From positions 1 to 64,000 of the forward strand of contig NZ_PQVF01000006.1 in NCBI RefSeq assembly GCF_002920915.1: a stretch of 64,000 nucleotides of DNA, written 5' to 3'. The notes under the pieces were generated by a model. That model saw only the letters and a list, made by a program, of their open reading frames with translations. It did no database searches and was not told the DNA's origin. This DNA comes from Solitalea longa. GTDB lineage: Bacteria > Bacteroidota > Bacteroidia > Sphingobacteriales > Sphingobacteriaceae. How positions within the stretch are numbered: position 1 is the stretch's first letter; each line of letters begins with the position of its first letter. Shown piece by piece: positions 1-64,000 of the stretch. The position numbers and the translations under genes were made by a program.

Positions 1-32
1 AACACTAAAAAAAGTAACTTCGAAAAACAGCC

Positions 33-116
33 TGTATAGGTTAATTAGGATTAACAACATCCAGTGTATAGTTAATCCAGGATTTATTCACTAATCTGTA
101 TAGTTATTTCAGGACG
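33..116. repeat. Three imperfect direct repeats spaced exactly 32 bp
   Basis: Copies begin at 33, 65 and 97 and share the core TGTATAGkTAaTymAGGA. Shorter relatives with GGTATTT/GTTATTT followed by yAGGAC or GAGGAC occur near 126-138 and 258-270. Multiple related repeats beginning with TG are typical of the ends of IS21-family elements, but no transposase gene is present in the window, so assignment to an insertion-sequence end is inference. There is no protein-coding gene in 1-328. Confidence 0.5.
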
Positions 117-155
117 GGTCAAGTGGTTATTTGAGGACATGTTATCTCGTATATG

Positions 156-195
156 CGTCGAGTATACGTCTAGTATGCGTCGAGTATACGTCGAG
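156..195. repeat. 11-bp tandem repeat, about 3.6 copies
   Basis: Units CGTCGAGTATA, CGTCTAGTATG, CGTCGAGTATA and a partial CGTCGAG follow one another without gaps. The period is about one helical turn, so a protein binding each unit would sit on one face of the DNA. It lies between the 32-bp repeats and the tRNA fragment; function unknown. Confidence 0.75.
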
Positions 196-220
196 TTTGA
201 TCCTACTTAAGATCTTTAAA

Positions 221-253
221 TTCAGCTGCTCTGCCAAATGAGCTACGGAGTCA
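221..253 (-). pseudogene. tRNA 5'-half fragment (tRNA-Lys-like)
   Basis: Read on the minus strand this matches the 5' acceptor strand, D-arm and start of the anticodon stem of the intact tRNA-Lys at 329-403 at about 29 of 33 positions. It differs in the D-loop (ATTTGGC instead of AGCTGGT). No anticodon loop, T-arm or 3' acceptor strand follows; the sequence runs into the 11-bp tandem repeat. It is probably a remnant left by insertion or deletion at a tRNA locus. Confidence 0.65.
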
Positions 254-290
254 GCATTGGTATTTCAGGACAGGACACAACAACTTATAA

Positions 291-323
291 AAAAAGCCTG
301 ATCGGTTAAGATTAGGCTTTTTT
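291..323 (-). terminator. Hairpin terminator after tRNA-Lys
   Basis: Arms AAAAAGCCT (291-299) and AGGCTTTTT (314-322) flank a 14-nt loop. Both strands end in a T-run, but it sits just 3' of the minus-strand tRNA and most likely ends its transcript. Confidence 0.65.
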
Positions 324-328
324 ATTGA

Positions 329-403
<75 letters not shown>

Positions 404-466
404 ATGCTGGTGATTTTCAACTTCAATATAGGAAAAATTAATCTCCAACAAAGAGGCTATAAATAA

Positions 467-497
467 AAATAGCGTCCCGATTTTCAGGACGCTATTT
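467..497 (-). terminator. Terminator of the uup gene
   Basis: A perfect stem AATAGCGTCC/GGACGCTATT with a 9-nt loop lies 20 nt past the uup stop codon. On the minus strand it is followed by a T-rich run. Confidence 0.8.
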
Positions 498-516
498 CGC
501 TTATTTTATACTCGAT

Positions 517-2418
517 TTAACTTTGCAGTTCACTCAATTCCAGCCAGCGCAGTTCCTTTTCTTCTAATTGCTTCATTATTGTTTCCATTTCGGCCGAAAG
601 TTTTTGCAATTCTTCAGGTCCAGCGTTAGGACTTTCAAAAATTGCCGTGATCTCTGCTTTCCGGTCTTCCAAAACTGCCATGTCTTTTTCAATCTGCTCA
701 AACTCGTGCTTTTCTTTAAAAGTCATTTTACGGGTTTTTTCAGCAGCTTGAGGAGTAGTGGCAACCGTTTCAGTTTCAAACTTTTGACTCTTTGCTTCCA
801 ACTTTAAGTTTTCAGCATCCAATTTCTTTTCCGATTTCTTAACAAGCATATAATCCCGGTAGTCCCCGTAATCGCCGTTAAAATCAGTAATAATACCATC
901 ACCCTCAAAAATGAATAAATGAGTGGTTAATCGGTCCATGAAATAACGGTCGTGAGAAACGATCAATAAACATCCCGGGAAATCTTCCAGGAAATCCTCT
1001 AAAACCTGTAAGGTCATAATGTCGAGGTCGTTGGTAGGCTCATCGAGAATCAAAAAGTTCGGGTTCTTCATCAGCAATGTACACAAGTACAAACGGCGAC
1101 GTTCACCACCTGAAAGTTTTGAAACATAAGTATATTGTTGATCGCCAGAGAAAAGGAATCGTTCTAACAACTGTGCAGCCGTAAGGCTTTTGCCTTTTGC
1201 CATTGGAATAAACTCGGCAATATCTTTTACCACTTCAATTACCCGTTTGTCTTCAGGTAATTTCATTCCGTCCTGGTTGTAATAGCCGAAAACAACGGTT
1301 TCCCCGGTTACAATTTTACCGCCATCGGGTTGCAGCTCATCGGTAAGTAACTTTAAAAAAGTGGATTTACCGGCACCATTAACACCTACAATGCCAATAC
1401 GGTCATTACGTTTAAATACATAACTGAAATTGTCGACCATCTTGCGGTCGCCAAAGCTTTTTTTCAAATGATGCAGTTCAAGGATTTTACCGCCCAAGCG
1501 ATTCATCTGAATATCGAGCTGCACTTTTTTGTTTTCCAAACGTTGTTTGGCAACTTTCTCCGTTTCATAAAATGAATCGATACGCGCCTTTGACTTGGTG
1601 CCGCGAGCCTTCGGCATACGACGCATCCATTCGAGCTCGGTGTTATATAGGTTCTTGGCTTTATCAATAGTAGCAGCCTGCGTCGACTCCCGCTCAGCTT
1701 TCTTCTCTAAAAAGTAACTGTAATTACCTGAATAGGAGTAAAGCTGTCCGTTCTCTAATTCTAAGATCTGATTACAAACCCGATCCAGGAAATAACGGTC
1801 GTGAGTAACCATTAATAACGAAACCTTTTCCGTTTCAAGATATTCTTCCAGCCATTCCACCATATCAAAATCAAGGTGGTTGGTAGGTTCATCCAAAATT
1901 AACAGATCAGGATTTTGCACCAGAGCCATTGCCATTGCCACGCGTTTCTTTTGTCCACCTGAAAGTGAACCAATTTGTTGGTGCAGATCAAAGATCTTCA
2001 GTTCGCCCAAAATCTGTTTGATACGCTGTTCATAATCCCAGGCCTGCATAGATTCCATTTGGTCAATGGCTTTTTGCAAGGCTTTCATGTTATCATGGTT
2101 TTCCAATGCCAGCTCATAAGCCATAATGGTTTTAAGCAGCGGGTTCTCCGCATCATAAACCGCATCAAAGATCGATCGGTCTAAAGGTAAATCAGGCTCT
2201 TGGTCGAGGAAAGCGATTTTGATATCTTTCCGAACAGAAACAGTTCCTGTGTCGCAGCTGTCTTTACCGGCTAATATTTTAAGAAGAGAAGTTTTTCCGG
2301 TTCCGTTTTTGGCAATCAACGCAACTTTTTGCCCCTGGTTAATTCCAAAGGTAAGGTTGTTGAACAACACACGTAAGCCTAATGATTTGGATATATTTTC
2401 TGCTGAAAGAAGATTCAT
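517..2418 (-). CDS. uup: ABC-F family ATPase, Uup type
   Basis: A soluble protein of 633 residues with two ABC ATPase domains and no membrane segment. Domain 1 has Walker A NGTGKTS (about residue 38), signature LSGGQKKR and Walker B LLILDEPTNHLD. Domain 2 has Walker A NGAGKST, signature LSGGERRR and FLILDEPTNDLD. The linker has the basic WMRRMPKARGTKSKAR stretch and the last 80 residues form a charged coiled coil, the layout and length of Uup (E. coli, 635 residues) rather than EttA. ABC-F proteins act on ribosomes or DNA intermediates instead of transporting. The ATG at 2418 gives a normal N-terminus at the first beta strand. It is monocistronic, with its own terminator at 467-497. Confidence 0.9.
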   Translation of the reverse strand: MNLLSAENISKSLGLRVLFNNLTFGINQGQKVALIAKNGTGKTSLLKILAGKDSCDTGTVSVRKDIKIAFLDQEPDLPLDRSIFDAVYDAENPLLKTIMAYELALENHDNMKALQKAIDQMESMQAWDYEQRIKQILGELKIFDLHQQIGSLSGGQKKRVAMAMALVQNPDLLILDEPTNHLDFDMVEWLEEYLETEKVSLLMVTHDRYFLDRVCNQILELENGQLYSYSGNYSYFLEKKAERESTQAATIDKAKNLYNTELEWMRRMPKARGTKSKARIDSFYETEKVAKQRLENKKVQLDIQMNRLGGKILELHHLKKSFGDRKMVDNFSYVFKRNDRIGIVGVNGAGKSTFLKLLTDELQPDGGKIVTGETVVFGYYNQDGMKLPEDKRVIEVVKDIAEFIPMAKGKSLTAAQLLERFLFSGDQQYTYVSKLSGGERRRLYLCTLLMKNPNFLILDEPTNDLDIMTLQVLEDFLEDFPGCLLIVSHDRYFMDRLTTHLFIFEGDGIITDFNGDYGDYRDYMLVKKSEKKLDAENLKLEAKSQKFETETVATTPQAAEKTRKMTFKEKHEFEQIEKDMAVLEDRKAEITAIFESPNAGPEELQKLSAEMETIMKQLEEKELRWLELSELQS

Positions 2419-2615
2419 TCAAGTTTAATTTTGAAAGGGCGAAGTTAGGGATAAGTTTTTGCACTAAAATGTACTTTTTTATGTGCTAATTCGTATCTTA
2501 AATAGAGGTTGATTTACCAGCTGCTTAAACCAATTGCATTAAAAAGAGTCTTTAGTTAAGCAGATTTTCATATTGAGCATTTAAAATTTCCATTATTAGT
2601 TTTGTAAGTAGAAAC

Positions 2616-3425
2616 ATGAAGAACTTTGTATTTTTTATCGCACTCGTTTTGGTCTTCGCAGTATTAAACTCATGCTCAACCAAAACCTTTAAAAGCACCT
2701 ACAGAACCAAGCCGGTTGTAGCCGATGGCAAACTCAATGATTGGGGCTATGCTATTGAAGACGAAAATGTGGACAGAAGCGGAAGGGTTAAATACGCCAT
2801 TGCCAACGACAGGGAAAATTTATACATCACCTTTAGGGTGTTCGACAAAACCACGCAGGCAAAACTATTTTTAGGAGGAATGAAACTGGTGCTGGATACT
2901 GCTTCTCAAAAACAAGCTTCTACCTATATCGAATTTCCACTATTAGTTAAATTGAAACCGGGAGAAAAACCTAAATGGGATTTTAAACCGGGAGAGCGTA
3001 TGGGAATTAAAGATCTGCACAAACAGGCAAAAGAAACCCATAAGGAAATGAATATTTCGGGCTTTTATGCTTTTGCCAACGGTAAGCAAGCATTAACCGA
3101 TAATAAAAGTGGTGTGTCAGTTGGTTTTGATTGGGATGAGGACGATGCGCTGATTTATGAAGCCATTATTCCATTTAAAGCATTTTATTCAACCGCCTTT
3201 AAAAACGGCAAACATCAATTAAGCGTAGGAGTTAGGGTTGAGGGGATAGATAAGAATACCCTGCCTGAGCAAAATTATTATGCCATGATGAATGGAATGG
3301 GCAGACGCAAGGGAGGATCGCCTATGGCTAACGCAAGTAATTTGCCAAATCCTGCCGATCAACCCTATGAGATCTATACCGAACCCATTAAATATGATCT
3401 TAAGTTGCAGTTAGCAACCCGATAA
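2616..3425 (+). CDS. Secreted lipoprotein with CBM9-like beta-sandwich
   Basis: A 269-residue protein with a lipoprotein signal (hydrophobic stretch, then LNSC with Cys at about 20). The mature part opens with VADGKLNDWG and continues with a YAIANDRENLYITFRV block, the pattern of CBM9/DUF1083-like beta-sandwich domains. It is clearly paralogous to the lipoprotein at 14281-15081: both have the DG.L..WG start, YAI.ND...LY, L.LD, an IPF/IPL.S(F/L)Y strand and an NGM..R.KGGS motif near the C-terminus. This copy lacks the long Gly/His tail. Ligand and function are unknown. It has its own terminator at 3436-3469; no convincing promoter was seen beyond a TAGTTTTG at 2597-2604, very near the ATG. Confidence 0.75.
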   Translation: MKNFVFFIALVLVFAVLNSCSTKTFKSTYRTKPVVADGKLNDWGYAIEDENVDRSGRVKYAIANDRENLYITFRVFDKTTQAKLFLGGMKLVLDTASQKQASTYIEFPLLVKLKPGEKPKWDFKPGERMGIKDLHKQAKETHKEMNISGFYAFANGKQALTDNKSGVSVGFDWDEDDALIYEAIIPFKAFYSTAFKNGKHQLSVGVRVEGIDKNTLPEQNYYAMMNGMGRRKGGSPMANASNLPNPADQPYEIYTEPIKYDLKLQLATR

Positions 3426-3435
3426 TAATCAATGA

Positions 3436-3469
3436 AGAGGCTGCCGGTTTTCGACAGCCTCTCTTTTTT
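3436..3469 (+). terminator. Terminator after the CBM9-like lipoprotein
   Basis: Stem AGAGGCTG (3436-3443) / CAGCCTCT (3455-3462) followed by TTTTTT, 10 nt past the stop codon. Confidence 0.8.
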
Positions 3470-3536
3470 AGATCCTTTACTTCCCACTTAATCTTCATAA
3501 AAACTATTCGATCTTTAAAAGAAGAAGATTTTCTTT

Positions 3537-3570
3537 AAATAATAAAAGATATTTTTGTCTTTTATTATTT
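3537..3570. promoter_or_regulatory. 13-bp perfect inverted repeat, candidate Rrf2 operator
   Basis: Arms AAATAATAAAAGA (3537-3549) and TCTTTTATTATTT (3558-3570) are exact inverse complements around an 8-nt spacer. The palindrome covers the -33 element of the rrf2 promoter, so binding would block RNA polymerase. Its inner 17 bp (3544-3560) recur upstream of the NO reductase at 4053-4069 with 13 of 17 identities. It resembles the AAGATnnATTT half-site of E. coli NsrR loosely. Confidence 0.65.
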
Positions 3571-3584
3571 CGTTTCTACATTTG
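3554..3584 (+). promoter_or_regulatory. Bacteroidetes-type promoter of the rrf2 gene
   Basis: TTTG (3554-3557), 19 nt, TACATTTG (3577-3584): an exact match to the TTTG-N19-TAnnTTTG consensus. The start codon follows 21 nt later, so the leader is short. Confidence 0.75.
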
Positions 3585-3605
3585 CCCTATAAATTCTAAT
3601 ACACA

Positions 3606-4037
3606 TTGTTTTCAAAAGCTTGTAAATACGCTGTAAAGGCAACAATCTACATTGCGGTACAATCAGGGCAAAATACCCGAACCAGCCTTAAAGATATTTC
3701 GGCGAAAATTGACTCTCCAGAGGCCTTTACAGCCAAAGTGTTGCAAGTTTTGGTAAAGAATCAGGTAATTGAATCGCTAAAAGGACCCTTAGGTGGATTT
3801 TTTATAAGCAATGAAGCAGCAAAATTAATAACCCTGAGCCATGTGGTGTATTTGATAGATGGTACTGAAACCTTTAACAGTTGTGGTTTAGGTTTAAAAG
3901 AATGTTCAGAGTGCAGGCCATGCCCAATGCATCATAAATTTCAAAGAATTAGATCCGAGTTAAAAGAAATGATTGAAAAGACCACCATTTATGAGCTTGT
4001 TTTAAAAGTGGGAGAGGGCGAATCATTTTTAATGTAA
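3606..4037 (+). CDS. Rrf2-family regulator, NsrR-like
   Basis: 143 residues. The N-terminal winged helix begins FSKACKYAVKATIYIA, the standard Rrf2 opening, so the TTG at 3606 is the likely start; no ATG fits. The wing carries GPLGGF. The C-terminal loop has four cysteines, C93-x6-C100-x2-C103-x2-C106, a plausible Fe-S ligand set; NsrR and IscR use three. Family members sense NO or Fe-S status through the cluster. The next gene, 63 nt downstream, is an NO reductase, and both genes share a dyad motif in their upstream regions, so an NO-responsive autorepressor is the best reading. The effector is inferred, not shown. Confidence 0.82.
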   Translation: MFSKACKYAVKATIYIAVQSGQNTRTSLKDISAKIDSPEAFTAKVLQVLVKNQVIESLKGPLGGFFISNEAAKLITLSHVVYLIDGTETFNSCGLGLKECSECRPCPMHHKFQRIRSELKEMIEKTTIYELVLKVGEGESFLM

Positions 4038-4052
4038 AAATTTTAAACATAT

Positions 4053-4069
4053 AAAGGACAGTTTTGTCC
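4053..4069. promoter_or_regulatory. Candidate Rrf2 operator upstream of NO reductase
   Basis: AAAGGACAGTTTTGTCC contains the inverted repeat GGACA-gttt-TGTCC and matches 13 of 17 positions of AAAAGATATTTTTGTCT at 3544-3560. It lies in the 63-nt gap between rrf2 and norZ, 31 nt before the norZ ATG. A clear -7 box was not found here. Confidence 0.6.
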
Positions 4070-4100
4070 GAAATTATAAATCACAAACTAAAAACTAACA

Positions 4101-6341
4101 ATGAGCAGTACAAAACGACTATGGTTATTATTTGCCCTGGTTTTAGGCGTTTCTTTCGCCGTACTTGGGTATTACGGTATAAAAATTTATCAAGAGGCGC
4201 CTCCTATACCGGAGAATATAATTACCACGAATGGAGAGGTAATTTTTACTAAGCAAGAGATCAAGGATGGACAGAATGTATGGCAAAGTATTGGAGGACA
4301 AGAAGTAGGTTCGATATGGGGGCACGGTGCTTATGTTGCTCCTGATTGGACTGCTGATTGGTTACACAAGGAGGCTGTCTTTATTCTTAACAAGTGGTCG
4401 CAAAAATATTATGAAACCGATTTCGAAAATTTGAATGAAGAAAATAAGGCGTTTTTAAAGGTCCGGTTGCAAAAGGAAATCCGGAAAAATACCTATGATC
4501 CACAGACCAAAGTTATTACTGTCTCAAATGAACGAATTGAAGCCATTAATTCATTAAGTGATTATTATTCGCGTTTATTTACCAACGATCCGCAATTTGA
4601 TAAGTTAAGAGAGCATTATGCTATCCCTAAAAATTCAATTCAAGATCAGGATCGCCTTAAAAAACTAAACGCATTTTTGTTTTGGGCAACCTGGGCTACG
4701 GTTACTGAAAGACCGGGATCAAAGATCTCCTACACACATAACTGGCCTGCCGATGATCTTGTTGGAAACGGCCCAACTAAAGACTTGCTTGCCTGGTCGG
4801 GTGTGAGTATTATTTTGTTGTTGTTCTTTGTGGGTGTAATGGTGTTTTATCATATCCGTTCAGGAGAAGAAGAAACATTACCGGCTCCAGCCGAAGATCC
4901 GCTGATCAAAGAAAAGCTTACACCTTCAATGGTCGCGGTTAAAAAATACTTGTTTGTAGTTAGTTTACTTATTGTTCTGCAGGTGGTATTAGGTGTAATT
5001 ACGGCTCATTATGGCGTTGAAGGAAATGGATTTTTTGGAATCCCATTAGGTAAGATTCTGCCGTATTCAGTCACCCGTACCTGGCATACACAGTTGGCAA
5101 TTTTCTGGATCGCAACTGCATGGCTGGCAACAGGATTATACATAGCACCTGCCGTGGGTGGAAAGGATCCAAAGTTCCAGGTGTTTGGGGTAAATTTCTT
5201 ATTCATTGCCTTGTTAATTATTGTTGTTGGTTCGATGATCGGACAATGGATGGGCGTAATGCAGAAACTGAACCTGATCAATAATTTCTGGTTCGGCCAC
5301 CAAGGTTATGAGTATGTAGATCTAGGAAGATTTTGGCAGTTGTTCTTGCTGGTAGGCTTGTTCTTATGGTTAGCTTTGATGGTGCGTCCGTTGCTGCCAT
5401 TATTAAAAAGAAAAGCAGAAGAAAAACACATGATCACTTTATTTCTGATCTCATGTACCGCTATTGCCATGTTTTATGCTGCTGGTTTAATGTGGGGGCG
5501 CCAAACAAACCTGGCTATTGCCGAATACTGGAGATGGTGGGTAGTACATTTATGGGTGGAAGGCTTTTTTGAAGTTTTTGCCACCGTGGTGATCGCTTTC
5601 TTGTTTGTGCGTTTAGGATTGCTTAAAACCAAAACTGCTACCCTGAATGTATTGATATCGACGATCGTTTTTATGTCTGGTGGAATTATCGGAACTTTTC
5701 ACCACCTGTATTTTACAGGAACACCCACCGCAGTGATGGCTTTAGGAGCAACCTTTAGTGCTTTGGAAGTAGTGCCTTTGGTGCTTATGGGGCATGAGGC
5801 TTACCATAATTTTAAACTCTCAAAATCATCAAAATGGATAGCCGATTATAAATGGCCAATATTGTTTATGATCGCTGTGGCATTTTGGAACTTCCTTGGA
5901 GCCGGCATCTTTGGCTTTATTATTAATCCTCCAATTGCACTTTATTATGTGCAAGGCTTAAATACAACACCTTTGCATGGTCATACCGCCTTATTTGGGG
6001 TGTATGGAATGTTGGGTATTGGTTTGATGCTGTTTGTTTTGAGAAGCATGTATCGTGATCATACCTGGAACGATAAACTGTTGAAATTTATATTCTGGTC
6101 TATTAATTTGGGTTTATTCCTGATGGCAGTGTTGAGCTTATTGCCGGTTGGTATTTGGCAGGCATTTGAAAGCATTGAAAAAGGAATGTGGTACGCCCGT
6201 TCGGCTGATTTAATGCAATTGCCATTAATGATAAAACTGAAATGGATGCGGGCAATCGGTGATACTATTTTTGGAATAGGGTCCTTAGCCTTGTGTTGGT
6301 TTGTTTTGGAGTTAGTGATTAAACGAAAAAGCAAAGCCTAA
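4101..6341 (+). CDS. norZ: Quinol-dependent nitric oxide reductase (qNor)
   Basis: 746 residues, the single-subunit length of qNor. It reduces 2 NO to N2O with electrons from (mena)quinol in the cytoplasmic membrane. Residues 1-240 hold one membrane anchor and a periplasmic domain with no CxxCH, as expected for the quinol type. From residue 225 about 13 helices follow with haem-copper-oxidase-like motifs: H329 in RTWHTQLAIFW, the WGRQTNLAIAEYWRWW and HLWVEGFFEVFA stretches (Glu ligands near the FeB site), HHLYFTG, LMGHEAYHNF and LHGHTALFGVYG. It follows the Rrf2 regulator and ends at a strong bidirectional terminator. No nitrite reductase or nitrous oxide reductase is adjacent, so detoxification is more likely than full denitrification. 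Confidence 0.95.
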   Translation: MSSTKRLWLLFALVLGVSFAVLGYYGIKIYQEAPPIPENIITTNGEVIFTKQEIKDGQNVWQSIGGQEVGSIWGHGAYVAPDWTADWLHKEAVFILNKWSQKYYETDFENLNEENKAFLKVRLQKEIRKNTYDPQTKVITVSNERIEAINSLSDYYSRLFTNDPQFDKLREHYAIPKNSIQDQDRLKKLNAFLFWATWATVTERPGSKISYTHNWPADDLVGNGPTKDLLAWSGVSIILLLFFVGVMVFYHIRSGEEETLPAPAEDPLIKEKLTPSMVAVKKYLFVVSLLIVLQVVLGVITAHYGVEGNGFFGIPLGKILPYSVTRTWHTQLAIFWIATAWLATGLYIAPAVGGKDPKFQVFGVNFLFIALLIIVVGSMIGQWMGVMQKLNLINNFWFGHQGYEYVDLGRFWQLFLLVGLFLWLALMVRPLLPLLKRKAEEKHMITLFLISCTAIAMFYAAGLMWGRQTNLAIAEYWRWWVVHLWVEGFFEVFATVVIAFLFVRLGLLKTKTATLNVLISTIVFMSGGIIGTFHHLYFTGTPTAVMALGATFSALEVVPLVLMGHEAYHNFKLSKSSKWIADYKWPILFMIAVAFWNFLGAGIFGFIINPPIALYYVQGLNTTPLHGHTALFGVYGMLGIGLMLFVLRSMYRDHTWNDKLLKFIFWSINLGLFLMAVLSLLPVGIWQAFESIEKGMWYARSADLMQLPLMIKLKWMRAIGDTIFGIGSLALCWFVLELVIKRKSKA

Positions 6342-6355
6342 ATTCAATTTATAGC

Positions 6356-6390
6356 AAAAGAGCCTTTCGGGATGAGGAAAGGCTCTTTTT
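6356..6390. terminator. Bidirectional terminator between norZ and the MFS gene
   Basis: Perfect 13-bp stem AAAAGAGCCTTTC/GAAAGGCTCTTTT with an 8-nt loop. T-runs on both strands serve the convergent norZ and MFS genes. Confidence 0.88.
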
Positions 6391-6412
6391 GTATTATCTG
6401 ATTAGACTATTC

Positions 6413-7687
6413 TTAATGCTCAGTAACCATTTCTACTGGTGGCTCGGCAGGTGTTTGAATGGGTTGTTTGTTTTTGATCATCACATATTGGTTAATAAAA
6501 AACATCATTCCAATGGCTACCACCATCGCGCCGATAACCACATATCCTAAGATATTATAGTTTTCAAGCATACCGCTTTTCGTTTCAACTACAATCATCC
6601 CTGCGATAGCAGCTGCAATACCTCCTGAAATTTGCTGAACTGCCGAGTTGATACTCATAAAGGCCCCTCGATCCTGGGCTTCCGGAACCGCGGTCATTAA
6701 AGCCGATGCTGAGATCATTCTTGAAGAAATACCAACAAATAATAAAATGTTCAGTCCAACAACTGTCCAAAATGGCGTTACCCCCAAATTGGTGTAAATG
6801 GCCACCATGATCATACTAATGATCGATCCAATGACAAACATTTTATACTTGCCAATTTTATCGCTGATCTTACCACTTAATGGACCTAAGATCATCGAAA
6901 AAATACCTGTTACAAAATACAATAACGATAATTTATTCATCGGAACGCCCATGTTATGCGTTGAGAAGGCACTGCCAAAAGGCATTAGCATAAAACCACC
7001 GGTTGCCAGTAAAGTGGTACCTAAAAAAGCACGTACATAATTGGGTTGGGAAATGGTTTTTGCCAGGTGTTTAAAAGCATTGTGTTCTGCTGATTTCAGT
7101 TTTAAATGTTCGTTAATGGGTTGCAAATAAAATAGCATTACCATACCTAAGATAATTCCGAAACATACAATCATCCAGAAAGGAGAGTGCCATCCGAATT
7201 TATTAGCTAAAACTAATCCTATCGGTAAACCTAAGATCTGGCTTGCAGCAAAGGCCATTTGTACAAAACCCATTACCCGGCCACGTACTTCCATATTAAA
7301 CAGATCGGTAATAATGGCAAAAGAAATGGAACCGATTACACCACCGAAAATGCCGGTAACAATACGTGCAAACAGTAAAAAGTTATAATTGGGCGCCATC
7401 GCACATAAACTGGTGCCTAAAATAAAACCGGTATAAAAGAATAAGAGTAATCGTTTACGGTCGAATTTATCGGCAAAGCCTGCTGCAAGTAGTCCCGATG
7501 CTCCGGCGCTAAATGCATAAGCCGAAACCACCAGGCCAAATTGTGATGTGCCCATATTCATTGCCTTCATCAAAAACGGTCCTAATGGCGATAATACCAT
7601 AAAGTCGAGAATGATGGTAAATTGTAGTATTGCCAAAATGGCAATAACGAAAATCTCATATTTAGAAAAAGTATGTTTTGTCTTCAT
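6413..7687 (-). CDS. MFS drug/solute:H+ antiporter (DHA1-like)
   Basis: About 424 residues and 12 predicted membrane helices, with the MFS motif GFADKFDRKRLLLF in the loop between helices 2 and 3 and PLSGKISDKIGKYKMF in the symmetry-related loop. The AraJ/DHA1 type of export is the best family fit; the substrate is unknown. The ATG at 7687 (MKTKHTFSKYE) is chosen over an upstream in-frame TTG at 7696 that abuts the stop of the preceding gene. It is the last gene of a tetR-small protein-MFS operon, so the regulator probably controls the pump. Confidence 0.85.
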   Translation of the reverse strand: MKTKHTFSKYEIFVIAILAILQFTIILDFMVLSPLGPFLMKAMNMGTSQFGLVVSAYAFSAGASGLLAAGFADKFDRKRLLLFFYTGFILGTSLCAMAPNYNFLLFARIVTGIFGGVIGSISFAIITDLFNMEVRGRVMGFVQMAFAASQILGLPIGLVLANKFGWHSPFWMIVCFGIILGMVMLFYLQPINEHLKLKSAEHNAFKHLAKTISQPNYVRAFLGTTLLATGGFMLMPFGSAFSTHNMGVPMNKLSLLYFVTGIFSMILGPLSGKISDKIGKYKMFVIGSIISMIMVAIYTNLGVTPFWTVVGLNILLFVGISSRMISASALMTAVPEAQDRGAFMSINSAVQQISGGIAAAIAGMIVVETKSGMLENYNILGYVVIGAMVVAIGMMFFINQYVMIKNKQPIQTPAEPPVEMVTEH

Positions 7688-7696
7688 AAAAATCAA

Positions 7697-7933
7697 TTAA
7701 AAGTTAAGTTCCTCACAGGCATAGCCCAGTGTGTTTATTAATCTGATAAAGCCCTCAGGTTCCGTTTCGCTCGATTCTATCCGCAGTATTTTGTCGCAAT
7801 CGTCAATGGCAACATTCCATTTTAAAATATCTGAAAAATCATTGAGCGATGACGCTATGGCCTTAACATCGGGTTCGTCGTTTATGTTTGTTTTAAAAAT
7901 GTGAATGGTTCGGTTTTGTAAGAGAGTCGGCAT
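7697..7933 (-). CDS. Small ferredoxin-fold (HMA-like) protein
   Basis: 78 residues with the beta-alpha-beta pattern of heavy-metal-associated domains (IHIFKTNIND...VKAIASSLND...WNVAIDDCDKILRIE...FIRLINTLGYACEEL). It lacks the CxxC metal site; its two Cys residues are isolated. Its stop codon is only 9 nt before the MFS start, so the two are likely co-translated. CxxC-less proteins of this shape are common small cytosolic proteins in Bacteroidota; the role here is unknown, perhaps an accessory of the efflux pump. Confidence 0.65.
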   Translation of the reverse strand: MPTLLQNRTIHIFKTNINDEPDVKAIASSLNDFSDILKWNVAIDDCDKILRIESSETEPEGFIRLINTLGYACEELNF

Positions 7934-8024
7934 ATTGATGTGTTTTTAGTTAACGATTCATTTTAATTAAATAATGGGTGATTTAGCTTCAAGTTGCTCC
8001 GCTTGAGTGGAGGTGAAGGCTTAA

Positions 8025-8615
8025 TTAGGGCTTTAAAGCTTTTAGCACCACTTTAAGTGTTTGGTCCATTACTGAGTCTGTAAGTTCAAAGCTTGATGAA
8101 GCGTAACTTTCTCCTTGCGTATGAAATTTCATCAGTTGATACAAAGGAGAAAAGGCCACCGACCAATACACCTCAAATGGCAGCTGCACCAATTCACCTT
8201 TAAGGATGGCCTTATGAACAAACTTTCCCATTTCTTGTTTAAAGCTATTTTTAATAGTTTGAGAGATTGTTTTGAACGAGGGCGAATACCGCAAATGCTC
8301 AATAAACTGAACTTCCAATGGGTTTTCAAGGAAAAACGCAGCTCTGTTTTTCCATTGAACTTTCAGTCCTTCCTCAAAACTCATTTCAGCGCTAAAATTC
8401 TTTAAGCTATACTGTTGCATTTTATTGAAAACCTCTGTTCCTAAGCTTAATACCAGGTCTTCTTTGTCTTGGTAATAAATGTAGAGGGTGGCTGGTGATA
8501 CCCCGGCTGCTTTAGCCAACTTCTGCATGCTAAAGCCATCCAGTCCATTTTTTACAATCAGTTCAACGGCCTGTTGCCTAATGGCCTGTTCCTTGTTTTC
8601 GTCTCGGGTTCTCAT
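8025..8615 (-). CDS. TetR/AcrR-family repressor
   Basis: 196 residues. The N-terminal helix-turn-helix reads DGFSMQKLAKAAGVSPATLYIYYQDKEDL, the TetR signature; the rest is an all-helical ligand-binding domain. It is the first gene of a minus-strand operon with the small protein at 7697 and the MFS pump. An 18-bp imperfect palindrome overlaps its own -7 box at 8624-8647, so autoregulation is likely. A GC-rich imperfect hairpin (about 7986-8020) lies in the 91-nt gap after it and could tune expression of the distal genes. Confidence 0.9.
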   Translation of the reverse strand: MRTRDENKEQAIRQQAVELIVKNGLDGFSMQKLAKAAGVSPATLYIYYQDKEDLVLSLGTEVFNKMQQYSLKNFSAEMSFEEGLKVQWKNRAAFFLENPLEVQFIEHLRYSPSFKTISQTIKNSFKQEMGKFVHKAILKGELVQLPFEVYWSVAFSPLYQLMKFHTQGESYASSSFELTDSVMDQTLKVVLKALKP

Positions 8616-8623
8616 TTATAATG

Positions 8624-8647
8624 CAAATATAAGTGAATGTTCATTTA
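8624..8647 (-). promoter_or_regulatory. tetR promoter -7 box with overlapping operator
   Basis: On the minus strand TATATTTG (8631-8624) matches TAnnTTTG, about 9 nt before the ATG. Overlapping it is the dyad TAAGTGAATGTTCATTTA (8630-8647), 7 of 8 symmetric positions per arm, of the TGAAnnTTCA form common for TetR operators. No clear -33 box was found. Confidence 0.65.
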
Positions 8648-8750
8648 TTTATAAATTGAATTTAAAATTCCTCCCAGCGAAAGAATAAATGCTTGGTCTA
8701 CAGAAACAAGGATTTAGTCGTTAATAGCATAATTTTACCGGTTGAAAATC

Positions 8751-8758
8751 TATTTTTG
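8751..8758 (+). promoter_or_regulatory. Candidate -7 box for the histidine kinase operon
   Basis: TATTTTTG matches TAnnTTTG and lies 24 nt before the kinase start codon. No TTTG is found at the expected upstream distance, so this is tentative. Confidence 0.4.
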
Positions 8759-8782
8759 AAACCGGAGCAACAATAAAATGCA

Positions 8783-9829
8783 TTGAGAGAGTTTAAGAAT
8801 ATTCGTACAGTTATTTTTCATATTCTGGCATGGGTAGGTGTTTTTATCATTCCAGAATTTTTCAGACCCGATTCTCCGGCCATACCTTCACGTATCTTTT
8901 CATTTCAGCATTTCTTAACGTTTAATCTTCCATTAGTGGTATTCTTTTACCTGAATGCATATTATCTGATTCCACGTATCATGCGTAAAAAACCACTTTA
9001 TGCATACGTTTTATCGGTAATTGGCATAATGGCAGCTATTCTGCTTTTTAACCAATTGTTACGGATGGAGATGCCACCGCCTCAACGCATGTTGCCTTTA
9101 CGAGAAGGAAGAGGAATAGGAATGGGTGCGGGAGGAGGCATGCGGCTATTTCTGCTGTTTCCATTATTGTTTATCTGGGCAACCAGCACCAGTTACCGGT
9201 TCATAATTGATCAGCTTAAAGCCGACCGCCAAAATAAAGAGCGCGAAAATATTCACCTTAAAACCGAACTTTCGTTTCTGCGATCACAGATCAGTCCGCA
9301 TTTTATTTTTAATATTCTAAACAGCCTGGTGGCCTTAAGTCGCAAGCGGCCTGAACAGGTGGAGCCCGCCATCATTCAACTATCACAAATGATTCGTTAT
9401 ATGTTGTATGAAAACGACGAGTTAAAGGTGAGCATTGAAAAGGAAATAGAATATTTACAGAATTATATCGATTTGCAGCGTCTGCGTTTTGGCGATTCGG
9501 TGCAGGTAATCTTTACGGTTATTAATGAAACAACCGGGAAAAGCATTGAACCGATGTTGCTGATCCCTTTCATTGAAAACGCCTTTAAACACGGCGTTGG
9601 CTTAATTGAAAAACCTGTAATTGAGATTCATCTGCATGCCGATGATAAAGACTTTTGGTTTACCGTAACCAATAAATTTAATGATGCCGACCCTAAAGAC
9701 GAGAGTTCGGGTATTGGCCTTGTTAACGTTGAGCGCCGTTTGAAAATTTTGTACAATAACCATCATCACTTGCGTTTAATGAAAGACGATGAATACTTTA
9801 AAGTTGAACTTAGCATTGAACTCCAATGA
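8783..9829 (+). CDS. LytS/YehU-type sensor histidine kinase
   Basis: 348 residues with four predicted helices (about 10-27, 44-64, 72-92, 121-138), then a His_kinase/HATPase module. The H-box SPHFIFNILN carries H173, the N-box IENAFKHG has N266, and the G-box SGIGLVNVERRL is at 309-320. With a cytosolic kinase the loop between helices 3 and 4 (about 93-120) is periplasmic. It is unusual: Met- and Pro-rich, then GRGIGMGAGGGM. The start is TTG, since the nearby ATG meets a stop at once. It overlaps the response regulator (ATGA), so the two are translationally coupled. The signal is unknown; the adjacent TonB/lipoprotein genes share Gly-rich segments. Confidence 0.9.
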   Translation: MREFKNIRTVIFHILAWVGVFIIPEFFRPDSPAIPSRIFSFQHFLTFNLPLVVFFYLNAYYLIPRIMRKKPLYAYVLSVIGIMAAILLFNQLLRMEMPPPQRMLPLREGRGIGMGAGGGMRLFLLFPLLFIWATSTSYRFIIDQLKADRQNKERENIHLKTELSFLRSQISPHFIFNILNSLVALSRKRPEQVEPAIIQLSQMIRYMLYENDELKVSIEKEIEYLQNYIDLQRLRFGDSVQVIFTVINETTGKSIEPMLLIPFIENAFKHGVGLIEKPVIEIHLHADDKDFWFTVTNKFNDADPKDESSGIGLVNVERRLKILYNNHHHLRLMKDDEYFKVELSIELQ

Positions 9830-10548
9830 TGAATTGTATTGCTGTTGATGATGAGCCATTAGCATTGGAGCTTTTGGTTGATAATATATCCAAGATCCCC
9901 TTCCTGAATTTAGTAGGCAGTTGTCGTAACCCATTTGAAGCGATGGAGGTGTTGCAGGATAAGCCGGTTGACCTTATCTTTTTAGATATTCAGATGCCGG
10001 GAATAAGTGGGGTTCAGTTTTTACAGGCAACCCGACCTAATCAAATGGTTATTTTTATTACCGCATATGAAAAGTATGCTTTAGAAAGCTATAATTTAGA
10101 CGTGGTTGATTACCTGCTTAAGCCGGTCTCTTTCGACCGCTTTATGAAAGCGACTACCAAAGCATACGAGCTTTTCAACTTAAAGAATAAAAATACCCAG
10201 CCCGAATCAGCTCCCGACTATATTTTCATCAACTCTGAATATAACCTGATAAAAATAAACCTTGCCGATATTTTATATGTGGAAGGGCTGAAGGATTATG
10301 TGAAGATCTATGTCGAAAAGAATCCACGCCCTATTCTTTCCAGAATGAATATTAAAGCGATTGAAGAGAAACTTCCATCGATGGGCTTTCTGAGGGTTCA
10401 TAAATCGTTTATTATTTCCACCGCCAAAATAACCTCCATCCGTAAGAACCGGATAAAAATAGGGGAGGTAGAAATTCCCTTGAGTGATAATTTTAAAGAC
10501 GAACTGATGAAGTTTGTTCACCCCTCCAGCTCCCTGAAGGGGGAGTAA
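9826..10548 (+). CDS. LytTR-family response regulator
   Basis: 240 residues. The receiver domain has acidic D8/D9, the phospho-acceptor D54 in LIFLDIQMPG, and the conserved Lys in YLLKPVSF (about 106). The LytTR DNA-binding domain covers about residues 135-232 (NLADILYVEGLKDYVKI, FLRVHKSFIIS). The partner kinase overlaps by 4 nt. The last nine residues (HPSSSLKGE) are encoded by a GC-rich palindromic repeat that seems to have replaced the original stop. Likely targets are the outer-membrane genes that follow; that is inference from position. Confidence 0.92.
   Translation: MMNCIAVDDEPLALELLVDNISKIPFLNLVGSCRNPFEAMEVLQDKPVDLIFLDIQMPGISGVQFLQATRPNQMVIFITAYEKYALESYNLDVVDYLLKPVSFDRFMKATTKAYELFNLKNKNTQPESAPDYIFINSEYNLIKINLADILYVEGLKDYVKIYVEKNPRPILSRMNIKAIEEKLPSMGFLRVHKSFIISTAKITSIRKNRIKIGEVEIPLSDNFKDELMKFVHPSSSLKGE
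10521..10545. repeat. GC-rich palindromic repeat overlapping a gene end
   Basis: CCCCTCCAGCTCCCTGAAGG followed by GGGAG can pair as CCCCT/AGGGG or CTCCC/GGGAG. Hairpins of this type are dispersed between genes in many Bacteroidota genomes (general knowledge). Here one is translated as the C-terminal tail of the LytTR regulator. Confidence 0.5.
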
Positions 10549-10687
10549 TGGTCCTTGCATCTAATGCCCCCGGGAGGTAAGCCTCATCGGCACAATTCGG
10601 TAATTAGTATGCAAATGCCTTAATGCTGTCTACTTCGTTTTAGTTACCTGTTTTTTCAATTCATTTTTGAGCTTAAACGAGCTATAC

Positions 10688-13459
10688 ATGAATCGGAAAA
10701 TAGTTTTACTCATCATTTTTACTCTTTTATCAACGCAGGCTTTAAAAGCTCAGGTGAAGCTTAGAGAGGTTCTCCTGAACAAATATTACAGGGGCTCGCT
10801 GGCTTCGGTTTTCGACAGCATTGCAGTTGATCATAATTTAAAGTTTTCTTTTGACCGCGAGCGCTTGCGTTATTCATTCGCAGAGCGTTATGCCGATATG
10901 CCGCTTGATGTGGCGCTCAAATACATTTGTAAAGATTATGAGCTAAAATATTACATCGGTGCCGGGAATGTGATTTTTGTTTTGGATAAGAATCAGAAGG
11001 TTGATCCGAAGACAATGGCCAGTGGCACCCAGGAGATCGGTGAAAAGGCAAAAGTTGCCGCGTTAAAAAAGAACTATCTTCTAACCGGCCGGGTGGTCGA
11101 TGCTGCCAGCGGTGAATCGCTGCCCTATGTAAACATTACCATTGTTGGAACAAAGCAGGGGACAGCCACTAATGCTGATGGTTATTTTACATTGAATAAA
11201 GTTCCTACCGATACTTCCACACTGTTCATCAGTTACCTGGGTTATCATAAAACAAGCTTTCACTTAAATCCTGATTTACCTAAGGCTGGTTTGATCATCG
11301 AACTAAACCCTGATAATGAACTGGAAGAGGTGCTGGTGGTAGCCGACAAGGAAGACCTGATGAAGGTATCGGAAAAAGTGAGCATGATAAAAATTTCGCC
11401 GCAAAAACTGGCGATGTTACCCAATGTGGGAGAGAAGGATATTATGCGTTCTTTTCAGCTCATGCCCGGCGTTTCGGCCAGTAACGAGTCTTCATCGGGT
11501 TTATATGTACGTGGAGGAACTCCCGATCAGAACCTGGTGGTATATGATGGTTTTACCGTTTACCAGGTAGATCACTTGTATGGTTTTTACAGTGCCTTTA
11601 ATTCTAATGCTATTAAAGACGTGCAGTTGTACAAAGGCGGGTTCGAACCTAAATATGGTGGGCGCTTATCGAGTGTTACCGAAATTACCGGCAAGGATGG
11701 CAATAGCAAAGGCTTTAATGTAGGAGGCGATATCAGTTTGCTAAGTATCAATGCCTATCTCGAATCGCCATTTGGCGAAAATGCTACACTATTATTGGCA
11801 GCTCGTCGCTCTTACAAAGGACCGCTCTATAATAAGATCTTCAATAAGTTTAACAGCAGTAATTCAACTACCACTACGCAGCGGCCAGGTTTTGGCGGTG
11901 GTCCCCGCGGCAACGCTTCTAATTTCGCTACCACGGTTTCATCTTATTTCTATGACCTGAATGGCAAGTTCACCTATAAGGTTTCAAAAAAAGATGCCTT
12001 ATCGCTGAGCTTATACAATGGAACCGATAATCTCGACAACTCCCAGGAAGCACAGGCTCCGTCTTTTGGAGGAGGTGGTTTTGGCGGCAGCGGCAGAGGC
12101 TTTGGCTTTAACGTGAATGACGTGACCAATTATGGTAACATGGGAGGTAGTTTACGTTGGACCCGTAAATGGTCTGACCGGTTCTTCAGCACTTCGGTAT
12201 TAAGCTATTCGAATTATTACAGCGACCGTGACCGATCGAACGAAAATACACTCACTGATGAAGATGGTAATTCGCGAACGATTAAAAACGGTACCATCGA
12301 AAATAATGATCTGAAAGATTTCAGTTTTAAAACCGATTTGGAGTATGCCTGGACAAAAGATAATGCGATAAAACTGGGAGCTTATGCAACCAATTACAAG
12401 ATCAAGTATAACTACAGCCAGAACGATACGTCAACGATCCTGGATCGTAACACAACAGGAAACCTGGCCGGGATCTATATTCAGGATAAACAAAACTTAT
12501 TAGGTGATAAGCTTTCCCTTGAACCCGGCTTGCGTTTCTCTTATTTTGACCAAACGTCAAAAGGATATATAGAGCCACGTTTTTCGGCTAATTATAGATT
12601 TAATAGCAAAGTTACCTTTAAAGCTGCAACCGGTAAGTATTATCAGTTTGCTAACCGCGTGGTTCGCGAAGATGTGCTTTCGGGCAGCCGCGATTTTTGG
12701 ATCTTGTCTGATGGAAGCAATGTTCCGGTAAGCTCGGCAATACATTACATTATTGGAGCCTCTTATGAAACCCGTCAGTATTTGTTCAGCGCTGAATACT
12801 ATTACAAAGATTTGAATGGTGTAACCGAATATTCGCTTCGGTTTAATCCAACGCGCGGCGGTGGTCCAGGAGGTGGTGGAGGAGCGCCAACCACTTCCTA
12901 CGAAGAAAACTTCTTTAGCGGTGTAGGCTATTCACAAGGCATTGAATTTTTAATTCAGAAAAAGGTGGGTAATTACAATGGATGGATCAGTTATTCATTG
13001 GGTGAAGCCCGCAATAAAATAGCTACTTATGGTGATGATTATTATTCTGCCAGCCAGGATGTAACCCATGAACTAAAGATTGTAAACATTTATAAGCTGG
13101 GTCGTTGGAATTTTTCAGGCGATTGGGTATTTGCTACTGGAAGGCCTTATACCGCCCCACAGGGAGGTTATGAATTGACTTTGCTTGATGGCACCACCCA
13201 AAGCTTTATCAATATAGGTGCTAAAAACGGTTCGCGATTGCCAAATTACCACCGCCTTGATCTGGCTGTTAACTATGAGTTGCGTGGTGCCGATGCGCAT
13301 AATAACATCGGCTCTATCGGTGTCTCTTTTTTCAATGTTTACAATCGTAAAAATGTTTGGTACAAGGAGTTTCAGATTGCCGATAACCAGGTAGTTGAAA
13401 CCAATGTGAACTACCTCGGATTTACTCCAAACTTAACCCTTACCCTAAAGCTCAGATAG
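10688..13459 (+). CDS. TonB-dependent outer-membrane receptor with STN domain
   Basis: About 923 residues. The ATG at 10688 gives a clean signal peptide (MNRKIVLLIIFTLL...ALKAQ) and is preferred over an upstream TTG at 10667. An STN-like domain (about 30-100) is followed by a carboxypeptidase-regulatory-like domain (GRVVDAASGESLPYVNITI, about 135-215). The plug has SGLYVRGGTPDQNLVVYDG and YGGRLSSVTEI, and a 22-strand-type barrel ends in an aromatic strand (FTPNLTLTLKLR). Extracellular loops carry glycine-rich inserts near nt 11880-11930, 12060-12110 and 12855-12895. It pairs with the DUF4249 lipoprotein one base downstream, a common arrangement in this phylum. Substrate unknown. No sigma/anti-sigma pair is adjacent despite the STN domain. 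Confidence 0.9.
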   Translation: MNRKIVLLIIFTLLSTQALKAQVKLREVLLNKYYRGSLASVFDSIAVDHNLKFSFDRERLRYSFAERYADMPLDVALKYICKDYELKYYIGAGNVIFVLDKNQKVDPKTMASGTQEIGEKAKVAALKKNYLLTGRVVDAASGESLPYVNITIVGTKQGTATNADGYFTLNKVPTDTSTLFISYLGYHKTSFHLNPDLPKAGLIIELNPDNELEEVLVVADKEDLMKVSEKVSMIKISPQKLAMLPNVGEKDIMRSFQLMPGVSASNESSSGLYVRGGTPDQNLVVYDGFTVYQVDHLYGFYSAFNSNAIKDVQLYKGGFEPKYGGRLSSVTEITGKDGNSKGFNVGGDISLLSINAYLESPFGENATLLLAARRSYKGPLYNKIFNKFNSSNSTTTTQRPGFGGGPRGNASNFATTVSSYFYDLNGKFTYKVSKKDALSLSLYNGTDNLDNSQEAQAPSFGGGGFGGSGRGFGFNVNDVTNYGNMGGSLRWTRKWSDRFFSTSVLSYSNYYSDRDRSNENTLTDEDGNSRTIKNGTIENNDLKDFSFKTDLEYAWTKDNAIKLGAYATNYKIKYNYSQNDTSTILDRNTTGNLAGIYIQDKQNLLGDKLSLEPGLRFSYFDQTSKGYIEPRFSANYRFNSKVTFKAATGKYYQFANRVVREDVLSGSRDFWILSDGSNVPVSSAIHYIIGASYETRQYLFSAEYYYKDLNGVTEYSLRFNPTRGGGPGGGGGAPTTSYEENFFSGVGYSQGIEFLIQKKVGNYNGWISYSLGEARNKIATYGDDYYSASQDVTHELKIVNIYKLGRWNFSGDWVFATGRPYTAPQGGYELTLLDGTTQSFINIGAKNGSRLPNYHRLDLAVNYELRGADAHNNIGSIGVSFFNVYNRKNVWYKEFQIADNQVVETNVNYLGFTPNLTLTLKLR

Positions 13460-13460
13460 T

Positions 13461-14270
13461 ATGAAAAAGATAGTAGGTTTTTTAGTGTTGATAATGGCCT
13501 TTTTTACCGGCTGCACCAAAGAAGAAGCGGAAGAGCTCGCTGCAATAGATAAGCCGGTGGTGGAAGCTTACCTAATACCGGGACAAGCGGTTAATGTACA
13601 TGTTACCCAACAAGTAGGTTTTGGAACGGCTGATACCACTCAGGTGCCGATCAATGATTTAACGATAAAAATTATAAGTGAAGGAACTGAACATGTACTC
13701 GGTTTTACCGCTGATGGAAATTATGTTTCAGGTAGTGATCTGAAAATTGAAGCGGGTAAAACCTATGCATTATCATTTACCTATCAGGGTGAAGAGGTGA
13801 GCGCCGAAACGGTAATTCCGGAAAAACCTCAAGACTTTACGGAGTCAACCTCTTCGTTTACCATGCCGACTTTTGATTTTAGCAGCGGTACACGCCCCGA
13901 GTTTCCGGATCCGGTAAAACTAAGCTGGACAAACCCGGCCGGTGAATACCACCTGGTAGTGGTAAAAAACACCGAAACTTCACCAACCGAAGTTAGTTTT
14001 GGTTTTGGTGGAGGCTCCACTACCTCGGCCAGACCCATTTTCAGAAATCAACCTGATCAGGGAACGTCTTATGAAATAAACGTTCAGAACTTTAGTTATT
14101 ACGGGCATCATTGGGTCATTTTATACCGAATTAATCCAGAGTATGCAGCTTTATACCAGCAAAGCGGAAGTAATTCACTGAACCTGAAGAATCCTTCAAC
14201 CAATATTAAAAACGGCCTGGGCATTTTTACAGGCATCAACACTGATACATTAAGTTTAACCGTCAATTAG
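13461..14270 (+). CDS. DUF4249-family lipoprotein
   Basis: 269 residues with a lipoprotein signal (FFTGC, Cys about 18). The N-terminal part (DKPVVEAYLIPGQAVNVHVTQQ, then ISEGTEHVLGF and KIEAGKTYALSF) is the Ig-like pattern of DUF4249. The start codon lies one base after the TonB receptor stop. Such lipoproteins are thought to sit on or beside their receptor at the cell surface. A glycine-rich stretch (FGFGGGSTTSARP) occurs at about residue 180. Precise function is unknown. Confidence 0.85.
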   Translation: MKKIVGFLVLIMAFFTGCTKEEAEELAAIDKPVVEAYLIPGQAVNVHVTQQVGFGTADTTQVPINDLTIKIISEGTEHVLGFTADGNYVSGSDLKIEAGKTYALSFTYQGEEVSAETVIPEKPQDFTESTSSFTMPTFDFSSGTRPEFPDPVKLSWTNPAGEYHLVVVKNTETSPTEVSFGFGGGSTTSARPIFRNQPDQGTSYEINVQNFSYYGHHWVILYRINPEYAALYQQSGSNSLNLKNPSTNIKNGLGIFTGINTDTLSLTVN

Positions 14271-14280
14271 ATTTTATATA

Positions 14281-15081
14281 GTGAAACGGATCATTCAACA
14301 TTCTGCATGGCTGCTCATATTCATGGCATTGTCGTGTTCTTCTACCAAAAGCATTTCGAGTTTAAAGTCGCAGGTACAACATCAAATTGATGGATTACCG
14401 GGTGAATGGGGGCAACCCATACGGTTTAGTGATAATGACACGGGAATACAGTACGCAATTGAAAATGATACCGATCATCTTTATCTCATTTATCGGATCA
14501 CGGATCAGCAAACCATAATGAAGGTTTTATCGGCCGGAGCTAAACTTTGGCTCGACCCAAGTGGTAAAGGAGATAAGAAGATGACCATCGACTTTCCCTT
14601 AAAAAAAGAGATGGGCAGAGCTCCTATGGTTGAGCATGAAAAGAACCGCTTGATTATGATGGAAGATCTCTTGCTTCAAAAAAACGAAGCCGTTTTAACA
14701 GGTTTCTTGAATGGGCCAAGCGGTAAAAAGGCATTGGATAGTATCGGTGATTTCAGGTTTAAAGTATTGATCAATAATGATGAAAGCCTGGTGTATGAAC
14801 TGGCAATTCCACTAAATAGTTTGTATGCTGCCTCAGCTAACCGTAATATGCCATTTGACCTGGGCTTAGAAATTAATGGAATGGAGATGCCGCAGCGCAA
14901 AGGCGGTTCGGGCGGAAGTGGAGGTAGGGGACCTGGAGGAGGAAGGCCTCCCGGAGGCGGTGGAATGGGTGGTGGTATGCACGGAGGAGGCGGTCATGGA
15001 GGGCCAATGCCGGGTGGTCACTCTTTTGAATCAATGACCAAAGCGGTAAAGCTGCAAACCAAGGTTTTGCTTTCTAAATAA
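14281..15081 (+). CDS. CBM9-like lipoprotein with Gly/Met/His-rich tail
   Basis: 266 residues, GTG start 11 nt after the DUF4249 gene. Lipobox is ALSC (Cys about 19). The body is a paralogue of the lipoprotein at 2616-3425: IDGLPGEWG, YAIENDTDHLYLIYRI, LWLDPSG, YELAIPLNSLYA and INGMEMPQRKGGS. From about residue 205 the tail is almost pure glycine with Pro, Met and His. Such a tail could bind metal or be a flexible surface segment; neither is shown. It ends the kinase-regulator-TonB-DUF4249 run. Confidence 0.75.
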   Translation: MKRIIQHSAWLLIFMALSCSSTKSISSLKSQVQHQIDGLPGEWGQPIRFSDNDTGIQYAIENDTDHLYLIYRITDQQTIMKVLSAGAKLWLDPSGKGDKKMTIDFPLKKEMGRAPMVEHEKNRLIMMEDLLLQKNEAVLTGFLNGPSGKKALDSIGDFRFKVLINNDESLVYELAIPLNSLYAASANRNMPFDLGLEINGMEMPQRKGGSGGSGGRGPGGGRPPGGGGMGGGMHGGGGHGGPMPGGHSFESMTKAVKLQTKVLLSK

Positions 15082-15180
15082 ATATATCCCCTGTTAATCC
15101 CGATTTACCATTCTGTCATAGGCATTTGTTAGCGTAAATGTTATAACAAGGATTTTACACTGGTAATTAAACCTCGGGGT

Positions 15181-15188
15181 TAACTTTG
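15181..15188 (+). promoter_or_regulatory. Candidate -7 box before the beta-barrel gene
   Basis: TAACTTTG matches TAnnTTTG and lies 16 nt before the ATG at 15205; a -33 TTTG is not evident. Confidence 0.4.
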
Positions 15189-15204
15189 GGGTCTACTAGA
15201 AGTT

Positions 15205-17727
15205 ATGAAGAAAATTTTATTGCAATTATTGTTTGGCTTATTGGCCTTGGGCTCCTATGCTCAAGTGGGTGGCCCCCCAAAAGGAACGGGTTCAATAGGC
15301 GGAGTTGTCATCGACTCAACTACTAAAAAACCTGTGGAATTTGCCACGTTAGCGTTAATTCGATCTACAGATTCGAAATCTGTAAACGGTGGAATGGCTG
15401 ATGAAAAAGGCGTTTTTAAACTCCAAGGTATCCCTAATGGCGATTATAATCTGATTATTTCATTTATTGATTATAGTACAGTAACCAAAAAAGTAAACAT
15501 CTCAGCACAAAATCAGGAGATCAAACTTGGAAAAATTATACTTCAGCAAACCGGAAAACAACTGAAAGAAGTTACCGTTGTGGGCCAGCGTGAACTGGTG
15601 GAGAATAAGATCGACAAAATGGTTTACAATGCCGAAAAAGATGTGACTTCTAAAGGTGGCGATGCCGGCGACATTTTGCGCAAAGTGCCAATGGTAAGTG
15701 TTGATATGGACGGAAACGTTGAATTACGCGGTAATTCGAACGTTAAGATCTTAATTAACGGTAAACCTTCAACTATAGTCAGCAATAGTGTGGCCGATGC
15801 CATGAAAATGATTCCGGCCGATCAGATCAAAAATGTAGAAGTGATCACGAGTCCTTCAGCTAAATATGATGCTGAGGGTTCTGCCGGCATTATTAACATT
15901 GTAACTAAGAAAACTGATGTTGCCGGTGTTACCGGAAATATCAGTATGAATTTGAGTAATCGCTTTAACAGAGGGAACGGAAGCTTAAACATTCGTCAGG
16001 GTAAAGTTGGTTTCAATGCCGGCTTTGGTGGTATGTATTTTATTCCGCAAGACGGATCAAGTGTTTTTCAACGCAATAGCTTTTTCCCTGATATGCAAAA
16101 TACCGGTGTTGATACCACTCGTTTAACCGATCAGAATGGAACCAATAAAGGTGGCAGAAATGGTGGTAATGCCAACTTTGGTATATCCTATGATATTAAT
16201 AAAACCAACTCAATAAGCAGTAATGTCAAGTTTAGCCGCTGGAATAATAATAACGACGGGTCAATGCTTGTTTCCAACTCTGATAATATTGATGGATTGC
16301 TAAGTCAATATAATCGTATTTCGCAAAATGATAACCAGCGAAAAGGAATTGATTGGTCAACAGATTATAATAGAAAGTTTGCTAATCCACAGCAAGAATT
16401 TAGTCTTGGGTTTCAGTTAAGCGACGATAGAAATAATACGGATTTCCAGAATTCGATTGATGGAATTGTAAATATGCCAAATACCGCAGGCAGAAGCTTA
16501 AATGAAGGAACTAATAATGAGCTTACTTTTCAAGCTGATTATGCCCATCCATGGACAAAAGCTGTTTTGATGGAAGTTGGTGCGAAAACAATTTTAAGGG
16601 ACATCACCAGTGCTTATAATTATGATTTGATAAACACTAATGGAGAATATGTACCTGATCTAACGAGATCCAATGACTTTAACTATACTCAAAATGTTTA
16701 TGCAGGATATCTTTCGTTTAACCTTACGTTAAATAAAGGGTATGCAATTAAAGCCGGTGGACGTTTAGAACGTACAGAAATTACCGGTGATTTCAGAAAT
16801 TCACAGTCGAACAGTATCGCTAATAATTACAACAATTTTGTTCCGAGTTTAACTGTTGCTCGTACGTTTAAAGATATGTCGTCGCTTAAGTTAAGCTATA
16901 GCCGTCGTATCCAACGCCCGGGTTTACGCTTTTTAAATCCTTTTATAGATTCAACCGATCCACAGAATATCTCTTTTGGTAACCCAAACCTTGCTCCGGA
17001 GAAGACCAATAATTTTGAATTAGGATATTCAAGGTTTATGGGACGTTCATCAGTGAATGCCTCAGTATATTATCGTAATACTTATGATGTTATCGAAAGT
17101 ATAGTAGGCTTATCTGCTGATGGTAAAATATCCGGAAGCACATATGCAAATATCTCTAATAGCTCATCAGTAGGGGTTAATCTTTCAGGATCTGTGCAAC
17201 TTGGCCAGCGTATTACCTTAAGAGGAAACGCGAATGTGTATTCGTATAATGTTAACGATCCGAATATTCAAACCACGTATAGCAATAAAAGCCTGCTGTA
17301 CAATGTTAATGCAAATGCTTCATGGTCATTGCCTAAAGATTTTGCTATTGAAGCATTCGGAATGTTCAACTCGCCTCGCAGAACTATTCAAGGAGAAAAT
17401 CCTTCATTCTCGATGTTCAACCTTGGGTTTAAGAAAGACTTTTTGGAAAAACGTGCCAGTTTAGGCTTAAACATGTCGAATCCATTTAATAAGAACCGTG
17501 AATTCACCACAAAATTAAGCGGAAACGGATTTGACCAGTATCAGCAAAATTCGGTTCCTTTCCGTTCAGTTGGAGTTTCATTTAGCTATCGTTTTGGTAA
17601 AATGGATTTTAACGGCCAACAAGGCGGAAGTAAAAAAGGGAAGGGTCAAGGTCCGAAAAAAGAGGGCATTAATAACGACGATATCAAACAAGAAGAGGAT
17701 TCGCAGCAAGGTGGTGGAAGACCTTAG
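15205..17727 (+). CDS. Outer-membrane beta-barrel protein (TonB-receptor-like)
   Basis: 840 residues. Signal peptide (LLFGLLALGSYAQ); a carboxypeptidase-regulatory-like domain at about 30-110 (GGVVIDSTTKKPVEFATLAL); a plug (about 115-235) with VELRGNSNVKILINGKPS and SAKYDAEGSAGIINIVTKK. The rest is a barrel of the outer-membrane beta-barrel family 3 type, with KLSYSRRIQRPGLRFLNPF, a hallmark segment. The last strand FSYRFGKMDF is followed by a 35-residue Gly/Lys/acidic tail (GGSKKGKGQGPKKEG...) that extends past the barrel. It is transcribed in the same direction as the two-component locus but after a 123-nt gap with its own -7 box. Substrate unknown. Confidence 0.85.
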   Translation: MKKILLQLLFGLLALGSYAQVGGPPKGTGSIGGVVIDSTTKKPVEFATLALIRSTDSKSVNGGMADEKGVFKLQGIPNGDYNLIISFIDYSTVTKKVNISAQNQEIKLGKIILQQTGKQLKEVTVVGQRELVENKIDKMVYNAEKDVTSKGGDAGDILRKVPMVSVDMDGNVELRGNSNVKILINGKPSTIVSNSVADAMKMIPADQIKNVEVITSPSAKYDAEGSAGIINIVTKKTDVAGVTGNISMNLSNRFNRGNGSLNIRQGKVGFNAGFGGMYFIPQDGSSVFQRNSFFPDMQNTGVDTTRLTDQNGTNKGGRNGGNANFGISYDINKTNSISSNVKFSRWNNNNDGSMLVSNSDNIDGLLSQYNRISQNDNQRKGIDWSTDYNRKFANPQQEFSLGFQLSDDRNNTDFQNSIDGIVNMPNTAGRSLNEGTNNELTFQADYAHPWTKAVLMEVGAKTILRDITSAYNYDLINTNGEYVPDLTRSNDFNYTQNVYAGYLSFNLTLNKGYAIKAGGRLERTEITGDFRNSQSNSIANNYNNFVPSLTVARTFKDMSSLKLSYSRRIQRPGLRFLNPFIDSTDPQNISFGNPNLAPEKTNNFELGYSRFMGRSSVNASVYYRNTYDVIESIVGLSADGKISGSTYANISNSSSVGVNLSGSVQLGQRITLRGNANVYSYNVNDPNIQTTYSNKSLLYNVNANASWSLPKDFAIEAFGMFNSPRRTIQGENPSFSMFNLGFKKDFLEKRASLGLNMSNPFNKNREFTTKLSGNGFDQYQQNSVPFRSVGVSFSYRFGKMDFNGQQGGSKKGKGQGPKKEGINNDDIKQEEDSQQGGGRP

Positions 17728-17804
17728 TGTTTGCCGGCGCTAAGCGAATAGTTCAAAAGCATTTTACATATTTAAAAGAAGTTCATTCACCGAATTTTAT
17801 AATG

Positions 17805-17835
17805 TAGTCCTGATCGGAAGATCGGGACTATTTTG
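17805..17835 (+). terminator. Terminator after the beta-barrel gene
   Basis: Stem TAGTCCTGATC (17805-17815) / GATCGGGACTA (17820-17830) with a GGAA loop and one G-T pair, then TTTTG. Confidence 0.7.
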
Positions 17836-17971
17836 TTTATAAAGCAGTCTGTACACACTACTATTTTCTAAAACGTTAAAGCAGCTGTGACTAAGAAAAA
17901 TTCATTGTTTAGTGTTAATTTAAAAGAACATTTTTTAGCAAAATAATTAGTTTAAAATAGGAAGAAGATAT

Positions 17972-20900
17972 ATGAAGAAAGTGATCCTTTTTTTACTGCT
18001 AATGGGTATTGCAGTTAAACTTCAAGCTCAGTTAAATGTTCCTTACTTTGGAAAGATCCAATGGATCAATGGCTATGCAAAAGAAATAAAGGGTGAAAAT
18101 ATCAATTATGATTCGGCCTATCCGGATTATGCAACTACCGCTTTGCTAACACGTTGTACAGATGGAAAAAAGGAAATTGCCTGGGAAACATCTCCGGTGC
18201 CACAAAAGATCAGTGGAAAATACGTTTATTTTAGTTGGGTAGCGGCTCATTCATCTGGTACCAGCAAAGGCGATCGTCATTTTGACTTATACCTGAATGA
18301 TGAAAAACTCCTCAGCTTTACTACTTACCCCGCTCATAAACAACCAGATTGGAAATTTGTAGCTGCTGATAGTTCTGCATTGGTTTTTCATCAAACTAAA
18401 AGAGATGGAGCCAATGATGCCCATGGCCTGGCATTTCTTCGTTTGCCGGTAAGCAAGGTGAAACCCGGTCAGCCTCTTAGACTAAAAATTGTAGGACAAG
18501 CCGAAAACAGTAATGACTGGTACATGACCTTTAAGTTTTCTTTTGAGGAAAAGGCCGACCTCGATCCAAGGCCGTTTCTCTTGAAAAATGGGAAGCAGAT
18601 CATTGCATTAACAGCTTTGCATTTTGGCAATGATGGGCAGCTTCTGGTGAAAATTAATGACAAGGATTCGTTTACCTACACCGTACATAATGGAGTAAAT
18701 AAGTTTGATATTCCGGTAAATGCAGTTTCAACTAAAGACAGTGTGAGAGTAAGGGTAGTGTCGGGTAAAAATGTGTTGGTCAATAGTTACGTGTCCTTAA
18801 ACCCGGCGAAATATCGCGAATTACATTTTATTCACCATTCACATACCGATATCGGCTATTCACATCTACAACCGGAAGTGCTGAAAATCCACAATAAAAA
18901 TATTGATGATGCTTTGCAGATGATCGAGCAAACGAAAAAGCTGCCGGTCGAGGCTCGCTTTAAATGGAATATTGAATCGTTATGGGCGGTTGAAAATTAC
19001 CTGAAACAAGCTTCGCCAGAGCAAAAAGAAAAATTTGTTAAAGCGGTTAAAGAAGGTAGTATTTGCTTGTCGGCCTTGTATGCAAATATTTTAACAGGCT
19101 TAAGTGAGCCGGAAGAAATGTTTCATTACACTGATTATGCTGAAAAGTTAGAGAAAGAGTTTGGTTTTACCATTAATAGCGCCATGATTTCGGATGTGCC
19201 CGGTTTTGCATGGACAACGGTAACAGCTCTGGCAAAAGGAGGTGTTCGTTATTTTTCAAGCGGCCCTAATTTTCTGGGTGATACTCACCCTTATTGGGGC
19301 GATCGTGCCGGATATTTTGTAAAAACCTGGGGGGATAAACCTGTATGGTGGGCTTCTCCATCAGGTGAAGAAAAGGTGTTATTCTGGGCTGGTGCTAAAG
19401 GCTACTCTTCATGGCATGGCATGGCTCCGGGAGGCATCTTTGAACGTGGTCCTGGAAAAATAGCTGCTTACCTTAACCAGCTCGATCAGAATAATTACCC
19501 TTATGAAATGGTACAGTGGCGCTATAATGTGGTTGCTGATAATGGACCGATTGACACCGCAATCGCGCGTTTTGTTGATCAATGGAACAAGACCTATTCT
19601 TCTCCCAAAATTGTGTTAAACACCACTGATAAATTATTTGAGGAATTTGAGAAGAAACACGGTACTGAGTTAAAAACTGTTAGAGGGGATATTAGCCCTT
19701 ATTGGGAAGATGGAGCAGCTTCAACAGCAGAGGAAGAAGGGAAGAACCGTGTAAACAGCTTACGCCTACAGCAATTGACGACACTGTATTCAATGGTAAA
19801 CCCTCAAAAGTATAATGCTGATAAATTTTATGAAGCCTGGAAAAATGTGATCATGTTCCATGAACATACCTGGGGTGCCCATAATAGCATTTCTGAGCCT
19901 GATGTTCCATTCGTTACCGAGCAATGGAGGATAAAAAAGCAGTTTATGCTTGATGCCGATCAGCAGATCAATGACTTGGAAAAGGATATCTTGCAACCGA
20001 TGACAAACTCAACATCAAAGAAAATTGCGGTATTCAACACCTTATCGTGGAAGCGCAACGGAATGGTAATATTGCCTGAAGGCTGCAGTGCAAAATCAGT
20101 AAAGGATGCCTCTGGCAAATTATTGCCAGTGCAAAAATTGAGTAATGGAACGTTAGTATTTATGGCTGCAGATGTTCCGGCTCTAGGAACTGCAATCTAT
20201 GAACTTTCAAATAGGGAAGTAAAATCACCCTCCAAAGTCAAGCTGAATGATAATTCCCTTTCTAACGGAAGAGTGTCTGTTCAATGGGATACAGCCAATG
20301 GTAGCATTACCAAACTAGAAAAAGCAAACGACTTCAATTTTGCAGGTTCTTATAATAACCAAGGTTTAAATAGCTATTGGTATGTGCCGGGCTTAAATCC
20401 TGCGGATGCGCAAAGCAACAGCCAGGTTCAGGTGAAAATATTGGAAAACGGCCCGGTGTTAACAACTATAAGCATCAGTTCCGATGCTCCCGGAGCCAAT
20501 AAACTGGAGCGAAAAATTACGCTGTTTAGCGAAGGTGGAAAAATTGAACTTGATAACATCGTAGACAAAAAGGCGATTCGCACTAAAGAATCGGTTCATT
20601 TTGGTTTTCCATTTAACCAATCTTTGGATAAGACCTTGTTAGATGCAGGTTATGGTTCAATGCAATTTATTACTGACCAACTGCCCGGTTCAAACATGGA
20701 TTACTTATATGGCCGTCGTTGGCTGGATGTTACTGCTTCAGATAAAGGTATTCAGTGGATGTTATTGGAAGCTCCATTGGTTGAGCCCGGAAATATGATT
20801 GACGAGCGGCTTACGGTGGCTCCAGGTCATAAGGAATGGAAGAAAGAAGGAAAGCCAACTTCAACCTGGTTTAGCTATGTAATGAACAATTACTGGCATA

Positions 20901-21289
20901 CCAATTACAAAGCAGATCAGAGTGGAGCGATTCGCTTTAGATATGCTTTGCGTCCGCATGATCAGGTCAGCTTTGCTGAAAACGAAAAAATGGGTGCGGC
21001 TTTTACCCAGCCGCTGTTAGCCTTACCGGTAAATGAAAAGCTAATAAGTAAAGGCAGTTTGTTTCAGTTGAGTAATGATCGGGTGATTGTAACCAGTATT
21101 TCCCCTGATGAAAATGGGTTTATTATCCGTCTGTTCAACCCGGAGGCTGGAACTGAACAAACAAAAATTGAATGGGGAACTTTAAAGCCCTCCCAAGTTA
21201 TCATTAAACCAACCGGTAAACCGCTTGAAGGCCAGGAGAGTTTTAGCTTAAAGGGGATGGAAGTGTTGGAGTTGATGATTTCGAGATAA
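17972..21289 (+). CDS. Secreted GH38 alpha-mannosidase
   Basis: 1105 residues with a signal peptide (LLLMGIAVKLQAQ). The catalytic GH38 domain starts at about 285: H291 and D293 in HHSHTDIGYSH are zinc ligands, D408 in MISDVPGFAW is the expected nucleophile, and MFHEHTWGAHNS (about 630) carries a further zinc-site His. C-terminal beta domains of the GH38 type follow. The first 280 residues are an extra beta-sandwich region with no assignment. It would cleave alpha-mannosides in the periplasm or outside the cell, for example from N-glycans or mannans. It has its own gene gap on both sides and no neighbouring polysaccharide-utilization genes. Confidence 0.88.
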   Translation: MKKVILFLLLMGIAVKLQAQLNVPYFGKIQWINGYAKEIKGENINYDSAYPDYATTALLTRCTDGKKEIAWETSPVPQKISGKYVYFSWVAAHSSGTSKGDRHFDLYLNDEKLLSFTTYPAHKQPDWKFVAADSSALVFHQTKRDGANDAHGLAFLRLPVSKVKPGQPLRLKIVGQAENSNDWYMTFKFSFEEKADLDPRPFLLKNGKQIIALTALHFGNDGQLLVKINDKDSFTYTVHNGVNKFDIPVNAVSTKDSVRVRVVSGKNVLVNSYVSLNPAKYRELHFIHHSHTDIGYSHLQPEVLKIHNKNIDDALQMIEQTKKLPVEARFKWNIESLWAVENYLKQASPEQKEKFVKAVKEGSICLSALYANILTGLSEPEEMFHYTDYAEKLEKEFGFTINSAMISDVPGFAWTTVTALAKGGVRYFSSGPNFLGDTHPYWGDRAGYFVKTWGDKPVWWASPSGEEKVLFWAGAKGYSSWHGMAPGGIFERGPGKIAAYLNQLDQNNYPYEMVQWRYNVVADNGPIDTAIARFVDQWNKTYSSPKIVLNTTDKLFEEFEKKHGTELKTVRGDISPYWEDGAASTAEEEGKNRVNSLRLQQLTTLYSMVNPQKYNADKFYEAWKNVIMFHEHTWGAHNSISEPDVPFVTEQWRIKKQFMLDADQQINDLEKDILQPMTNSTSKKIAVFNTLSWKRNGMVILPEGCSAKSVKDASGKLLPVQKLSNGTLVFMAADVPALGTAIYELSNREVKSPSKVKLNDNSLSNGRVSVQWDTANGSITKLEKANDFNFAGSYNNQGLNSYWYVPGLNPADAQSNSQVQVKILENGPVLTTISISSDAPGANKLERKITLFSEGGKIELDNIVDKKAIRTKESVHFGFPFNQSLDKTLLDAGYGSMQFITDQLPGSNMDYLYGRRWLDVTASDKGIQWMLLEAPLVEPGNMIDERLTVAPGHKEWKKEGKPTSTWFSYVMNNYWHTNYKADQSGAIRFRYALRPHDQVSFAENEKMGAAFTQPLLALPVNEKLISKGSLFQLSNDRVIVTSISPDENGFIIRLFNPEAGTEQTKIEWGTLKPSQVIIKPTGKPLEGQESFSLKGMEVLELMISR

Positions 21290-21398
21290 TTAAAAGCGCT
21301 TGTTTTTTAACCAGGAAGAGAATAATAAAACTTAAAAATATTCAGAATAATATTTTTCGAAAAAAAATAAATCAAAATATAAATCTTAATTTTTCTGC

Positions 21399-21406
21399 TA
21401 TTTTTG
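21399..21406 (+). promoter_or_regulatory. Candidate -7 box of the pigment cluster
   Basis: TATTTTTG matches TAnnTTTG, 28 nt before the first gene of the 24-gene run, in a very AT-rich gap. No -33 TTTG at the expected distance. Confidence 0.45.
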
Positions 21407-21434
21407 CCGGTCCAGTACAATAATTTTAATAAGC

Positions 21435-23006
21435 ATGGTATCTGTCGGAAAGGCAAATCTGTCTCTCGCTGATTTTGAGGAGGTGTTATTCAACGAAGAA
21501 AGAATTTCCTTAGACGCGGAGGCGTTAGCAAATATTGAGGAAAACCACCTTTTTCTAAAGCAGTTTTCATCCAATAAACTTATTTATGGCATAAACACGG
21601 GTTTTGGCCCGATGGCTCAATATAAAGTAAGTGAAGAAAATTTGCTTGCTCTGCAATATAACTTAATCAGAAGTCATAGTAGTGGTGCTGGTAATTTACT
21701 TTCACCCTTATCGGTGAAATCATTAATGATAGCCCGCTTAAATAGCCTAATGCAAGGATACTCGGGTGTGCATACGGATGTGGTTCACCTGCTAAAGGAC
21801 TTGATCAATAATGATGTTTACCCTTGTATTTATGAACACGGGGGAGTAGGGGCAAGCGGTGACCTTGTGCAACTGGCACATTTAGCATTAGTATTAATAG
21901 GAGAGGGGGAAGTGATCTTTAATGGAGAGGTTCAACCTACAGCTCAGGTTTTTGAAAGCGTACAAATAAAACCATTATCAATTCAATTAAGAGAGGGATT
22001 GGCGATCTTAAATGGCACATCGGCCATGACGGGAATCGGCGTTCTAAATCTGTTGAATGCACATAAGCTTTTGAATTGGTCCATTTTGCTATCTGCAATT
22101 ACCAATGAAATTGTGGGAGCCTATGATGATCATTTTTCATTCGAACTAAATGTGGTTAAAAAACATTTGGGACAAAATAAGGTGGCAGAAACCTTCCGCA
22201 ATATTGTTAGTGACAGTAAACTGATCCGTAAACGTGCTGATCATCTTTATCGTCATGAAAATATAGATCAGGAGGTTTTTGAGGACAAAGTCCAGGAGTA
22301 TTACTCATTGCGTTGTGTTACCCAGATTTTGGGTCCAATTGCTGATACAATTGATTACGCCGAAAAGGTTGTTATTGGGGAGGCAAACTCTGTAAATGAC
22401 AATCCGGTAGTTGATCATAAAAACAAAAACGTATTTCACGGTGGTAATTTCCATGGTGATTATGTTTCCCTGGAGATGGATAAACTGAAAATTGCCATTA
22501 CGAAGCTGTCTATGCTATCGGAACGTCAGTTGAATTACCTGTTAAACGATAAGCTGAATAAAAAGCTTCCTCCGTTTGTAAACCTAGGAACTTTAGGGTT
22601 GAATTTTGGTATGCAGGGAATGCAGTTTACTGCAACTTCTACAGTTGCCGAAAATCAAACACTTTCGTTCCCGATGTATTTACACAGTATCCCGAATAAC
22701 AATGATAACCAGGATATAGTAAGTATGGGCTGCAATGCCGCATCATTAACCCGTAAAGTAATTGAAAATGCTTTTGAAGTGTTGGCCATTCAGGCAGTTA
22801 CGTTATTACAGGCTATTGATTATTTGGGTTGTGCAGAGCAATTATCGTCGGTTGCAAAACAAATGTATGATGATTTGAGGGAGATTTTTCCTGTTTTTGC
22901 TGATGATAAGCCGCGCTATAAAGAAATGCGACTTGTTAAAGAGTACTTAAGTAAGAATAATCCGGTTTTATGTCCAGCATTTTTAGGGCAGGAAGCGGCT
23001 TTATAA
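21435..23006 (+). CDS. Tyrosine ammonia-lyase (FjTAL-like)
   Basis: 523 residues of the MIO-dependent aromatic amino acid lyase family. The MIO triad A140-S141-G142 lies in GGVGASGDLVQLAHL, the catalytic Tyr51 in YGINTGFGPM, and the selectivity segment is YNLIRSHSSG. These stretches, plus DDHFSFELN, GGNFHGDYVSLEMDKLKI and SIPNNNDNQDIVSMG, closely follow the characterised tyrosine ammonia-lyase of Flavobacterium johnsoniae as I recall it, not histidine ammonia-lyase. The product would be p-coumaric acid, the aryl starter of flexirubin-type pigments. It heads the pigment cluster and no histidine-utilization genes are near. Automated annotation as hutH would be misleading. Confidence 0.88.
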   Translation: MVSVGKANLSLADFEEVLFNEERISLDAEALANIEENHLFLKQFSSNKLIYGINTGFGPMAQYKVSEENLLALQYNLIRSHSSGAGNLLSPLSVKSLMIARLNSLMQGYSGVHTDVVHLLKDLINNDVYPCIYEHGGVGASGDLVQLAHLALVLIGEGEVIFNGEVQPTAQVFESVQIKPLSIQLREGLAILNGTSAMTGIGVLNLLNAHKLLNWSILLSAITNEIVGAYDDHFSFELNVVKKHLGQNKVAETFRNIVSDSKLIRKRADHLYRHENIDQEVFEDKVQEYYSLRCVTQILGPIADTIDYAEKVVIGEANSVNDNPVVDHKNKNVFHGGNFHGDYVSLEMDKLKIAITKLSMLSERQLNYLLNDKLNKKLPPFVNLGTLGLNFGMQGMQFTATSTVAENQTLSFPMYLHSIPNNNDNQDIVSMGCNAASLTRKVIENAFEVLAIQAVTLLQAIDYLGCAEQLSSVAKQMYDDLREIFPVFADDKPRYKEMRLVKEYLSKNNPVLCPAFLGQEAAL

Positions 23007-23041
23007 TTTAATCATCTATTGTTTTAAAAATTACAGTATAA

Positions 23042-23770
23042 ATGAAAACTGCATTAGTAACCGGTGGGTCGAGAGGAATTGGCAATGCAATTTGTATAAA
23101 AATGGCCGAAATGGGCTTTTATGTTCTGGTTAACTATAAAGGCAATGTGACAGCTGCGCAACAAACCCTCGAAGCTATTAAGCAAAATGGCGGAAACGGA
23201 GAATTGCTTCAGTTTGATGTTTCGGTAAAAGAAGAAGTTGACCAGGCTTTAGGAGTTTGGATCGAACAGAATACTGATAAATCTATTGATGTGTTGGTAA
23301 ACAATGCAGGCATTAAAGAAGATACTTTAATGATGTGGATGAGCAACGATCAATGGAACAATGTTGTAAACACTAGTTTAAATGGCTTTTTTTACGTTAC
23401 TAAGCTGGTGTTGAACAATATGTTGGTAAAAAAGTTTGGAAGAATTATCAATATTGTTTCTCTTTCAGGACTAAAAGGAATGCCGGGCCAAACCAACTAT
23501 TCTGCCGCTAAAGCCGGCGTTATAGGAGCCACAAAAGCTTTAGCTCAGGAAGTGGGCAGAAGAGGCGTTACAGTTAATGCGATTGCTCCAGGTTTTATCA
23601 AAACAGATATGACCGAAGGCTTGGATGAGAAAACCCTAAAAGCATTGATCCCTGTTAACCGTTTTGGTACGCCTGAAGAGGTAGCACATGCTGTTGGTTT
23701 CTTAGCTTCTCCGGAAGCTAGCTATATTACAGCGGAGGTGCTTTCTATCAACGGGGGCTTATACTCTTAA
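23042..23770 (+). CDS. fabG: 3-ketoacyl-ACP reductase (FabG-like)
   Basis: 242-residue classical short-chain dehydrogenase. The NADP(H) motif is TGGSRGIG (8-15), NNAG is at about 87-90, and the catalytic residues are S140, Y153 and K157 (NYSAAKAG). It is as long as primary FabG, but its place directly after the tyrosine ammonia-lyase marks it as the dedicated ketoreductase of polyene chain extension, counterpart of ApeQ in aryl polyene clusters. Confidence 0.9.
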   Translation: MKTALVTGGSRGIGNAICIKMAEMGFYVLVNYKGNVTAAQQTLEAIKQNGGNGELLQFDVSVKEEVDQALGVWIEQNTDKSIDVLVNNAGIKEDTLMMWMSNDQWNNVVNTSLNGFFYVTKLVLNNMLVKKFGRIINIVSLSGLKGMPGQTNYSAAKAGVIGATKALAQEVGRRGVTVNAIAPGFIKTDMTEGLDEKTLKALIPVNRFGTPEEVAHAVGFLASPEASYITAEVLSINGGLYS

Positions 23771-23841
23771 GCGGTAACGAAAAATTAAATATTCCATAAA
23801 CAAAACCTTTGCGCTCTTCTAAAAAGTTAAACTAATACTTA

Positions 23842-25062
23842 ATGCATAGGGTTGTAATAACAGGAATGGGCATCTATTCTTGTATCGGAGAAAATTTAGA
23901 ACAGGTTAAAACCTCGTTATTTCAAGGTAAATCAGGCATTATACTCGACCAGGAACGTAAAAGCTTTGGCTATCGCTCAGGCTTAACGGGTATGGTTAAT
24001 CGTCCTGCATTAAAAGGGGTTTTAGATAGAAGAGCACGTGTTATGCTACCTGAACAGGGCGAATATGCTTTTGTTGCCACCCTCGAAGCCTTGAAAAATG
24101 CCGGTATTAGTCAGGAGTACATCGATGCCCATGAAATTGGAATCTTGTATGGAAACGACAGCTCGGCACAACCGGTAATTGAGGCTACTGATATTATTCG
24201 GGAAAAGAAAGATACCACCTTAGTGGGATCAGGCTCCGTTTTCCAAACCATGAATTCAACGGTAACCATGAACCTGGCTACCATTTTCAAATTAAGAGGA
24301 GTAAACTTTACAATAAGCGCAGCTTGTGCCAGCGGTTCTCATGCCATTGGTATGGGTTATCATTTAATTAAAAGCGGCTTACAGGATTGTATCATCTGCG
24401 GAGGCGCCCAGGAAGTAAATAAATATTCAATGGGTAATTTCGATGCCTTGTCGGCTTTTTCTGTTTTCGAACAAGCACCGGAAAGAGCATCTCGTCCGTT
24501 CGACAGAGACAGGGATGGCTTAGTTCCCTCGGGAGGCGGTGCTACCGTAATTTTGGAAAGTTTGGAGTCGGCTTTAAAACGCGGAGCTCCTATACTTGGG
24601 GAAGTAGTTGGTTACGGCTTTTCATCAAACGGCGGACATATTTCAACGCCAACTGTTGAAGGACCGGTTAAGGCGTTAACCATGGCATTAAAAGACTCGG
24701 GTCTTTCCATTGCTGATATTCCTTATATCAATGCTCACGCTACCTCAACGCCGGCAGGTGATATGAGCGAAGCACGAGCCATTGACGAGGTTTTTGGAGC
24801 AACTAAACCTTTTGTGAGCTCTACCAAATCAATGACCGGCCATGAATGCTGGATGGCAGGAGCAAGTGAGATCGTGTACTCTATGCTGATGATGCAAAAT
24901 TCATTTATCGCTCCAAACATCAATTTTGAAAATCCTGATGATGATTCGGCAAAACTTAACATTGTAACCTCCACCATTGAGCGTGAATTTGATGCATTTC
25001 TATCAAACTCGTTTGGCTTTGGAGGTACCAACTCATCATTAATTATAAAAAAGTGGAAATAA
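23842..25062 (+). CDS. Beta-ketoacyl-ACP synthase, catalytic (FabF/FabB-like)
   Basis: 406 residues. The full Cys-His-His triad is visible: C162 in SAACASGSHAIG, His in INAHATSTPAGD and His in KSMTGHECWMAGASE. The end GFGGTNSSLI is typical. It would elongate the aryl-primed chain on the ACP encoded immediately downstream. It is one of five ketosynthase-type proteins in the cluster and, with the fabG and ACP genes, looks like the core elongation set. Confidence 0.9.
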   Translation: MHRVVITGMGIYSCIGENLEQVKTSLFQGKSGIILDQERKSFGYRSGLTGMVNRPALKGVLDRRARVMLPEQGEYAFVATLEALKNAGISQEYIDAHEIGILYGNDSSAQPVIEATDIIREKKDTTLVGSGSVFQTMNSTVTMNLATIFKLRGVNFTISAACASGSHAIGMGYHLIKSGLQDCIICGGAQEVNKYSMGNFDALSAFSVFEQAPERASRPFDRDRDGLVPSGGGATVILESLESALKRGAPILGEVVGYGFSSNGGHISTPTVEGPVKALTMALKDSGLSIADIPYINAHATSTPAGDMSEARAIDEVFGATKPFVSSTKSMTGHECWMAGASEIVYSMLMMQNSFIAPNINFENPDDDSAKLNIVTSTIEREFDAFLSNSFGFGGTNSSLIIKKWK

Positions 25063-25075
25063 ACTAGTATTGCGC

Positions 25076-25333
25076 ATGAATAGTTCAGAAATTATTGAAA
25101 AAATTAACGGTTTCCTGGTAGAAGAGTTTGAAGTGGAAGCCGAGAAAATTACCCCGGATGCAAATCTGAAAAGTACGCTGGAATTAGACAGTCTCGATTA
25201 TATCGACTTAGTAGTGGTGATTGAAAGCAACTTCGGTTTTAAAGTAAAGCCTGAAGACTTTGTAGGCATCGTTACTTTTGGTGATTTTTATAATTACGTT
25301 ATTTCTAAAGTTGAAGTAAAGGAACTTGCATAA
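25076..25333 (+). CDS. Acyl carrier protein 1
   Basis: About 85 residues. The phosphopantetheine site is Ser in LELDSLDYIDLV, in the acidic four-helix pattern of ACPs. The ATG at 25076 (MNSSEIIEK) is preferred to an upstream TTG at 25070. The stop overlaps the next start (TAATG), coupling it to the acyltransferase. Confidence 0.9.
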   Translation: MNSSEIIEKINGFLVEEFEVEAEKITPDANLKSTLELDSLDYIDLVVVIESNFGFKVKPEDFVGIVTFGDFYNYVISKVEVKELA

Positions 25334-26214
25334 TGCCAACCTGGCAGGGCAAATCAAAAGGCAGCCAAACCGGTTACCGCATTTTTGTTTTTGTACTTAA
25401 AAAATTAGGACTGCATTCGTCATACTTCCTGCTGAGGTTTGTGGCGTTGTATTATTTCTTTTTTTCGTATAAATCATCTAAACCTTTATTTCAGTTTTTT
25501 AAGTATAGGTTAGGTTTTAAACTGCATAAAGCTATAACGAGCCTCTATCATAATTATTATCAATTCGGACAAAGTCTTATTGATAAAGTGGCGGCTATGG
25601 CTGGAATAGCCAACCAGTTTACCTTTCATTTTGATGGTGAAGAGCATTTGTTCGATATCATTGATCAAAATAGAGGAGGAATATTACTTAGTGCACATTT
25701 AGGAAATTGGGAAATCGCCGGGCACTTATTACAACGGCTGAATACCACTATCAACATCGTAATGTTTGATGGGGAGCACCAAAAGATAAAGGATTATCTA
25801 AAGGATGTGGTAGGTGAACGCAAGGTAAAGGTGATCGTTATTAAAAATGATATATCACACATTTACGCGATAAGTGAGGCTTTTAGAAATAATGAATTGG
25901 TGTGTATGCATGCCGATCGGTTTTTAGAAGGCAACAAAACCTTTACGCACTCTTTTTTAGGTAAAGATGCCCAGTTCCCAATGGGACCTTTTGTATTGGC
26001 CTCTAAATTTAAAGTTCCGGTTTCATACGTTTTTGCGGTAAAGGAAAGTAGTTCGCATTATCATTTCTTTGCAACCAAGGGTAATGATTATGCGCATGTT
26101 CCTAAAGCAGAAGTGATGAATACCATGCTTGGCGATTATGTAAATGGATTGGAGAACAAAGTGCACCAGTATCCACTGCAATGGTTTAATTACTATGATT
26201 TTTGGAAAAATTAA
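25333..26214 (+). CDS. Lysophospholipid acyltransferase-type protein (LpxL/HtrB-like)
   Basis: 293 residues, an N-terminal hydrophobic segment (about 28-50) and the LPLAT motif SAHLGNWEIAGHLL near 120, with HADRF and PLGPF-like (FPMGPFVLASKFKVPV) blocks further on. Proteins of this family transfer acyl groups from ACP to lipids at the inner membrane. In aryl polyene clusters a homologue is thought to attach the polyene acid to a lipid-like acceptor. Starts one base before the end of the ACP gene. Confidence 0.82.
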   Translation: MPTWQGKSKGSQTGYRIFVFVLKKLGLHSSYFLLRFVALYYFFFSYKSSKPLFQFFKYRLGFKLHKAITSLYHNYYQFGQSLIDKVAAMAGIANQFTFHFDGEEHLFDIIDQNRGGILLSAHLGNWEIAGHLLQRLNTTINIVMFDGEHQKIKDYLKDVVGERKVKVIVIKNDISHIYAISEAFRNNELVCMHADRFLEGNKTFTHSFLGKDAQFPMGPFVLASKFKVPVSYVFAVKESSSHYHFFATKGNDYAHVPKAEVMNTMLGDYVNGLENKVHQYPLQWFNYYDFWKN

Positions 26215-26216
26215 CA

Positions 26217-26636
26217 ATGAGTAATAACGCTGACATTATATCATTAATTCCACAGAGAGCACCATTTGTAATGGTTGATGAATTGTTGCTGACGGATGAG
26301 AAGTGTTCCCGCACCAAATTCTCTATTAATGCGGAGAACTTGTTTGTGGAAAATGGAAAATTCACCGAGCCTGGTTTAGTAGAGAATATAGCGCAAACAG
26401 CAGCTGCACGCGTTGGTTATATTGCCAATCAACTTCAACAAGCTGTTCCGGTAGGGTTTATTGGTGCAGTTAAAAATTTAGAAGTGTTCTCGCTGCCAAA
26501 TGTCAATGAAACGATAGAAACAGAAATTGCAATTGAAAATGAAGTGTTTAATGTGACGGTAATTTCTGGTAAGGTTTGGTGCAATGATGCGCTTTTAGCT
26601 CAATGCGAAATGAAAATCGTAATTAACCAGTCATAA
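26217..26636 (+). CDS. Hotdog-fold 3-hydroxyacyl-ACP dehydratase-like protein 1
   Basis: About 139 residues (ATG at 26217, 2 nt after the previous stop; an upstream TTG at 26202 lies inside the preceding gene). The opening IISLIPQRAPFVMVDELL is the FabZ/ApeP hotdog start, and NGKFTEPGLVENIAQTAAA replaces the usual GHFP.xPI.PG block, so the canonical His is absent at that place. It is probably the ApeP-like partner of the second hotdog protein at 35788. Confidence 0.78.
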   Translation: MSNNADIISLIPQRAPFVMVDELLLTDEKCSRTKFSINAENLFVENGKFTEPGLVENIAQTAAARVGYIANQLQQAVPVGFIGAVKNLEVFSLPNVNETIETEIAIENEVFNVTVISGKVWCNDALLAQCEMKIVINQS

Positions 26637-26646
26637 AAATTGAATT

Positions 26647-27297
26647 ATGAAAAAGCAGTTTTGCCTACTCTTGTTACTAGTGTTAAATACATTGTGCACC
26701 AATGCACAATCGTTTTCAGAGTTCCTTAATGATCCTTCAATAAAACTCACCTATTTGGGTATTGATTTTACTGAGGTTCGTTTAATGGGTGATGCTACCG
26801 CAAATACATATGAAATAAAAAACAAATATTTTGCATTAATAAATGATGTGGTGGTTAATGAATCACTTAAATACAATATTGCAAAAGCATTTCGTAAACC
26901 AAGCATTGTTAACAATTTAACATTTGTAACGGAGCATAATAAAGCTATTGATGCCGACAAACTTGTATCTCTCAATCAAGCGGATTATACCCGCTTAACA
27001 CCTGAAATGGTGCAGCAAGTTGTTGGCAACTATGATTTTGGAACCGAAAAAGGGATAGGACTAATGTTTGTCATGGAGGGTATGAATAAATCAATTGTTG
27101 CTGCAGCCATGTACGTGACATTTATTGATATGGAAACCCGCAAGGTGATCTTTAGTCAACGCATGGAGGGAAGTGCAGGAGGTTTCGGTTTTCGCAATTA
27201 TTGGGTTCACCCTGTTTATAGCGTGCTGAAAAATATAGATAGTTATGAGTTCGCCAATTGGAAACTTCAAAATAAAACTAAAAGAAATCAGCTTTAA
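26647..27297 (+). CDS. Exported protein of unknown function, tandem copy A
   Basis: 216 residues with a signal peptide (MKKQFCLLLLLVLNTLCTNAQ). No family recognised. It forms a tandem duplicate with the next gene: both share SF(S)(E/Q)FLN(D/N)PSIKLTYLGIDFTE, FVTEHNK.IDA and a C-terminal block KGIGLMFVMEsM...QRM.G.AGGFGFRNYW. No lipobox, so probably periplasmic. Its position between the dehydratase and thioesterase genes ties it to the pigment pathway, perhaps in trafficking or envelope attachment; that is inference. Confidence 0.75.
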   Translation: MKKQFCLLLLLVLNTLCTNAQSFSEFLNDPSIKLTYLGIDFTEVRLMGDATANTYEIKNKYFALINDVVVNESLKYNIAKAFRKPSIVNNLTFVTEHNKAIDADKLVSLNQADYTRLTPEMVQQVVGNYDFGTEKGIGLMFVMEGMNKSIVAAAMYVTFIDMETRKVIFSQRMEGSAGGFGFRNYWVHPVYSVLKNIDSYEFANWKLQNKTKRNQL

Positions 27298-27311
27298 AAC
27301 ATGATTGAATA

Positions 27312-27956
27312 ATGAAAAAGCAATTCTGCCTTCTCTTGTTATTAACGCTAAATGCGTTGTGTACTAATGCACAGTCGTTTTCTCAGTTCCTTAATAATCC
27401 ATCTATAAAACTCACTTACCTGGGTATTGACTTTACGGAGACCCGCTTGATCGGTGATCCCAAAACCTACTCTTGGGAGCTAAAAGATAAGCATTTCGGG
27501 GGGATCAATGAGGTTGTTGTCAAGGAGTCGGGTAATTACACTATTGCAAGCGCATTTCGTAGAAAAGAGCTGGTTAACAACTTAAGTTTTGTTACTGAAC
27601 ATAATAAATTAATTGACGCGGAGAAGATCATATCTTATGATGTTAGAGATACCATGCGCCTTTCCCGTGATCATATTCAAAGGATTATCGATTCCTATAA
27701 TTTTGGTAATGAAAAGGGGATAGGATTAATGTTCGTTATGGAAAGTATGTGTAAAACGACTGCAACGGGCTCATTCTACGTGGTATTGTTTGACATGGAA
27801 TCTAAGAAAAGGATACTTACCCAACGGATGGTAGGGGATGCAGGAGGTTTTGGTTTTCGCAACTATTGGGCTCGTACGGTTTACGAGATAATAAATGAGA
27901 TAGAAATGCATACGTACACAACGTGGCAAAACCGAAATCCGGAGATAGGAAAGTAA
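27312..27956 (+). CDS. Exported protein of unknown function, tandem copy B
   Basis: 214 residues, a duplicate of the preceding gene starting 14 nt after it. The signal peptide and first 45 residues are nearly the same (MKKQFCLLLLLTLNALCTNAQ), with many silent differences in the DNA, so the duplication is old and both copies look maintained. The middle diverges and the C-terminal GFGFRNYW block is retained. Function unknown. Confidence 0.75.
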   Translation: MKKQFCLLLLLTLNALCTNAQSFSQFLNNPSIKLTYLGIDFTETRLIGDPKTYSWELKDKHFGGINEVVVKESGNYTIASAFRRKELVNNLSFVTEHNKLIDAEKIISYDVRDTMRLSRDHIQRIIDSYNFGNEKGIGLMFVMESMCKTTATGSFYVVLFDMESKKRILTQRMVGDAGGFGFRNYWARTVYEIINEIEMHTYTTWQNRNPEIGK

Positions 27957-28001
27957 AGCATTTAATGGGTGCTTTGCCTGATAATTTGATATTGATGTTG
28001 A

Positions 28002-28430
28002 ATGATGAGTACGATTTTAAGTGAAAGAACTGAGGTGAGAATTCGTTTCAATGAAGCGGATCCTTTGGGCATTGTTTGGCATGGGCATTATATTCAATAT
28101 TTTGAAGACGGAAGAGAAGCCTTTGGCAAAAAATATGGTCTAGGCTATCTCAATTATTTCGATCAGGGCTATGTTGTACCCATTGTAAACGTAAACTGCG
28201 ATTATAAGCGTTCGTTACGTTACGGCGAAAGTGTAATTGTAGAAACAATATATGAGAACTGTGCTGCAGCTAAAATTAAATTTAATTACAAGCTATACAG
28301 CACTGTTTCAGGAGAAATGGTGGCCTCGGGTTCTACGGTTCAGGTTTTCTTGGAGAAAGAATCATCAGCATTGCAACTAACTGTTCCATTGTTTTTTGAG
28401 CAATGGAAAGAAAAATGGGGGATTAAATAG
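28002..28430 (+). CDS. Acyl-CoA/ACP thioesterase (4-hydroxybenzoyl-CoA thioesterase-like)
   Basis: 142-residue hotdog protein with the signature FNEADPLGIVWHGHYIQYFEDGREAF, in which the Asp is the expected catalytic residue. It would release the finished polyene acid or clear stalled chains. Starts after a 45-nt gap; stop is 2 nt before the following ketosynthase. Confidence 0.88.
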   Translation: MMSTILSERTEVRIRFNEADPLGIVWHGHYIQYFEDGREAFGKKYGLGYLNYFDQGYVVPIVNVNCDYKRSLRYGESVIVETIYENCAAAKIKFNYKLYSTVSGEMVASGSTVQVFLEKESSALQLTVPLFFEQWKEKWGIK

Positions 28431-28432
28431 TC

Positions 28433-29569
28433 GTGGCCAGGGTTTTTGTTGTTGCTGATAATATGCTCACACCAATGGGCAGCACTTCTTTCCAAAATTT
28501 TGAGGGAATGAAGGCTGGTATTAATGGTGTTAGAATTCATGATAACCCCACTCTTTCAAATGTCCCCTTTTGTGCTTCTGTTTTTTCCGATCAATCGCTA
28601 TTCAATCTTCCTAACTATACAAAGTTTGAACAGTTATTGATCAATTCCATTCAGGAAGCAGTTAGTAAAACAACTATCAGTCTTAACGATCCCGAAACCA
28701 TTCTTATTCTTTCATCAACAAAAGGGAATATCAGTTTAGTTGAAACTGAACCGTATACCCATGAGTTGAGAAAAAGGATTTCATTGCATCACTCAGCGGC
28801 TTTAGTAGCTGATCATTTCAATGCCATCAATAAACCAGTTGTGGTTTCTAATGCTTGTATATCGGGTCTTGCGGCTATGCTGGTTGCTAAGCGTTTGATC
28901 GATTCGGGAAGATACAAGAACGCAATAGTTGCCGGCGCCGATGTGATCTCCAGGTTTGTTCTTTCAGGTTTTCAATCGTTTCAGGCAGTAAGTGAGAGTT
29001 TATGCAAACCATTCGACCAAAACCGTAAGGGAATCAATTTAGGCGAAGGTGCAGCAACCATTATTCTTACTTCCAACCCTAAACATATTCATGATCAGGA
29101 GCAGATTGTATTGGAAGCTGGAGCCATCAGTAATGATGCAAACCATATTTCGGGCCCATCACGAACCGGTGAAGAACTGAATATTGCTATACAACGAAGC
29201 ATGCAAATGGCTGGTATTAAAGCGGAAGATATCGACTGGATCTCAACGCACGGTACAGCCACTATTTATAATGATGAAATGGAGGCAAAGGCTATTGCTC
29301 TTGCTCAATTGCAACATAAACCATTAAACAGTTTAAAAGGGTTTTTCGGTCACACGCTGGGTGCAGCAGGATTGCTTGAATCAGTGGCCGGAATTTATAG
29401 TTTAAAAACCAATACAATATTACCAACACCGGGCTTTGAGACTTTAGGAGTTTCTGCTTCGGTAAATGTTATTAAAGAACCTGTACAGATGCCACTGAAC
29501 AGATTCTTAAAAACAGCCTCCGGATTTGGTGGCTGTAATGCAGCATTAATATTTAGTAAACAGCGTTAA
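28433..29569 (+). CDS. Beta-ketoacyl-ACP synthase, catalytic, second copy
   Basis: 378 residues, GTG start. Catalytic Cys142 (SNACISGLAAML), His in ISTHGTATIYND and His in KGFFGHTLGAAG are all present, so it should be active, though the N-terminal part is shorter and more divergent than in the copy at 23842. It probably corresponds to the ApeR-type ketosynthase of aryl polyene clusters. Confidence 0.88.
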   Translation: MARVFVVADNMLTPMGSTSFQNFEGMKAGINGVRIHDNPTLSNVPFCASVFSDQSLFNLPNYTKFEQLLINSIQEAVSKTTISLNDPETILILSSTKGNISLVETEPYTHELRKRISLHHSAALVADHFNAINKPVVVSNACISGLAAMLVAKRLIDSGRYKNAIVAGADVISRFVLSGFQSFQAVSESLCKPFDQNRKGINLGEGAATIILTSNPKHIHDQEQIVLEAGAISNDANHISGPSRTGEELNIAIQRSMQMAGIKAEDIDWISTHGTATIYNDEMEAKAIALAQLQHKPLNSLKGFFGHTLGAAGLLESVAGIYSLKTNTILPTPGFETLGVSASVNVIKEPVQMPLNRFLKTASGFGGCNAALIFSKQR

Positions 29570-29592
29570 AGGCAATTTATAACAAACCTAAA

Positions 29593-30663
29593 ATGACTTT
29601 TTTTAGTAAGGATAAGAAATCGGCTTTGCAAGCCATAGAAACCGCTCAGTGGATCGCATTTGCTCCGGTAGTTTTTCAGGCCACCCGGATATTACGTAAT
29701 TCAGGGATCCTTTTAGCGGTGCAGGAAAGTAAATCGGCAGGGTTAACGCTCGAAGAAATTGTTGAGAAAGTGAATTTGCCTCATTACGGCGTTCGGGTTT
29801 TATTGGAGTCGGGCTTGGGCATTGGCTTGGTTACCGTTAATGATCAGAAATATCGATTGACTAAAACCGGCCACTTTATCTTAAATGATGAACTAACCAA
29901 AGCCAATCTGGATTTTATTCATGATGTATGCTACCAGGGACTTTTTCACCTGGATAAAAGTATTGAAAACGGGAAACCTGAAGGATTGAAAGTATTTGGT
30001 GAATGGCCAACAATTTATGAAGGTCTTTCACAATTGCCTCAACATGTTCAAAAAAGTTGGTTTGGGTTCGATCATTATTATTCCGATACCGCTTTCCCGG
30101 TGGTATTGCCTCATGTATTCAAAAACGGTACAAAAAAAATAATCGATATCGGTGGAAATACCGGAAAATGGGCTGTAGCATGTGCTAAACATTCGGCAGA
30201 TGCGCAGGTAACTATTTTAGATCTGCCGGGTCAGTTAAATGTTGCTAAGGCGAAAATTGAACAATTAGGTTTTGCCGATCGTGTATCTTTTCAGGCGGTA
30301 AATATTCTGGATGAAACGCAGCAGTTTCCTAAAGGCCACGATGCCATTTGGATGAGCCAGTTTTTGGATTGCTTTTCAGACGCCGAAATAGTTTCTATTC
30401 TAAAAAGATGTCACGAAGCCATTGATGAAAATGGTTATGTATTCATTCTGGAAACATTTTGGGATCTGCAACGCTTTGAAGCCTCGGCATTCTCTTTACA
30501 ACAAACCTCACTTTACTTTACTGCAATGGCAAATGGTAATAGTCAGATGTACCATTCAGATGTCTTTAAAAAATGTGTGTATGAGGCAGGTTTCGAGGTT
30601 GTGGAGCAAATAGATAATATTGGCGTAAGTCATACGCTGTTAAAATGTAAAAAACGACAATAA
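29593..30663 (+). CDS. SAM-dependent O-methyltransferase
   Basis: 356 residues of the dimeric O-methyltransferase family: an N-terminal winged-helix-like dimerisation part (LTLEEIVEKVNLPHYGVRVLLE) and a Rossmann domain with the SAM motif IIDIGGNTGKWAVACA (about 181-196) and DLPGQLNVA. A likely substrate is the p-hydroxy or a later-added hydroxy group of the aryl head, giving methoxylated pigment; substrate inferred from cluster context. Confidence 0.85.
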   Translation: MTFFSKDKKSALQAIETAQWIAFAPVVFQATRILRNSGILLAVQESKSAGLTLEEIVEKVNLPHYGVRVLLESGLGIGLVTVNDQKYRLTKTGHFILNDELTKANLDFIHDVCYQGLFHLDKSIENGKPEGLKVFGEWPTIYEGLSQLPQHVQKSWFGFDHYYSDTAFPVVLPHVFKNGTKKIIDIGGNTGKWAVACAKHSADAQVTILDLPGQLNVAKAKIEQLGFADRVSFQAVNILDETQQFPKGHDAIWMSQFLDCFSDAEIVSILKRCHEAIDENGYVFILETFWDLQRFEASAFSLQQTSLYFTAMANGNSQMYHSDVFKKCVYEAGFEVVEQIDNIGVSHTLLKCKKRQ

Positions 30664-30671
30664 TAGCTGAA

Positions 30672-31271
30672 TTGACCGCTGAGCATTACATAAAAGAAAG
30701 TTGTCTGATCACAGCAGCCGGCATTTTCAAAAATGATGAATTGATCTTTGATAATGAGGGGCTTCAACCATCAGAATTCCTGCTTGCTGCATACAAGGGG
30801 CTTAATCTCCATTATCCTAAATTTTACAAAATGGATGTGTTGAGCAAATTGGGTTGGTTATGTGCTGAGGTGTTGCTGCAAAATGGAAGTTTAAGTGCAT
30901 ATCAGCCGGAAGAAATAGCAGTGATCACAGCTAATTCAAATGCAAGTTTAAGCGCTGATTTAAACTATGCTGAAACGATCAGCTCAATCGCCAGCCCAGC
31001 ATTATTTGTGTACACCTTGCCAAGTATTGTTATCGGAGAGATCTGCATCCGACATGGCATTAAAGGAGAAAATACCTTTTTTGTTATGGATAAGTTTGAT
31101 GCTGATTTTATGGTTGAGTATGTATCGGGCTTAATGGATGGTCAAACCACCAACGCCTGTATCTGCGGCTGGATAGAAGCATTGGGCGATGATGCAAAGG
31201 CTGTTTTATATTTAATTGAAAAGAAGGAAACTTCAAGAGAGTTTACAGTAACCGAACTAAATAAAGATTAA
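30672..31271 (+). CDS. Short ketosynthase-like protein without active-site Cys
   Basis: 199 residues, TTG start 8 nt after the methyltransferase. The pattern resembles the N-terminal half of a thiolase-fold ketosynthase (EEIAVITANSNASLSADLNYAE, then LPSIVIGEICIRHGIKGEN), but the segment where the nucleophile should be reads FFVMDKFDADFMVEYV, with no Cys, and the C-terminal half with both His residues is missing. It is likely a non-catalytic partner or scaffold, not a pseudogene: the frame is intact and closely packed. Confidence 0.65.
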   Translation: MTAEHYIKESCLITAAGIFKNDELIFDNEGLQPSEFLLAAYKGLNLHYPKFYKMDVLSKLGWLCAEVLLQNGSLSAYQPEEIAVITANSNASLSADLNYAETISSIASPALFVYTLPSIVIGEICIRHGIKGENTFFVMDKFDADFMVEYVSGLMDGQTTNACICGWIEALGDDAKAVLYLIEKKETSREFTVTELNKD

Positions 31272-31277
31272 TTACAA

Positions 31278-31532
31278 ATGGATAAGTTAATATTAGAGCT
31301 TAAAGAGCACATTATTGAGCAGTTGAACTTACAGGATTTAACTCCTGCAGATATTGGGGATGATGAACCTTTATTCGTTGAAGGATTGGCTTTAGATTCA
31401 ATTGATGCGTTAGAACTTATTGTGTTATTGCAACAACAATATGGTATCAAATTATCAAAGGCCGAAGATGGCCCTAAAGTTTTTGCTTCGGTAAAAACCA
31501 TGGCTGAATACATTACTGCAAATAAAGCTTAG
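31278..31532 (+). CDS. Acyl carrier protein 2
   Basis: 84 residues, phosphopantetheine Ser in GLALDSIDALELIVLL. It is acidic and four-helical in pattern. It sits between the Cys-less ketosynthase fragment and the third catalytic ketosynthase, so the cluster has two carrier proteins, as in aryl polyene clusters (ApeE/ApeF). Confidence 0.92.
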   Translation: MDKLILELKEHIIEQLNLQDLTPADIGDDEPLFVEGLALDSIDALELIVLLQQQYGIKLSKAEDGPKVFASVKTMAEYITANKA

Positions 31533-31550
31533 AAGAGATAATTCATTAGC

Positions 31551-32747
31551 ATGACTGAGGTTTATGTTGCTGGCTTAGGCATTATTTCGGCTATTGGCAC
31601 ATCGGTAAACGAGACGTTAAGCTCATTTGAGCAACATCGTACGGGTATTGATGATATTCGCTTTTTAGATACTATCTATAGAGGTCAATTGCCAGTGGCT
31701 GAAGTAAAATTGAGTAATGATCAACTTTCAGCACTCTCAGGGTTGCCGGAAAATGTAAGCCGAACCGCCTTATTGAGTACGGTTGCCGCTAAAGAAGCAT
31801 GGGTTGATGCAGGGATCGGATCTCCTTCTAAATTCAGAACGGGTTTTATTTCGGCCAATAGTGTGGGCGGAATGGATAAAAGTGAAAACTTTTTTATTGA
31901 TTTTCTGAAAGATGCAGGCAGCGGTGATTTAAATGATGTTAAGCATCACGAATGCGGCAGCATAACCGAACTTACAGCTGATTCTTTAGGTATTAGCGAC
32001 CATATCAGTACCATTAGCACAGCATGTTCCTCTTCCGCCAATGCCATTTTTATGGCTGCCCGTTTAATCAAGCATAACCTGTTAGATGTGGTGGTTGCCG
32101 GAGGATGTGATTCAATGGCTAAGTTCACCCTAAACGGATTTAACACTTTACAGATTTTGGATGAGGAGCATTGTAAACCCTTTGACGAAAATCGTAGAGG
32201 ATTGAATTTGGGAGAAGGAGCGGGTTATGTGGTATTGGTTTCGGAGAAAGTAGTTCAGCAGCTTCATAAAAAGCCATATTGCAAACTCAGCGGTTATAAC
32301 AATGCTAATGATGCCTATCACCAAACTGCTTCATCACCCGATGGTACAGGGTCTTATCTGGCCATGAAAGGAGCCTTGGAAAAGGCCGGTTTGCAACCCG
32401 AGGACATTGATTACATCAATTTGCACGGAACCGGAACCCAAAATAATGATCATGCAGAAAGTACAGCTATAAGCAGGCTGTTTTCTTCAAAAGTTCCCAA
32501 AATGAGTTCCACTAAATCATTTACCGGGCATACATTGGGTGCTAGCGGAGCCATTGAGGCTGTTTTATCGGTATTGGCAATAGAGAAAGAAATTATCTAT
32601 CCTAATGCTAATCATACAACCACTATGAAAGAGTTCGGATATACTCCCGTGAAGGTCTTTCTTAAAAATCAGCAGGTAAAACATGTATTGTCAAATTCCT
32701 TTGGTTTTGGCGGAAATTGTTCATCATTAATTTTTTCAAAGATTTAA
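31551..32747 (+). CDS. Beta-ketoacyl-ACP synthase, catalytic, third copy
   Basis: 398 residues. C159 in ISTACSSSANAIF, His in INLHGTGTQNND and His in KSFTGHTLGASGAIE complete the triad. The next gene, one base downstream, is a Cys-less homologue; this side-by-side order is that of ketosynthase/chain-length-factor pairs such as ApeO-ApeC. The pair probably makes the iterative elongation heterodimer. Confidence 0.9.
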   Translation: MTEVYVAGLGIISAIGTSVNETLSSFEQHRTGIDDIRFLDTIYRGQLPVAEVKLSNDQLSALSGLPENVSRTALLSTVAAKEAWVDAGIGSPSKFRTGFISANSVGGMDKSENFFIDFLKDAGSGDLNDVKHHECGSITELTADSLGISDHISTISTACSSSANAIFMAARLIKHNLLDVVVAGGCDSMAKFTLNGFNTLQILDEEHCKPFDENRRGLNLGEGAGYVVLVSEKVVQQLHKKPYCKLSGYNNANDAYHQTASSPDGTGSYLAMKGALEKAGLQPEDIDYINLHGTGTQNNDHAESTAISRLFSSKVPKMSSTKSFTGHTLGASGAIEAVLSVLAIEKEIIYPNANHTTTMKEFGYTPVKVFLKNQQVKHVLSNSFGFGGNCSSLIFSKI

Positions 32748-32748
32748 G

Positions 32749-33804
32749 ATGAAGATCTATATACGTGCCACCGAAAGCATTTCTCCTCAGCTGAGCTTTG
32801 GAAATGAAGGATTATTAGCCGATTTACAGGTGTATGAAGCTAATCGTTTGAGCTGCCTGGAACCCGATTATAAATCATTGATCGATCCAAAACAGATCAG
32901 AAGAATGAGCCGGGTGATTAAAATGGGGGTTGCCAGTGCGTTGGGCTGCTTAAAAAAGGCAGATGTAGAGGTGCCTGATGCCATTATCACCGGAACTGCT
33001 TACGGTTGTTTAGAAGATACATCTTCTTTTTTAACCAAATTGGTTAACCAGAATGAAGAAATGCTTACCCCAACAGCCTTTATTCAGTCAACTCATAATA
33101 CAATTGGTGCACAGATAGCACTATTGCTGAAATGCCATAACTATAACAATACTTACGTTCATCGCGGTTTTTCCTTTGAAAATGCACTGTTAGACGCCAT
33201 TCTGCTGTTAAAAGAACAGAGTGCTGAAAACGTATTGGTGGGTGGAGTTGATGAACTAACCGATACGAGCTTTCAGATATTGAACCGTTTTGGCTTTTTT
33301 AAACAGGCCTTTACCAATGAGCTATATAATGCTCCTTCAAAAGGTAGCATTGCCGGTGAAGGTGCATCGTTTGTTTTGCTTGCCAACCAACCTGGCAATA
33401 ATGATAATGCTGTTTTAGAAGCCGTTTCTACATTTTATAAACCTGCCACAATTGAAGAGTCACAAGAGAAGATCAACAGATTTTTACTGGATAATGATCT
33501 GTCTCCAAATGATATAGACGTGGTTATTACCGGAAGAAATGGTGATGAGACGAATGATGTTGTTTATGATCAATTAATGTCGGGGATGTTCAGAAACAAA
33601 ACGGAGGTTTGTTTTAAGCATTTATGTGGTGAATATCCAACAGCCAGTTCCTTCGCTTTATGGATGGCGGCATCAATCATAAAAAAGCAAAAAGTTGATA
33701 AAAAGTTGATTCACCATGGAGAAGATGTGATCCCCCAAAGGATTCTTATTTACAATCATTCACAAGGAATCCATCATTCATTAATGTTGATTAGCGGATG
33801 TTAA
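32749..33804 (+). CDS. Chain-length-factor-like ketosynthase homologue
   Basis: 351 residues, begins one base after the catalytic ketosynthase. The fold markers are retained (VITGTAYGCLEDT, FIQSTHNTIGAQIAL, NVLVGGVDELTD, SIAGEGASFVLL), but the nucleophile position reads VHRGFSFENALLDAI, where Gly replaces Cys. The His motifs are also lost. This is what is expected for a chain-length factor that pairs with the preceding subunit and sets polyene length. It overlaps the deacetylase gene by 7 nt. Confidence 0.8.
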   Translation: MKIYIRATESISPQLSFGNEGLLADLQVYEANRLSCLEPDYKSLIDPKQIRRMSRVIKMGVASALGCLKKADVEVPDAIITGTAYGCLEDTSSFLTKLVNQNEEMLTPTAFIQSTHNTIGAQIALLLKCHNYNNTYVHRGFSFENALLDAILLLKEQSAENVLVGGVDELTDTSFQILNRFGFFKQAFTNELYNAPSKGSIAGEGASFVLLANQPGNNDNAVLEAVSTFYKPATIEESQEKINRFLLDNDLSPNDIDVVITGRNGDETNDVVYDQLMSGMFRNKTEVCFKHLCGEYPTASSFALWMAASIIKKQKVDKKLIHHGEDVIPQRILIYNHSQGIHHSLMLISGC

Positions 33805-34571
33805 AGTTTAAGAACGTAAATATCGTTTTTGGAGTTCTTTTACTGACTCTGATTGCCACCGGACTGGTTGGCAAGTTTAACTTTTGGCTCATCGGATGTC
33901 TTGTTCTGCTCTACTCTGTCATTGTTTTTTACGGAGTTTACTTTATTCAATCCAACTTTTTTATACCGGTTTATTGTTCAGCAAATACAACCAGTAAAGA
34001 GATCGCGCTAACGTTTGATGATGGCCCCTCAGAGGAACATACACGACAAATAGCAGAATTTTTACAGCAAAATAATATACAGGCCACTTTTTTTTGCATC
34101 GGTCGTCGTATAAATGAAAATGAGGAGCTTTTAAAAGAGCTGCATAAGAAGGGACATTTAATAGGCAATCATTCGTATTCACATCACTTTTGGTTTGATC
34201 TGTTTTCTACGGATAAAATGCTCGATGATTTGAATAAGACCGATGAACAGGTAAAGAGAATAATAGGCTTACAACCCAAATTATTCAGGCCGCCTTACGG
34301 GGTTATCAATCCCAATTTAACAAAGGCCATTAAAAAAGGAAATTATGATACCGTTGGATGGAACGTTCGTTCGTACGATACGGTTATTACAGATAAGAAT
34401 AAGTTGTTGGCAAAACTGACAACCGCATTGAAACCCGGAGCGGTTTTTTTATTACATGATACCTGCAAAATAACATTGGAGGTGCTGCCTGAGTTTGTAA
34501 AAACAGCGAAGAAGCAAGGGTACAAATTTGTTAGAGTTGATAAATTATTTAAAATAAAAGGATATGCGTAA
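33798..34571 (+). CDS. Polysaccharide deacetylase (NodB domain), membrane-anchored
   Basis: 257 residues. Two N-terminal hydrophobic segments (about 8-24 and 27-48), then a CE4/NodB domain with all main motifs: LTFDDGPSEEHT, GNHSYSHHFWF (His pair for metal), RPPYG and the final LLHDT. Such enzymes remove N- or O-acetyl groups from glycans. In this cluster it may act on a sugar or lipid acceptor of the pigment. It overlaps both neighbours by 7-8 nt, so it belongs to the operon. Confidence 0.85.
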   Translation: MLKFKNVNIVFGVLLLTLIATGLVGKFNFWLIGCLVLLYSVIVFYGVYFIQSNFFIPVYCSANTTSKEIALTFDDGPSEEHTRQIAEFLQQNNIQATFFCIGRRINENEELLKELHKKGHLIGNHSYSHHFWFDLFSTDKMLDDLNKTDEQVKRIIGLQPKLFRPPYGVINPNLTKAIKKGNYDTVGWNVRSYDTVITDKNKLLAKLTTALKPGAVFLLHDTCKITLEVLPEFVKTAKKQGYKFVRVDKLFKIKGYA

Positions 34572-35190
34572 ACTGATTTTGGCGGGTATGCTTATGCTCA
34601 GTGTGCTGAGTGGAAAAGCACAGTACAAGTTGGTTACCGACTTGGCAACTTTTAAGGTGCAATTTGCTAATGCAGCAAAAACCACTGAAACCATAAAGAG
34701 TGATTTTATTCAGGAGAAAAACTTAAGTGTTCTTGAAGAAAAAATTGTGTCGAAGGGGAAGTTTTGGTTTAAGAAAGACAACCTGGTGCGCATGGAGTAT
34801 ACGCAGCCGTTTAAGTACCTGATGGTTATTAATAAGAATAACATTTTGATCAGAGATGGACAGAATGAGAATAAAATCTCTACCAAATCGAACAAGATGT
34901 TTCAGCAGATCAATAAAATTATTGTTGACTGCGTGCAAGGAACTGCATTGAATAACCCGGACTTTAAGTTCAGGGTTTTTGAAAACAACCAAACGTATAT
35001 GCTCGAGTTAACGCCGGTAACCAAAGGATTAAAAGACTTCTTTAAAAACGTAAATATTACGGTAGATAAGAAGGACTATTCAGTAGGTAAACTGGAAATG
35101 GTGGAAGCTTCAGGAGATAATACAATAATTACTTTTCTGAATAAAGAATTAAATCAAACTATACCGAATGCGGTTTTTGCTGTTAACTAG
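34564..35190 (+). CDS. LolA-like periplasmic carrier protein
   Basis: 208 residues with a signal peptide (LMLSVLSGKAQ) and the LolA-like pattern TTETIKSDFIQEKNLSVLEE, SKGKFWFKKDNLVRMEYTQP and LMVINKNNILIRDG. LolA-type proteins shuttle hydrophobic cargo across the periplasm. A LolA homologue is usual in aryl polyene clusters and is thought to carry the polyene lipid. Overlaps the next lipoprotein by 23 nt. Confidence 0.85.
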   Translation: MRKLILAGMLMLSVLSGKAQYKLVTDLATFKVQFANAAKTTETIKSDFIQEKNLSVLEEKIVSKGKFWFKKDNLVRMEYTQPFKYLMVINKNNILIRDGQNENKISTKSNKMFQQINKIIVDCVQGTALNNPDFKFRVFENNQTYMLELTPVTKGLKDFFKNVNITVDKKDYSVGKLEMVEASGDNTIITFLNKELNQTIPNAVFAVN

Positions 35191-35788
35191 TAGCTTTTTT
35201 TTATTGATCGGTTGCTCTTCAGCCTACAAGAGTCTTCAGGCAGTTAATGAAGGGGATGCAAGTTGTTTAAAGCAATTTAAGCCACAGTTTTCTTCGGCAT
35301 TATATTCAACGCATGTGAATGTGGTGGGCAAGCACTTGAGCGGATTATTGCTGATCAAGAAAATGCCCGATAGCTCAAAGCGCATGGTGTTTTCGAACGA
35401 AATGGGGGTTAAGTTTTTTGATTTTGAATTCGCTAAGGACGGCAGTTTTAAGGTTCACTCCATCTTACAACAGATGAACAAAAAAGCCGTAATAAACACC
35501 CTACGAAAAGATTTTGAAATGGTGTTTATGGATGCTTTGGATTCGGCAGTAACTAAGGTTGCCAAGACCGACACTTGTAATTACTATGGGTATAAGCAGC
35601 CTAAAGAAATGCTTTGGTACATAACCGATAGTAACTGCAGCAAATTAGTACGTATAGAAAGAGCTACTGATAAAAAGCCGAAGGTGACTGCGATTATGAA
35701 GAACTACGTTAACGGAATTCCGGATACGATCGGCATTTCGCATAACGGATTTACATTTAATATTGGATTAAAACGAATTGAACGATAA
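35168..35788 (+). CDS. LolB-like or DUF3261-like outer-membrane lipoprotein
   Basis: 206 residues with lipobox LIGC (Cys about 16). No sharp motif is visible, but the beta-rich body (LSGLLLIKKMPDSSKRMVFSN, VKFFDFEFAK) and the pairing with a LolA-like gene suggest a receptor that takes the cargo at the outer membrane. Start and stop overlap both neighbours (23 nt and 1 nt). Family assignment is tentative. Confidence 0.65.
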   Translation: MRFLLLTSSFFLLIGCSSAYKSLQAVNEGDASCLKQFKPQFSSALYSTHVNVVGKHLSGLLLIKKMPDSSKRMVFSNEMGVKFFDFEFAKDGSFKVHSILQQMNKKAVINTLRKDFEMVFMDALDSAVTKVAKTDTCNYYGYKQPKEMLWYITDSNCSKLVRIERATDKKPKVTAIMKNYVNGIPDTIGISHNGFTFNIGLKRIER

Positions 35789-36156
35789 TGTTAGCGGGCG
35801 ATTTTTACATAATTGAAACATTGGAGCATGATAATGCTGTTATCAGATGCGATATTTCCATCAATGCTGATCATGCAATTTTTAAGGGGCATTTTCCTGA
35901 TATGCCGGTTGTTCCTGGAGTTTGTATGATGCAGATCGTAAAGGAGCTGCTTGAAACCGCACTTAATTGTAAGCTGCAGTTAGCCAAAGCCGACCAGATG
36001 AAATTTTTAGCTGTTATCAATCCGCTTGAAACTAAAACGTTGCAATGTGCCCTTAGTTACTCTGTTAACGAAAATGGGGATATTATAACATCTGCTGGTC
36101 TTCAGAATTCAACCACTTCTTTCTTCAAGTTTAAAGGGCGATTTAAAAATGACTGA
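35788..36156 (+). CDS. Hotdog-fold 3-hydroxyacyl-ACP dehydratase-like protein 2
   Basis: 122 residues with the FabZ/FabA block FKGHFPDMPVVPGVCMMQ, including the catalytic His of GHFP. It is the likely active dehydratase (ApeI-like) that makes the double bonds of the polyene, perhaps in a complex with the His-less protein at 26217. Confidence 0.85.
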   Translation: MLAGDFYIIETLEHDNAVIRCDISINADHAIFKGHFPDMPVVPGVCMMQIVKELLETALNCKLQLAKADQMKFLAVINPLETKTLQCALSYSVNENGDIITSAGLQNSTTSFFKFKGRFKND

Positions 36157-37348
36157 GAAAAGTAATTGCAATGCCAAATTTGAAGAGTATGGTGTTTGCG
36201 TTTTAATTCCAACTTACAATAATGAAACCTCATTAGCTGGAGTGATAAATGATGTGCTGGAATATACCCAGCATGTTATTGTGGTTAATGATGGTTCTAC
36301 TGATTCTACCCGAGAAATTCTGCAATCATATTCACAGGTTCAGGTCGTTGACTATGAGCAAAACCGTGGTAAAGGCTGGGCTTTGCGTAAGGGCTTTGCC
36401 TTTGCTTTGTCGCAAGGGTATAAATATGCCATTACCATTGATTCGGATGGGCAGCATTTTGCTTATGATTTGCCTGTTTTTCTTGAAAAGCTTGAATCTT
36501 CTCCAGATACAATTTTGATCGGTGCCCGAAACATGGAGCAGGCCTCCGTTCCAGGTAAAAGCAGTTTCGGCAATAAGTTTTCCAATTTTTGGTTTAAGGT
36601 AGAAACGGGCCACACGCTACCCGATACGCAATCTGGTTATCGATTATATCCGCTGGAGTTATTGAAAGACTTTCGATTTTTTACCCCTAAGTATGAGTTT
36701 GAAATTGAGGTATTGGTTCGTGCTTCCTGGAGCGGTATAAAAATAGAAGCAGTTCCTGTTACCGTTTTTTATGCGCCAAAGGAAACCAGGATCTCTCACT
36801 TTCGCCCATTTCAGGACTTCTCTAGAGTTAGTGTTTTAAATACGGTGCTGGTACTTATTACCTTTCTTTACATAAAACCCAGGGACTTTTTCAAAACACT
36901 TTTTGATCGTCAAAAGCTAAAGGCTTTGGTCAACGAGCATCTGTTTAATAAAAACCAATCTGATGAATTGAAAGCCTTCTCAATTGGGGTTGGTGTTTTT
37001 ATGGGTATTGTACCCTTATGGGGTTTCCAAATGATGGCTGGTTTGTTTCTGGCTTTTCTTCTTAGATTGAATAAAGCCCTGGTGGTGATTTGTTCTCATG
37101 TAAGCTTACCTCCAATGGTTCCCATTATCATCTTTTTAAGCTATAAAATGGGGGAGCTTTGGATGGGCCAAAATGCGATTGCTTTAGAGTTTACCACTCA
37201 TATTTCGTTGGATGCTATCAAAAGAAATCTTCAGCAATATATTTTGGGAAGCCTTTCGTTGGCAGTTGTTGCAGGTTTATTAGCCACGTTGATCGCTTAT
37301 TTTTTCTTGAAAACAGTTAAACGCAAAACATCATCGTTGGTGGGTTAA
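36149..37348 (+). CDS. GT2 glycosyltransferase fused to a DUF2062 membrane domain
   Basis: 399 residues. Residues about 10-235 are a dolichol-phosphate-mannose-synthase-like GT2 domain: VLIPTYNNETSL, VVNDGSTDST, NRGKGWALRKGF and the metal-binding DSDGQH. From about 280 a DUF2062 domain with three helices (GVGVFMGIVPLWGFQMMAGLFLA, LVVICSHVSLPPMVPII) follows. The same two-domain type occurs in other aryl polyene clusters. It would glycosylate the pigment or its acceptor at the membrane; sugar unknown. Confidence 0.87.
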   Translation: MTEKSNCNAKFEEYGVCVLIPTYNNETSLAGVINDVLEYTQHVIVVNDGSTDSTREILQSYSQVQVVDYEQNRGKGWALRKGFAFALSQGYKYAITIDSDGQHFAYDLPVFLEKLESSPDTILIGARNMEQASVPGKSSFGNKFSNFWFKVETGHTLPDTQSGYRLYPLELLKDFRFFTPKYEFEIEVLVRASWSGIKIEAVPVTVFYAPKETRISHFRPFQDFSRVSVLNTVLVLITFLYIKPRDFFKTLFDRQKLKALVNEHLFNKNQSDELKAFSIGVGVFMGIVPLWGFQMMAGLFLAFLLRLNKALVVICSHVSLPPMVPIIIFLSYKMGELWMGQNAIALEFTTHISLDAIKRNLQQYILGSLSLAVVAGLLATLIAYFFLKTVKRKTSSLVG

Positions 37349-37357
37349 GTTGGGTAT

Positions 37358-40300
37358 ATGGAAACGTTATTTATTAAGTTATATAATTACTTTGAAAAGC
37401 GTCGGGCGGCGTTGTATATATGGTTGTCGCTCTGCTTTTTAGTGTCAATATTTTTTGCTCTTCGCTTGCAATTTGAGGAGGATATTTCAAAGGTTTTACC
37501 TAAGGATAAGAAAATAGATAAAATGAACCAGGTTTTCCAAAACTCTAAGTTTATGGATAAGCTGGTGTTAACAGTTTCTTTAAAAGATACCCTTGCCGAA
37601 GCTCAGCCTGATAGTTTGGTTGCTTATGCAAATGAGCTTAATACGGTCATTCTTGAAAAAATGCAGCCTTATGTGGCTAAGGTGAATTTTAAGGTGGATG
37701 ATGATATGGCTCTTCAAATGTTTAATAACATTCAGGAGAACTTGCCCATTTATCTCAATGAAAATGACTACAAGCACATTGATTCATTAATTGAGCCCAA
37801 ACAGGTAGAAAAAACAGTAGAGAATAACTATCATATTTTGAGCTCACCGGCAGGCTTTGCTCTTAAAAACATGATCATCAATGATCCGGTTGGGATTACT
37901 TTCCTGGGCTTAAAGAAATTACAGCAATTGCAATACGATGCCAGTTTCGAACTGTATGATAATTGCGTTGTAACTAAAGATCATAAACATTTATTGATGT
38001 TTATTACACCGGTTTATCCTCCAAATAATACCGGTAAAAATGATCAGCTGCTCACTCAGCTTGATAAAAGTATCGATAGCCTTAATAACTCATCATTTAG
38101 AAGCATTAATACCTCGTATTTCGGTGCGGCTGCAGTGGCGGTGGGCAATGCCAAGCAACTGAGAAAAGATACTATGTATACGCAGGGGCTCACCGTTCTT
38201 TTTCTGATTTTATTTATTGGGTTTTACTTCCGAAAAAAGCGGGCACCGTTTATTATCCTGCTGCCGGTAGTGTTTGGGACTGTTTTTTCTTTAGCGCTGA
38301 TCTATCTGATCAAAGGTAATATTTCGGTAATCGCATTAGGAACAGGTTGCGTGGTGTTTGGCATTGCTGTCAACTATTCATTGCATGTATTTAATCATTA
38401 CCGTCATGTTGGCTCCATGCATGAGGTACTGAAAGACTTATCTTTTCCGCTTACTATTGGAGGTTTAACTACCATTGGAGGTTTTCTTTGTCTGCAGTTT
38501 GTTAAATCCGAAATGCTGAAAGACCTCGGTCTTTTCGCCGCTTTAAACTTAATAGGGGCTTCTCTTTTCTCTCTGGTCTTTTTGCCGCATTTAATCCGTT
38601 CAAAAAACAATGAAACAGAAACGGAAAAAACTAAGCTCGATTGGTTGGATAAAATTTCTAACTATAGACCCGAAAAAAATAAGGGCCTGTTGGCGGCTAT
38701 TGCTGTTATTACCCTTGTGCTGGCTTATACTTCGCAGTGGGTAGGGTTTGAAGCTGACATGAACAAGATGAATTTCATGTCGGATAAAGTGAAAAAGGAT
38801 GAAAGCGATTTAAATAGGATCAATGCGTACTCATTACAATCGGTTTACCTGGTTTCCGAAGGCAAGGATTTAAATGATGCTTTGCAAAACAATGAAAAGA
38901 TAAACGCTGAAATTGAGCAGCTGAAGCAAAAAGGTATTGTTAAAAAATATTCAGGGGTATCATCGCTGATTATTTCTGATAGTATTCAAAAGATCAGGAT
39001 AGCCCGGTGGAATGCGTATTGGACCCCGCTAAAGAAGCAGCAATTACTAACTACATTAAAAACGGAAGGCGCTAAGCTCAAATTTAAAGCCTCGGCTTTT
39101 AACAACTTCGAGAATTTACTCGATCGTCAGTTTACTCCTGTAAGTATTCAATCGCAGGATGCATTAAGGAAAAATTTCTTAGATGATTATATCACCGAGA
39201 AAAAGGGTTCGGCAAGTGTGGTGACGCTGGTGAAAATAGATCCAAAGGATAAGCACTTGTTGTATTCAATGTTTGAAAAGAATGAGCAGCTAACGGTTAT
39301 CGACAAGCAGTACCTGACTAGCCGTTTTGTTGAGATCATCAACCAGGATTTTTCAAGCATTGCATTAATGTCGTCAATATTGGTTTTAGTAGTGTTGCTT
39401 TTGACCTATGGCCGCATTGAATTAGCGCTAGTATCGTTCATTCCAATGGCTATTACATGGGTTTGGATACTTGGCCTTATGGGCTTGTTTGGCATTAAGT
39501 TTAATATCATCAATATTATTATTTCGGCCCTGATATTTGGATTGGGAGATGATTATAGTTTGTTTATTATGGACGGCTTGCTTCAGGAATATAAAACCGG
39601 CAAGAAGAATCTTTCCTCTTTTAAATCATCCATTATACTTTCGGCCATTACCACAATTGCGGGCTTAGGCGTTTTGATCTTTGCCAAGCATCCTGCATTA
39701 AAATCAATCGCCCTTATATCCATCATTGGTATTTTATGTGTGGTGATCATCTCACAGGTGCTCATTCCTTTTTTATTCAATATTTTAATTAAAAACAGGG
39801 TTCATAAGCATCAAAATCCATGGACGTTCTTCTCTTGGTTGAAGTCGGTATTTGCCTTCAGCTACTTTGTTTTTGGGTGTTTGCTGTTAAGTGTTCTTGG
39901 ATGTTTGATCATCAAACTAAACCCTTTTAAAAAGGTAAGAGCGAAATACATTTATCACTTTATACTATCAAAGTTCGCTTGGTCGATGATGTATATAATG
40001 GGTAATGTCAAAAAGGAAATCATCAATGAACAGGGTGAAGACTTTGCTAAGCCTGCCGTTATTGTTAGCAATCATCAATCGTTCCTCGATATTTTGACGA
40101 TGATCATGCTGCATCCCAAATTAGTGTTGTTAACGAACAGCTGGGTTTGGAATTCGCCGTTCTTTGGCTTTGTGGTGCGTATGGCTGATTATTACCCGGT
40201 AGATAACGGAGCCGAAAACAGTATCGCACTGCTTGAAGCAAAAGTAAAACAAGGCTATTCGGTGGTGGTTTTTCCTGAAGGAACCCGTACCCTCGACGGA

Positions 40301-41221
40301 ACCATGAAGCGTTTTCATAAAGGCGCATTTTACCTGGCGGAGCAACTGCAACTCGATATTTTACCAATTGTTTTGCACGGAACCGGCTACACTATGTCAA
40401 AAGGGGATTTCTTACTTAAAGATGGAACCATTACTGTAAAATTCCTGCCTAGAATATCGTTGTTAAATACTGATTTTGGAGAAACCTATACTGAACGAGC
40501 CAAACAGATCGGTCGCTATTTCAGAAAGGAATTTGCTTTATTAAGATCGCAGATAGAAGGCCCCGAATATTATAAAGAGCAATTGATATATAAGTATTTA
40601 TACAAAGGTCCTGTGCTTGAATGGTACATGAAAGTTAAGTTGAAACTCGAAAAAAATTACCACTTATTTCATGAATTGGTACCGGCTGAAGGCAAGGTTT
40701 TAGATATGGGCTGCGGTTACGGATTTATGTCATATATGTTGCATTACCTTTCGCCAAAACGTGTGATCACCGGCGTTGATTACGACGAAGAAAAAATTGA
40801 TACGGCTAATTATTGCTTTGGAAGGTCAGAAGAAGTTCAGTTTGCTTATGCAGATATAACCACGTTTGAATTTGACCAACAGGATGTTTTTATTTTGAGC
40901 GATATGCTGCATTATTTGCAGCCGGTGCAACAAAAACAGTTGATTGAAAGATGTATCGACAAGTTAAATGCAGGTGGAAGTATCATTATCAGGGATGGTA
41001 ATAAGGATGATGCCCAAAAGCATAAGCGAACAAAGCTAACCGAGTTTTTCTCTACTCGTTTTGTTGGTTTCAATAAAACAATTGAAGGAACCGAACTTTC
41101 ATTTTTTTCAGCTGATATGATCAGAGCTATTGCTGATGAACGCAACTTACATTGCAGCGAAATACAAAATTCTAAATACACTTCTAATGTTGTGTTTGTA
41201 CTTAAAGATCAGATGAATTAG
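37358..41221 (+). CDS. Trifunctional MMPL exporter-acyltransferase-methyltransferase fusion
   Basis: 1287 residues. Residues 1-840 are an MMPL/RND-type permease: one helix, a large periplasmic loop, a five-helix block with FGIAVNYSLHVFNHYRH, a second loop and a second block with FGLGDDYSLFIMDG. Residues about 880-1060 are a PlsC-type acyltransferase with NHQSFLD (about 905) and FPEGTR (about 971). Residues about 1090-1287 are a class I methyltransferase with VLDMGCGYGFMSYML (about 1113). Aryl polyene clusters encode the exporter and acyltransferase separately. The reading frame is continuous without a weak join. It probably exports the polyene or its lipid ester after acyl transfer. Confidence 0.9.
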   Translation: METLFIKLYNYFEKRRAALYIWLSLCFLVSIFFALRLQFEEDISKVLPKDKKIDKMNQVFQNSKFMDKLVLTVSLKDTLAEAQPDSLVAYANELNTVILEKMQPYVAKVNFKVDDDMALQMFNNIQENLPIYLNENDYKHIDSLIEPKQVEKTVENNYHILSSPAGFALKNMIINDPVGITFLGLKKLQQLQYDASFELYDNCVVTKDHKHLLMFITPVYPPNNTGKNDQLLTQLDKSIDSLNNSSFRSINTSYFGAAAVAVGNAKQLRKDTMYTQGLTVLFLILFIGFYFRKKRAPFIILLPVVFGTVFSLALIYLIKGNISVIALGTGCVVFGIAVNYSLHVFNHYRHVGSMHEVLKDLSFPLTIGGLTTIGGFLCLQFVKSEMLKDLGLFAALNLIGASLFSLVFLPHLIRSKNNETETEKTKLDWLDKISNYRPEKNKGLLAAIAVITLVLAYTSQWVGFEADMNKMNFMSDKVKKDESDLNRINAYSLQSVYLVSEGKDLNDALQNNEKINAEIEQLKQKGIVKKYSGVSSLIISDSIQKIRIARWNAYWTPLKKQQLLTTLKTEGAKLKFKASAFNNFENLLDRQFTPVSIQSQDALRKNFLDDYITEKKGSASVVTLVKIDPKDKHLLYSMFEKNEQLTVIDKQYLTSRFVEIINQDFSSIALMSSILVLVVLLLTYGRIELALVSFIPMAITWVWILGLMGLFGIKFNIINIIISALIFGLGDDYSLFIMDGLLQEYKTGKKNLSSFKSSIILSAITTIAGLGVLIFAKHPALKSIALISIIGILCVVIISQVLIPFLFNILIKNRVHKHQNPWTFFSWLKSVFAFSYFVFGCLLLSVLGCLIIKLNPFKKVRAKYIYHFILSKFAWSMMYIMGNVKKEIINEQGEDFAKPAVIVSNHQSFLDILTMIMLHPKLVLLTNSWVWNSPFFGFVVRMADYYPVDNGAENSIALLEAKVKQGYSVVVFPEGTRTLDGTMKRFHKGAFYLAEQLQLDILPIVLHGTGYTMSKGDFLLKDGTITVKFLPRISLLNTDFGETYTERAKQIGRYFRKEFALLRSQIEGPEYYKEQLIYKYLYKGPVLEWYMKVKLKLEKNYHLFHELVPAEGKVLDMGCGYGFMSYMLHYLSPKRVITGVDYDEEKIDTANYCFGRSEEVQFAYADITTFEFDQQDVFILSDMLHYLQPVQQKQLIERCIDKLNAGGSIIIRDGNKDDAQKHKRTKLTEFFSTRFVGFNKTIEGTELSFFSADMIRAIADERNLHCSEIQNSKYTSNVVFVLKDQMN

Positions 41222-41223
41222 GG

Positions 41224-42735
41224 ATGGAACAATTTGATATAGTAATTATTGGAAGTGGCCTTGGAGGGTTGGTTTGTGCTAATATTTTGGGCCGTGAAGG
41301 TAAAAAGGTTTGTGTAATAGAAAAGAACAAGCAGATTGGTGGCAGCTTGCAAACCTTTGTACGTGATAAGGTGATTTTTGATACCGGCGTTCATTATATA
41401 GGTGGATTAGAAAAGGGTCAAAATCTTTATCAAATATTCAAATACCTGGGGGTGATGGATAACCTGAAACTCCAAAAAATGGATGAAGATGCCTTTGATA
41501 AAATTGTATTTGAGGGCGATGAAAACGAATACCCTTTGGCACAGGGTTATGATAATTTCATTAACCAACTGCTAAAGTTCTTTCCGGAAGAAGAAGCCGG
41601 CATACGTGCCTATTGTGATGAAATAAAAGAGGTTTGCAGTAAGTTTCCATTATACAACTTGCAAAAAGGCGGTTCTTATGATGATAAGGCCGGTGTAATT
41701 GGTATTGACACCAAGACCTTTATCGATTCAATAACCAATAATCATAAGCTACGCCAGGTATTGGCAGGGAACAATCCTTTATATGCCGGGAAAGCCGAAA
41801 AAACTCCTTTATATGTGCATTCTCTAGTGCTGAACAGTTATATAGAAAGTTCCTGGAAATGCATTGATGGTGGCTCGCAAATTGGTAAGATGCTGGCAAA
41901 AGGAATAAAATCTTTTGGAGGTGTAATTAAGCGCAATAGTGAAGTTGCACAGATTGTAGAAGAAAATGGTAAAGTTACCCATGTAACGCTGGCCGATGGA
42001 TCTAAAATTTATGCCGATGAATTCATTTCTAATATTCATCCGGCTAAAACGCTTGAAAAAACAAAAAGTGAAATCATTCGCCCTGCTTATCGTAACCGAA
42101 TTAATAATCTGGAGAATTCTATCTCTTCGTTTACATTAAGTATCGTTTTAAAGAAAGATAGCTTTAAATACCTGAAACACAATTATTATTATCATGATGT
42201 AAATGCAGTTTGGGAGGGAGATGATTATACCACGGATAATTGGCCAAGAGGATATGCGCTATTCTGGTCGCCATCGTCAAAGTCGGTTGAATATGCTGAT
42301 GCGGTTTCGGTGCTGGCTTACATGAAATACGAAGAAGTGAAACAGTGGGAGAATTCTTATAATACGGTTGCTGATGAAAATGACAGGGGAGAGGGTTATG
42401 AAGAGTTCAAGAAACAAAAAGCGGAAGCGTTAATTGCCAAAATTGAGCAAAAGTTCCCCGGCTTTAGTGATTGTATTCAGTCGTACTATACTTCTACACC
42501 GTTATCCTACCGCGATTATATTGGGACTGACGACGGATCGATGTATGGTGTTTCTAAAGATTACCAGGATCCGCTTAAATCGTTTATTTCTCCCCGGACA
42601 AAAATTCCAAACCTTCACCTAACGGGTCAAAACTTAAACCTTCATGGTGTTTTGGGAGTGACCATTAGTGCTGTAGTTACCTGCTCTTCCTTTATTGAAC
42701 CTGATTTATTGATTGATAAGATAAACAATGCCTAA
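41224..42735 (+). CDS. FAD-dependent oxidoreductase, CrtI/retinol-saturase-like
   Basis: 503 residues. The N-terminal dinucleotide motif VIIGSGLGGLVCANILGREG is followed by GGSLQTF and FDTGVHYIGG; the C-terminal FAD motif is LHLTGQNLNLHGVLGVTISAV. This family acts on conjugated polyenes (phytoene desaturases, retinol saturases). Within the cluster it may desaturate or isomerise the polyene. Starts 2 nt after the fusion gene and overlaps the next by 8 nt. Confidence 0.88.
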   Translation: MEQFDIVIIGSGLGGLVCANILGREGKKVCVIEKNKQIGGSLQTFVRDKVIFDTGVHYIGGLEKGQNLYQIFKYLGVMDNLKLQKMDEDAFDKIVFEGDENEYPLAQGYDNFINQLLKFFPEEEAGIRAYCDEIKEVCSKFPLYNLQKGGSYDDKAGVIGIDTKTFIDSITNNHKLRQVLAGNNPLYAGKAEKTPLYVHSLVLNSYIESSWKCIDGGSQIGKMLAKGIKSFGGVIKRNSEVAQIVEENGKVTHVTLADGSKIYADEFISNIHPAKTLEKTKSEIIRPAYRNRINNLENSISSFTLSIVLKKDSFKYLKHNYYYHDVNAVWEGDDYTTDNWPRGYALFWSPSSKSVEYADAVSVLAYMKYEEVKQWENSYNTVADENDRGEGYEEFKKQKAEALIAKIEQKFPGFSDCIQSYYTSTPLSYRDYIGTDDGSMYGVSKDYQDPLKSFISPRTKIPNLHLTGQNLNLHGVLGVTISAVVTCSSFIEPDLLIDKINNA

Positions 42736-44407
42736 ACCTCGAAAAACTAAATTCCGATTACTGATAATATTAAGAAATGCCGTATTGGCTTTTATTGGCT
42801 TATTATTGATTGGGTTCATATACCTGTACTCGGTATCAATAGTTAAACCACCGCAAATTGCTGATGTAAGCGTAGATAAGTTAAACCGAAAAGAGTTATC
42901 CACCGGCTTTTATACGATTGGCAATAATTGGTTTCGAAAAAGTAATACAGGTTTGTATGAAATGTATGTGGAAGGAGAGCCTTATCAACGTGGCATTGTA
43001 AATGGGTTACTGAGCAAAGAACTGGTGATAAAGCAAGAAGTTGCCTTTAGTGATCAGATCAATAAGATGATCCCTTCTAAATTTTACCTTAATTTTTTAA
43101 AGTATTTTATAGGATGGTTTAATCGTCATTTAGCCGAAAATGTGAACGAGGAATATAAAGAAGAGATCTATGGAATCTCTCAATCTGCCTCCAATGATTT
43201 TCAATACATAGGATCAAACTATCAGCGGATTTTAAATTATCACGCAGCGCACGACATCGGGCATGCTTTGCAGAGTATGGCTTTAGTGGGTTGTACTTCT
43301 TTTGGCACATGGAATGATCGTTCAGCCGATAGCACCATGATTATTGGCCGCAATTTCGATTTTTACGCCGGCGATAAGTTTGCTGAAGACAAGATCGTTG
43401 AATTTGTAAACCCTTCTAAAGGCTACAAATACATGTCGGTTACATGGGGTGGTTTTGTTGGGGTGGTCTCGGGAATGAATGATCAGGGGCTTGCGGTTAC
43501 TATTAATGCGGCCAAAACAAGCATTCCATCCGGTTCGGCAACGCCTGTGTCATTAGTAGCACGCGAAATCTTGCAGTATGCCAAAAATATTAAGGAAGCT
43601 CAATCCATTGCTGCTTCCCGGAAAATGTTTGTTTCCGAGTCATTCATGGTGGCCTCTGCCAACGATAATAAAGCCGTAATTATTGAAAAGACTCCGGATA
43701 CTCTGGATGTTTATGATCCACATCAAAATTCAATAGTTTGTGCAAATCATTTTCAGAGTAAGGGGCTGGTTACATCGGCTCAAAATGTAGAACAGGTTAA
43801 AGAGAGCGCTTCTGACTATCGTTATAAAAGAGTAGTTGAATTGTTGGAGACAACTGAGCCTAACACAGTGCAACGAACCGTTGATATTCTGCGTAATCAA
43901 AAAGGGTTGCAAAATGCGAACATCGGTATGGGAAATGAGAAAGCCATTAACCAGTTAATTGCACACCACTCAATCGTCTTCGAACCGCAGAAAAAGATAG
44001 TATGGGTAAGCACATCGCCTTGGCAACTAGGTGAATTTGTAGCGTATGATTTAAATAAGGTGTTTGCCATTCATGGGCTTCAAAGTAACCACGAAGTTTA
44101 TGAATCTGCCTTAACCATTCCTGCCGATCCGTTTTTAGCGACGGATGACTATAAAAAATTCCTTTCCTTTCGTTCATTTAAGCAAAAGATTGCCGATAAA
44201 GAGAACGTGGATATCAACGCTTTTATAAAGTTGAATCCTCAATATTATCATACGTTTGTGTTGGCGGGTGATTATGAGTTTAATCAACACAACTTTGCTA
44301 AGGCATTGGGTTTCTATAAAACGGCTTTAACCAAGGTTATTGCAACAAAAGGGGAAGAGAAGCACATTCACGAACAAATAAAGAATTGTAGAGCTAAACT
44401 GAATTAA
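42728..44407 (+). CDS. C45-type Ntn-hydrolase / acyltransferase, membrane-anchored
   Basis: 559 residues. A helix at about 15-38 anchors it, with the rest in the periplasm. The Ntn-hydrolase core starts at C189 (LVGCTSFGTWND), which would become the N-terminal nucleophile after self-cleavage; GRNFDFYAGD, SVTWGGFVGVVSGMNDQGL and CANHF are typical of the choloylglycine hydrolase/penicillin acyltransferase clan. The C-terminal 70 residues look TPR-like (YHTFVLAGDYEFNQHNFAKAL). Such enzymes cut or form amide bonds, so it may join the polyene acid to an amine. Overlaps the preceding gene by 8 nt. Confidence 0.85.
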   Translation: MPKPRKTKFRLLIILRNAVLAFIGLLLIGFIYLYSVSIVKPPQIADVSVDKLNRKELSTGFYTIGNNWFRKSNTGLYEMYVEGEPYQRGIVNGLLSKELVIKQEVAFSDQINKMIPSKFYLNFLKYFIGWFNRHLAENVNEEYKEEIYGISQSASNDFQYIGSNYQRILNYHAAHDIGHALQSMALVGCTSFGTWNDRSADSTMIIGRNFDFYAGDKFAEDKIVEFVNPSKGYKYMSVTWGGFVGVVSGMNDQGLAVTINAAKTSIPSGSATPVSLVAREILQYAKNIKEAQSIAASRKMFVSESFMVASANDNKAVIIEKTPDTLDVYDPHQNSIVCANHFQSKGLVTSAQNVEQVKESASDYRYKRVVELLETTEPNTVQRTVDILRNQKGLQNANIGMGNEKAINQLIAHHSIVFEPQKKIVWVSTSPWQLGEFVAYDLNKVFAIHGLQSNHEVYESALTIPADPFLATDDYKKFLSFRSFKQKIADKENVDINAFIKLNPQYYHTFVLAGDYEFNQHNFAKALGFYKTALTKVIATKGEEKHIHEQIKNCRAKLN

Positions 44408-44449
44408 ATTTCAGTGAAAAGTTTTTCAGTAATATAATCGAGCTGTTGC

Positions 44450-45754
44450 ATGCAAATACAAGAAGTCGAATTCCAAAGCAGAGAAGCTATTAGAGCGGTT
44501 CAGTCACAAAAATTAGTGGAACTACTCCGTTATTTGAGCAGTTATTCTCCTTTTTATAAAGCCTTGTTTGCAAAGCATCAGGTTGATGTGACTGCTATTA
44601 AATCGCTTGATGATCTGGAATTATTACCGCTAACTACAAAAGAAGATCTGCAACAGTTTAATGACGATTTTTTATGTGTTGATAAGAGATCTATCATTGA
44701 ATATGTTTCAACTTCAGGAACGCTGGGTAGTCCGGTTACCATAGCACTTACAGAAAAAGATCTGCAACGTTTGGCCACCAATGAGTATAATTCATTTCGT
44801 TGTGCCAATTCTGGATCCAATGATATTTTTCAGTTAATGCTTACGCTCGACCGCCAGTTTATGGCCGGTATGGCCTACTATTCAGGGATCCGAAAATTGG
44901 GCGCCGGAATCATTCGATTAGGACCCGGAGTTCCTGCCTTGCAATGGGAAACCATATTAAGATTAAAACCTACTGCCATTGTAGCTGTTCCATCGTTTAT
45001 TTTAAAGCTGATCGATTACGCCCAGACACATCAAATTGATATAAATGCCACTTCTGTAAAGAAAGCCATTTGTATTGGCGAAGCCATACGGAATGCGGAT
45101 TTTTCATTAAATGTTTTAGGTAAGAAAATTACATCGGCATGGAATATTCAGCTTTTCTCCACCTATGCCTCAACAGAGATGCAAACTGCTTTTACCGAGT
45201 GTAATGAAGGGAAGGGAGGCCATTTACAACCTGAATTACTAATTGTTGAATTGCTGGATGAGAATAACCGACAGGTTAAAGCCGGTGAGTTAGGTGAAGT
45301 GACCATTACCACGCTCGGTGTTGAAGGAATGCCTTTACTTCGCTATAAAACAGGTGATATTTGTACTTATTACCAGGACGATTGCAGCTGTGGCCGGCAT
45401 TCATTGCGACTTTCTTCGGTGTTAGGTAGAAAGCGACAAATGATAAAATTCAAAGGAACTACCCTTTATCCTCCCGCATTATTCGATTTGCTGAATGATA
45501 TGGAAGAAATAAGTGATTATGTTGCCGAAGTTTTTACTAATGAAGTGGGCAATGACGAAGTACTCCTGCATCTTTCAGTAGTTAACTATTCGGAAAGCGC
45601 TGAACGGAAAGTCAGAGGGTACTTACAGGCGAAACTAAGAGTAACCCCGGAAATAAGATTTATTGCTGCCGCTGAATTGCAAAAACTGCAATTTCCTGAA
45701 ACAAGCCGTAAACCTATTAGATTTATCGATAGAAGGAAACAAGTTGAAGCCTAG
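44450..45754 (+). CDS. Phenylacetate-CoA-ligase-like adenylate-forming enzyme
   Basis: 434 residues with the PaaK pattern: YSPFYKALF near the N-terminus, the ATP-binding STSGTLGSPVTIALT (about 83-97), STYASTEMQTAF and LRYKTGDI. It activates an aromatic acid as an AMP ester and passes it to CoA or an ACP. In this cluster p-coumarate from the tyrosine ammonia-lyase is the obvious substrate. It follows a 42-nt gap and is the last gene of the run, ending at a weak hairpin. Confidence 0.87.
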   Translation: MQIQEVEFQSREAIRAVQSQKLVELLRYLSSYSPFYKALFAKHQVDVTAIKSLDDLELLPLTTKEDLQQFNDDFLCVDKRSIIEYVSTSGTLGSPVTIALTEKDLQRLATNEYNSFRCANSGSNDIFQLMLTLDRQFMAGMAYYSGIRKLGAGIIRLGPGVPALQWETILRLKPTAIVAVPSFILKLIDYAQTHQIDINATSVKKAICIGEAIRNADFSLNVLGKKITSAWNIQLFSTYASTEMQTAFTECNEGKGGHLQPELLIVELLDENNRQVKAGELGEVTITTLGVEGMPLLRYKTGDICTYYQDDCSCGRHSLRLSSVLGRKRQMIKFKGTTLYPPALFDLLNDMEEISDYVAEVFTNEVGNDEVLLHLSVVNYSESAERKVRGYLQAKLRVTPEIRFIAAAELQKLQFPETSRKPIRFIDRRKQVEA

Positions 45755-45780
45755 CTTAATAGTTTAACTTAGAGTTAGCC

Positions 45781-45804
45781 AGAACTTCTCTACTAGTTCT
45801 TTTG
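45781..45804 (+). terminator. Weak terminator at the end of the pigment cluster
   Basis: Stem AGAACT (45781-45786) / AGTTCT (45795-45800) followed by TTTTG. It overlaps the last codons of the convergent gene. Confidence 0.45.
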
Positions 45805-47523
45805 TACTCTTTTCAAGTTCAACAAGTTCAGTGCATTAATATGGTATCCGGTAATATTATTCTGGTACATATTTACCAGCTGATCATAAAACAATACCAC
45901 TACTGGAGCTTCTTTCATTACCAAATTATCCATTTGGTGGTAAAGGTCGAATCGAATGGAATCATTGGTTTCGTAATATGATTTCTCAAATAGTTCATCG
46001 AACTTTTTATTCTTAAAATTGGTATAATTAGGGCCTATCGGAACATAGTTTTTTGAGTAAAAAACCGATAGGTAATTCTCTGCATCAGGAAAATCAGCAG
46101 ACCAGGAACCACGGAAAAAGTTAATTCCATTTTTAGAGATCATTTCCCTTAAACTGGCCCCGGGTTGAACCTCTACCTTGGTTTTAATGCCCACATCGCT
46201 TAGTTGCCCCTGAACAAACTCAATCAAATCCCGGTAGGTGGTGGTGGTATGTAAAGTAATTTCAGGTAAATCCTTTCCGTTGGGATAACCCATTTGGGCG
46301 AGTAACTGCTTCGACTTCTCAGGATTGAAGGAATAACCGGTCACTTTCTTCTCATCAAAACCGGGCATTCCTTTCGGAATAAAACCTTGGTAGGCCGGTG
46401 TTCCAATACTGTTACGTAGGTATTTAACCATTTGATTGCGGTCGATGGCGTAATTAATAGCTTGTCGGAAACGCTTATCTTTAAACGGACTGTTTTTTAC
46501 AATGGCCATATTGCTATCAACCAGCATTCCAATGTATTCGGTATTCAAATAAGGGCCTTTAAGCAGTACAAATTTTCCCCGGTATTTCTCCTGAAGTTTA
46601 CCCGATTTGGTTAAAATATCGTCGCGGTAACTGCCATCAATGTTATTAAAGAAATCGAGATTGTGTTTGATGAACTCCATAAAAGCCGTTTGCTTATCGG
46701 CAATGAAGGTTATTTTAACTGCATCCAGAAAGGGGAGTTGAGTGTTGCCATCTTTTTCAAAATACTTTTCATTTTTAAGGAACACCATGATCTCACCCTC
46801 TTTCCAGTATTTAAATTTAAAAGGGCCGGTTCCGACAGGATGATTTCTGAAATCTTTACCGTAAAACTCGGCTACTTCATGAGGTACAACCACGCAGTAT
46901 TGACCGGTTAATAAGCTAGGAAAGGCCGGAAATGGTTTTTTTAGGTTAACACGAAATGTACTATCGTTCAAGGCTTCAAAAGGTACTTTTTCGCTCACCT
47001 TGTCATTAAATATCCACGAACCCGATGAGGCTACTTTAGGGTCAATGATCCTGTTAAAACTGTAAACAAAATCTGCCGCCACTACTTTACGGCCTTTTCC
47101 ATTGGCAAAATGTTCATTATCATGAAAATACACATCATTGCGCAGATGAAAGGTATATATTAAACCGTCGTTACTCAGATTAAAGCTTTGGGCAATAGAA
47201 GGAACCGCTTTTAAACTGTCGCTTAGCTGCAGCAGGCCGTTAAAGAGCATATTGTCGCACCAAATATTGTTATTGTTACGGGCAAAAGCCGGGTCGAGTG
47301 AAGTTACGCCCTGATCGAGGTTAATGTTAAAGACTTTTTTGCTGGAGTTTTCTTTATCTGAAGAACAGGAAAGTAATCCGAAAAGGGTTAATAAGAAAAG
47401 AAAGGAAAGGAACTTTTTATCAGCTATTTCGGGTCCTCCTTTGAAGGTAGGCGGATGATTAACATTGGTCAACTGCTCACATTTATGCTCTATTACAATT
47501 CTTACATTTTGTTTGTCACTCAT
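45793..47523 (-). CDS. ABC-type peptide/solute-binding lipoprotein (SBP family 5)
   Basis: From the ATG at 47523 the protein has 576 residues. The family-5 binding domain includes LDPAFARNNN, YTFHLRNDVYFHDNE, PVGTGPFKFKYWKEGEIM and RFRQAINYAIDRNQMV, as in DppA/OppA. The lipobox GLLSC lies unusually deep, Cys at about 53, behind 35 polar residues. A perfect SD (AAAGGAGGA, 47442-47434) is followed 6 nt later by ATA (47427-47425), exactly where a normal lipoprotein start would be. Either ATA is the true start, an ATG has mutated, or the long form is used. No permease or ATPase genes are adjacent. Substrate unknown. Confidence 0.85.
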   Translation of the reverse strand: MSDKQNVRIVIEHKCEQLTNVNHPPTFKGGPEIADKKFLSFLFLLTLFGLLSCSSDKENSSKKVFNINLDQGVTSLDPAFARNNNNIWCDNMLFNGLLQLSDSLKAVPSIAQSFNLSNDGLIYTFHLRNDVYFHDNEHFANGKGRKVVAADFVYSFNRIIDPKVASSGSWIFNDKVSEKVPFEALNDSTFRVNLKKPFPAFPSLLTGQYCVVVPHEVAEFYGKDFRNHPVGTGPFKFKYWKEGEIMVFLKNEKYFEKDGNTQLPFLDAVKITFIADKQTAFMEFIKHNLDFFNNIDGSYRDDILTKSGKLQEKYRGKFVLLKGPYLNTEYIGMLVDSNMAIVKNSPFKDKRFRQAINYAIDRNQMVKYLRNSIGTPAYQGFIPKGMPGFDEKKVTGYSFNPEKSKQLLAQMGYPNGKDLPEITLHTTTTYRDLIEFVQGQLSDVGIKTKVEVQPGASLREMISKNGINFFRGSWSADFPDAENYLSVFYSKNYVPIGPNYTNFKNKKFDELFEKSYYETNDSIRFDLYHQMDNLVMKEAPVVVLFYDQLVNMYQNNITGYHINALNLLNLKRVQKN

Positions 47524-47660
47524 TACTTTTTCGTCTGTAAATCTTATAAAGTAATATTCCAGGTTTTCAAGCTCGGCTAGGCGTTAATTGTCCTAAATCA
47601 AATTATTCCAAAGAGTCAGTCGATCTGAATTTTTACTCATATCGATTTAATGTCAATTAT

Positions 47661-47668
47661 TACCTTTG
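47661..47668 (+). promoter_or_regulatory. Candidate -7 box for the BtuF-like gene
   Basis: TACCTTTG matches TAnnTTTG and ends 30 nt before the ATG at 47699; -33 box not clear. Confidence 0.45.
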
Positions 47669-47698
47669 CAACGAAAATAAGCTAATTCAACAAATTAT

Positions 47699-48202
47699 AT
47701 GCATAATCGCGAGCAACTATTAGGGAGTGTTTCAGTAGAAATCAGAGAAGATCTTGAAACCCGCATAGATATCATTGAACATAAACTAAAGTATGTTACT
47801 GATAAGCCGGTAATTGCAATTGTTGAAAGTTTAGTGCCGTTTAAGTTAGCTGTTGTTAACAACGAACTGGTAAGTTTGGTTGGAGGTTCAGTGGTTGAAT
47901 CATCAGCTATCAACTCATGGGAGGATATGAAAGCCATTGATCCGGAGATTGTTGTTTTCGCATTGAAAGGCTTCGACATTCCTAAAACCTTGTCGGCTGT
48001 ATTTGAACAGGTGCCGATGGAATTGTTAGGACAGTTATTTGCCACAAAAAGCAATAGACTCTATATTGTAAATCCAGAGAACTTTTATGGGGCTAGCGGA
48101 GCTGCTTTAGTTGATCATTTGGAGCTAATGGCCGAAATTATAAATCCGAAGCAGTTTTATTTTGGTTTTGAAGGCGAAGGCTGGGTGAAATTATCAGTTT
48201 AA
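47699..48202 (+). CDS. BtuF/TroA-like half-protein, probably cytosolic
   Basis: 167 residues without a signal peptide. KPVIAIVESLVPFKLA, LVGGSVVESSAINSWEDMKAIDPEIVVFALKGFDIPKT and the NRLYIVNP strand resemble one lobe plus linker of cobalamin/siderophore binding proteins (BtuF type, where the usual text is PDVI...PCGF). It is about half the usual length and has no transporter partners nearby. It may be a cytosolic relative that has lost the export signal and one lobe; function unknown. Confidence 0.6.
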   Translation: MHNREQLLGSVSVEIREDLETRIDIIEHKLKYVTDKPVIAIVESLVPFKLAVVNNELVSLVGGSVVESSAINSWEDMKAIDPEIVVFALKGFDIPKTLSAVFEQVPMELLGQLFATKSNRLYIVNPENFYGASGAALVDHLELMAEIINPKQFYFGFEGEGWVKLSV

Positions 48203-48212
48203 GATTTAATTT

Positions 48213-48261
48213 GATTACACCAATTAACTTAATCAGTGTAATCAATATTAATCGGTGTAAT
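48213..48261. repeat. Extragenic AATCrGTGTAATC repeats, locus 1
   Basis: GATTACAC (48213-48220) is inverted relative to GTGTAATC (48236-48243), which belongs to AATCAGTGTAATC; a second unit AATCGGTGTAAT begins at 48250. The same unit occurs at 51508-51538. It lies between convergent genes and may also work as a terminator hairpin. Confidence 0.65.
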
Positions 48262-48782
48262 TAAAAAGCTATAAACTTATCGGCCTGGTCGTTGACAAAT
48301 TTTAAAGTGGTTGGGTCAACAATTGCTCCATGAGCGTCAAGTGTTGAGTTGATCTTAGGGATATGAATACGCATTGGTAAAACCGTAAGGCCAATGTAAT
48401 TGCAAATTCCGGTAAAGTGTTCTACTCCGCGAATATTGCCATAGGTTCCATCGGCAATGCCCACCAATGCTGTTTTTTTGCCCGAGAAACTTTCAGGGAA
48501 TTTACAGCCATCGATAAATAATTTTAATACTCCCGGAAAACTGCCGTTGTATTCAGGAATCACAAAAATGAATTTATCAGTAGCGCTCACTTTATCCTGG
48601 ATCAGCTGAAACTGCTCACTGCGACGGCCGTACAGATCTGATTTGATCATGTTTTCAGGCAAATCGCATAAAGAAATTAAATGAGCATCGATGCCTTTTT
48701 GCGCCAAAACCTGCTGATAAAATCGGGCAACCAACAAAGTTTTACTGTCATGACGGTTGGTACCTGCTATTATTGAAATCAT
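48261..48782 (-). CDS. NADPH-dependent FMN reductase family protein
   Basis: 173-residue flavodoxin-like protein. The phosphate-binding loop is AGTNRHDSKTL, and the flavin-side motif PEYNGSFPGVLKLFIDGC is that of the FMN_red family (quinone, azo or chromate reductases). Monocistronic. Substrate not predictable. Confidence 0.88.
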   Translation of the reverse strand: MISIIAGTNRHDSKTLLVARFYQQVLAQKGIDAHLISLCDLPENMIKSDLYGRRSEQFQLIQDKVSATDKFIFVIPEYNGSFPGVLKLFIDGCKFPESFSGKKTALVGIADGTYGNIRGVEHFTGICNYIGLTVLPMRIHIPKINSTLDAHGAIVDPTTLKFVNDQADKFIAF

Positions 48783-48971
48783 ATGTTGAAAATATACTTT
48801 GTTAATTTGTTGAATATTTAGGTTATTGCCAATGTTAATAAGCCCTGTAAATTTTTGTTTAAAGTTGTATCTTTAGGCGCTTTGAAAAGCCGGGGCAAAA
48901 CTAACAAAAATCTAGATTAAGCCATTAAATAAGCCATCAAAAGCACATTTTAACAGTTAAACATACCACTA

Positions 48972-49778
48972 ATGAGTAAGATTATTGCGCTTGCCAATCA
49001 AAAAGGCGGAGTAGGTAAAACCACATCAGCCATCAACCTTGCTGCGAGTCTTGGCGTGCTTGATTTTAAAACCTTGTTGATCGATGCCGATCCGCAGGCC
49101 AACAGTACATCAGGCACTGGCTATGATCCTCGTAGTATTAAATCCAGCGTTTATGAGTGTATCATTAACGATTTGGACCCTAAAGACGCAATCATTAAAA
49201 CCACTACTCCAAATCTTGATCTTCTTCCTGCCCATATCGACCTGGTAGGTGCTGAAATTGAGATGATCAATTTGCCTGAGCGTGAGTTTAAAATGAAGAA
49301 AGTATTGGATACCGTTAAGGATCAGTATGATTTTATTATTATCGACTGTTCTCCTTCATTGGGTCTTATTACTATTAACTCATTGGTTGCTGCTGATTCG
49401 GTAATTGTTCCGGTACAGTGTGAGTATTTCGCTTTGGAAGGTTTAGGAAAACTATTGAATACAATTAAGATCGTTCAATCTCGTTTAAATACTAATCTTC
49501 AGATCGAAGGTATCCTGTTAACTATGTACGATGTGCGTCTTCGCTTATCGAACCAAGTTGTAGAAGAGGTGAAAACACACTTCCAGGATTTGGTATTTGA
49601 AACTATTATAGCACGTAATACCAAGTTAAGTGAAGCGCCAAGTTTTGGAGTTTCGGCAATTATGCACGATGCTTCAAGCAAAGGAGCTGTTAATTATCTT
49701 AACCTGGCACGTGAATTACTTCGCAAAAACGGTATTACCACCGAAGCTGGTGCCGAAGCTGCTGAAGTAGGAGACTAG
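48972..49778 (+). CDS. parA: Chromosome partitioning ATPase ParA (Soj)
   Basis: 268 residues with the deviant Walker A KGGVGKTTSAINLA (11-24), DADPQANSTSG and FIIIDCSPSLG. It lacks the N-terminal DNA-binding extension of plasmid ParA proteins, so this is a chromosomal Soj-type ATPase. It is the first gene of a parA-parB-DUF5683-dapB-lepB order that is widely conserved in Bacteroidota. It is separated from parB by 135 nt with a hairpin. No parS-like 16-bp palindrome was found in the intergenic parts. Confidence 0.95.
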   Translation: MSKIIALANQKGGVGKTTSAINLAASLGVLDFKTLLIDADPQANSTSGTGYDPRSIKSSVYECIINDLDPKDAIIKTTTPNLDLLPAHIDLVGAEIEMINLPEREFKMKKVLDTVKDQYDFIIIDCSPSLGLITINSLVAADSVIVPVQCEYFALEGLGKLLNTIKIVQSRLNTNLQIEGILLTMYDVRLRLSNQVVEEVKTHFQDLVFETIIARNTKLSEAPSFGVSAIMHDASSKGAVNYLNLARELLRKNGITTEAGAEAAEVGD

Positions 49779-49830
49779 CTTGTTTTAATCTGATTGAGTA
49801 GATCAGATCATACAATATTTATAAATTAAC

Positions 49831-49857
49831 TAACCCCGGTCGTTTCGGCTGGGGTTA
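49831..49857 (+). other. Strong RNA hairpin between parA and parB
   Basis: TAACCCC (49831-49837) pairs with GGGGTTA (49851-49857), and the stem continues inward through G-T, G-C, T-G, C-G and G-C pairs to a TTT loop, about 12 bp in all. No T-run follows, so it is not a classic terminator; it may stabilise the parA mRNA or lower read-through. Confidence 0.5.
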
Positions 49858-49913
49858 TGCAATATAGAATGGTTAGGCGAAAGCCGATTTTATAACTTAA
49901 AAACACGATAGCA

Positions 49914-50822
49914 ATGAGTGCCATTAAAAAAAGTGCTTTAGGTAAGGGTTTGGGTGCCTTGTTGGCAGAAAATGACACTACAGAAATACACGAAAATTTA
50001 CATAAGCAACAGCCTGCAACTCCTGCAGCAGCTGTAGCCGGCTCAATATCATTTATCGATATTGAGAAGATCGATACTAATCCTTTTCAGCCTCGCACCG
50101 ATTTTGATGAGCTTGCCTTAGGCGAATTAGCCGACTCTATTAAAGTGCAGGGCATTATTCAGCCGCTTACCTTGCGTAAGCTGAATGATAACCAATTCCA
50201 GTTGATCTCTGGTGAGCGCCGTTTACGTGCTTCTAAAATTGCTGGTTTAAAAGAGGTTCCTGCCTACATTCGTACGGCCAATGACCAGGAAATGCTGGAA
50301 ATGGGTCTTATCGAAAACATTCAGCGTGAAGACCTGAATGCCATTGAGATCGCGATCAGTTTTCAGCGAATGATTGACGAAGTTGGTTTGAAGCAGGAAG
50401 AACTGGGGGATCGTGTAAGTAAAAATCGTTCAACGGTTACCAATTACCTTCGTTTGTTAAAACTTCCACCGGTAGTTCAGGCTGGTATTCGTGATGGGCG
50501 TATTTCCATGGGCCATGCCCGTGCAATCATCAACGTTGCTGATATTGATAAACAATTGTGGATCTATCGTCAGATCATTGAGAAAGACCTTTCGGTTCGT
50601 AAAGTAGAAGAATTGGTGAGAGAGCTAGGCAAAAAAGCCGAACCTGTTGAACGTAAAGAACCCAATATCCTCTCCATTCATCTAAAAAAAGTTCAGGATG
50701 ATCTTTCCTCTCGTTTCAGTACTAAAATCGCCCTGCGCATTGACGATAATGGCAAAGGAAAAATTGAAATACCTGTTCTTTCCACCAACGATCTGAACAG
50801 AATTCTCGAATTATTAGGTTAA
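49914..50822 (+). CDS. parB: Chromosome partitioning protein ParB (Spo0J)
   Basis: 302 residues. The N-terminal KKSALGKGLGALLAEN is the ParA-activating peptide. The CTPase domain has NPFQPRTDFDE, ISGERRLRASKIAG and ENIQREDLNAIE (box III). A helix-turn-helix follows (LKQEELGDRVSKNRSTVTNYLRLLKL) and a dimerisation C-terminus. It binds parS and spreads as a CTP clamp. The stop is directly followed by the next start. Confidence 0.95.
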   Translation: MSAIKKSALGKGLGALLAENDTTEIHENLHKQQPATPAAAVAGSISFIDIEKIDTNPFQPRTDFDELALGELADSIKVQGIIQPLTLRKLNDNQFQLISGERRLRASKIAGLKEVPAYIRTANDQEMLEMGLIENIQREDLNAIEIAISFQRMIDEVGLKQEELGDRVSKNRSTVTNYLRLLKLPPVVQAGIRDGRISMGHARAIINVADIDKQLWIYRQIIEKDLSVRKVEELVRELGKKAEPVERKEPNILSIHLKKVQDDLSSRFSTKIALRIDDNGKGKIEIPVLSTNDLNRILELLG

Positions 50823-51488
50823 GTGATATTGAGGTCAACAAAATATATTAATCCTTCGCGCTGCCTTTTGGCAGCGTTGTTTATACTCATTAGTTCCCTT
50901 TCGGCGTGGGCACAGCAACCTGCCGACAGTCTTAAACTGGCAGATCCTATCATTAAGGCTGATACGCTTAAAAAAGGAGAGGTAGAGCCTGTTGTTAAAA
51001 AGAAAAAGGTTCGGACACCAAAAGATCCCAATACTGCGGTTTTTCGGTCGGCAGTAGTTCCCGGTTTAGGACAAATTTATAACCAGCGGTACTGGAAACT
51101 TCCAATCATTTATGGTGGTTTTGTGGCCCTGGGTTATGCCATTAATTTCAACCAGAAATATTATAACGAGTTTGTAAACGAATACATTCTCCGTACTGAT
51201 GGTGATCCCAGCTCAATACCAAATCCTGATTATAAGAATGCCCCTGATGAGCAGATCATCAGCGTAAAAGATTTTTATAAGCGTAACCGCGATATATCTA
51301 TCATTGGAACGGTGGCTCTGTACGCCGCCCAGGTTATTGATGCTTATGTAGATGCCGAATTGTCAAATTTTGATGTTAGCGACGATTTATCGTTAAAAAT
51401 AGGCCCTTCAATCAATCAAAGCTTTGCTTACCGGGGAATGCCTTCTTATTCAGTAGGGCTGAGTTTAAAGTTCACCTTAAAAAAATAA
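50823..51488 (+). CDS. DUF5683 membrane protein
   Basis: 221 residues, GTG start directly after parB. A signal-like hydrophobic N-terminus (LLAALFILISSLSAWA) is followed by a Lys-rich linker, then AVVPGLGQIYNQRYWKLPIIYGGFVALGYAINFN, the hallmark of DUF5683, and a second helix near IIGTVALYAAQVIDAYVDA. Function unknown; the place between parB and dapB is a conserved feature of the phylum. Confidence 0.85.
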   Translation: MILRSTKYINPSRCLLAALFILISSLSAWAQQPADSLKLADPIIKADTLKKGEVEPVVKKKKVRTPKDPNTAVFRSAVVPGLGQIYNQRYWKLPIIYGGFVALGYAINFNQKYYNEFVNEYILRTDGDPSSIPNPDYKNAPDEQIISVKDFYKRNRDISIIGTVALYAAQVIDAYVDAELSNFDVSDDLSLKIGPSINQSFAYRGMPSYSVGLSLKFTLKK

Positions 51489-51507
51489 AGAGTACTTAGT
51501 TACCGTT

Positions 51508-51538
51508 AATCGGTGTAATCCTATAAATCAGAGTAATC
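51508..51538. repeat. Extragenic AATCrGTGTAATC repeats, locus 2
   Basis: AATCGGTGTAATC (51508-51520) and AATCAGAGTAATC (51526-51538), 18 bp apart, in the gap between the DUF5683 gene and dapB. Same unit as at 48231-48261. Confidence 0.65.
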
Positions 51539-51547
51539 ATTTTTAAT

Positions 51548-52288
51548 ATGAAAATAGCATTGTTAGGCTACGGAAAAATGGGTAAAGAAATTGAACAAAT
51601 TGCTTTACAACGTGGTCATGAGATAGTTTTAAAAGTAAACGATACCAACCTGGAAGACTTAACTGTTGAGAATTTGGCTAAAGCCGATGTTGCTATTGAG
51701 TTCAGTACTCCATTCACCGTTTTAGGCAATATTGATCTTTGTTTTAAAGCTTCAACGCCAATTGTGGTAGGAACTACAGGTTGGTATGCCGAATTCGATA
51801 AGATCAAAGAACGTGCTTCAACAGAAGGAAATGCGCTTTTTCATGCAACTAACTTTAGCATTGGGGTAAATATTACTTTCCATATCAATAAGGTTTTAGC
51901 TAAAATTATGAATGGTTTTCCCGGTTACGATGTGCAAATGGAAGAAATCCATCATACCCAAAAGCTTGATCATCCAAGTGGAACAGCCATTACATTGGCA
52001 GAAGGTGTATTGGAAAACCTTAACCGTAAACAAAAGTATGGTGCTTGGTTAAATGATGGAAATGAACAAAAACCAACTGTTTCGGAGGATACGCTTTTGA
52101 TCGAGGCCTTGCGCCAGGAAGCGGTACCAGGTACGCATACCGTTAGCTATATTTCAGAAATTGACCGGATTGACTTACGCCATGAAGCATTTAACCGTAA
52201 AGGTTTTGCCACAGGAGCCGTTGTTGCTGCTGAATGGCTAAAAGATAAAAAGGGTGTTTTCACGATGAAAGACCTGTTGTCTTTTTAA
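51548..52288 (+). CDS. dapB: 4-hydroxy-tetrahydrodipicolinate reductase
   Basis: 246 residues. Nucleotide-binding LLGYGKMGKEI, the GTTGW stretch, ATNFSIGVNITFHI, and the substrate-binding EIHHTQKLDHPSGTA with the catalytic His pair and Lys. It catalyses the second step of the lysine/diaminopimelate branch, so it is needed for peptidoglycan. Confidence 0.95.
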   Translation: MKIALLGYGKMGKEIEQIALQRGHEIVLKVNDTNLEDLTVENLAKADVAIEFSTPFTVLGNIDLCFKASTPIVVGTTGWYAEFDKIKERASTEGNALFHATNFSIGVNITFHINKVLAKIMNGFPGYDVQMEEIHHTQKLDHPSGTAITLAEGVLENLNRKQKYGAWLNDGNEQKPTVSEDTLLIEALRQEAVPGTHTVSYISEIDRIDLRHEAFNRKGFATGAVVAAEWLKDKKGVFTMKDLLSF

Positions 52289-52342
52289 AAAAAGTTTTGC
52301 AGATAAATTTTTCAATTATATTTGGTCGCTAAGCCAAGGACA

Positions 52343-53455
52343 ATGAATTTGAAATTTTGGAAAAAGAACGGCACTACAGCTGCCGCAGATAGTAAAAAGA
52401 AGTCAACAGCGCGTGAATGGACCGACGCCATCATTTTTGCCGTTATTGCTGCCACGTTAATTCGTACATTCTTTATTGAGGCCTATACCATTCCTACCCC
52501 TTCAATGGAAAAATCGCTGCTAGTTGGTGATTTCTTATTTGTAAGCAAGGTAAACTATGGCGCTCGCACCCCGATGACACCAATTGCCTTCCCTTTTGCC
52601 CATCATACTATTTTAGGCATGAAAGCTTATTCAGATGTTGTTCAATGGGATTATCACCGTATTCCAGGGTTTCAGGATATTAAAAATGGAGATGTAGTTG
52701 TGTTTAATTATCCGGTGGATGTGGATCCGGCAACGGGATTGCCTCGACCAGTGGATAAACGGGAAAACTATATTAAACGTTGTATAGCTATTGCAGGCGA
52801 TACTATTTCGGTTATTAAAGGTGAGGCCTATGTAAATGGCAAACCAGCACCTGTTCAGCAGCAAGGGCAAACCGATTATACAGTTCAAACGGATGGTACA
52901 GATTTGAACCGTAAAACTTTACAGGAAATGCATATTTCTGGCGATAAGATCAGCAGTAATGTTTACGATCTTACCATGACTCCTGAGAATGCAGAAAAGA
53001 TGAAGCAATTCTCAAGTGTAAAGAGTGTTCAGAAGTTCGTTTATCCTGATTCAATTGCGGATCCTTCTATTTATCCGCAAGACGCTGCCTTTAAATGGAA
53101 CGTAGATAATTTTGGTCCGTTATGGGTGCCTAAAAAAGGAGCAACCTTAAAACTTACCAAAGAAAATATAGCGTTGTACCGTCATTGCATTAATTTCTAC
53201 GAGAAAAATGAATTAAAGGAACAGCCTGATGGCTTTTATATCAACGGCAAGAAAACGGATAGTTATACCTTTAAAATGAACTATTATTTCATGATGGGTG
53301 ATAACCGCCATAACTCATTAGATTCGCGCTTCTGGGGCTTTGTTCCTGAAGACCATGTGGTGGGTAAAGCCTTATTTATCTGGATGAGCTATGATTCAGA
53401 AGGAGGTTTCTTTAGTAAGATTCGTTGGAGCCGTTTATTCAACGGTATTCATTAA
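52343..53455 (+). CDS. lepB: Signal peptidase I
   Basis: About 370 residues. The ATG at 52343 ([10 protein letters not shown]) is chosen over a TTG at 52322. One helix at about 28-45, then catalytic S54 in [11 protein letters not shown] and K145 in [12 protein letters not shown]; the box E motif is [15 protein letters not shown] long insert between the boxes is usual in this phylum. It cleaves secretory signal peptides at the outer face of the inner membrane. Ends the par-dap-lep run at a strong terminator. Confidence 0.95.
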
Positions 53456-53481
53456 ATTCATAAAGAATCATTAATATAAAC

Positions 53482-53518
53482 AAAAGGGGACCTGAATATT
53501 ACTTCAGGTCCCCTTTTG
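53482..53518 (+). terminator. Terminator after lepB
   Basis: Perfect 15-bp stem, AAAAGGGGACCTGAA (53482-53496) with its complement at 53503-53517, 6-nt loop and terminal TTTT. Confidence 0.9.
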
Positions 53519-53610
53519 CTTTGTTGTTTATTCCAGTAAGTAAAAATGACAGGTAGCTTAACTATTCTTCTTACCTTTAATAAACTATGAAGTTATAACT
53601 TCTCTCCAAT

Positions 53611-53618
53611 TATTTTTG
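53611..53618 (+). promoter_or_regulatory. Candidate -7 box for the MATE gene
   Basis: TATTTTTG matches TAnnTTTG, 52 nt before the ATG at 53671; -33 box not seen. Confidence 0.35.
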
Positions 53619-53670
53619 TGCGGTATTTTGCTATGCCGATCTCGCATTTAATTCAATTTCAACTTTATTT

Positions 53671-55074
53671 ATGTCGTTTACCCTTAAGCTGCGTGCATTT
53701 GTTTCATTATTAAAAAAGGCTGTTAATGGTACTGAAACCGATTTTACCAGCGGTAGTATTGATAAAGCTATTTTATTGCTGTCAGTTCCAATGGTGCTTG
53801 AAATGGCAATGGAATCGTTGTTTGCTGTTGTTGATGTATTTTATGTTAGCCGTTTGGGAAAAGACGCTGTGGCTGCAGTTGGACTAACCGAATCAACCCT
53901 TTCTATCCTGTATTCACTAGCTATGGGCTTAAGTATGGCAGCTACTGCAATGATAGCCCGTAGGGTTGGCGAGAAGAATGAAAAAGCTGCTTCAGAAGCG
54001 GCAGTTCAGGCAATTTATATAGCCTTAACACTTGCGGTGATTATTGGACTGACCGGGGCCGTTTTCGCAACCGATATTTTACGGTTAATGGGCGCTTCAG
54101 CCAAAGTTATAGAGGAAGGACATTTATACACCCGTATAATGTTTGCCGGTAACTTTTCTATTATGCTGTTATTTCTGATCAATGGAATTTTCAGAGGAGC
54201 AGGTGATGCTTCCCTCGCCATGCGTTCATTATGGATATCTAATAGTTGCAACATTCTGTTGGGGCCTATTTTTATTTTTGGTATCGGTCCTGTACCTGCA
54301 CTTGGTGTTACCGGAGCTGCAATTGCAACAACTATTGGTCGTGGCATAGGTGTTACTTACCAGGTTTATCATTTGTTTAAGGGCAAAGGGATTATCAAAA
54401 TTCACCTGGAGAATATTTTAGTAAAGTTTGATATCATCAAGCGGTTGCTAAAGGTAGCTGCCGGAGGCGCCGGTCAGTTTTTAATTGCTTCAGCCAGTTG
54501 GATCTTTTTAATAAGAATTATTTCCATGTTTGGCAGCGATGCATTGGCTGGATATACCATTGCTATTCGCGTTGTAATATTCGCCATTTTACCTGCATGG
54601 GGTATGGCAAATGCAGCGGCCACATTAGTTGGTCAGAATTTAGGAGCAGGACAACCGGAGCGAGCAGAGCGTTCGGTTTGGAGGACGGCCTATTTTAATA
54701 TGCTGTTTTTAGGAGCAGTAGGCATTTTGTTTTGGATATTCGCTCATTTCATTGTTGGGTTCTTTTCTACTGATGCAGCTGTAATAAAATATGGAACACA
54801 GTGTTTGCAATATGTTTGCCTCGGTTATGTATTTTATGCCTATGGAATGGTTATTAGCTCATCATTTAATGGCGCTGGTGATACCCGGACGCCCACTATT
54901 TTAAATTTGTTTGGGTTTTGGGCCATTCAAATTCCAGCCGCTTATTTTATGGCAGTGCATCTTGATATGGGCCCTAAAGGTGTTTTTATTGCAATAGTTT
55001 TAGCAGAGTCAATCTTAGCCACTGTAGCGATATTAGTTTTTAAAAGAGGAACTTGGAAACTTGTTAAAATTTAA
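53671..55074 (+). CDS. MATE family efflux transporter
   Basis: 467 residues, 12 predicted helices in two related halves. LLSVPMVLEMAMESLFAVVDVFYVSRLGKDAVAAVG is the MATE opening, and GMANAAATLVGQNLGAGQPERAERSVWRT starts the second half. It exports cationic or lipophilic compounds with Na+ or H+ influx. It stands alone, so the substrate is unknown. Confidence 0.9.
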   Translation: MSFTLKLRAFVSLLKKAVNGTETDFTSGSIDKAILLLSVPMVLEMAMESLFAVVDVFYVSRLGKDAVAAVGLTESTLSILYSLAMGLSMAATAMIARRVGEKNEKAASEAAVQAIYIALTLAVIIGLTGAVFATDILRLMGASAKVIEEGHLYTRIMFAGNFSIMLLFLINGIFRGAGDASLAMRSLWISNSCNILLGPIFIFGIGPVPALGVTGAAIATTIGRGIGVTYQVYHLFKGKGIIKIHLENILVKFDIIKRLLKVAAGGAGQFLIASASWIFLIRIISMFGSDALAGYTIAIRVVIFAILPAWGMANAAATLVGQNLGAGQPERAERSVWRTAYFNMLFLGAVGILFWIFAHFIVGFFSTDAAVIKYGTQCLQYVCLGYVFYAYGMVISSSFNGAGDTRTPTILNLFGFWAIQIPAAYFMAVHLDMGPKGVFIAIVLAESILATVAILVFKRGTWKLVKI

Positions 55075-55101
55075 AGTCTCAAGAAAGTAAAAAAAACATA
55101 T

Positions 55102-55140
55102 GGAAAATATTCCTATTTATTTAGGAAATATGTACATTTG
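55102..55140 (+). promoter_or_regulatory. Operator and -7 box of the Xre/RES toxin-antitoxin operon
   Basis: Half-sites GGAA (55102-55105), TTCC (55110-55113) and GGAA (55124-55127) form two overlapping dyads: GGAA-aata-TTCC and TTCCTA-tttatt-TAGGAA. TACATTTG (55133-55140) follows directly as -7 box, 17 nt before the ATG. The arrangement fits autorepression by the antitoxin or the toxin-antitoxin complex. Confidence 0.65.
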
Positions 55141-55157
55141 GTTAAAGGGTAAAAAAT

Positions 55158-55628
55158 ATGTCGGCAATTAAAAAAACAACTTACCGAGTTGAAGATGATG
55201 ATAATGCATCTGTTTCAATGGTTGCAGAAGCGCTTGCTCCTTATCAAACCTTAATGGGCAATCCTCAGGCTCAGTTAAGAGTAATAAGAGAAGGGTTGCC
55301 GGCAAAAGCATTGTCAGATATGATCACACTTTCAGGAGCCTCGCAAATTGATGTTGCCAATATGTTGCGCATGTCAGAAAAAACCTTGCGCTCATACATT
55401 AAAGAGAGCAAGCAACTGGATATTGGCGTTAGTGAGCACCTGATACAACTCTTTGAACTTTTTGATAAAGGCATTGAAGCAATAGGAAGCTTAGACAGTT
55501 TTAAAAAGTGGTTACAATCAAAAAGTATTGGTTTGGCAGCTAAGCCCATAGAACTTCTAAACACAATTACAGGCATTGAGCTTATAAAAGAAGAGTTAAT
55601 TAGAATTGAGTTTGGAGCCTTAGCATAA
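55158..55628 (+). CDS. Xre/MbcA/ParS-type antitoxin (DUF2384)
   Basis: 156 residues. A helix-turn-helix region (GASQIDVANMLRMSEKTLRSYIKE, about 60-83) precedes the toxin-binding DUF2384 domain, with LFELFDKGIEAIGSLDSFKKWL and the C-terminal GLAAKPIELLNTITGIELI. It neutralises the RES toxin encoded 4 nt downstream and probably represses the operon at 55102-55127. Confidence 0.9.
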   Translation: MSAIKKTTYRVEDDDNASVSMVAEALAPYQTLMGNPQAQLRVIREGLPAKALSDMITLSGASQIDVANMLRMSEKTLRSYIKESKQLDIGVSEHLIQLFELFDKGIEAIGSLDSFKKWLQSKSIGLAAKPIELLNTITGIELIKEELIRIEFGALA

Positions 55629-55632
55629 ACCC

Positions 55633-56100
55633 ATGCTGATTTACAGAATTACCTCAACTAAATATGCTCAAAAACTCATAGGTTCAGGCTCTGCAGCTCG
55701 CTGGAATTCAAATGGTGTTTTTATGATCTATGCAACAGGAAGTGTGGCGTTAGCTTGTTTAGAAAATGCCGTTCACAGAAATGGAGCTGATCTGTCGCTA
55801 GGAGATTATTCATTGATGATAATTGAAGTTCCGGACGGGAGCAGTAGAGAGGTTACCATAAATGAATTAACTGCCATTCATAAAGAATGGTATAGAGTAG
55901 ATAACGAAGCTTACCAGCGAACGCAGCAAATAGGCGATCAATGGATTGCCGACCGAGAAACATTGTTGTTAAAGGTTCCTTCTTCAATTGTACAATATGA
56001 GTACAATTATTTGATCAATCCTAACCATCAGGAATTTTCCAAAGTGAAGATTCAAGACGTTCAGAAGTTTGTTTTTGATGAACGGATAAAGGCCGGATAA
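55633..56100 (+). CDS. RES-domain toxin
   Basis: 155 residues. The RES family Arg is in IYRITSTKYA and the domain continues with GSAARWNSNGVFMIYATGSVALACLENAVH, containing the Arg, Tyr and Glu positions expected for the NAD-handling active site. RES toxins degrade NAD+ or ADP-ribosylate targets (ParT). It is paired with the Xre antitoxin, so a complete type II system. Ends at a 20-bp perfect hairpin. Confidence 0.9.
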   Translation: MLIYRITSTKYAQKLIGSGSAARWNSNGVFMIYATGSVALACLENAVHRNGADLSLGDYSLMIIEVPDGSSREVTINELTAIHKEWYRVDNEAYQRTQQIGDQWIADRETLLLKVPSSIVQYEYNYLINPNHQEFSKVKIQDVQKFVFDERIKAG

Positions 56101-56105
56101 AGAAT

Positions 56106-56150
56106 AAAAAGCAAAACGGTGAGGATATTGTCCTCACCGTTTTGCTTTTT
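56106..56150. terminator. Bidirectional terminator between RES toxin and the alpha-2-macroglobulin gene
   Basis: Perfect 20-bp stem (56106-56125 with 56131-56150) and a 5-nt loop, with five T residues at each end. It ends both convergent transcripts. Confidence 0.92.
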
Positions 56151-56155
56151 AACCA

Positions 56156-59100
56156 TTAATGAATAGTTGTTTTTCGGAGTGCTTCTCTTCCATAGAAAAC
56201 AGGGAAATACATCAATTCAACTTTGGCTGGGTTTAAAATATAATTTCCTTCAAAACGAGGCACTAATTCAATTTCGTAACTATAGGTTCCTTGTTTCAGT
56301 TTAGTACAAAAAATGGAAACCTTGTTTTTTAAATATTCACGGTGATCTTCATTAAAACCAGATTCGGTTTTGCTGCCATATGAGCATCCCGCAGGTATTG
56401 GGATCTCAATCATTACATAATCTGCATCCGCTTTAACTTCAATCTTCGTTTTTAATATTGTATTTACCCCTGGTTTTAAACTGATGACAGACTTGCCATT
56501 ATTTTCAAAATGAGTGTCGATCACAAAATCTTTTGAAACTTTTCCAGGTTTCGAATTCCACCACTGTTGGTATGCAGTTATATACGAAGGTAAAGTGCCG
56601 CTTTTATTGACTTTTATAACGGCATTAGGGTTAAAAGTGGTTTCATAAGGGAACTTATCAACGGTTAGGGTTTTATCGCCATCCGTTAAAGTTAATTTAA
56701 CCGGTTTTAGCGCGGTCGAGTCTTTAAGCAGATCAGGTAAAATGGTTTCTAAAATGAGTGATGACTCGTAGGTATTTCGCCATGATCCATTTTTTCGTTG
56801 TTCAAAAAAGTAGTTCCTGATTTTAGCCAGGGAGGAATCATTTGCATTTGCCCCTTTAATTATTTTATAACTAAGTATTGTTTCCTGAAAACTGTTATCG
56901 AACAAATTGTAAGAGTCTTTACCCCAATACCAATTTCCAAACATGGTTGATTTGTGACGGTTTTTAATACTGTGAGTGTTTATCGGCAAATTCATCGATT
57001 GCTTAATTTCCATTAAGCTTAACATGGTATACTGAGATGGTTGGGTTTTCAAATGATCAATGCTGTCTTCAACTTGTTTGATTAATGCATTGAAGTTTGA
57101 TTTAGCATCTAGACCCCTAAGTAACTTGATCGAAGAGATCATTCCTTCAATATTTCGGCGAGGGAAATTGAAAACTAATTCATCGATTAATGGTTGAGTG
57201 TTGGGCAGGTTAATCGTATAGCCTGATTTCCGGGCCTCATTTAATGTTTCAATCACATGAACCGTGATCCAATCTGAGGCAGCAGTTTTAGGCCACCAAC
57301 CCCAGTTACCACTAGTTAGCTGATTTTCTTTTAATTTTTTAATAATCGTATTAACCTGTTCTTCTCCATCAAAAGGTTCTTTTAACAATTTCCTAACCCT
57401 TTTTTCAAGCAATAGTGCTTTAAGTTTTGAGGCTAACTGCTCATTACAGAAATACTCGTATGATCTGATATTTTGAATTTCGCTGAGAAGAATTGGCAAA
57501 GCAGATGCATCGGCCCTGAATGTAATCTTCCCTCCATCAGGTTTTAATGCAATGGCAACAGAAGTGTCTCCTTCTAATGAATAAAAGATACCGGTACTTT
57601 CTTTAACTCCTTGCGGAAATACCGGAATTTGTCGTTTCTCTCCGTCTTCATAGCCATTCACAGTATTTAAAACAGTGTATAAAGCGTTAATGGTATCTTT
57701 AGAAGAGACTGTAATTGGAATGGTGTCGAGCAAGGCATTTTTAACACGAACAGCTTTTGATGAAAGCAGTTTGTTATTCAGTTTTATGGTTCTGTTCAGC
57801 GCAACCGTATCAAAGGTATAATTGCTAACTTTTCCTAAAATGTTAATGCTGTCGCCCACAATGGCAAAACGAGGAGCGGCAAGGGAAGCTGTAAGCAATT
57901 TAAATGATTTAATTTCCTGTTGAGTAAGCCCACTTAGCCGTTTGCCACCCATGCCAATTACATAGGTGCTCCATTTAGAGATATCGTCAGGAATGGTAAC
58001 TTTGAAACTGGTTTGGCCATTTTGATCAGTAGTAAGTTTGGGCTGCCAAAAGGCTACGTCTGAGAAATTCTGGCGTAACCCTAAAGTTCCATCCGATTGA
58101 AGACCATCAGCTGAAGGGGAGTTACTCGCGGCTTTTTTGGTTGTAATAATTATTACGCCGTTTGCTGCTGCTGATCCATAAAGGGCTGTAGCATCCGATC
58201 CTTTAACTATTTTAATGTCTAGTATGTCTGATTGAGTTAAATCACTTTGCTTGCCGGCATAGGGTAAACCATCCAGAATAATCAATGGATCACTATTTTG
58301 AGCAATAGAGGCAGAACCTCTAATAGAAACTCCAGCAGCTTTAGCTTGAAGTGAATTTATATTTATAACTGAACCAGTGAAACTCTGCTTTCTCTGAACC
58401 CCATAGCCAACTACCACCACTTCTTGTAATGCCTTCGAGCTTTCCTGCATCTTTATGGTATAGTATTCATTGGTTTTAATGGGCTTTTCCTGAGATTCGA
58501 AGCCAATGAAAGAGAATTGGAGCATTCCCCTTTTAGGAACCATTAAAGTAAATCCTCCATTCATATCTGTTAAGGTACCAATCTTAGTTCCCTTGATGGT
58601 AACTCTTACACCAGGTAAGGGTAAGTTGGTCGCATCTGTAACTAGTCCGGAAACCTTATCAGTAAATAAAGATGAATTAAGCTGAGACTCATTAAATGCT
58701 TGACTGATGCTTTCGGTAATGTATGATTTATCCGAATAACCATTGCTTGAGGATTGATCAATTGACTCAATAAGTTGATTAATTTTTATACTTGTACTGT
58801 CCTGAGGTTGGGGCTTTATTGAATCGATATAGAAATAATTAACGCCATAACTATTGAGTTTTATATCCTCTTTTATAAAGTATAAATCCTTCTTCAATAA
58901 AAACAGCATCCGATAACTGCCCGGTTCTAATTCCTCGATTTTTGTGGTATTGCCCGGATAAATTCTTATGAAAGTTGGATCGATATAATTGTATACGATA
59001 ATGTTTTTGATGAAAGGAGTTTCCCCGTTTGGAAGTTCCCCAATATTAAACTCCATTTTGGCTGCAGTGGCTGAATACAATTTTGGGTTTGTGAATAAAG

Positions 59101-62005
59101 AAGTGGTATGTGAACGAAGGTCTAAATAATAACGCCACAGTGAGTCAATTTCAGATCTTGTAACTTCTAATTCATTAAAATTGGGCTCAATTGAAGTGGA
59201 ACTTAAGTGCCGATCAAAAGGCCAATCGGCTTTGATCGATTTCATTTTGAGCAATTCTCTTTCAAAATAATACGTATAACTAGGTTCTATTAAAAAGCGG
59301 GTGCTGAAGTTATTGTAGCTGACAAAAGTAGCTCCCAATCCGGATAGTGGGCCAACAAGAGTGGTTGAGCCTGAACTTTTAAAATCCGGGTTTAGCCAAA
59401 AAATATGTCCTCCGTTTTCAATCCAGGTTGGTTTAGAGCGAAAGTTATTATCAACCGTAATTACATATTTGTTAATGAGGTTTTTCTCATGATTATTTAG
59501 CGTATCCGGTTCTTTGTCAAAAATGTTTAATTGATGGTTAGCACTATCGATATTGATGGAAAGTATTAACTTTTTCTGATAAGGAACAAACACTGAATCT
59601 AATCGTACTAAACGATCGGTTGTGCGCAAACGAAGCGAATGATATCCCGAATCAACTTTAAAACTGTATGGGTTTACCTGCTCTGCCTTACTAAAATAAA
59701 CCGGACTTTCATCAATATAAAGGATATGAACGGGCTCAATAATGCCCTTGTTTACAGCAAAAGGAGCAATTTGAGTTGATTTGTCTTTGGTGTTTTCAGT
59801 GTTCTTATAAACGTTTTTTGTATGTAAGAAACGATAATATTCAATGGTGTCGAGGTTGAGTTCTTTTGCCCATCGTTCCCATTTAATTAATAGCTGACCA
59901 TTTGATTTAACCCGATCAAGGTTAAAATTGAATGAGTTATTTGGATAGTATGGATAAATTTTTCCAAAATAAGGAACAAATGGAGTTTCGGTATTCTTAA
60001 ACTTTGAGGTAAATCCATAAGCTGTTAAGTCACTATTGGGAACCGGATTTCCTGCTGCGTCCTTTACTGAAAGTTCTACTTTAATTTTTTGCCCTGGATA
60101 AACCATTGCCGGTGCTTTTATTCGTATGTCAAGCTGATTTTTGCGTAATGTGGCTAAGGCTGTGGTTTTTTTCGGTTCTCCTGCCCAAACATATTCGAGT
60201 TTTACACTGATGGTCTGAGGAGAAGAAAGACGTCGGTTGAAATTTAACTGTGTTGATTTTCCCTGCGCTATGATTTTCTTTCCAACCCTAACAGTATAAA
60301 CAAACTCATGTTTTTGAGGATTTGATACATATATAAAAACGGAATCCCTGGTACGTTGGGTAGCAATCGAAGGCTCAACCAGAAACTTGTTCATGTTAAT
60401 GGTTTCTGCAATACAATCAACTCTTACCGTATAATAGTTAATTGCCGGGTTAACAGGTAAAATTGCGGGGAGCTTGATCTTTGAGAAGAAAATGGAATCT
60501 CCTTCATTGGTATAACCGGTCATGCTTGCTTCAATCGGCTGCGCTTGGTTTTCTTTTAAATAGGTTATCGAAAGAGAATCATTATCGCATTTCGTATTTA
60601 GTTTATGTTGTTTTAGTAACCGACTAAAATACAAGGTTTCTGTAAGTAGCTGGTTGTCGCTATTGGTAAACTGTAATTCTATCTTTCCTGAATAATTTGC
60701 ATCCGGGAACTTATTAGCAGGTATCTCAATCCTGGTTTCACCAACAGGGTCAAGTGCTTGTTCATGCGTCCAAATGGTATCGGGTACAAATTGATCTGCA
60801 GGGTTAAAATTGAAAACTCTTTGCGTGATAACGTTAATAGAAACTTTTCCATCAGGAACAGCCATGTCATTTTCGTCCGTAGCTTTGGCATAAATCACAA
60901 CAGGTTCTCCTTTTAAAAACGAATCTTCTGTTCGCGCATTAAATTTTACGTCTTTCAATTCGTAGTCTTCGTATTCAAATTTACCTTTAATAAAAAAGGG
61001 TTTATTGTTCAAATTGGTATCATCATCCTCTTTCCCTTTCGCTACTTTTTTTGAACTTATTCGTTCTAAAAATACCGTATAGTCATCATCCAAATCAAGG
61101 TCAAGGGAATCTGTAAGGGCAAAACCATATTCATAGGCGCCTTTCCTATAAGCATTAACCGTACCCAGGGTTATTAAATCAGAGTAGTCATCATAACGTA
61201 AGCCCACCTTAACCAATAATTGTTTATCAGTTATCGGATTGCCTTTTTTATCTGAAATGTAGGCTTTAAAGTTAACAGTATCATTGGGCCTGTATTTGGG
61301 TTTACTAAACACAATATACCCTGTATGCTTATCTGAAAACTTGTTTGAGTAATTTGAATAATAGTTGTTACGATATGATTTTCTGAACGTTTTTTTGATC
61401 GGGTAATAAACGTATTTATTGAAAGGCTGAACGATGTTTTTTCTGAAAAAGTTAGGTTGGTATGGATCAAATCCGTTGTTAATGGTAAAGTAATTATCAA
61501 TTCCCTGATAGGTTACTTTTAGCATTCCTGTTTTTTGCTTTGTTTTTAAAGTATAGCTTTTAAGCTCGGTATTGTATGTAGCCTTTTTTTTGTTGAATAA
61601 GACAGTAGCCCCATTAATTTCCTTTAACGAGTTGGGTTCGGTAATTAAAATGTTAACGAATTTCTTTTCGTTGAACAAATAAGGCTGAACATTATTGATT
61701 TGAACTATTGAATAATTTAGCTTTTGATGATCGGCATTTATAAATACATAACTACCGGGTTTAAGCTTTTTGTTAAAGCCTTTATCTGTTAAAAAAGAAT
61801 CAACAGGTTTTGATAAAAAGCTAATGTCGAGTTCTTCTTGATCCTTGGGTTTTAACGCATGAAGTTTTGATAGTTGATCATTTGAAAGTGGGTAGATCAG
61901 TGTGAGTGCACTTTCACGGCTGCTTTGAGAAAGCCTTTTTTGCGCAAATGAAGAATTAAAAACTAAAAGAGCAAGGCAAAGGATGCTGAAAATACGAAAT
62001 TTCAT
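56156..62005 (-). CDS. Alpha-2-macroglobulin family protein with internal TonB plug
   Basis: 1949 residues with a signal peptide (LCLALLVFNSSFAQ). An MG2-type domain at about 220-310 (GYIVFSKPKYRPNDTVNFKAY) and more beta domains are followed by a carboxypeptidase-regulatory-like domain at about 1115-1195 (VSGLVTDATNLPLPGVRVTI) and a SusC-type plug at about 1200-1290 (EVVVVGYGVQRK, LIILDGLPYAG, GSDATALYGSAAANGVIIITTKK). The A2M core then resumes (DVAFWQPKLTTDQNG), with a thioester motif C1520-N-E-Q and an alpha-helical thioester domain. No TonB barrel is present. Bacterial A2Ms trap attacking proteases. The usual partner PbpC is not adjacent. Confidence 0.88.
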   Translation of the reverse strand: MKFRIFSILCLALLVFNSSFAQKRLSQSSRESALTLIYPLSNDQLSKLHALKPKDQEELDISFLSKPVDSFLTDKGFNKKLKPGSYVFINADHQKLNYSIVQINNVQPYLFNEKKFVNILITEPNSLKEINGATVLFNKKKATYNTELKSYTLKTKQKTGMLKVTYQGIDNYFTINNGFDPYQPNFFRKNIVQPFNKYVYYPIKKTFRKSYRNNYYSNYSNKFSDKHTGYIVFSKPKYRPNDTVNFKAYISDKKGNPITDKQLLVKVGLRYDDYSDLITLGTVNAYRKGAYEYGFALTDSLDLDLDDDYTVFLERISSKKVAKGKEDDDTNLNNKPFFIKGKFEYEDYELKDVKFNARTEDSFLKGEPVVIYAKATDENDMAVPDGKVSINVITQRVFNFNPADQFVPDTIWTHEQALDPVGETRIEIPANKFPDANYSGKIELQFTNSDNQLLTETLYFSRLLKQHKLNTKCDNDSLSITYLKENQAQPIEASMTGYTNEGDSIFFSKIKLPAILPVNPAINYYTVRVDCIAETINMNKFLVEPSIATQRTRDSVFIYVSNPQKHEFVYTVRVGKKIIAQGKSTQLNFNRRLSSPQTISVKLEYVWAGEPKKTTALATLRKNQLDIRIKAPAMVYPGQKIKVELSVKDAAGNPVPNSDLTAYGFTSKFKNTETPFVPYFGKIYPYYPNNSFNFNLDRVKSNGQLLIKWERWAKELNLDTIEYYRFLHTKNVYKNTENTKDKSTQIAPFAVNKGIIEPVHILYIDESPVYFSKAEQVNPYSFKVDSGYHSLRLRTTDRLVRLDSVFVPYQKKLILSINIDSANHQLNIFDKEPDTLNNHEKNLINKYVITVDNNFRSKPTWIENGGHIFWLNPDFKSSGSTTLVGPLSGLGATFVSYNNFSTRFLIEPSYTYYFERELLKMKSIKADWPFDRHLSSTSIEPNFNELEVTRSEIDSLWRYYLDLRSHTTSLFTNPKLYSATAAKMEFNIGELPNGETPFIKNIIVYNYIDPTFIRIYPGNTTKIEELEPGSYRMLFLLKKDLYFIKEDIKLNSYGVNYFYIDSIKPQPQDSTSIKINQLIESIDQSSSNGYSDKSYITESISQAFNESQLNSSLFTDKVSGLVTDATNLPLPGVRVTIKGTKIGTLTDMNGGFTLMVPKRGMLQFSFIGFESQEKPIKTNEYYTIKMQESSKALQEVVVVGYGVQRKQSFTGSVININSLQAKAAGVSIRGSASIAQNSDPLIILDGLPYAGKQSDLTQSDILDIKIVKGSDATALYGSAAANGVIIITTKKAASNSPSADGLQSDGTLGLRQNFSDVAFWQPKLTTDQNGQTSFKVTIPDDISKWSTYVIGMGGKRLSGLTQQEIKSFKLLTASLAAPRFAIVGDSINILGKVSNYTFDTVALNRTIKLNNKLLSSKAVRVKNALLDTIPITVSSKDTINALYTVLNTVNGYEDGEKRQIPVFPQGVKESTGIFYSLEGDTSVAIALKPDGGKITFRADASALPILLSEIQNIRSYEYFCNEQLASKLKALLLEKRVRKLLKEPFDGEEQVNTIIKKLKENQLTSGNWGWWPKTAASDWITVHVIETLNEARKSGYTINLPNTQPLIDELVFNFPRRNIEGMISSIKLLRGLDAKSNFNALIKQVEDSIDHLKTQPSQYTMLSLMEIKQSMNLPINTHSIKNRHKSTMFGNWYWGKDSYNLFDNSFQETILSYKIIKGANANDSSLAKIRNYFFEQRKNGSWRNTYESSLILETILPDLLKDSTALKPVKLTLTDGDKTLTVDKFPYETTFNPNAVIKVNKSGTLPSYITAYQQWWNSKPGKVSKDFVIDTHFENNGKSVISLKPGVNTILKTKIEVKADADYVMIEIPIPAGCSYGSKTESGFNEDHREYLKNKVSIFCTKLKQGTYSYEIELVPRFEGNYILNPAKVELMYFPVFYGREALRKTTIH

Positions 62006-62145
62006 ATGTAGCTATAACGACTAAAAAAGTCTTATTAATTATGTTTTTCAATAATAAAGAAAATAATTCAGATGTGTTTTTGTAGATAGGCTCAAAAGCA
62101 AGAAAAGACGATCTTTTGAATCGACTTTTCTTACTTTATTAATAA

Positions 62146-63018
62146 TTAATGTCCTTTTGCCCGTTTCAATTCCAGGCCTTCGAGCACTCGGCGTATATCG
62201 TTTATCTTGCCAATTTCTTTAAAAAGAGAGTCGGCATCATTATTGGCTATCAAATCCCTGAAATCTTGAAGGTTTTTTAGGTATTCATCCACCGACTTTA
62301 ATAATGATTTTTTATTCTGAAGGAAAATAGGCGTCCACATTTCGGGTGAACTTTTGGCTAAACGTGCTGTTGAAGCAAATCCCGAACCTGCCAATTCAAA
62401 AATATTCGTTTCGTCTTTTTCAATTTCTAGTACTGTTTTTCCTAGAACGTAAGAAATAACATGCGATAAGTGAGAAACATAGGCAATATGTCGGTCGTGT
62501 TCTTCGGCACCCATATGGATAACATGCATGCCAATAGCCTCGTGAATAACCCTGATTAGGAGTACAGCCTTCGGATCCGATCTTTCTTCCTCACAAATAA
62601 TAGTTGTTTTTTTATCAAAGAGTCCATCAATAGCAGCCGTTGGACCTGAATTTTCTGTGCCTGCGATAGGATGGTTAGCTACGTAATTGCGTCGTTTAGG
62701 ATGATTTTCAACAACCTTACAGATCTCTGATTTAGTTGAACCAACATCCATTACTACGGTTTTTTCTGAAATGGCATCTAAAACCTTGGGTAAAACAGCA
62801 AGGGTGGCATTTACCGGAACCGATACAATAACTAAATCGGCATCTTTTACTGCTTCTTCCAACGGAAGGTATTCATCTATAGTGCCAAGTTCCTGGGCTT
62901 TTTTGCAGTGGTCAATATTTTTATCGGCACCAATTACGTATTTGGCTATACCTTTTGAACGTAGATCTTTAGCTAATGAGCCTCCGATAAGGCCCAAACC
63001 AACAACAGTTAATTTCAT
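62146..63018 (-). CDS. tyrA: Prephenate dehydrogenase
   Basis: 290 residues. The NAD motif is VVGLGLIGGSLAKDL (5-19); the substrate-side residues are in DVGSTKSEI, HPIAGTENSGP and HIAYVSHLSH. It makes 4-hydroxyphenylpyruvate, the direct precursor of tyrosine, which the tyrosine ammonia-lyase at 21435 consumes. There is no fused chorismate mutase or ACT domain. The gap of about 140 nt to the A2M gene suggests separate transcription. Confidence 0.92.
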   Translation of the reverse strand: MKLTVVGLGLIGGSLAKDLRSKGIAKYVIGADKNIDHCKKAQELGTIDEYLPLEEAVKDADLVIVSVPVNATLAVLPKVLDAISEKTVVMDVGSTKSEICKVVENHPKRRNYVANHPIAGTENSGPTAAIDGLFDKKTTIICEEERSDPKAVLLIRVIHEAIGMHVIHMGAEEHDRHIAYVSHLSHVISYVLGKTVLEIEKDETNIFELAGSGFASTARLAKSSPEMWTPIFLQNKKSLLKSVDEYLKNLQDFRDLIANNDADSLFKEIGKINDIRRVLEGLELKRAKGH

Positions 63019-63127
63019 TTGATTTTAGATGAACTGTAAAACTAAGGCTTTTTATCAAAAGAGGATAACTAAAAAAAAGTCGAATGTGGGATGCCCAACA
63101 TCTAAAAGAGACCGAAAATAAACAGAG

Positions 63128-63147
63128 CAGGGGAGACGTCCCCCCTG
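63128..63147 (-). terminator. GC-rich hairpin between the Ldh-family gene and tyrA
   Basis: CAGGGG (63128-63133) pairs with CCCCTG (63142-63147) around an 8-nt loop. On the minus strand a T-rich stretch follows, so it may end the Ldh transcript that stops at 63162. Confidence 0.45.
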
Positions 63148-63161
63148 ATCTATAATGCTTA

Positions 63162-64000
63162 TTAAAGTTCTTTCGGAAATTCTACTTCAAGTTTTGTAGC
63201 CAAACAACGAAGATCTTCAACAACTACCGAAATTAAAGGTATTCCGGATTGGTTGCGTTCAATCTCAGCTTCAGCTTCCGGTTCACCCGGGATAATTACC
63301 GAAGTGTATTCAGAGGTGGTCTTTGCTGATTTAAAGCGATGGATCCAATTGTCCATATGAGATTTGAACTCATCCACAGGGCGGAAACCATCCACACGCA
63401 TTGCTCCCAGAAAATGGCCTAAACCTTGGCCTGGTTGATTGTCTAATGGTTCCAGGAAGGCTACAAAAGGAGGGACCCAAGGCCCGTAACTAGCGCCTGA
63501 TAAAACCGCTGATAAAATATCAACCGCCGAACTTAAACAAAAACCTTTGTGACTTCCATGGTCGCGGTCACTGCCTAAAGGAAGTAATGAGCCCCCTTTT
63601 TTCAGTCCGTTAGAATCAGAAGTGGAATTTCCCTGCGCATCCTGAATCCATCCCGAAGGAACTTCAACATCCTTGCGTTGGGCAATTTCCAGCTTGCCGT
63701 TAGCCGCAGCTGATGTAGCCATATCCATAATTACCGGTGGATATTTCCCGGCTGGAAAAGCATAGCAAATTGGATTTGTTCCAAGCATTCGCTCGGTAGA
63801 AAAGGTAGGAGCTACCAATGGTGAGGCATTCGTCATCGACATGCCGATCATATCTTTTTCGATGGCCATTAAAGCATGATAAGCCGCAATACCAAAGTGA
63901 TTGGAGTTCTTAACCGACACCCAGCCCGATCCTACTTTTTCAGCTTTTTGCAAAGCTATTTCCATTGCTTTAGGAGCAACCACCAATCCAAGACCAGCAT
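63162..64000 (-). CDS. Malate/L-lactate dehydrogenase family (Ldh_2), 5' end cut off
   Basis: The frame is open to the window edge (the codons before 63986 read A-G-L-G-L), so the N-terminus lies outside. The visible 279 residues contain SVKNSNHFGIAAYHAL with the catalytic His, MTNASPLVAPTFSTERMLGTNP, IMDMATSAAANGK and DHGSHKGFCLSSAVDILSAVLSG, all typical of the Ldh_2 family of NAD(P)-dependent 2-oxoacid reductases (malate, lactate, ureidoglycolate, 2,3-diketogulonate). Exact substrate is not clear. Confidence 0.88.
   Translation of the reverse strand, partial: AGLGLVVAPKAMEIALQKAEKVGSGWVSVKNSNHFGIAAYHALMAIEKDMIGMSMTNASPLVAPTFSTERMLGTNPICYAFPAGKYPPVIMDMATSAAANGKLEIAQRKDVEVPSGWIQDAQGNSTSDSNGLKKGGSLLPLGSDRDHGSHKGFCLSSAVDILSAVLSGASYGPWVPPFVAFLEPLDNQPGQGLGHFLGAMRVDGFRPVDEFKSHMDNWIHRFKSAKTTSEYTSVIIPGEPEAEAEIERNQSGIPLISVVVEDLRCLATKLEVEFPKEL

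Follow-up and report, generated by a model that had tools for sequence, protein, structure and literature searches.

The LytS-LytR-TonB receptor-DUF4249 gene group is a recurrent and widespread module of the Bacteroidota. An example of it, joined by a lipoprotein that we refer to as GLP (Gly/Met/His-loop lipoprotein) and by an outer-membrane barrel protein, lies at positions 8783-17727 (+ strand) of the window, that is, of the whole 64,000-nt stretch of Solitalea longa DNA that was analysed (GCF_002920915.1, contig NZ_PQVF01000006.1, positions 1-64,000, forward strand). We favor, at somewhat better than even odds, the reading that the locus is an outer-membrane exchange module regulated by LytSR, that its Gly loops are flexible and extracellular, and that expression of a surface transporter, of the transporter's partner lipoprotein and of GLP is probably turned on by the LytS/LytTR pair. 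In this model LytS would sense a membrane or periplasmic condition and phosphorylate LytR, and LytR would bind 21-bp direct repeats upstream of lytS and thereby raise its own expression; the genes for receptor, DUF4249 and GLP would be induced as well, either by read-through or from a weaker second site. On the surface, the TonB receptor would pair with the DUF4249 lipoprotein for transport, while GLP, whose beta-sandwich core is weakly CBM9-like, may join its barrel partner in a second surface complex that LytSR also controls. Locally, the Gly-rich segments would serve as lids or as surfaces for contact, and would not be a ligand read by the kinase. All of the results were computed from sequence, and the loci compared are related by descent.

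The original prediction had listed the genes and Gly-rich segments of this locus, and sequence reading together with Pfam searches found them at the positions given. All of the genes are on the + strand. The first (8783-9829) encodes a LytS-type sensor histidine kinase of 348 aa (His_kinase PF06580, 89.8 bits), with a loop at 9065-9142 (+) that reads MEMPPPQRM (residues 95-103) and then GIGMGAGGGM (residues 111-120). It adjoins the gene for a LytTR response regulator, LytR (9826-10548), in which Response_reg (PF00072) and LytTR (PF04397) both score over their cut-offs; by Pfam the two are thus a His_kinase-family kinase beside a Response_reg-LytTR regulator, which is to say a LytS/LytTR pair. 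There follow a TonB-dependent receptor of the DUF4249-partner type (10667-13459; CarboxypepD_reg, Plug and TonB barrel by Pfam), a DUF4249 lipoprotein (13461-14270; PF14054, 63.1 bits), GLP (14281-15081; 266 aa) and an OMP_b-brl_3 outer-membrane barrel protein with a Gly/Lys tail (15205-17727; PF14905, 349.9 bits), whose gene is preceded by a -7-like element of its own, TAACTTTG, at 15181. Upstream of the locus there is a divergent TetR gene.

A predicted LytTR operator (8695-8724, +) lies upstream of lytS and consists of two repeats, GGTCTACAG (8695-8703) and AGTCGTTAA (8716-8724), whose starts are 21 bp apart. Published LytTR sites are made up of two repeats of 9-11 nt with 11-13 nt between them (PMC4847170; PMC6193735), and the predicted site fits this geometry; on these grounds both autoregulation and control of the operon are predicted. 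Scored with a matrix made from 17 orthologous sites (including two congeneric kinase sites and leaving out the window site), the operator reaches 21.8 bits, the next best score being 19.6 in ~1.2 Mb (~27%) of this genome. Downstream of it a -7-like element, TATTTTTG (8751-8758, +), fits TAnnTTTG, the consensus of the Bacteroidota -7 element.

The hexamer GTCTAC was rejected as an operator by itself since its signal was too weak, and a repeat-spacing test was therefore used. Module kinases and receptors are preceded by direct repeats around GTC whose spacing peaks sharply, at exactly 21 bp: such repeats precede 13 of 63 LytS genes (P = 1.8e-10) and 10 of 87 receptor genes (P = 3.4e-6), compared with 15 of 1106 control genes, both P values being uncorrected for relatedness. 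The same spacing test gave no enriched operator for the GLP and barrel genes themselves. At the window receptor gene there is a degenerate operator (AGTATGCAA N12 TGTCTACTT, 10606-10635, +) that is kept in the sister species but is uncertain given its low matrix score, and, the site being degenerate, direct operator control of this gene is tentative. The window pair shares with LytS/LytTR systems such as BtsSR and YpdAB of E. coli and LytSR of S. aureus a His_kinase protein with a LytTR regulator, the direct-repeat operator geometry and likely autoregulation. The window pair differs from known LytS/LytTR systems in its predicted targets (TonB receptor, DUF4249 and GLP), and from LytS sensu stricto in that Pfam detects no 5TM-5TMR_LYT sensor, His_kinase being the sole Pfam match of the window kinase.

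A receptor-based scan of named genomes yielded 80 loci (Pedobacter, Mucilaginibacter, Emticicia, Runella, Bacteroidales and others). In nearly all of these the receptor adjoins DUF4249, it often stands beside LytS/LytR, and in 11 of them, from several families, GLP is near the receptor. Of 395 Bacteroidia genomes, 61 match the GLP core profile. In this draw, where two receptor candidates were scored per genome and the co-occurrence counts are lower bounds, GLP was present in 10 of 16 receptor genomes versus 51 of 379 others (P = 1.5e-5), and receptor and GLP were adjacent in five of the 10 genomes having both. The commonest neighbour of GLP is an OMP_b-brl_3 barrel (27 loci), followed by the receptor, whose count comes partly from loci fetched with the receptor, and then by LytR, DUF4249 and LytS. 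LytS or LytR lies at most four genes away in 9 of ~61 GLP loci, and many GLP genes have neither LytS nor a receptor nearby. We also compared the other species of this four-species genus: (i) G002 keeps all of the module genes, with GLP split over two frames; (ii) in the sister species, G001, a deletion joins the beginning of the receptor gene with the tail of GLP, removing receptor, DUF4249 and GLP and leaving LytS, LytR and the barrel; and (iii) G003 retains the barrel alone of the module. The genus is thus losing the module, whose parts are dispensable and separable; this counts against the favored reading, as do the GLP genes that have no LytS or receptor neighbour and the weak or missing operators of the receptor, GLP and barrel genes.

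The window receptor, whose orthologs across the Bacteroidota share 45-84% identity, immediately adjoins the DUF4249 gene, as in the pair formed by BT2172 (a TonB transporter) and BT2173 (DUF4249) of Bacteroides thetaiotaomicron, a conserved operon in which disrupting either gene has similar consequences (PMC11003636). Both pairs are conserved over many genera, and the likeness, which is one of gene arrangement, is the only hint as to function that we found for the receptor-DUF4249 pair. The pair described here differs in its further association with LytS/LytR and, at some of the loci, with GLP and the OMP_b-brl_3 barrel. A sequence search with DUF4249 against solved structures gave no match. 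SusC/SusD systems also combine a TonB receptor with a partner lipoprotein, and the GLP fold is weakly like carbohydrate-binding module 9; however, the receptor scores 63 bits on the SusC/RagA model, far below the cut-off of 368 bits, and the operon has no SusD. The receptor model further includes an STN-like N-terminal domain (alpha/beta elements at residues 40-107; Pfam STN gave no match in the receptor), as would be expected of FecA/FecR-type receptors, but none of the ORFs annotated for this locus encodes FecR or an ECF sigma factor, and LytSR occupies the regulatory place.

With regard to the Gly-rich segments, three inserts in the receptor coincide precisely with the low-confidence barrel loops of its AlphaFold2 model (mean pLDDT 74; each insert below 50). 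Insert 1 (residues 391-423; 11837-11935, +) is at a conserved site that is Gly-rich in most relatives, insert 2 (residues 463-480; 12053-12106, +) is kept in locus L039, and insert 3 (residues 727-743; 12845-12895, +) is largely private to this species. Strand alternation in the model puts all three at the end of the barrel away from the short periplasmic turns, and they are therefore predicted to be extracellular; as modelled, the glycine runs are real surface loops, flexible and exposed to the outside. Gly-rich segments recur across families at fixed sites, near residues 405-420 of the receptor and in the last hairpin of GLP, and are found near residues 140-150 of DUF4249 in some relatives and near residues 290-315 of barrel partners of ~950 aa.

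Such segments are not equally common elsewhere in the genome. Among 1,013 genes (~27% of this genome, ORFs called mechanically), just 10 have at least 7 Gly in 12 residues, and three of the 10 (kinase, receptor and GLP) belong to this operon (hypergeometric P = 1.4e-5). Of all the sampled genes, GLP has the richest 20-mer (14/20 Gly), the receptor (9/20) ranks among the first seven, and the kinase reaches a maximum of 7/12; a pattern search of the whole genome found runs of five glycine codons in only ~20 places. The Gly patch of DUF4249 and the Gly/Lys tail of the barrel protein are present as described, but against the same 1,013 genes neither protein is an outlier (at most 4/12 and 6/12 Gly, respectively). 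The proposal that the proteins share the same odd composition did not hold up: GLP inserts are rich in Gly/Met/His and receptor inserts in Gly/Thr/Pro/Phe (Met 1.1x background, no His), barrel inserts have a Ser/Arg/Met composition, and the Met/His bias is mainly limited to the GLP family. What does stand is that the genome has few Gly-rich segments, and that several outer-membrane proteins of the module carry them at fixed positions.

GLP, which we predict to be surface-exposed, has no match in Pfam or among solved structures (PDB) in sequence searches, and no NCBIfam match over cut-off. It is modelled as a beta-sandwich whose last hairpin contains a disordered (GGGGM)n loop; this Gly/Met/His loop lies between the last two strands (14896-15021, +; residues 208-247 with pLDDT below 50), and the protein carries MEMPQRKGGS along with the Gly/Met/His stretch. 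The best fold matches from Foldseek are beta-sandwich proteins of the CBM9/DOMON type (PDB 7nwo, E = 6e-5; 4jpq, E = 1e-4), although the TM-scores are just 0.34-0.45, sequence similarity is absent and the Gly/Met hairpin insertion marks GLP out.

The Met enrichment of the GLP loop is the truly puzzling feature of the locus. Compared with background, inserts of the GLP family have 7.8x the Met and 2.7x the His, and Met-Met spacing peaks at 5, corresponding to GGGGM pentads. As ATG and CAY codons are two changes from GGN, drift from Gly repeats is an unlikely source of these residues and selection is likely. One explanation would be that the loop is a functional Met/His element, either a Cu(I)/Ag(I)-binding arm at the surface or one that buffers Met oxidation. 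We think this unlikely given that in several GLP members the homologous position has no Met or no insert at all, that a paralog in the same genome (at 2616) has only a short loop remnant, and that Arg and Pro are enriched as well, which fits a plain sticker-and-spacer linker. In addition, the neighbours in GLP loci include no recurring gene family for copper, silver or zinc, a result that also speaks against the suggestion of a sensor reading one of these metals. Neither linked metal-handling genes nor a conserved metal site mark the locus as a copper/silver-responsive system, the Met/His bias being mainly that of the GLP loop. Literature searches for Gly-rich LytTR systems or Met-rich Bacteroidota systems brought up nothing relevant.

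MacA/MacB/TolC genes lie within 9 kb in 5 of 11 loci with both receptor and GLP, and also at L051, compared with 4 of 69 receptor loci without GLP. The presence of exporter genes in a subset of loci suggests traffic in a peptide or metallophore, which would be taken up by the TonB receptor and DUF4249 and expelled by a MacAB-TolC-type exporter, all under LytSR control. Precedent for this comes from Pseudomonas, where MacAB-TolC-type pumps recycle a siderophore. Nevertheless, we regard this scenario as doubtful: no such exporter is found beside the module in the window or at other Sphingobacteriaceae-type GLP loci, several of the exporter-bearing loci are closely related, and MacB permeases are common in Bacteroidota.

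It could also be argued that surface loops tolerate neutral expansion of GGN repeats and that the Gly-rich stretches arose in this way. The length of the stretches varies greatly among close relatives, and receptor insert 3 is absent in four of four relatives compared. However, the same structural sites are reused across families, and few genes elsewhere in the genome have such runs. Moreover, the enriched residues (Met, His and Pro, with Phe and Thr in receptors) can be reached from a Gly codon only in two steps, whereas Val, Asp and Glu, which need one, are depleted; all of this makes neutral expansion rather improbable. A more far-reaching proposal is that GLP is the founder of an undescribed surface-lipoprotein family whose selected (GGGGM)n hairpin captures soft metals or oxidants and feeds a LytSR-controlled receptor/DUF4249 complex; we consider this a long shot.

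The original prediction suggested that the kinase loop had co-evolved with Gly-rich partners, for example as a sensor that reads a metal or a Gly-rich surface protein. The rarity of Gly-rich segments and the presence of three of them in this operon would agree with this, as would a weak correlation between receptor and GLP Gly content (rho 0.55, P = 0.03, 15 pairs, phylogeny uncorrected) and the loops of more distant module kinases, which are short and often Pro/Met/His-rich (judged against ~five true unlinked kinases, a sixth control being the sister module kinase itself). However, the kinase Gly run occurs in only 3 of 63 kinases, namely those of this species, of the sister species (locus L041) and of one unrelated case (L183), and neither the G002 kinase nor more distant module kinases retain it; GIGMGAGGGM itself is common to the first two only, L183 having another Gly-rich loop. 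In the sister species the run persists even though the receptor, DUF4249 and GLP genes are deleted. The MEMP words said to be shared were ruled out as a signal by permutation, since kinase-loop to GLP-tail similarity averaged 22.7 over 13 same-locus pairs and 22.9 when shuffled (P = 0.59). Receptor Gly loops are independent of GLP, being present in 35 of 70 receptors without it versus 7 of 17 with it, and barrel and GLP Gly content are not linked (rho 0.10). Given a nearly private run, similarity at the shuffled level, GLP-independent receptor loops and insert compositions that differ between GLP and receptor, co-evolution of a Gly/Met sensor with its partners is not supported and we judge it very improbable. 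The envelope locus under a LytS-type kinase does survive as a linked and partly undescribed module, but the matching kinase sensor claimed for it is not supported.

If the locus is indeed a LytSR-regulated exchange module, its significance lies in the link that a specific predicted operator makes between a LytS/LytTR pair and two partners: a conserved receptor-DUF4249 pair that is functionally blank, and an uncatalogued protein family, GLP, that is spread over many Bacteroidota families and absent from Pfam and NCBIfam. The predicted operator makes the regulon directly testable, and the Met-rich hairpin of GLP is the feature of the locus that most deserves experiment.

At L051, L164, L194, L197, L202 and L212, receptor-DUF4249 modules with the Gly/Met/His-loop lipoprotein (GLP) also include MacA/MacB/TolC-type exporter genes, and in these exporter-bearing modules GLP lies either upstream or downstream of the receptor. 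The window itself, in the region 2616-3425 and 3606-6341, encodes a GLP paralog (at 2616) in which the Gly/Met insert is reduced to a short remnant. A nitric-oxide-reductase-like protein and a regulator of the Rrf2 family are encoded next to it, and all three congeners (G001, G002 and G003) have retained its ortholog.

An unrelated 517-aa protein of the same genome (L259, G000 C1, 11220-12770) begins with an N-terminal Gly run that has a higher Gly content than the GLP tail (16/20 Gly in the run); this protein falls outside the unbiased gene sample. In the window, 21435-45754 resembles a pigment cluster of the flexirubin (aryl polyene-dialkylresorcinol) type: it encodes several ketosynthases, an aromatic amino acid lyase and a protein of 1287 aa with MMPL, acyltransferase and methyltransferase parts. 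The domain make-up of a 1949-aa protein at 56156-62005 is unusual: besides alpha-2-macroglobulin domains it has a CarboxypepD_reg domain and weakly matches TonB Plug.

In the congener G001, a deletion at L041 (about 10340-11020) left the beginning of the receptor gene fused to the tail of GLP; the receptor, DUF4249 and most of GLP were lost, while LytS, LytR and the barrel are still present. This deletion is a natural knock-out of the module.
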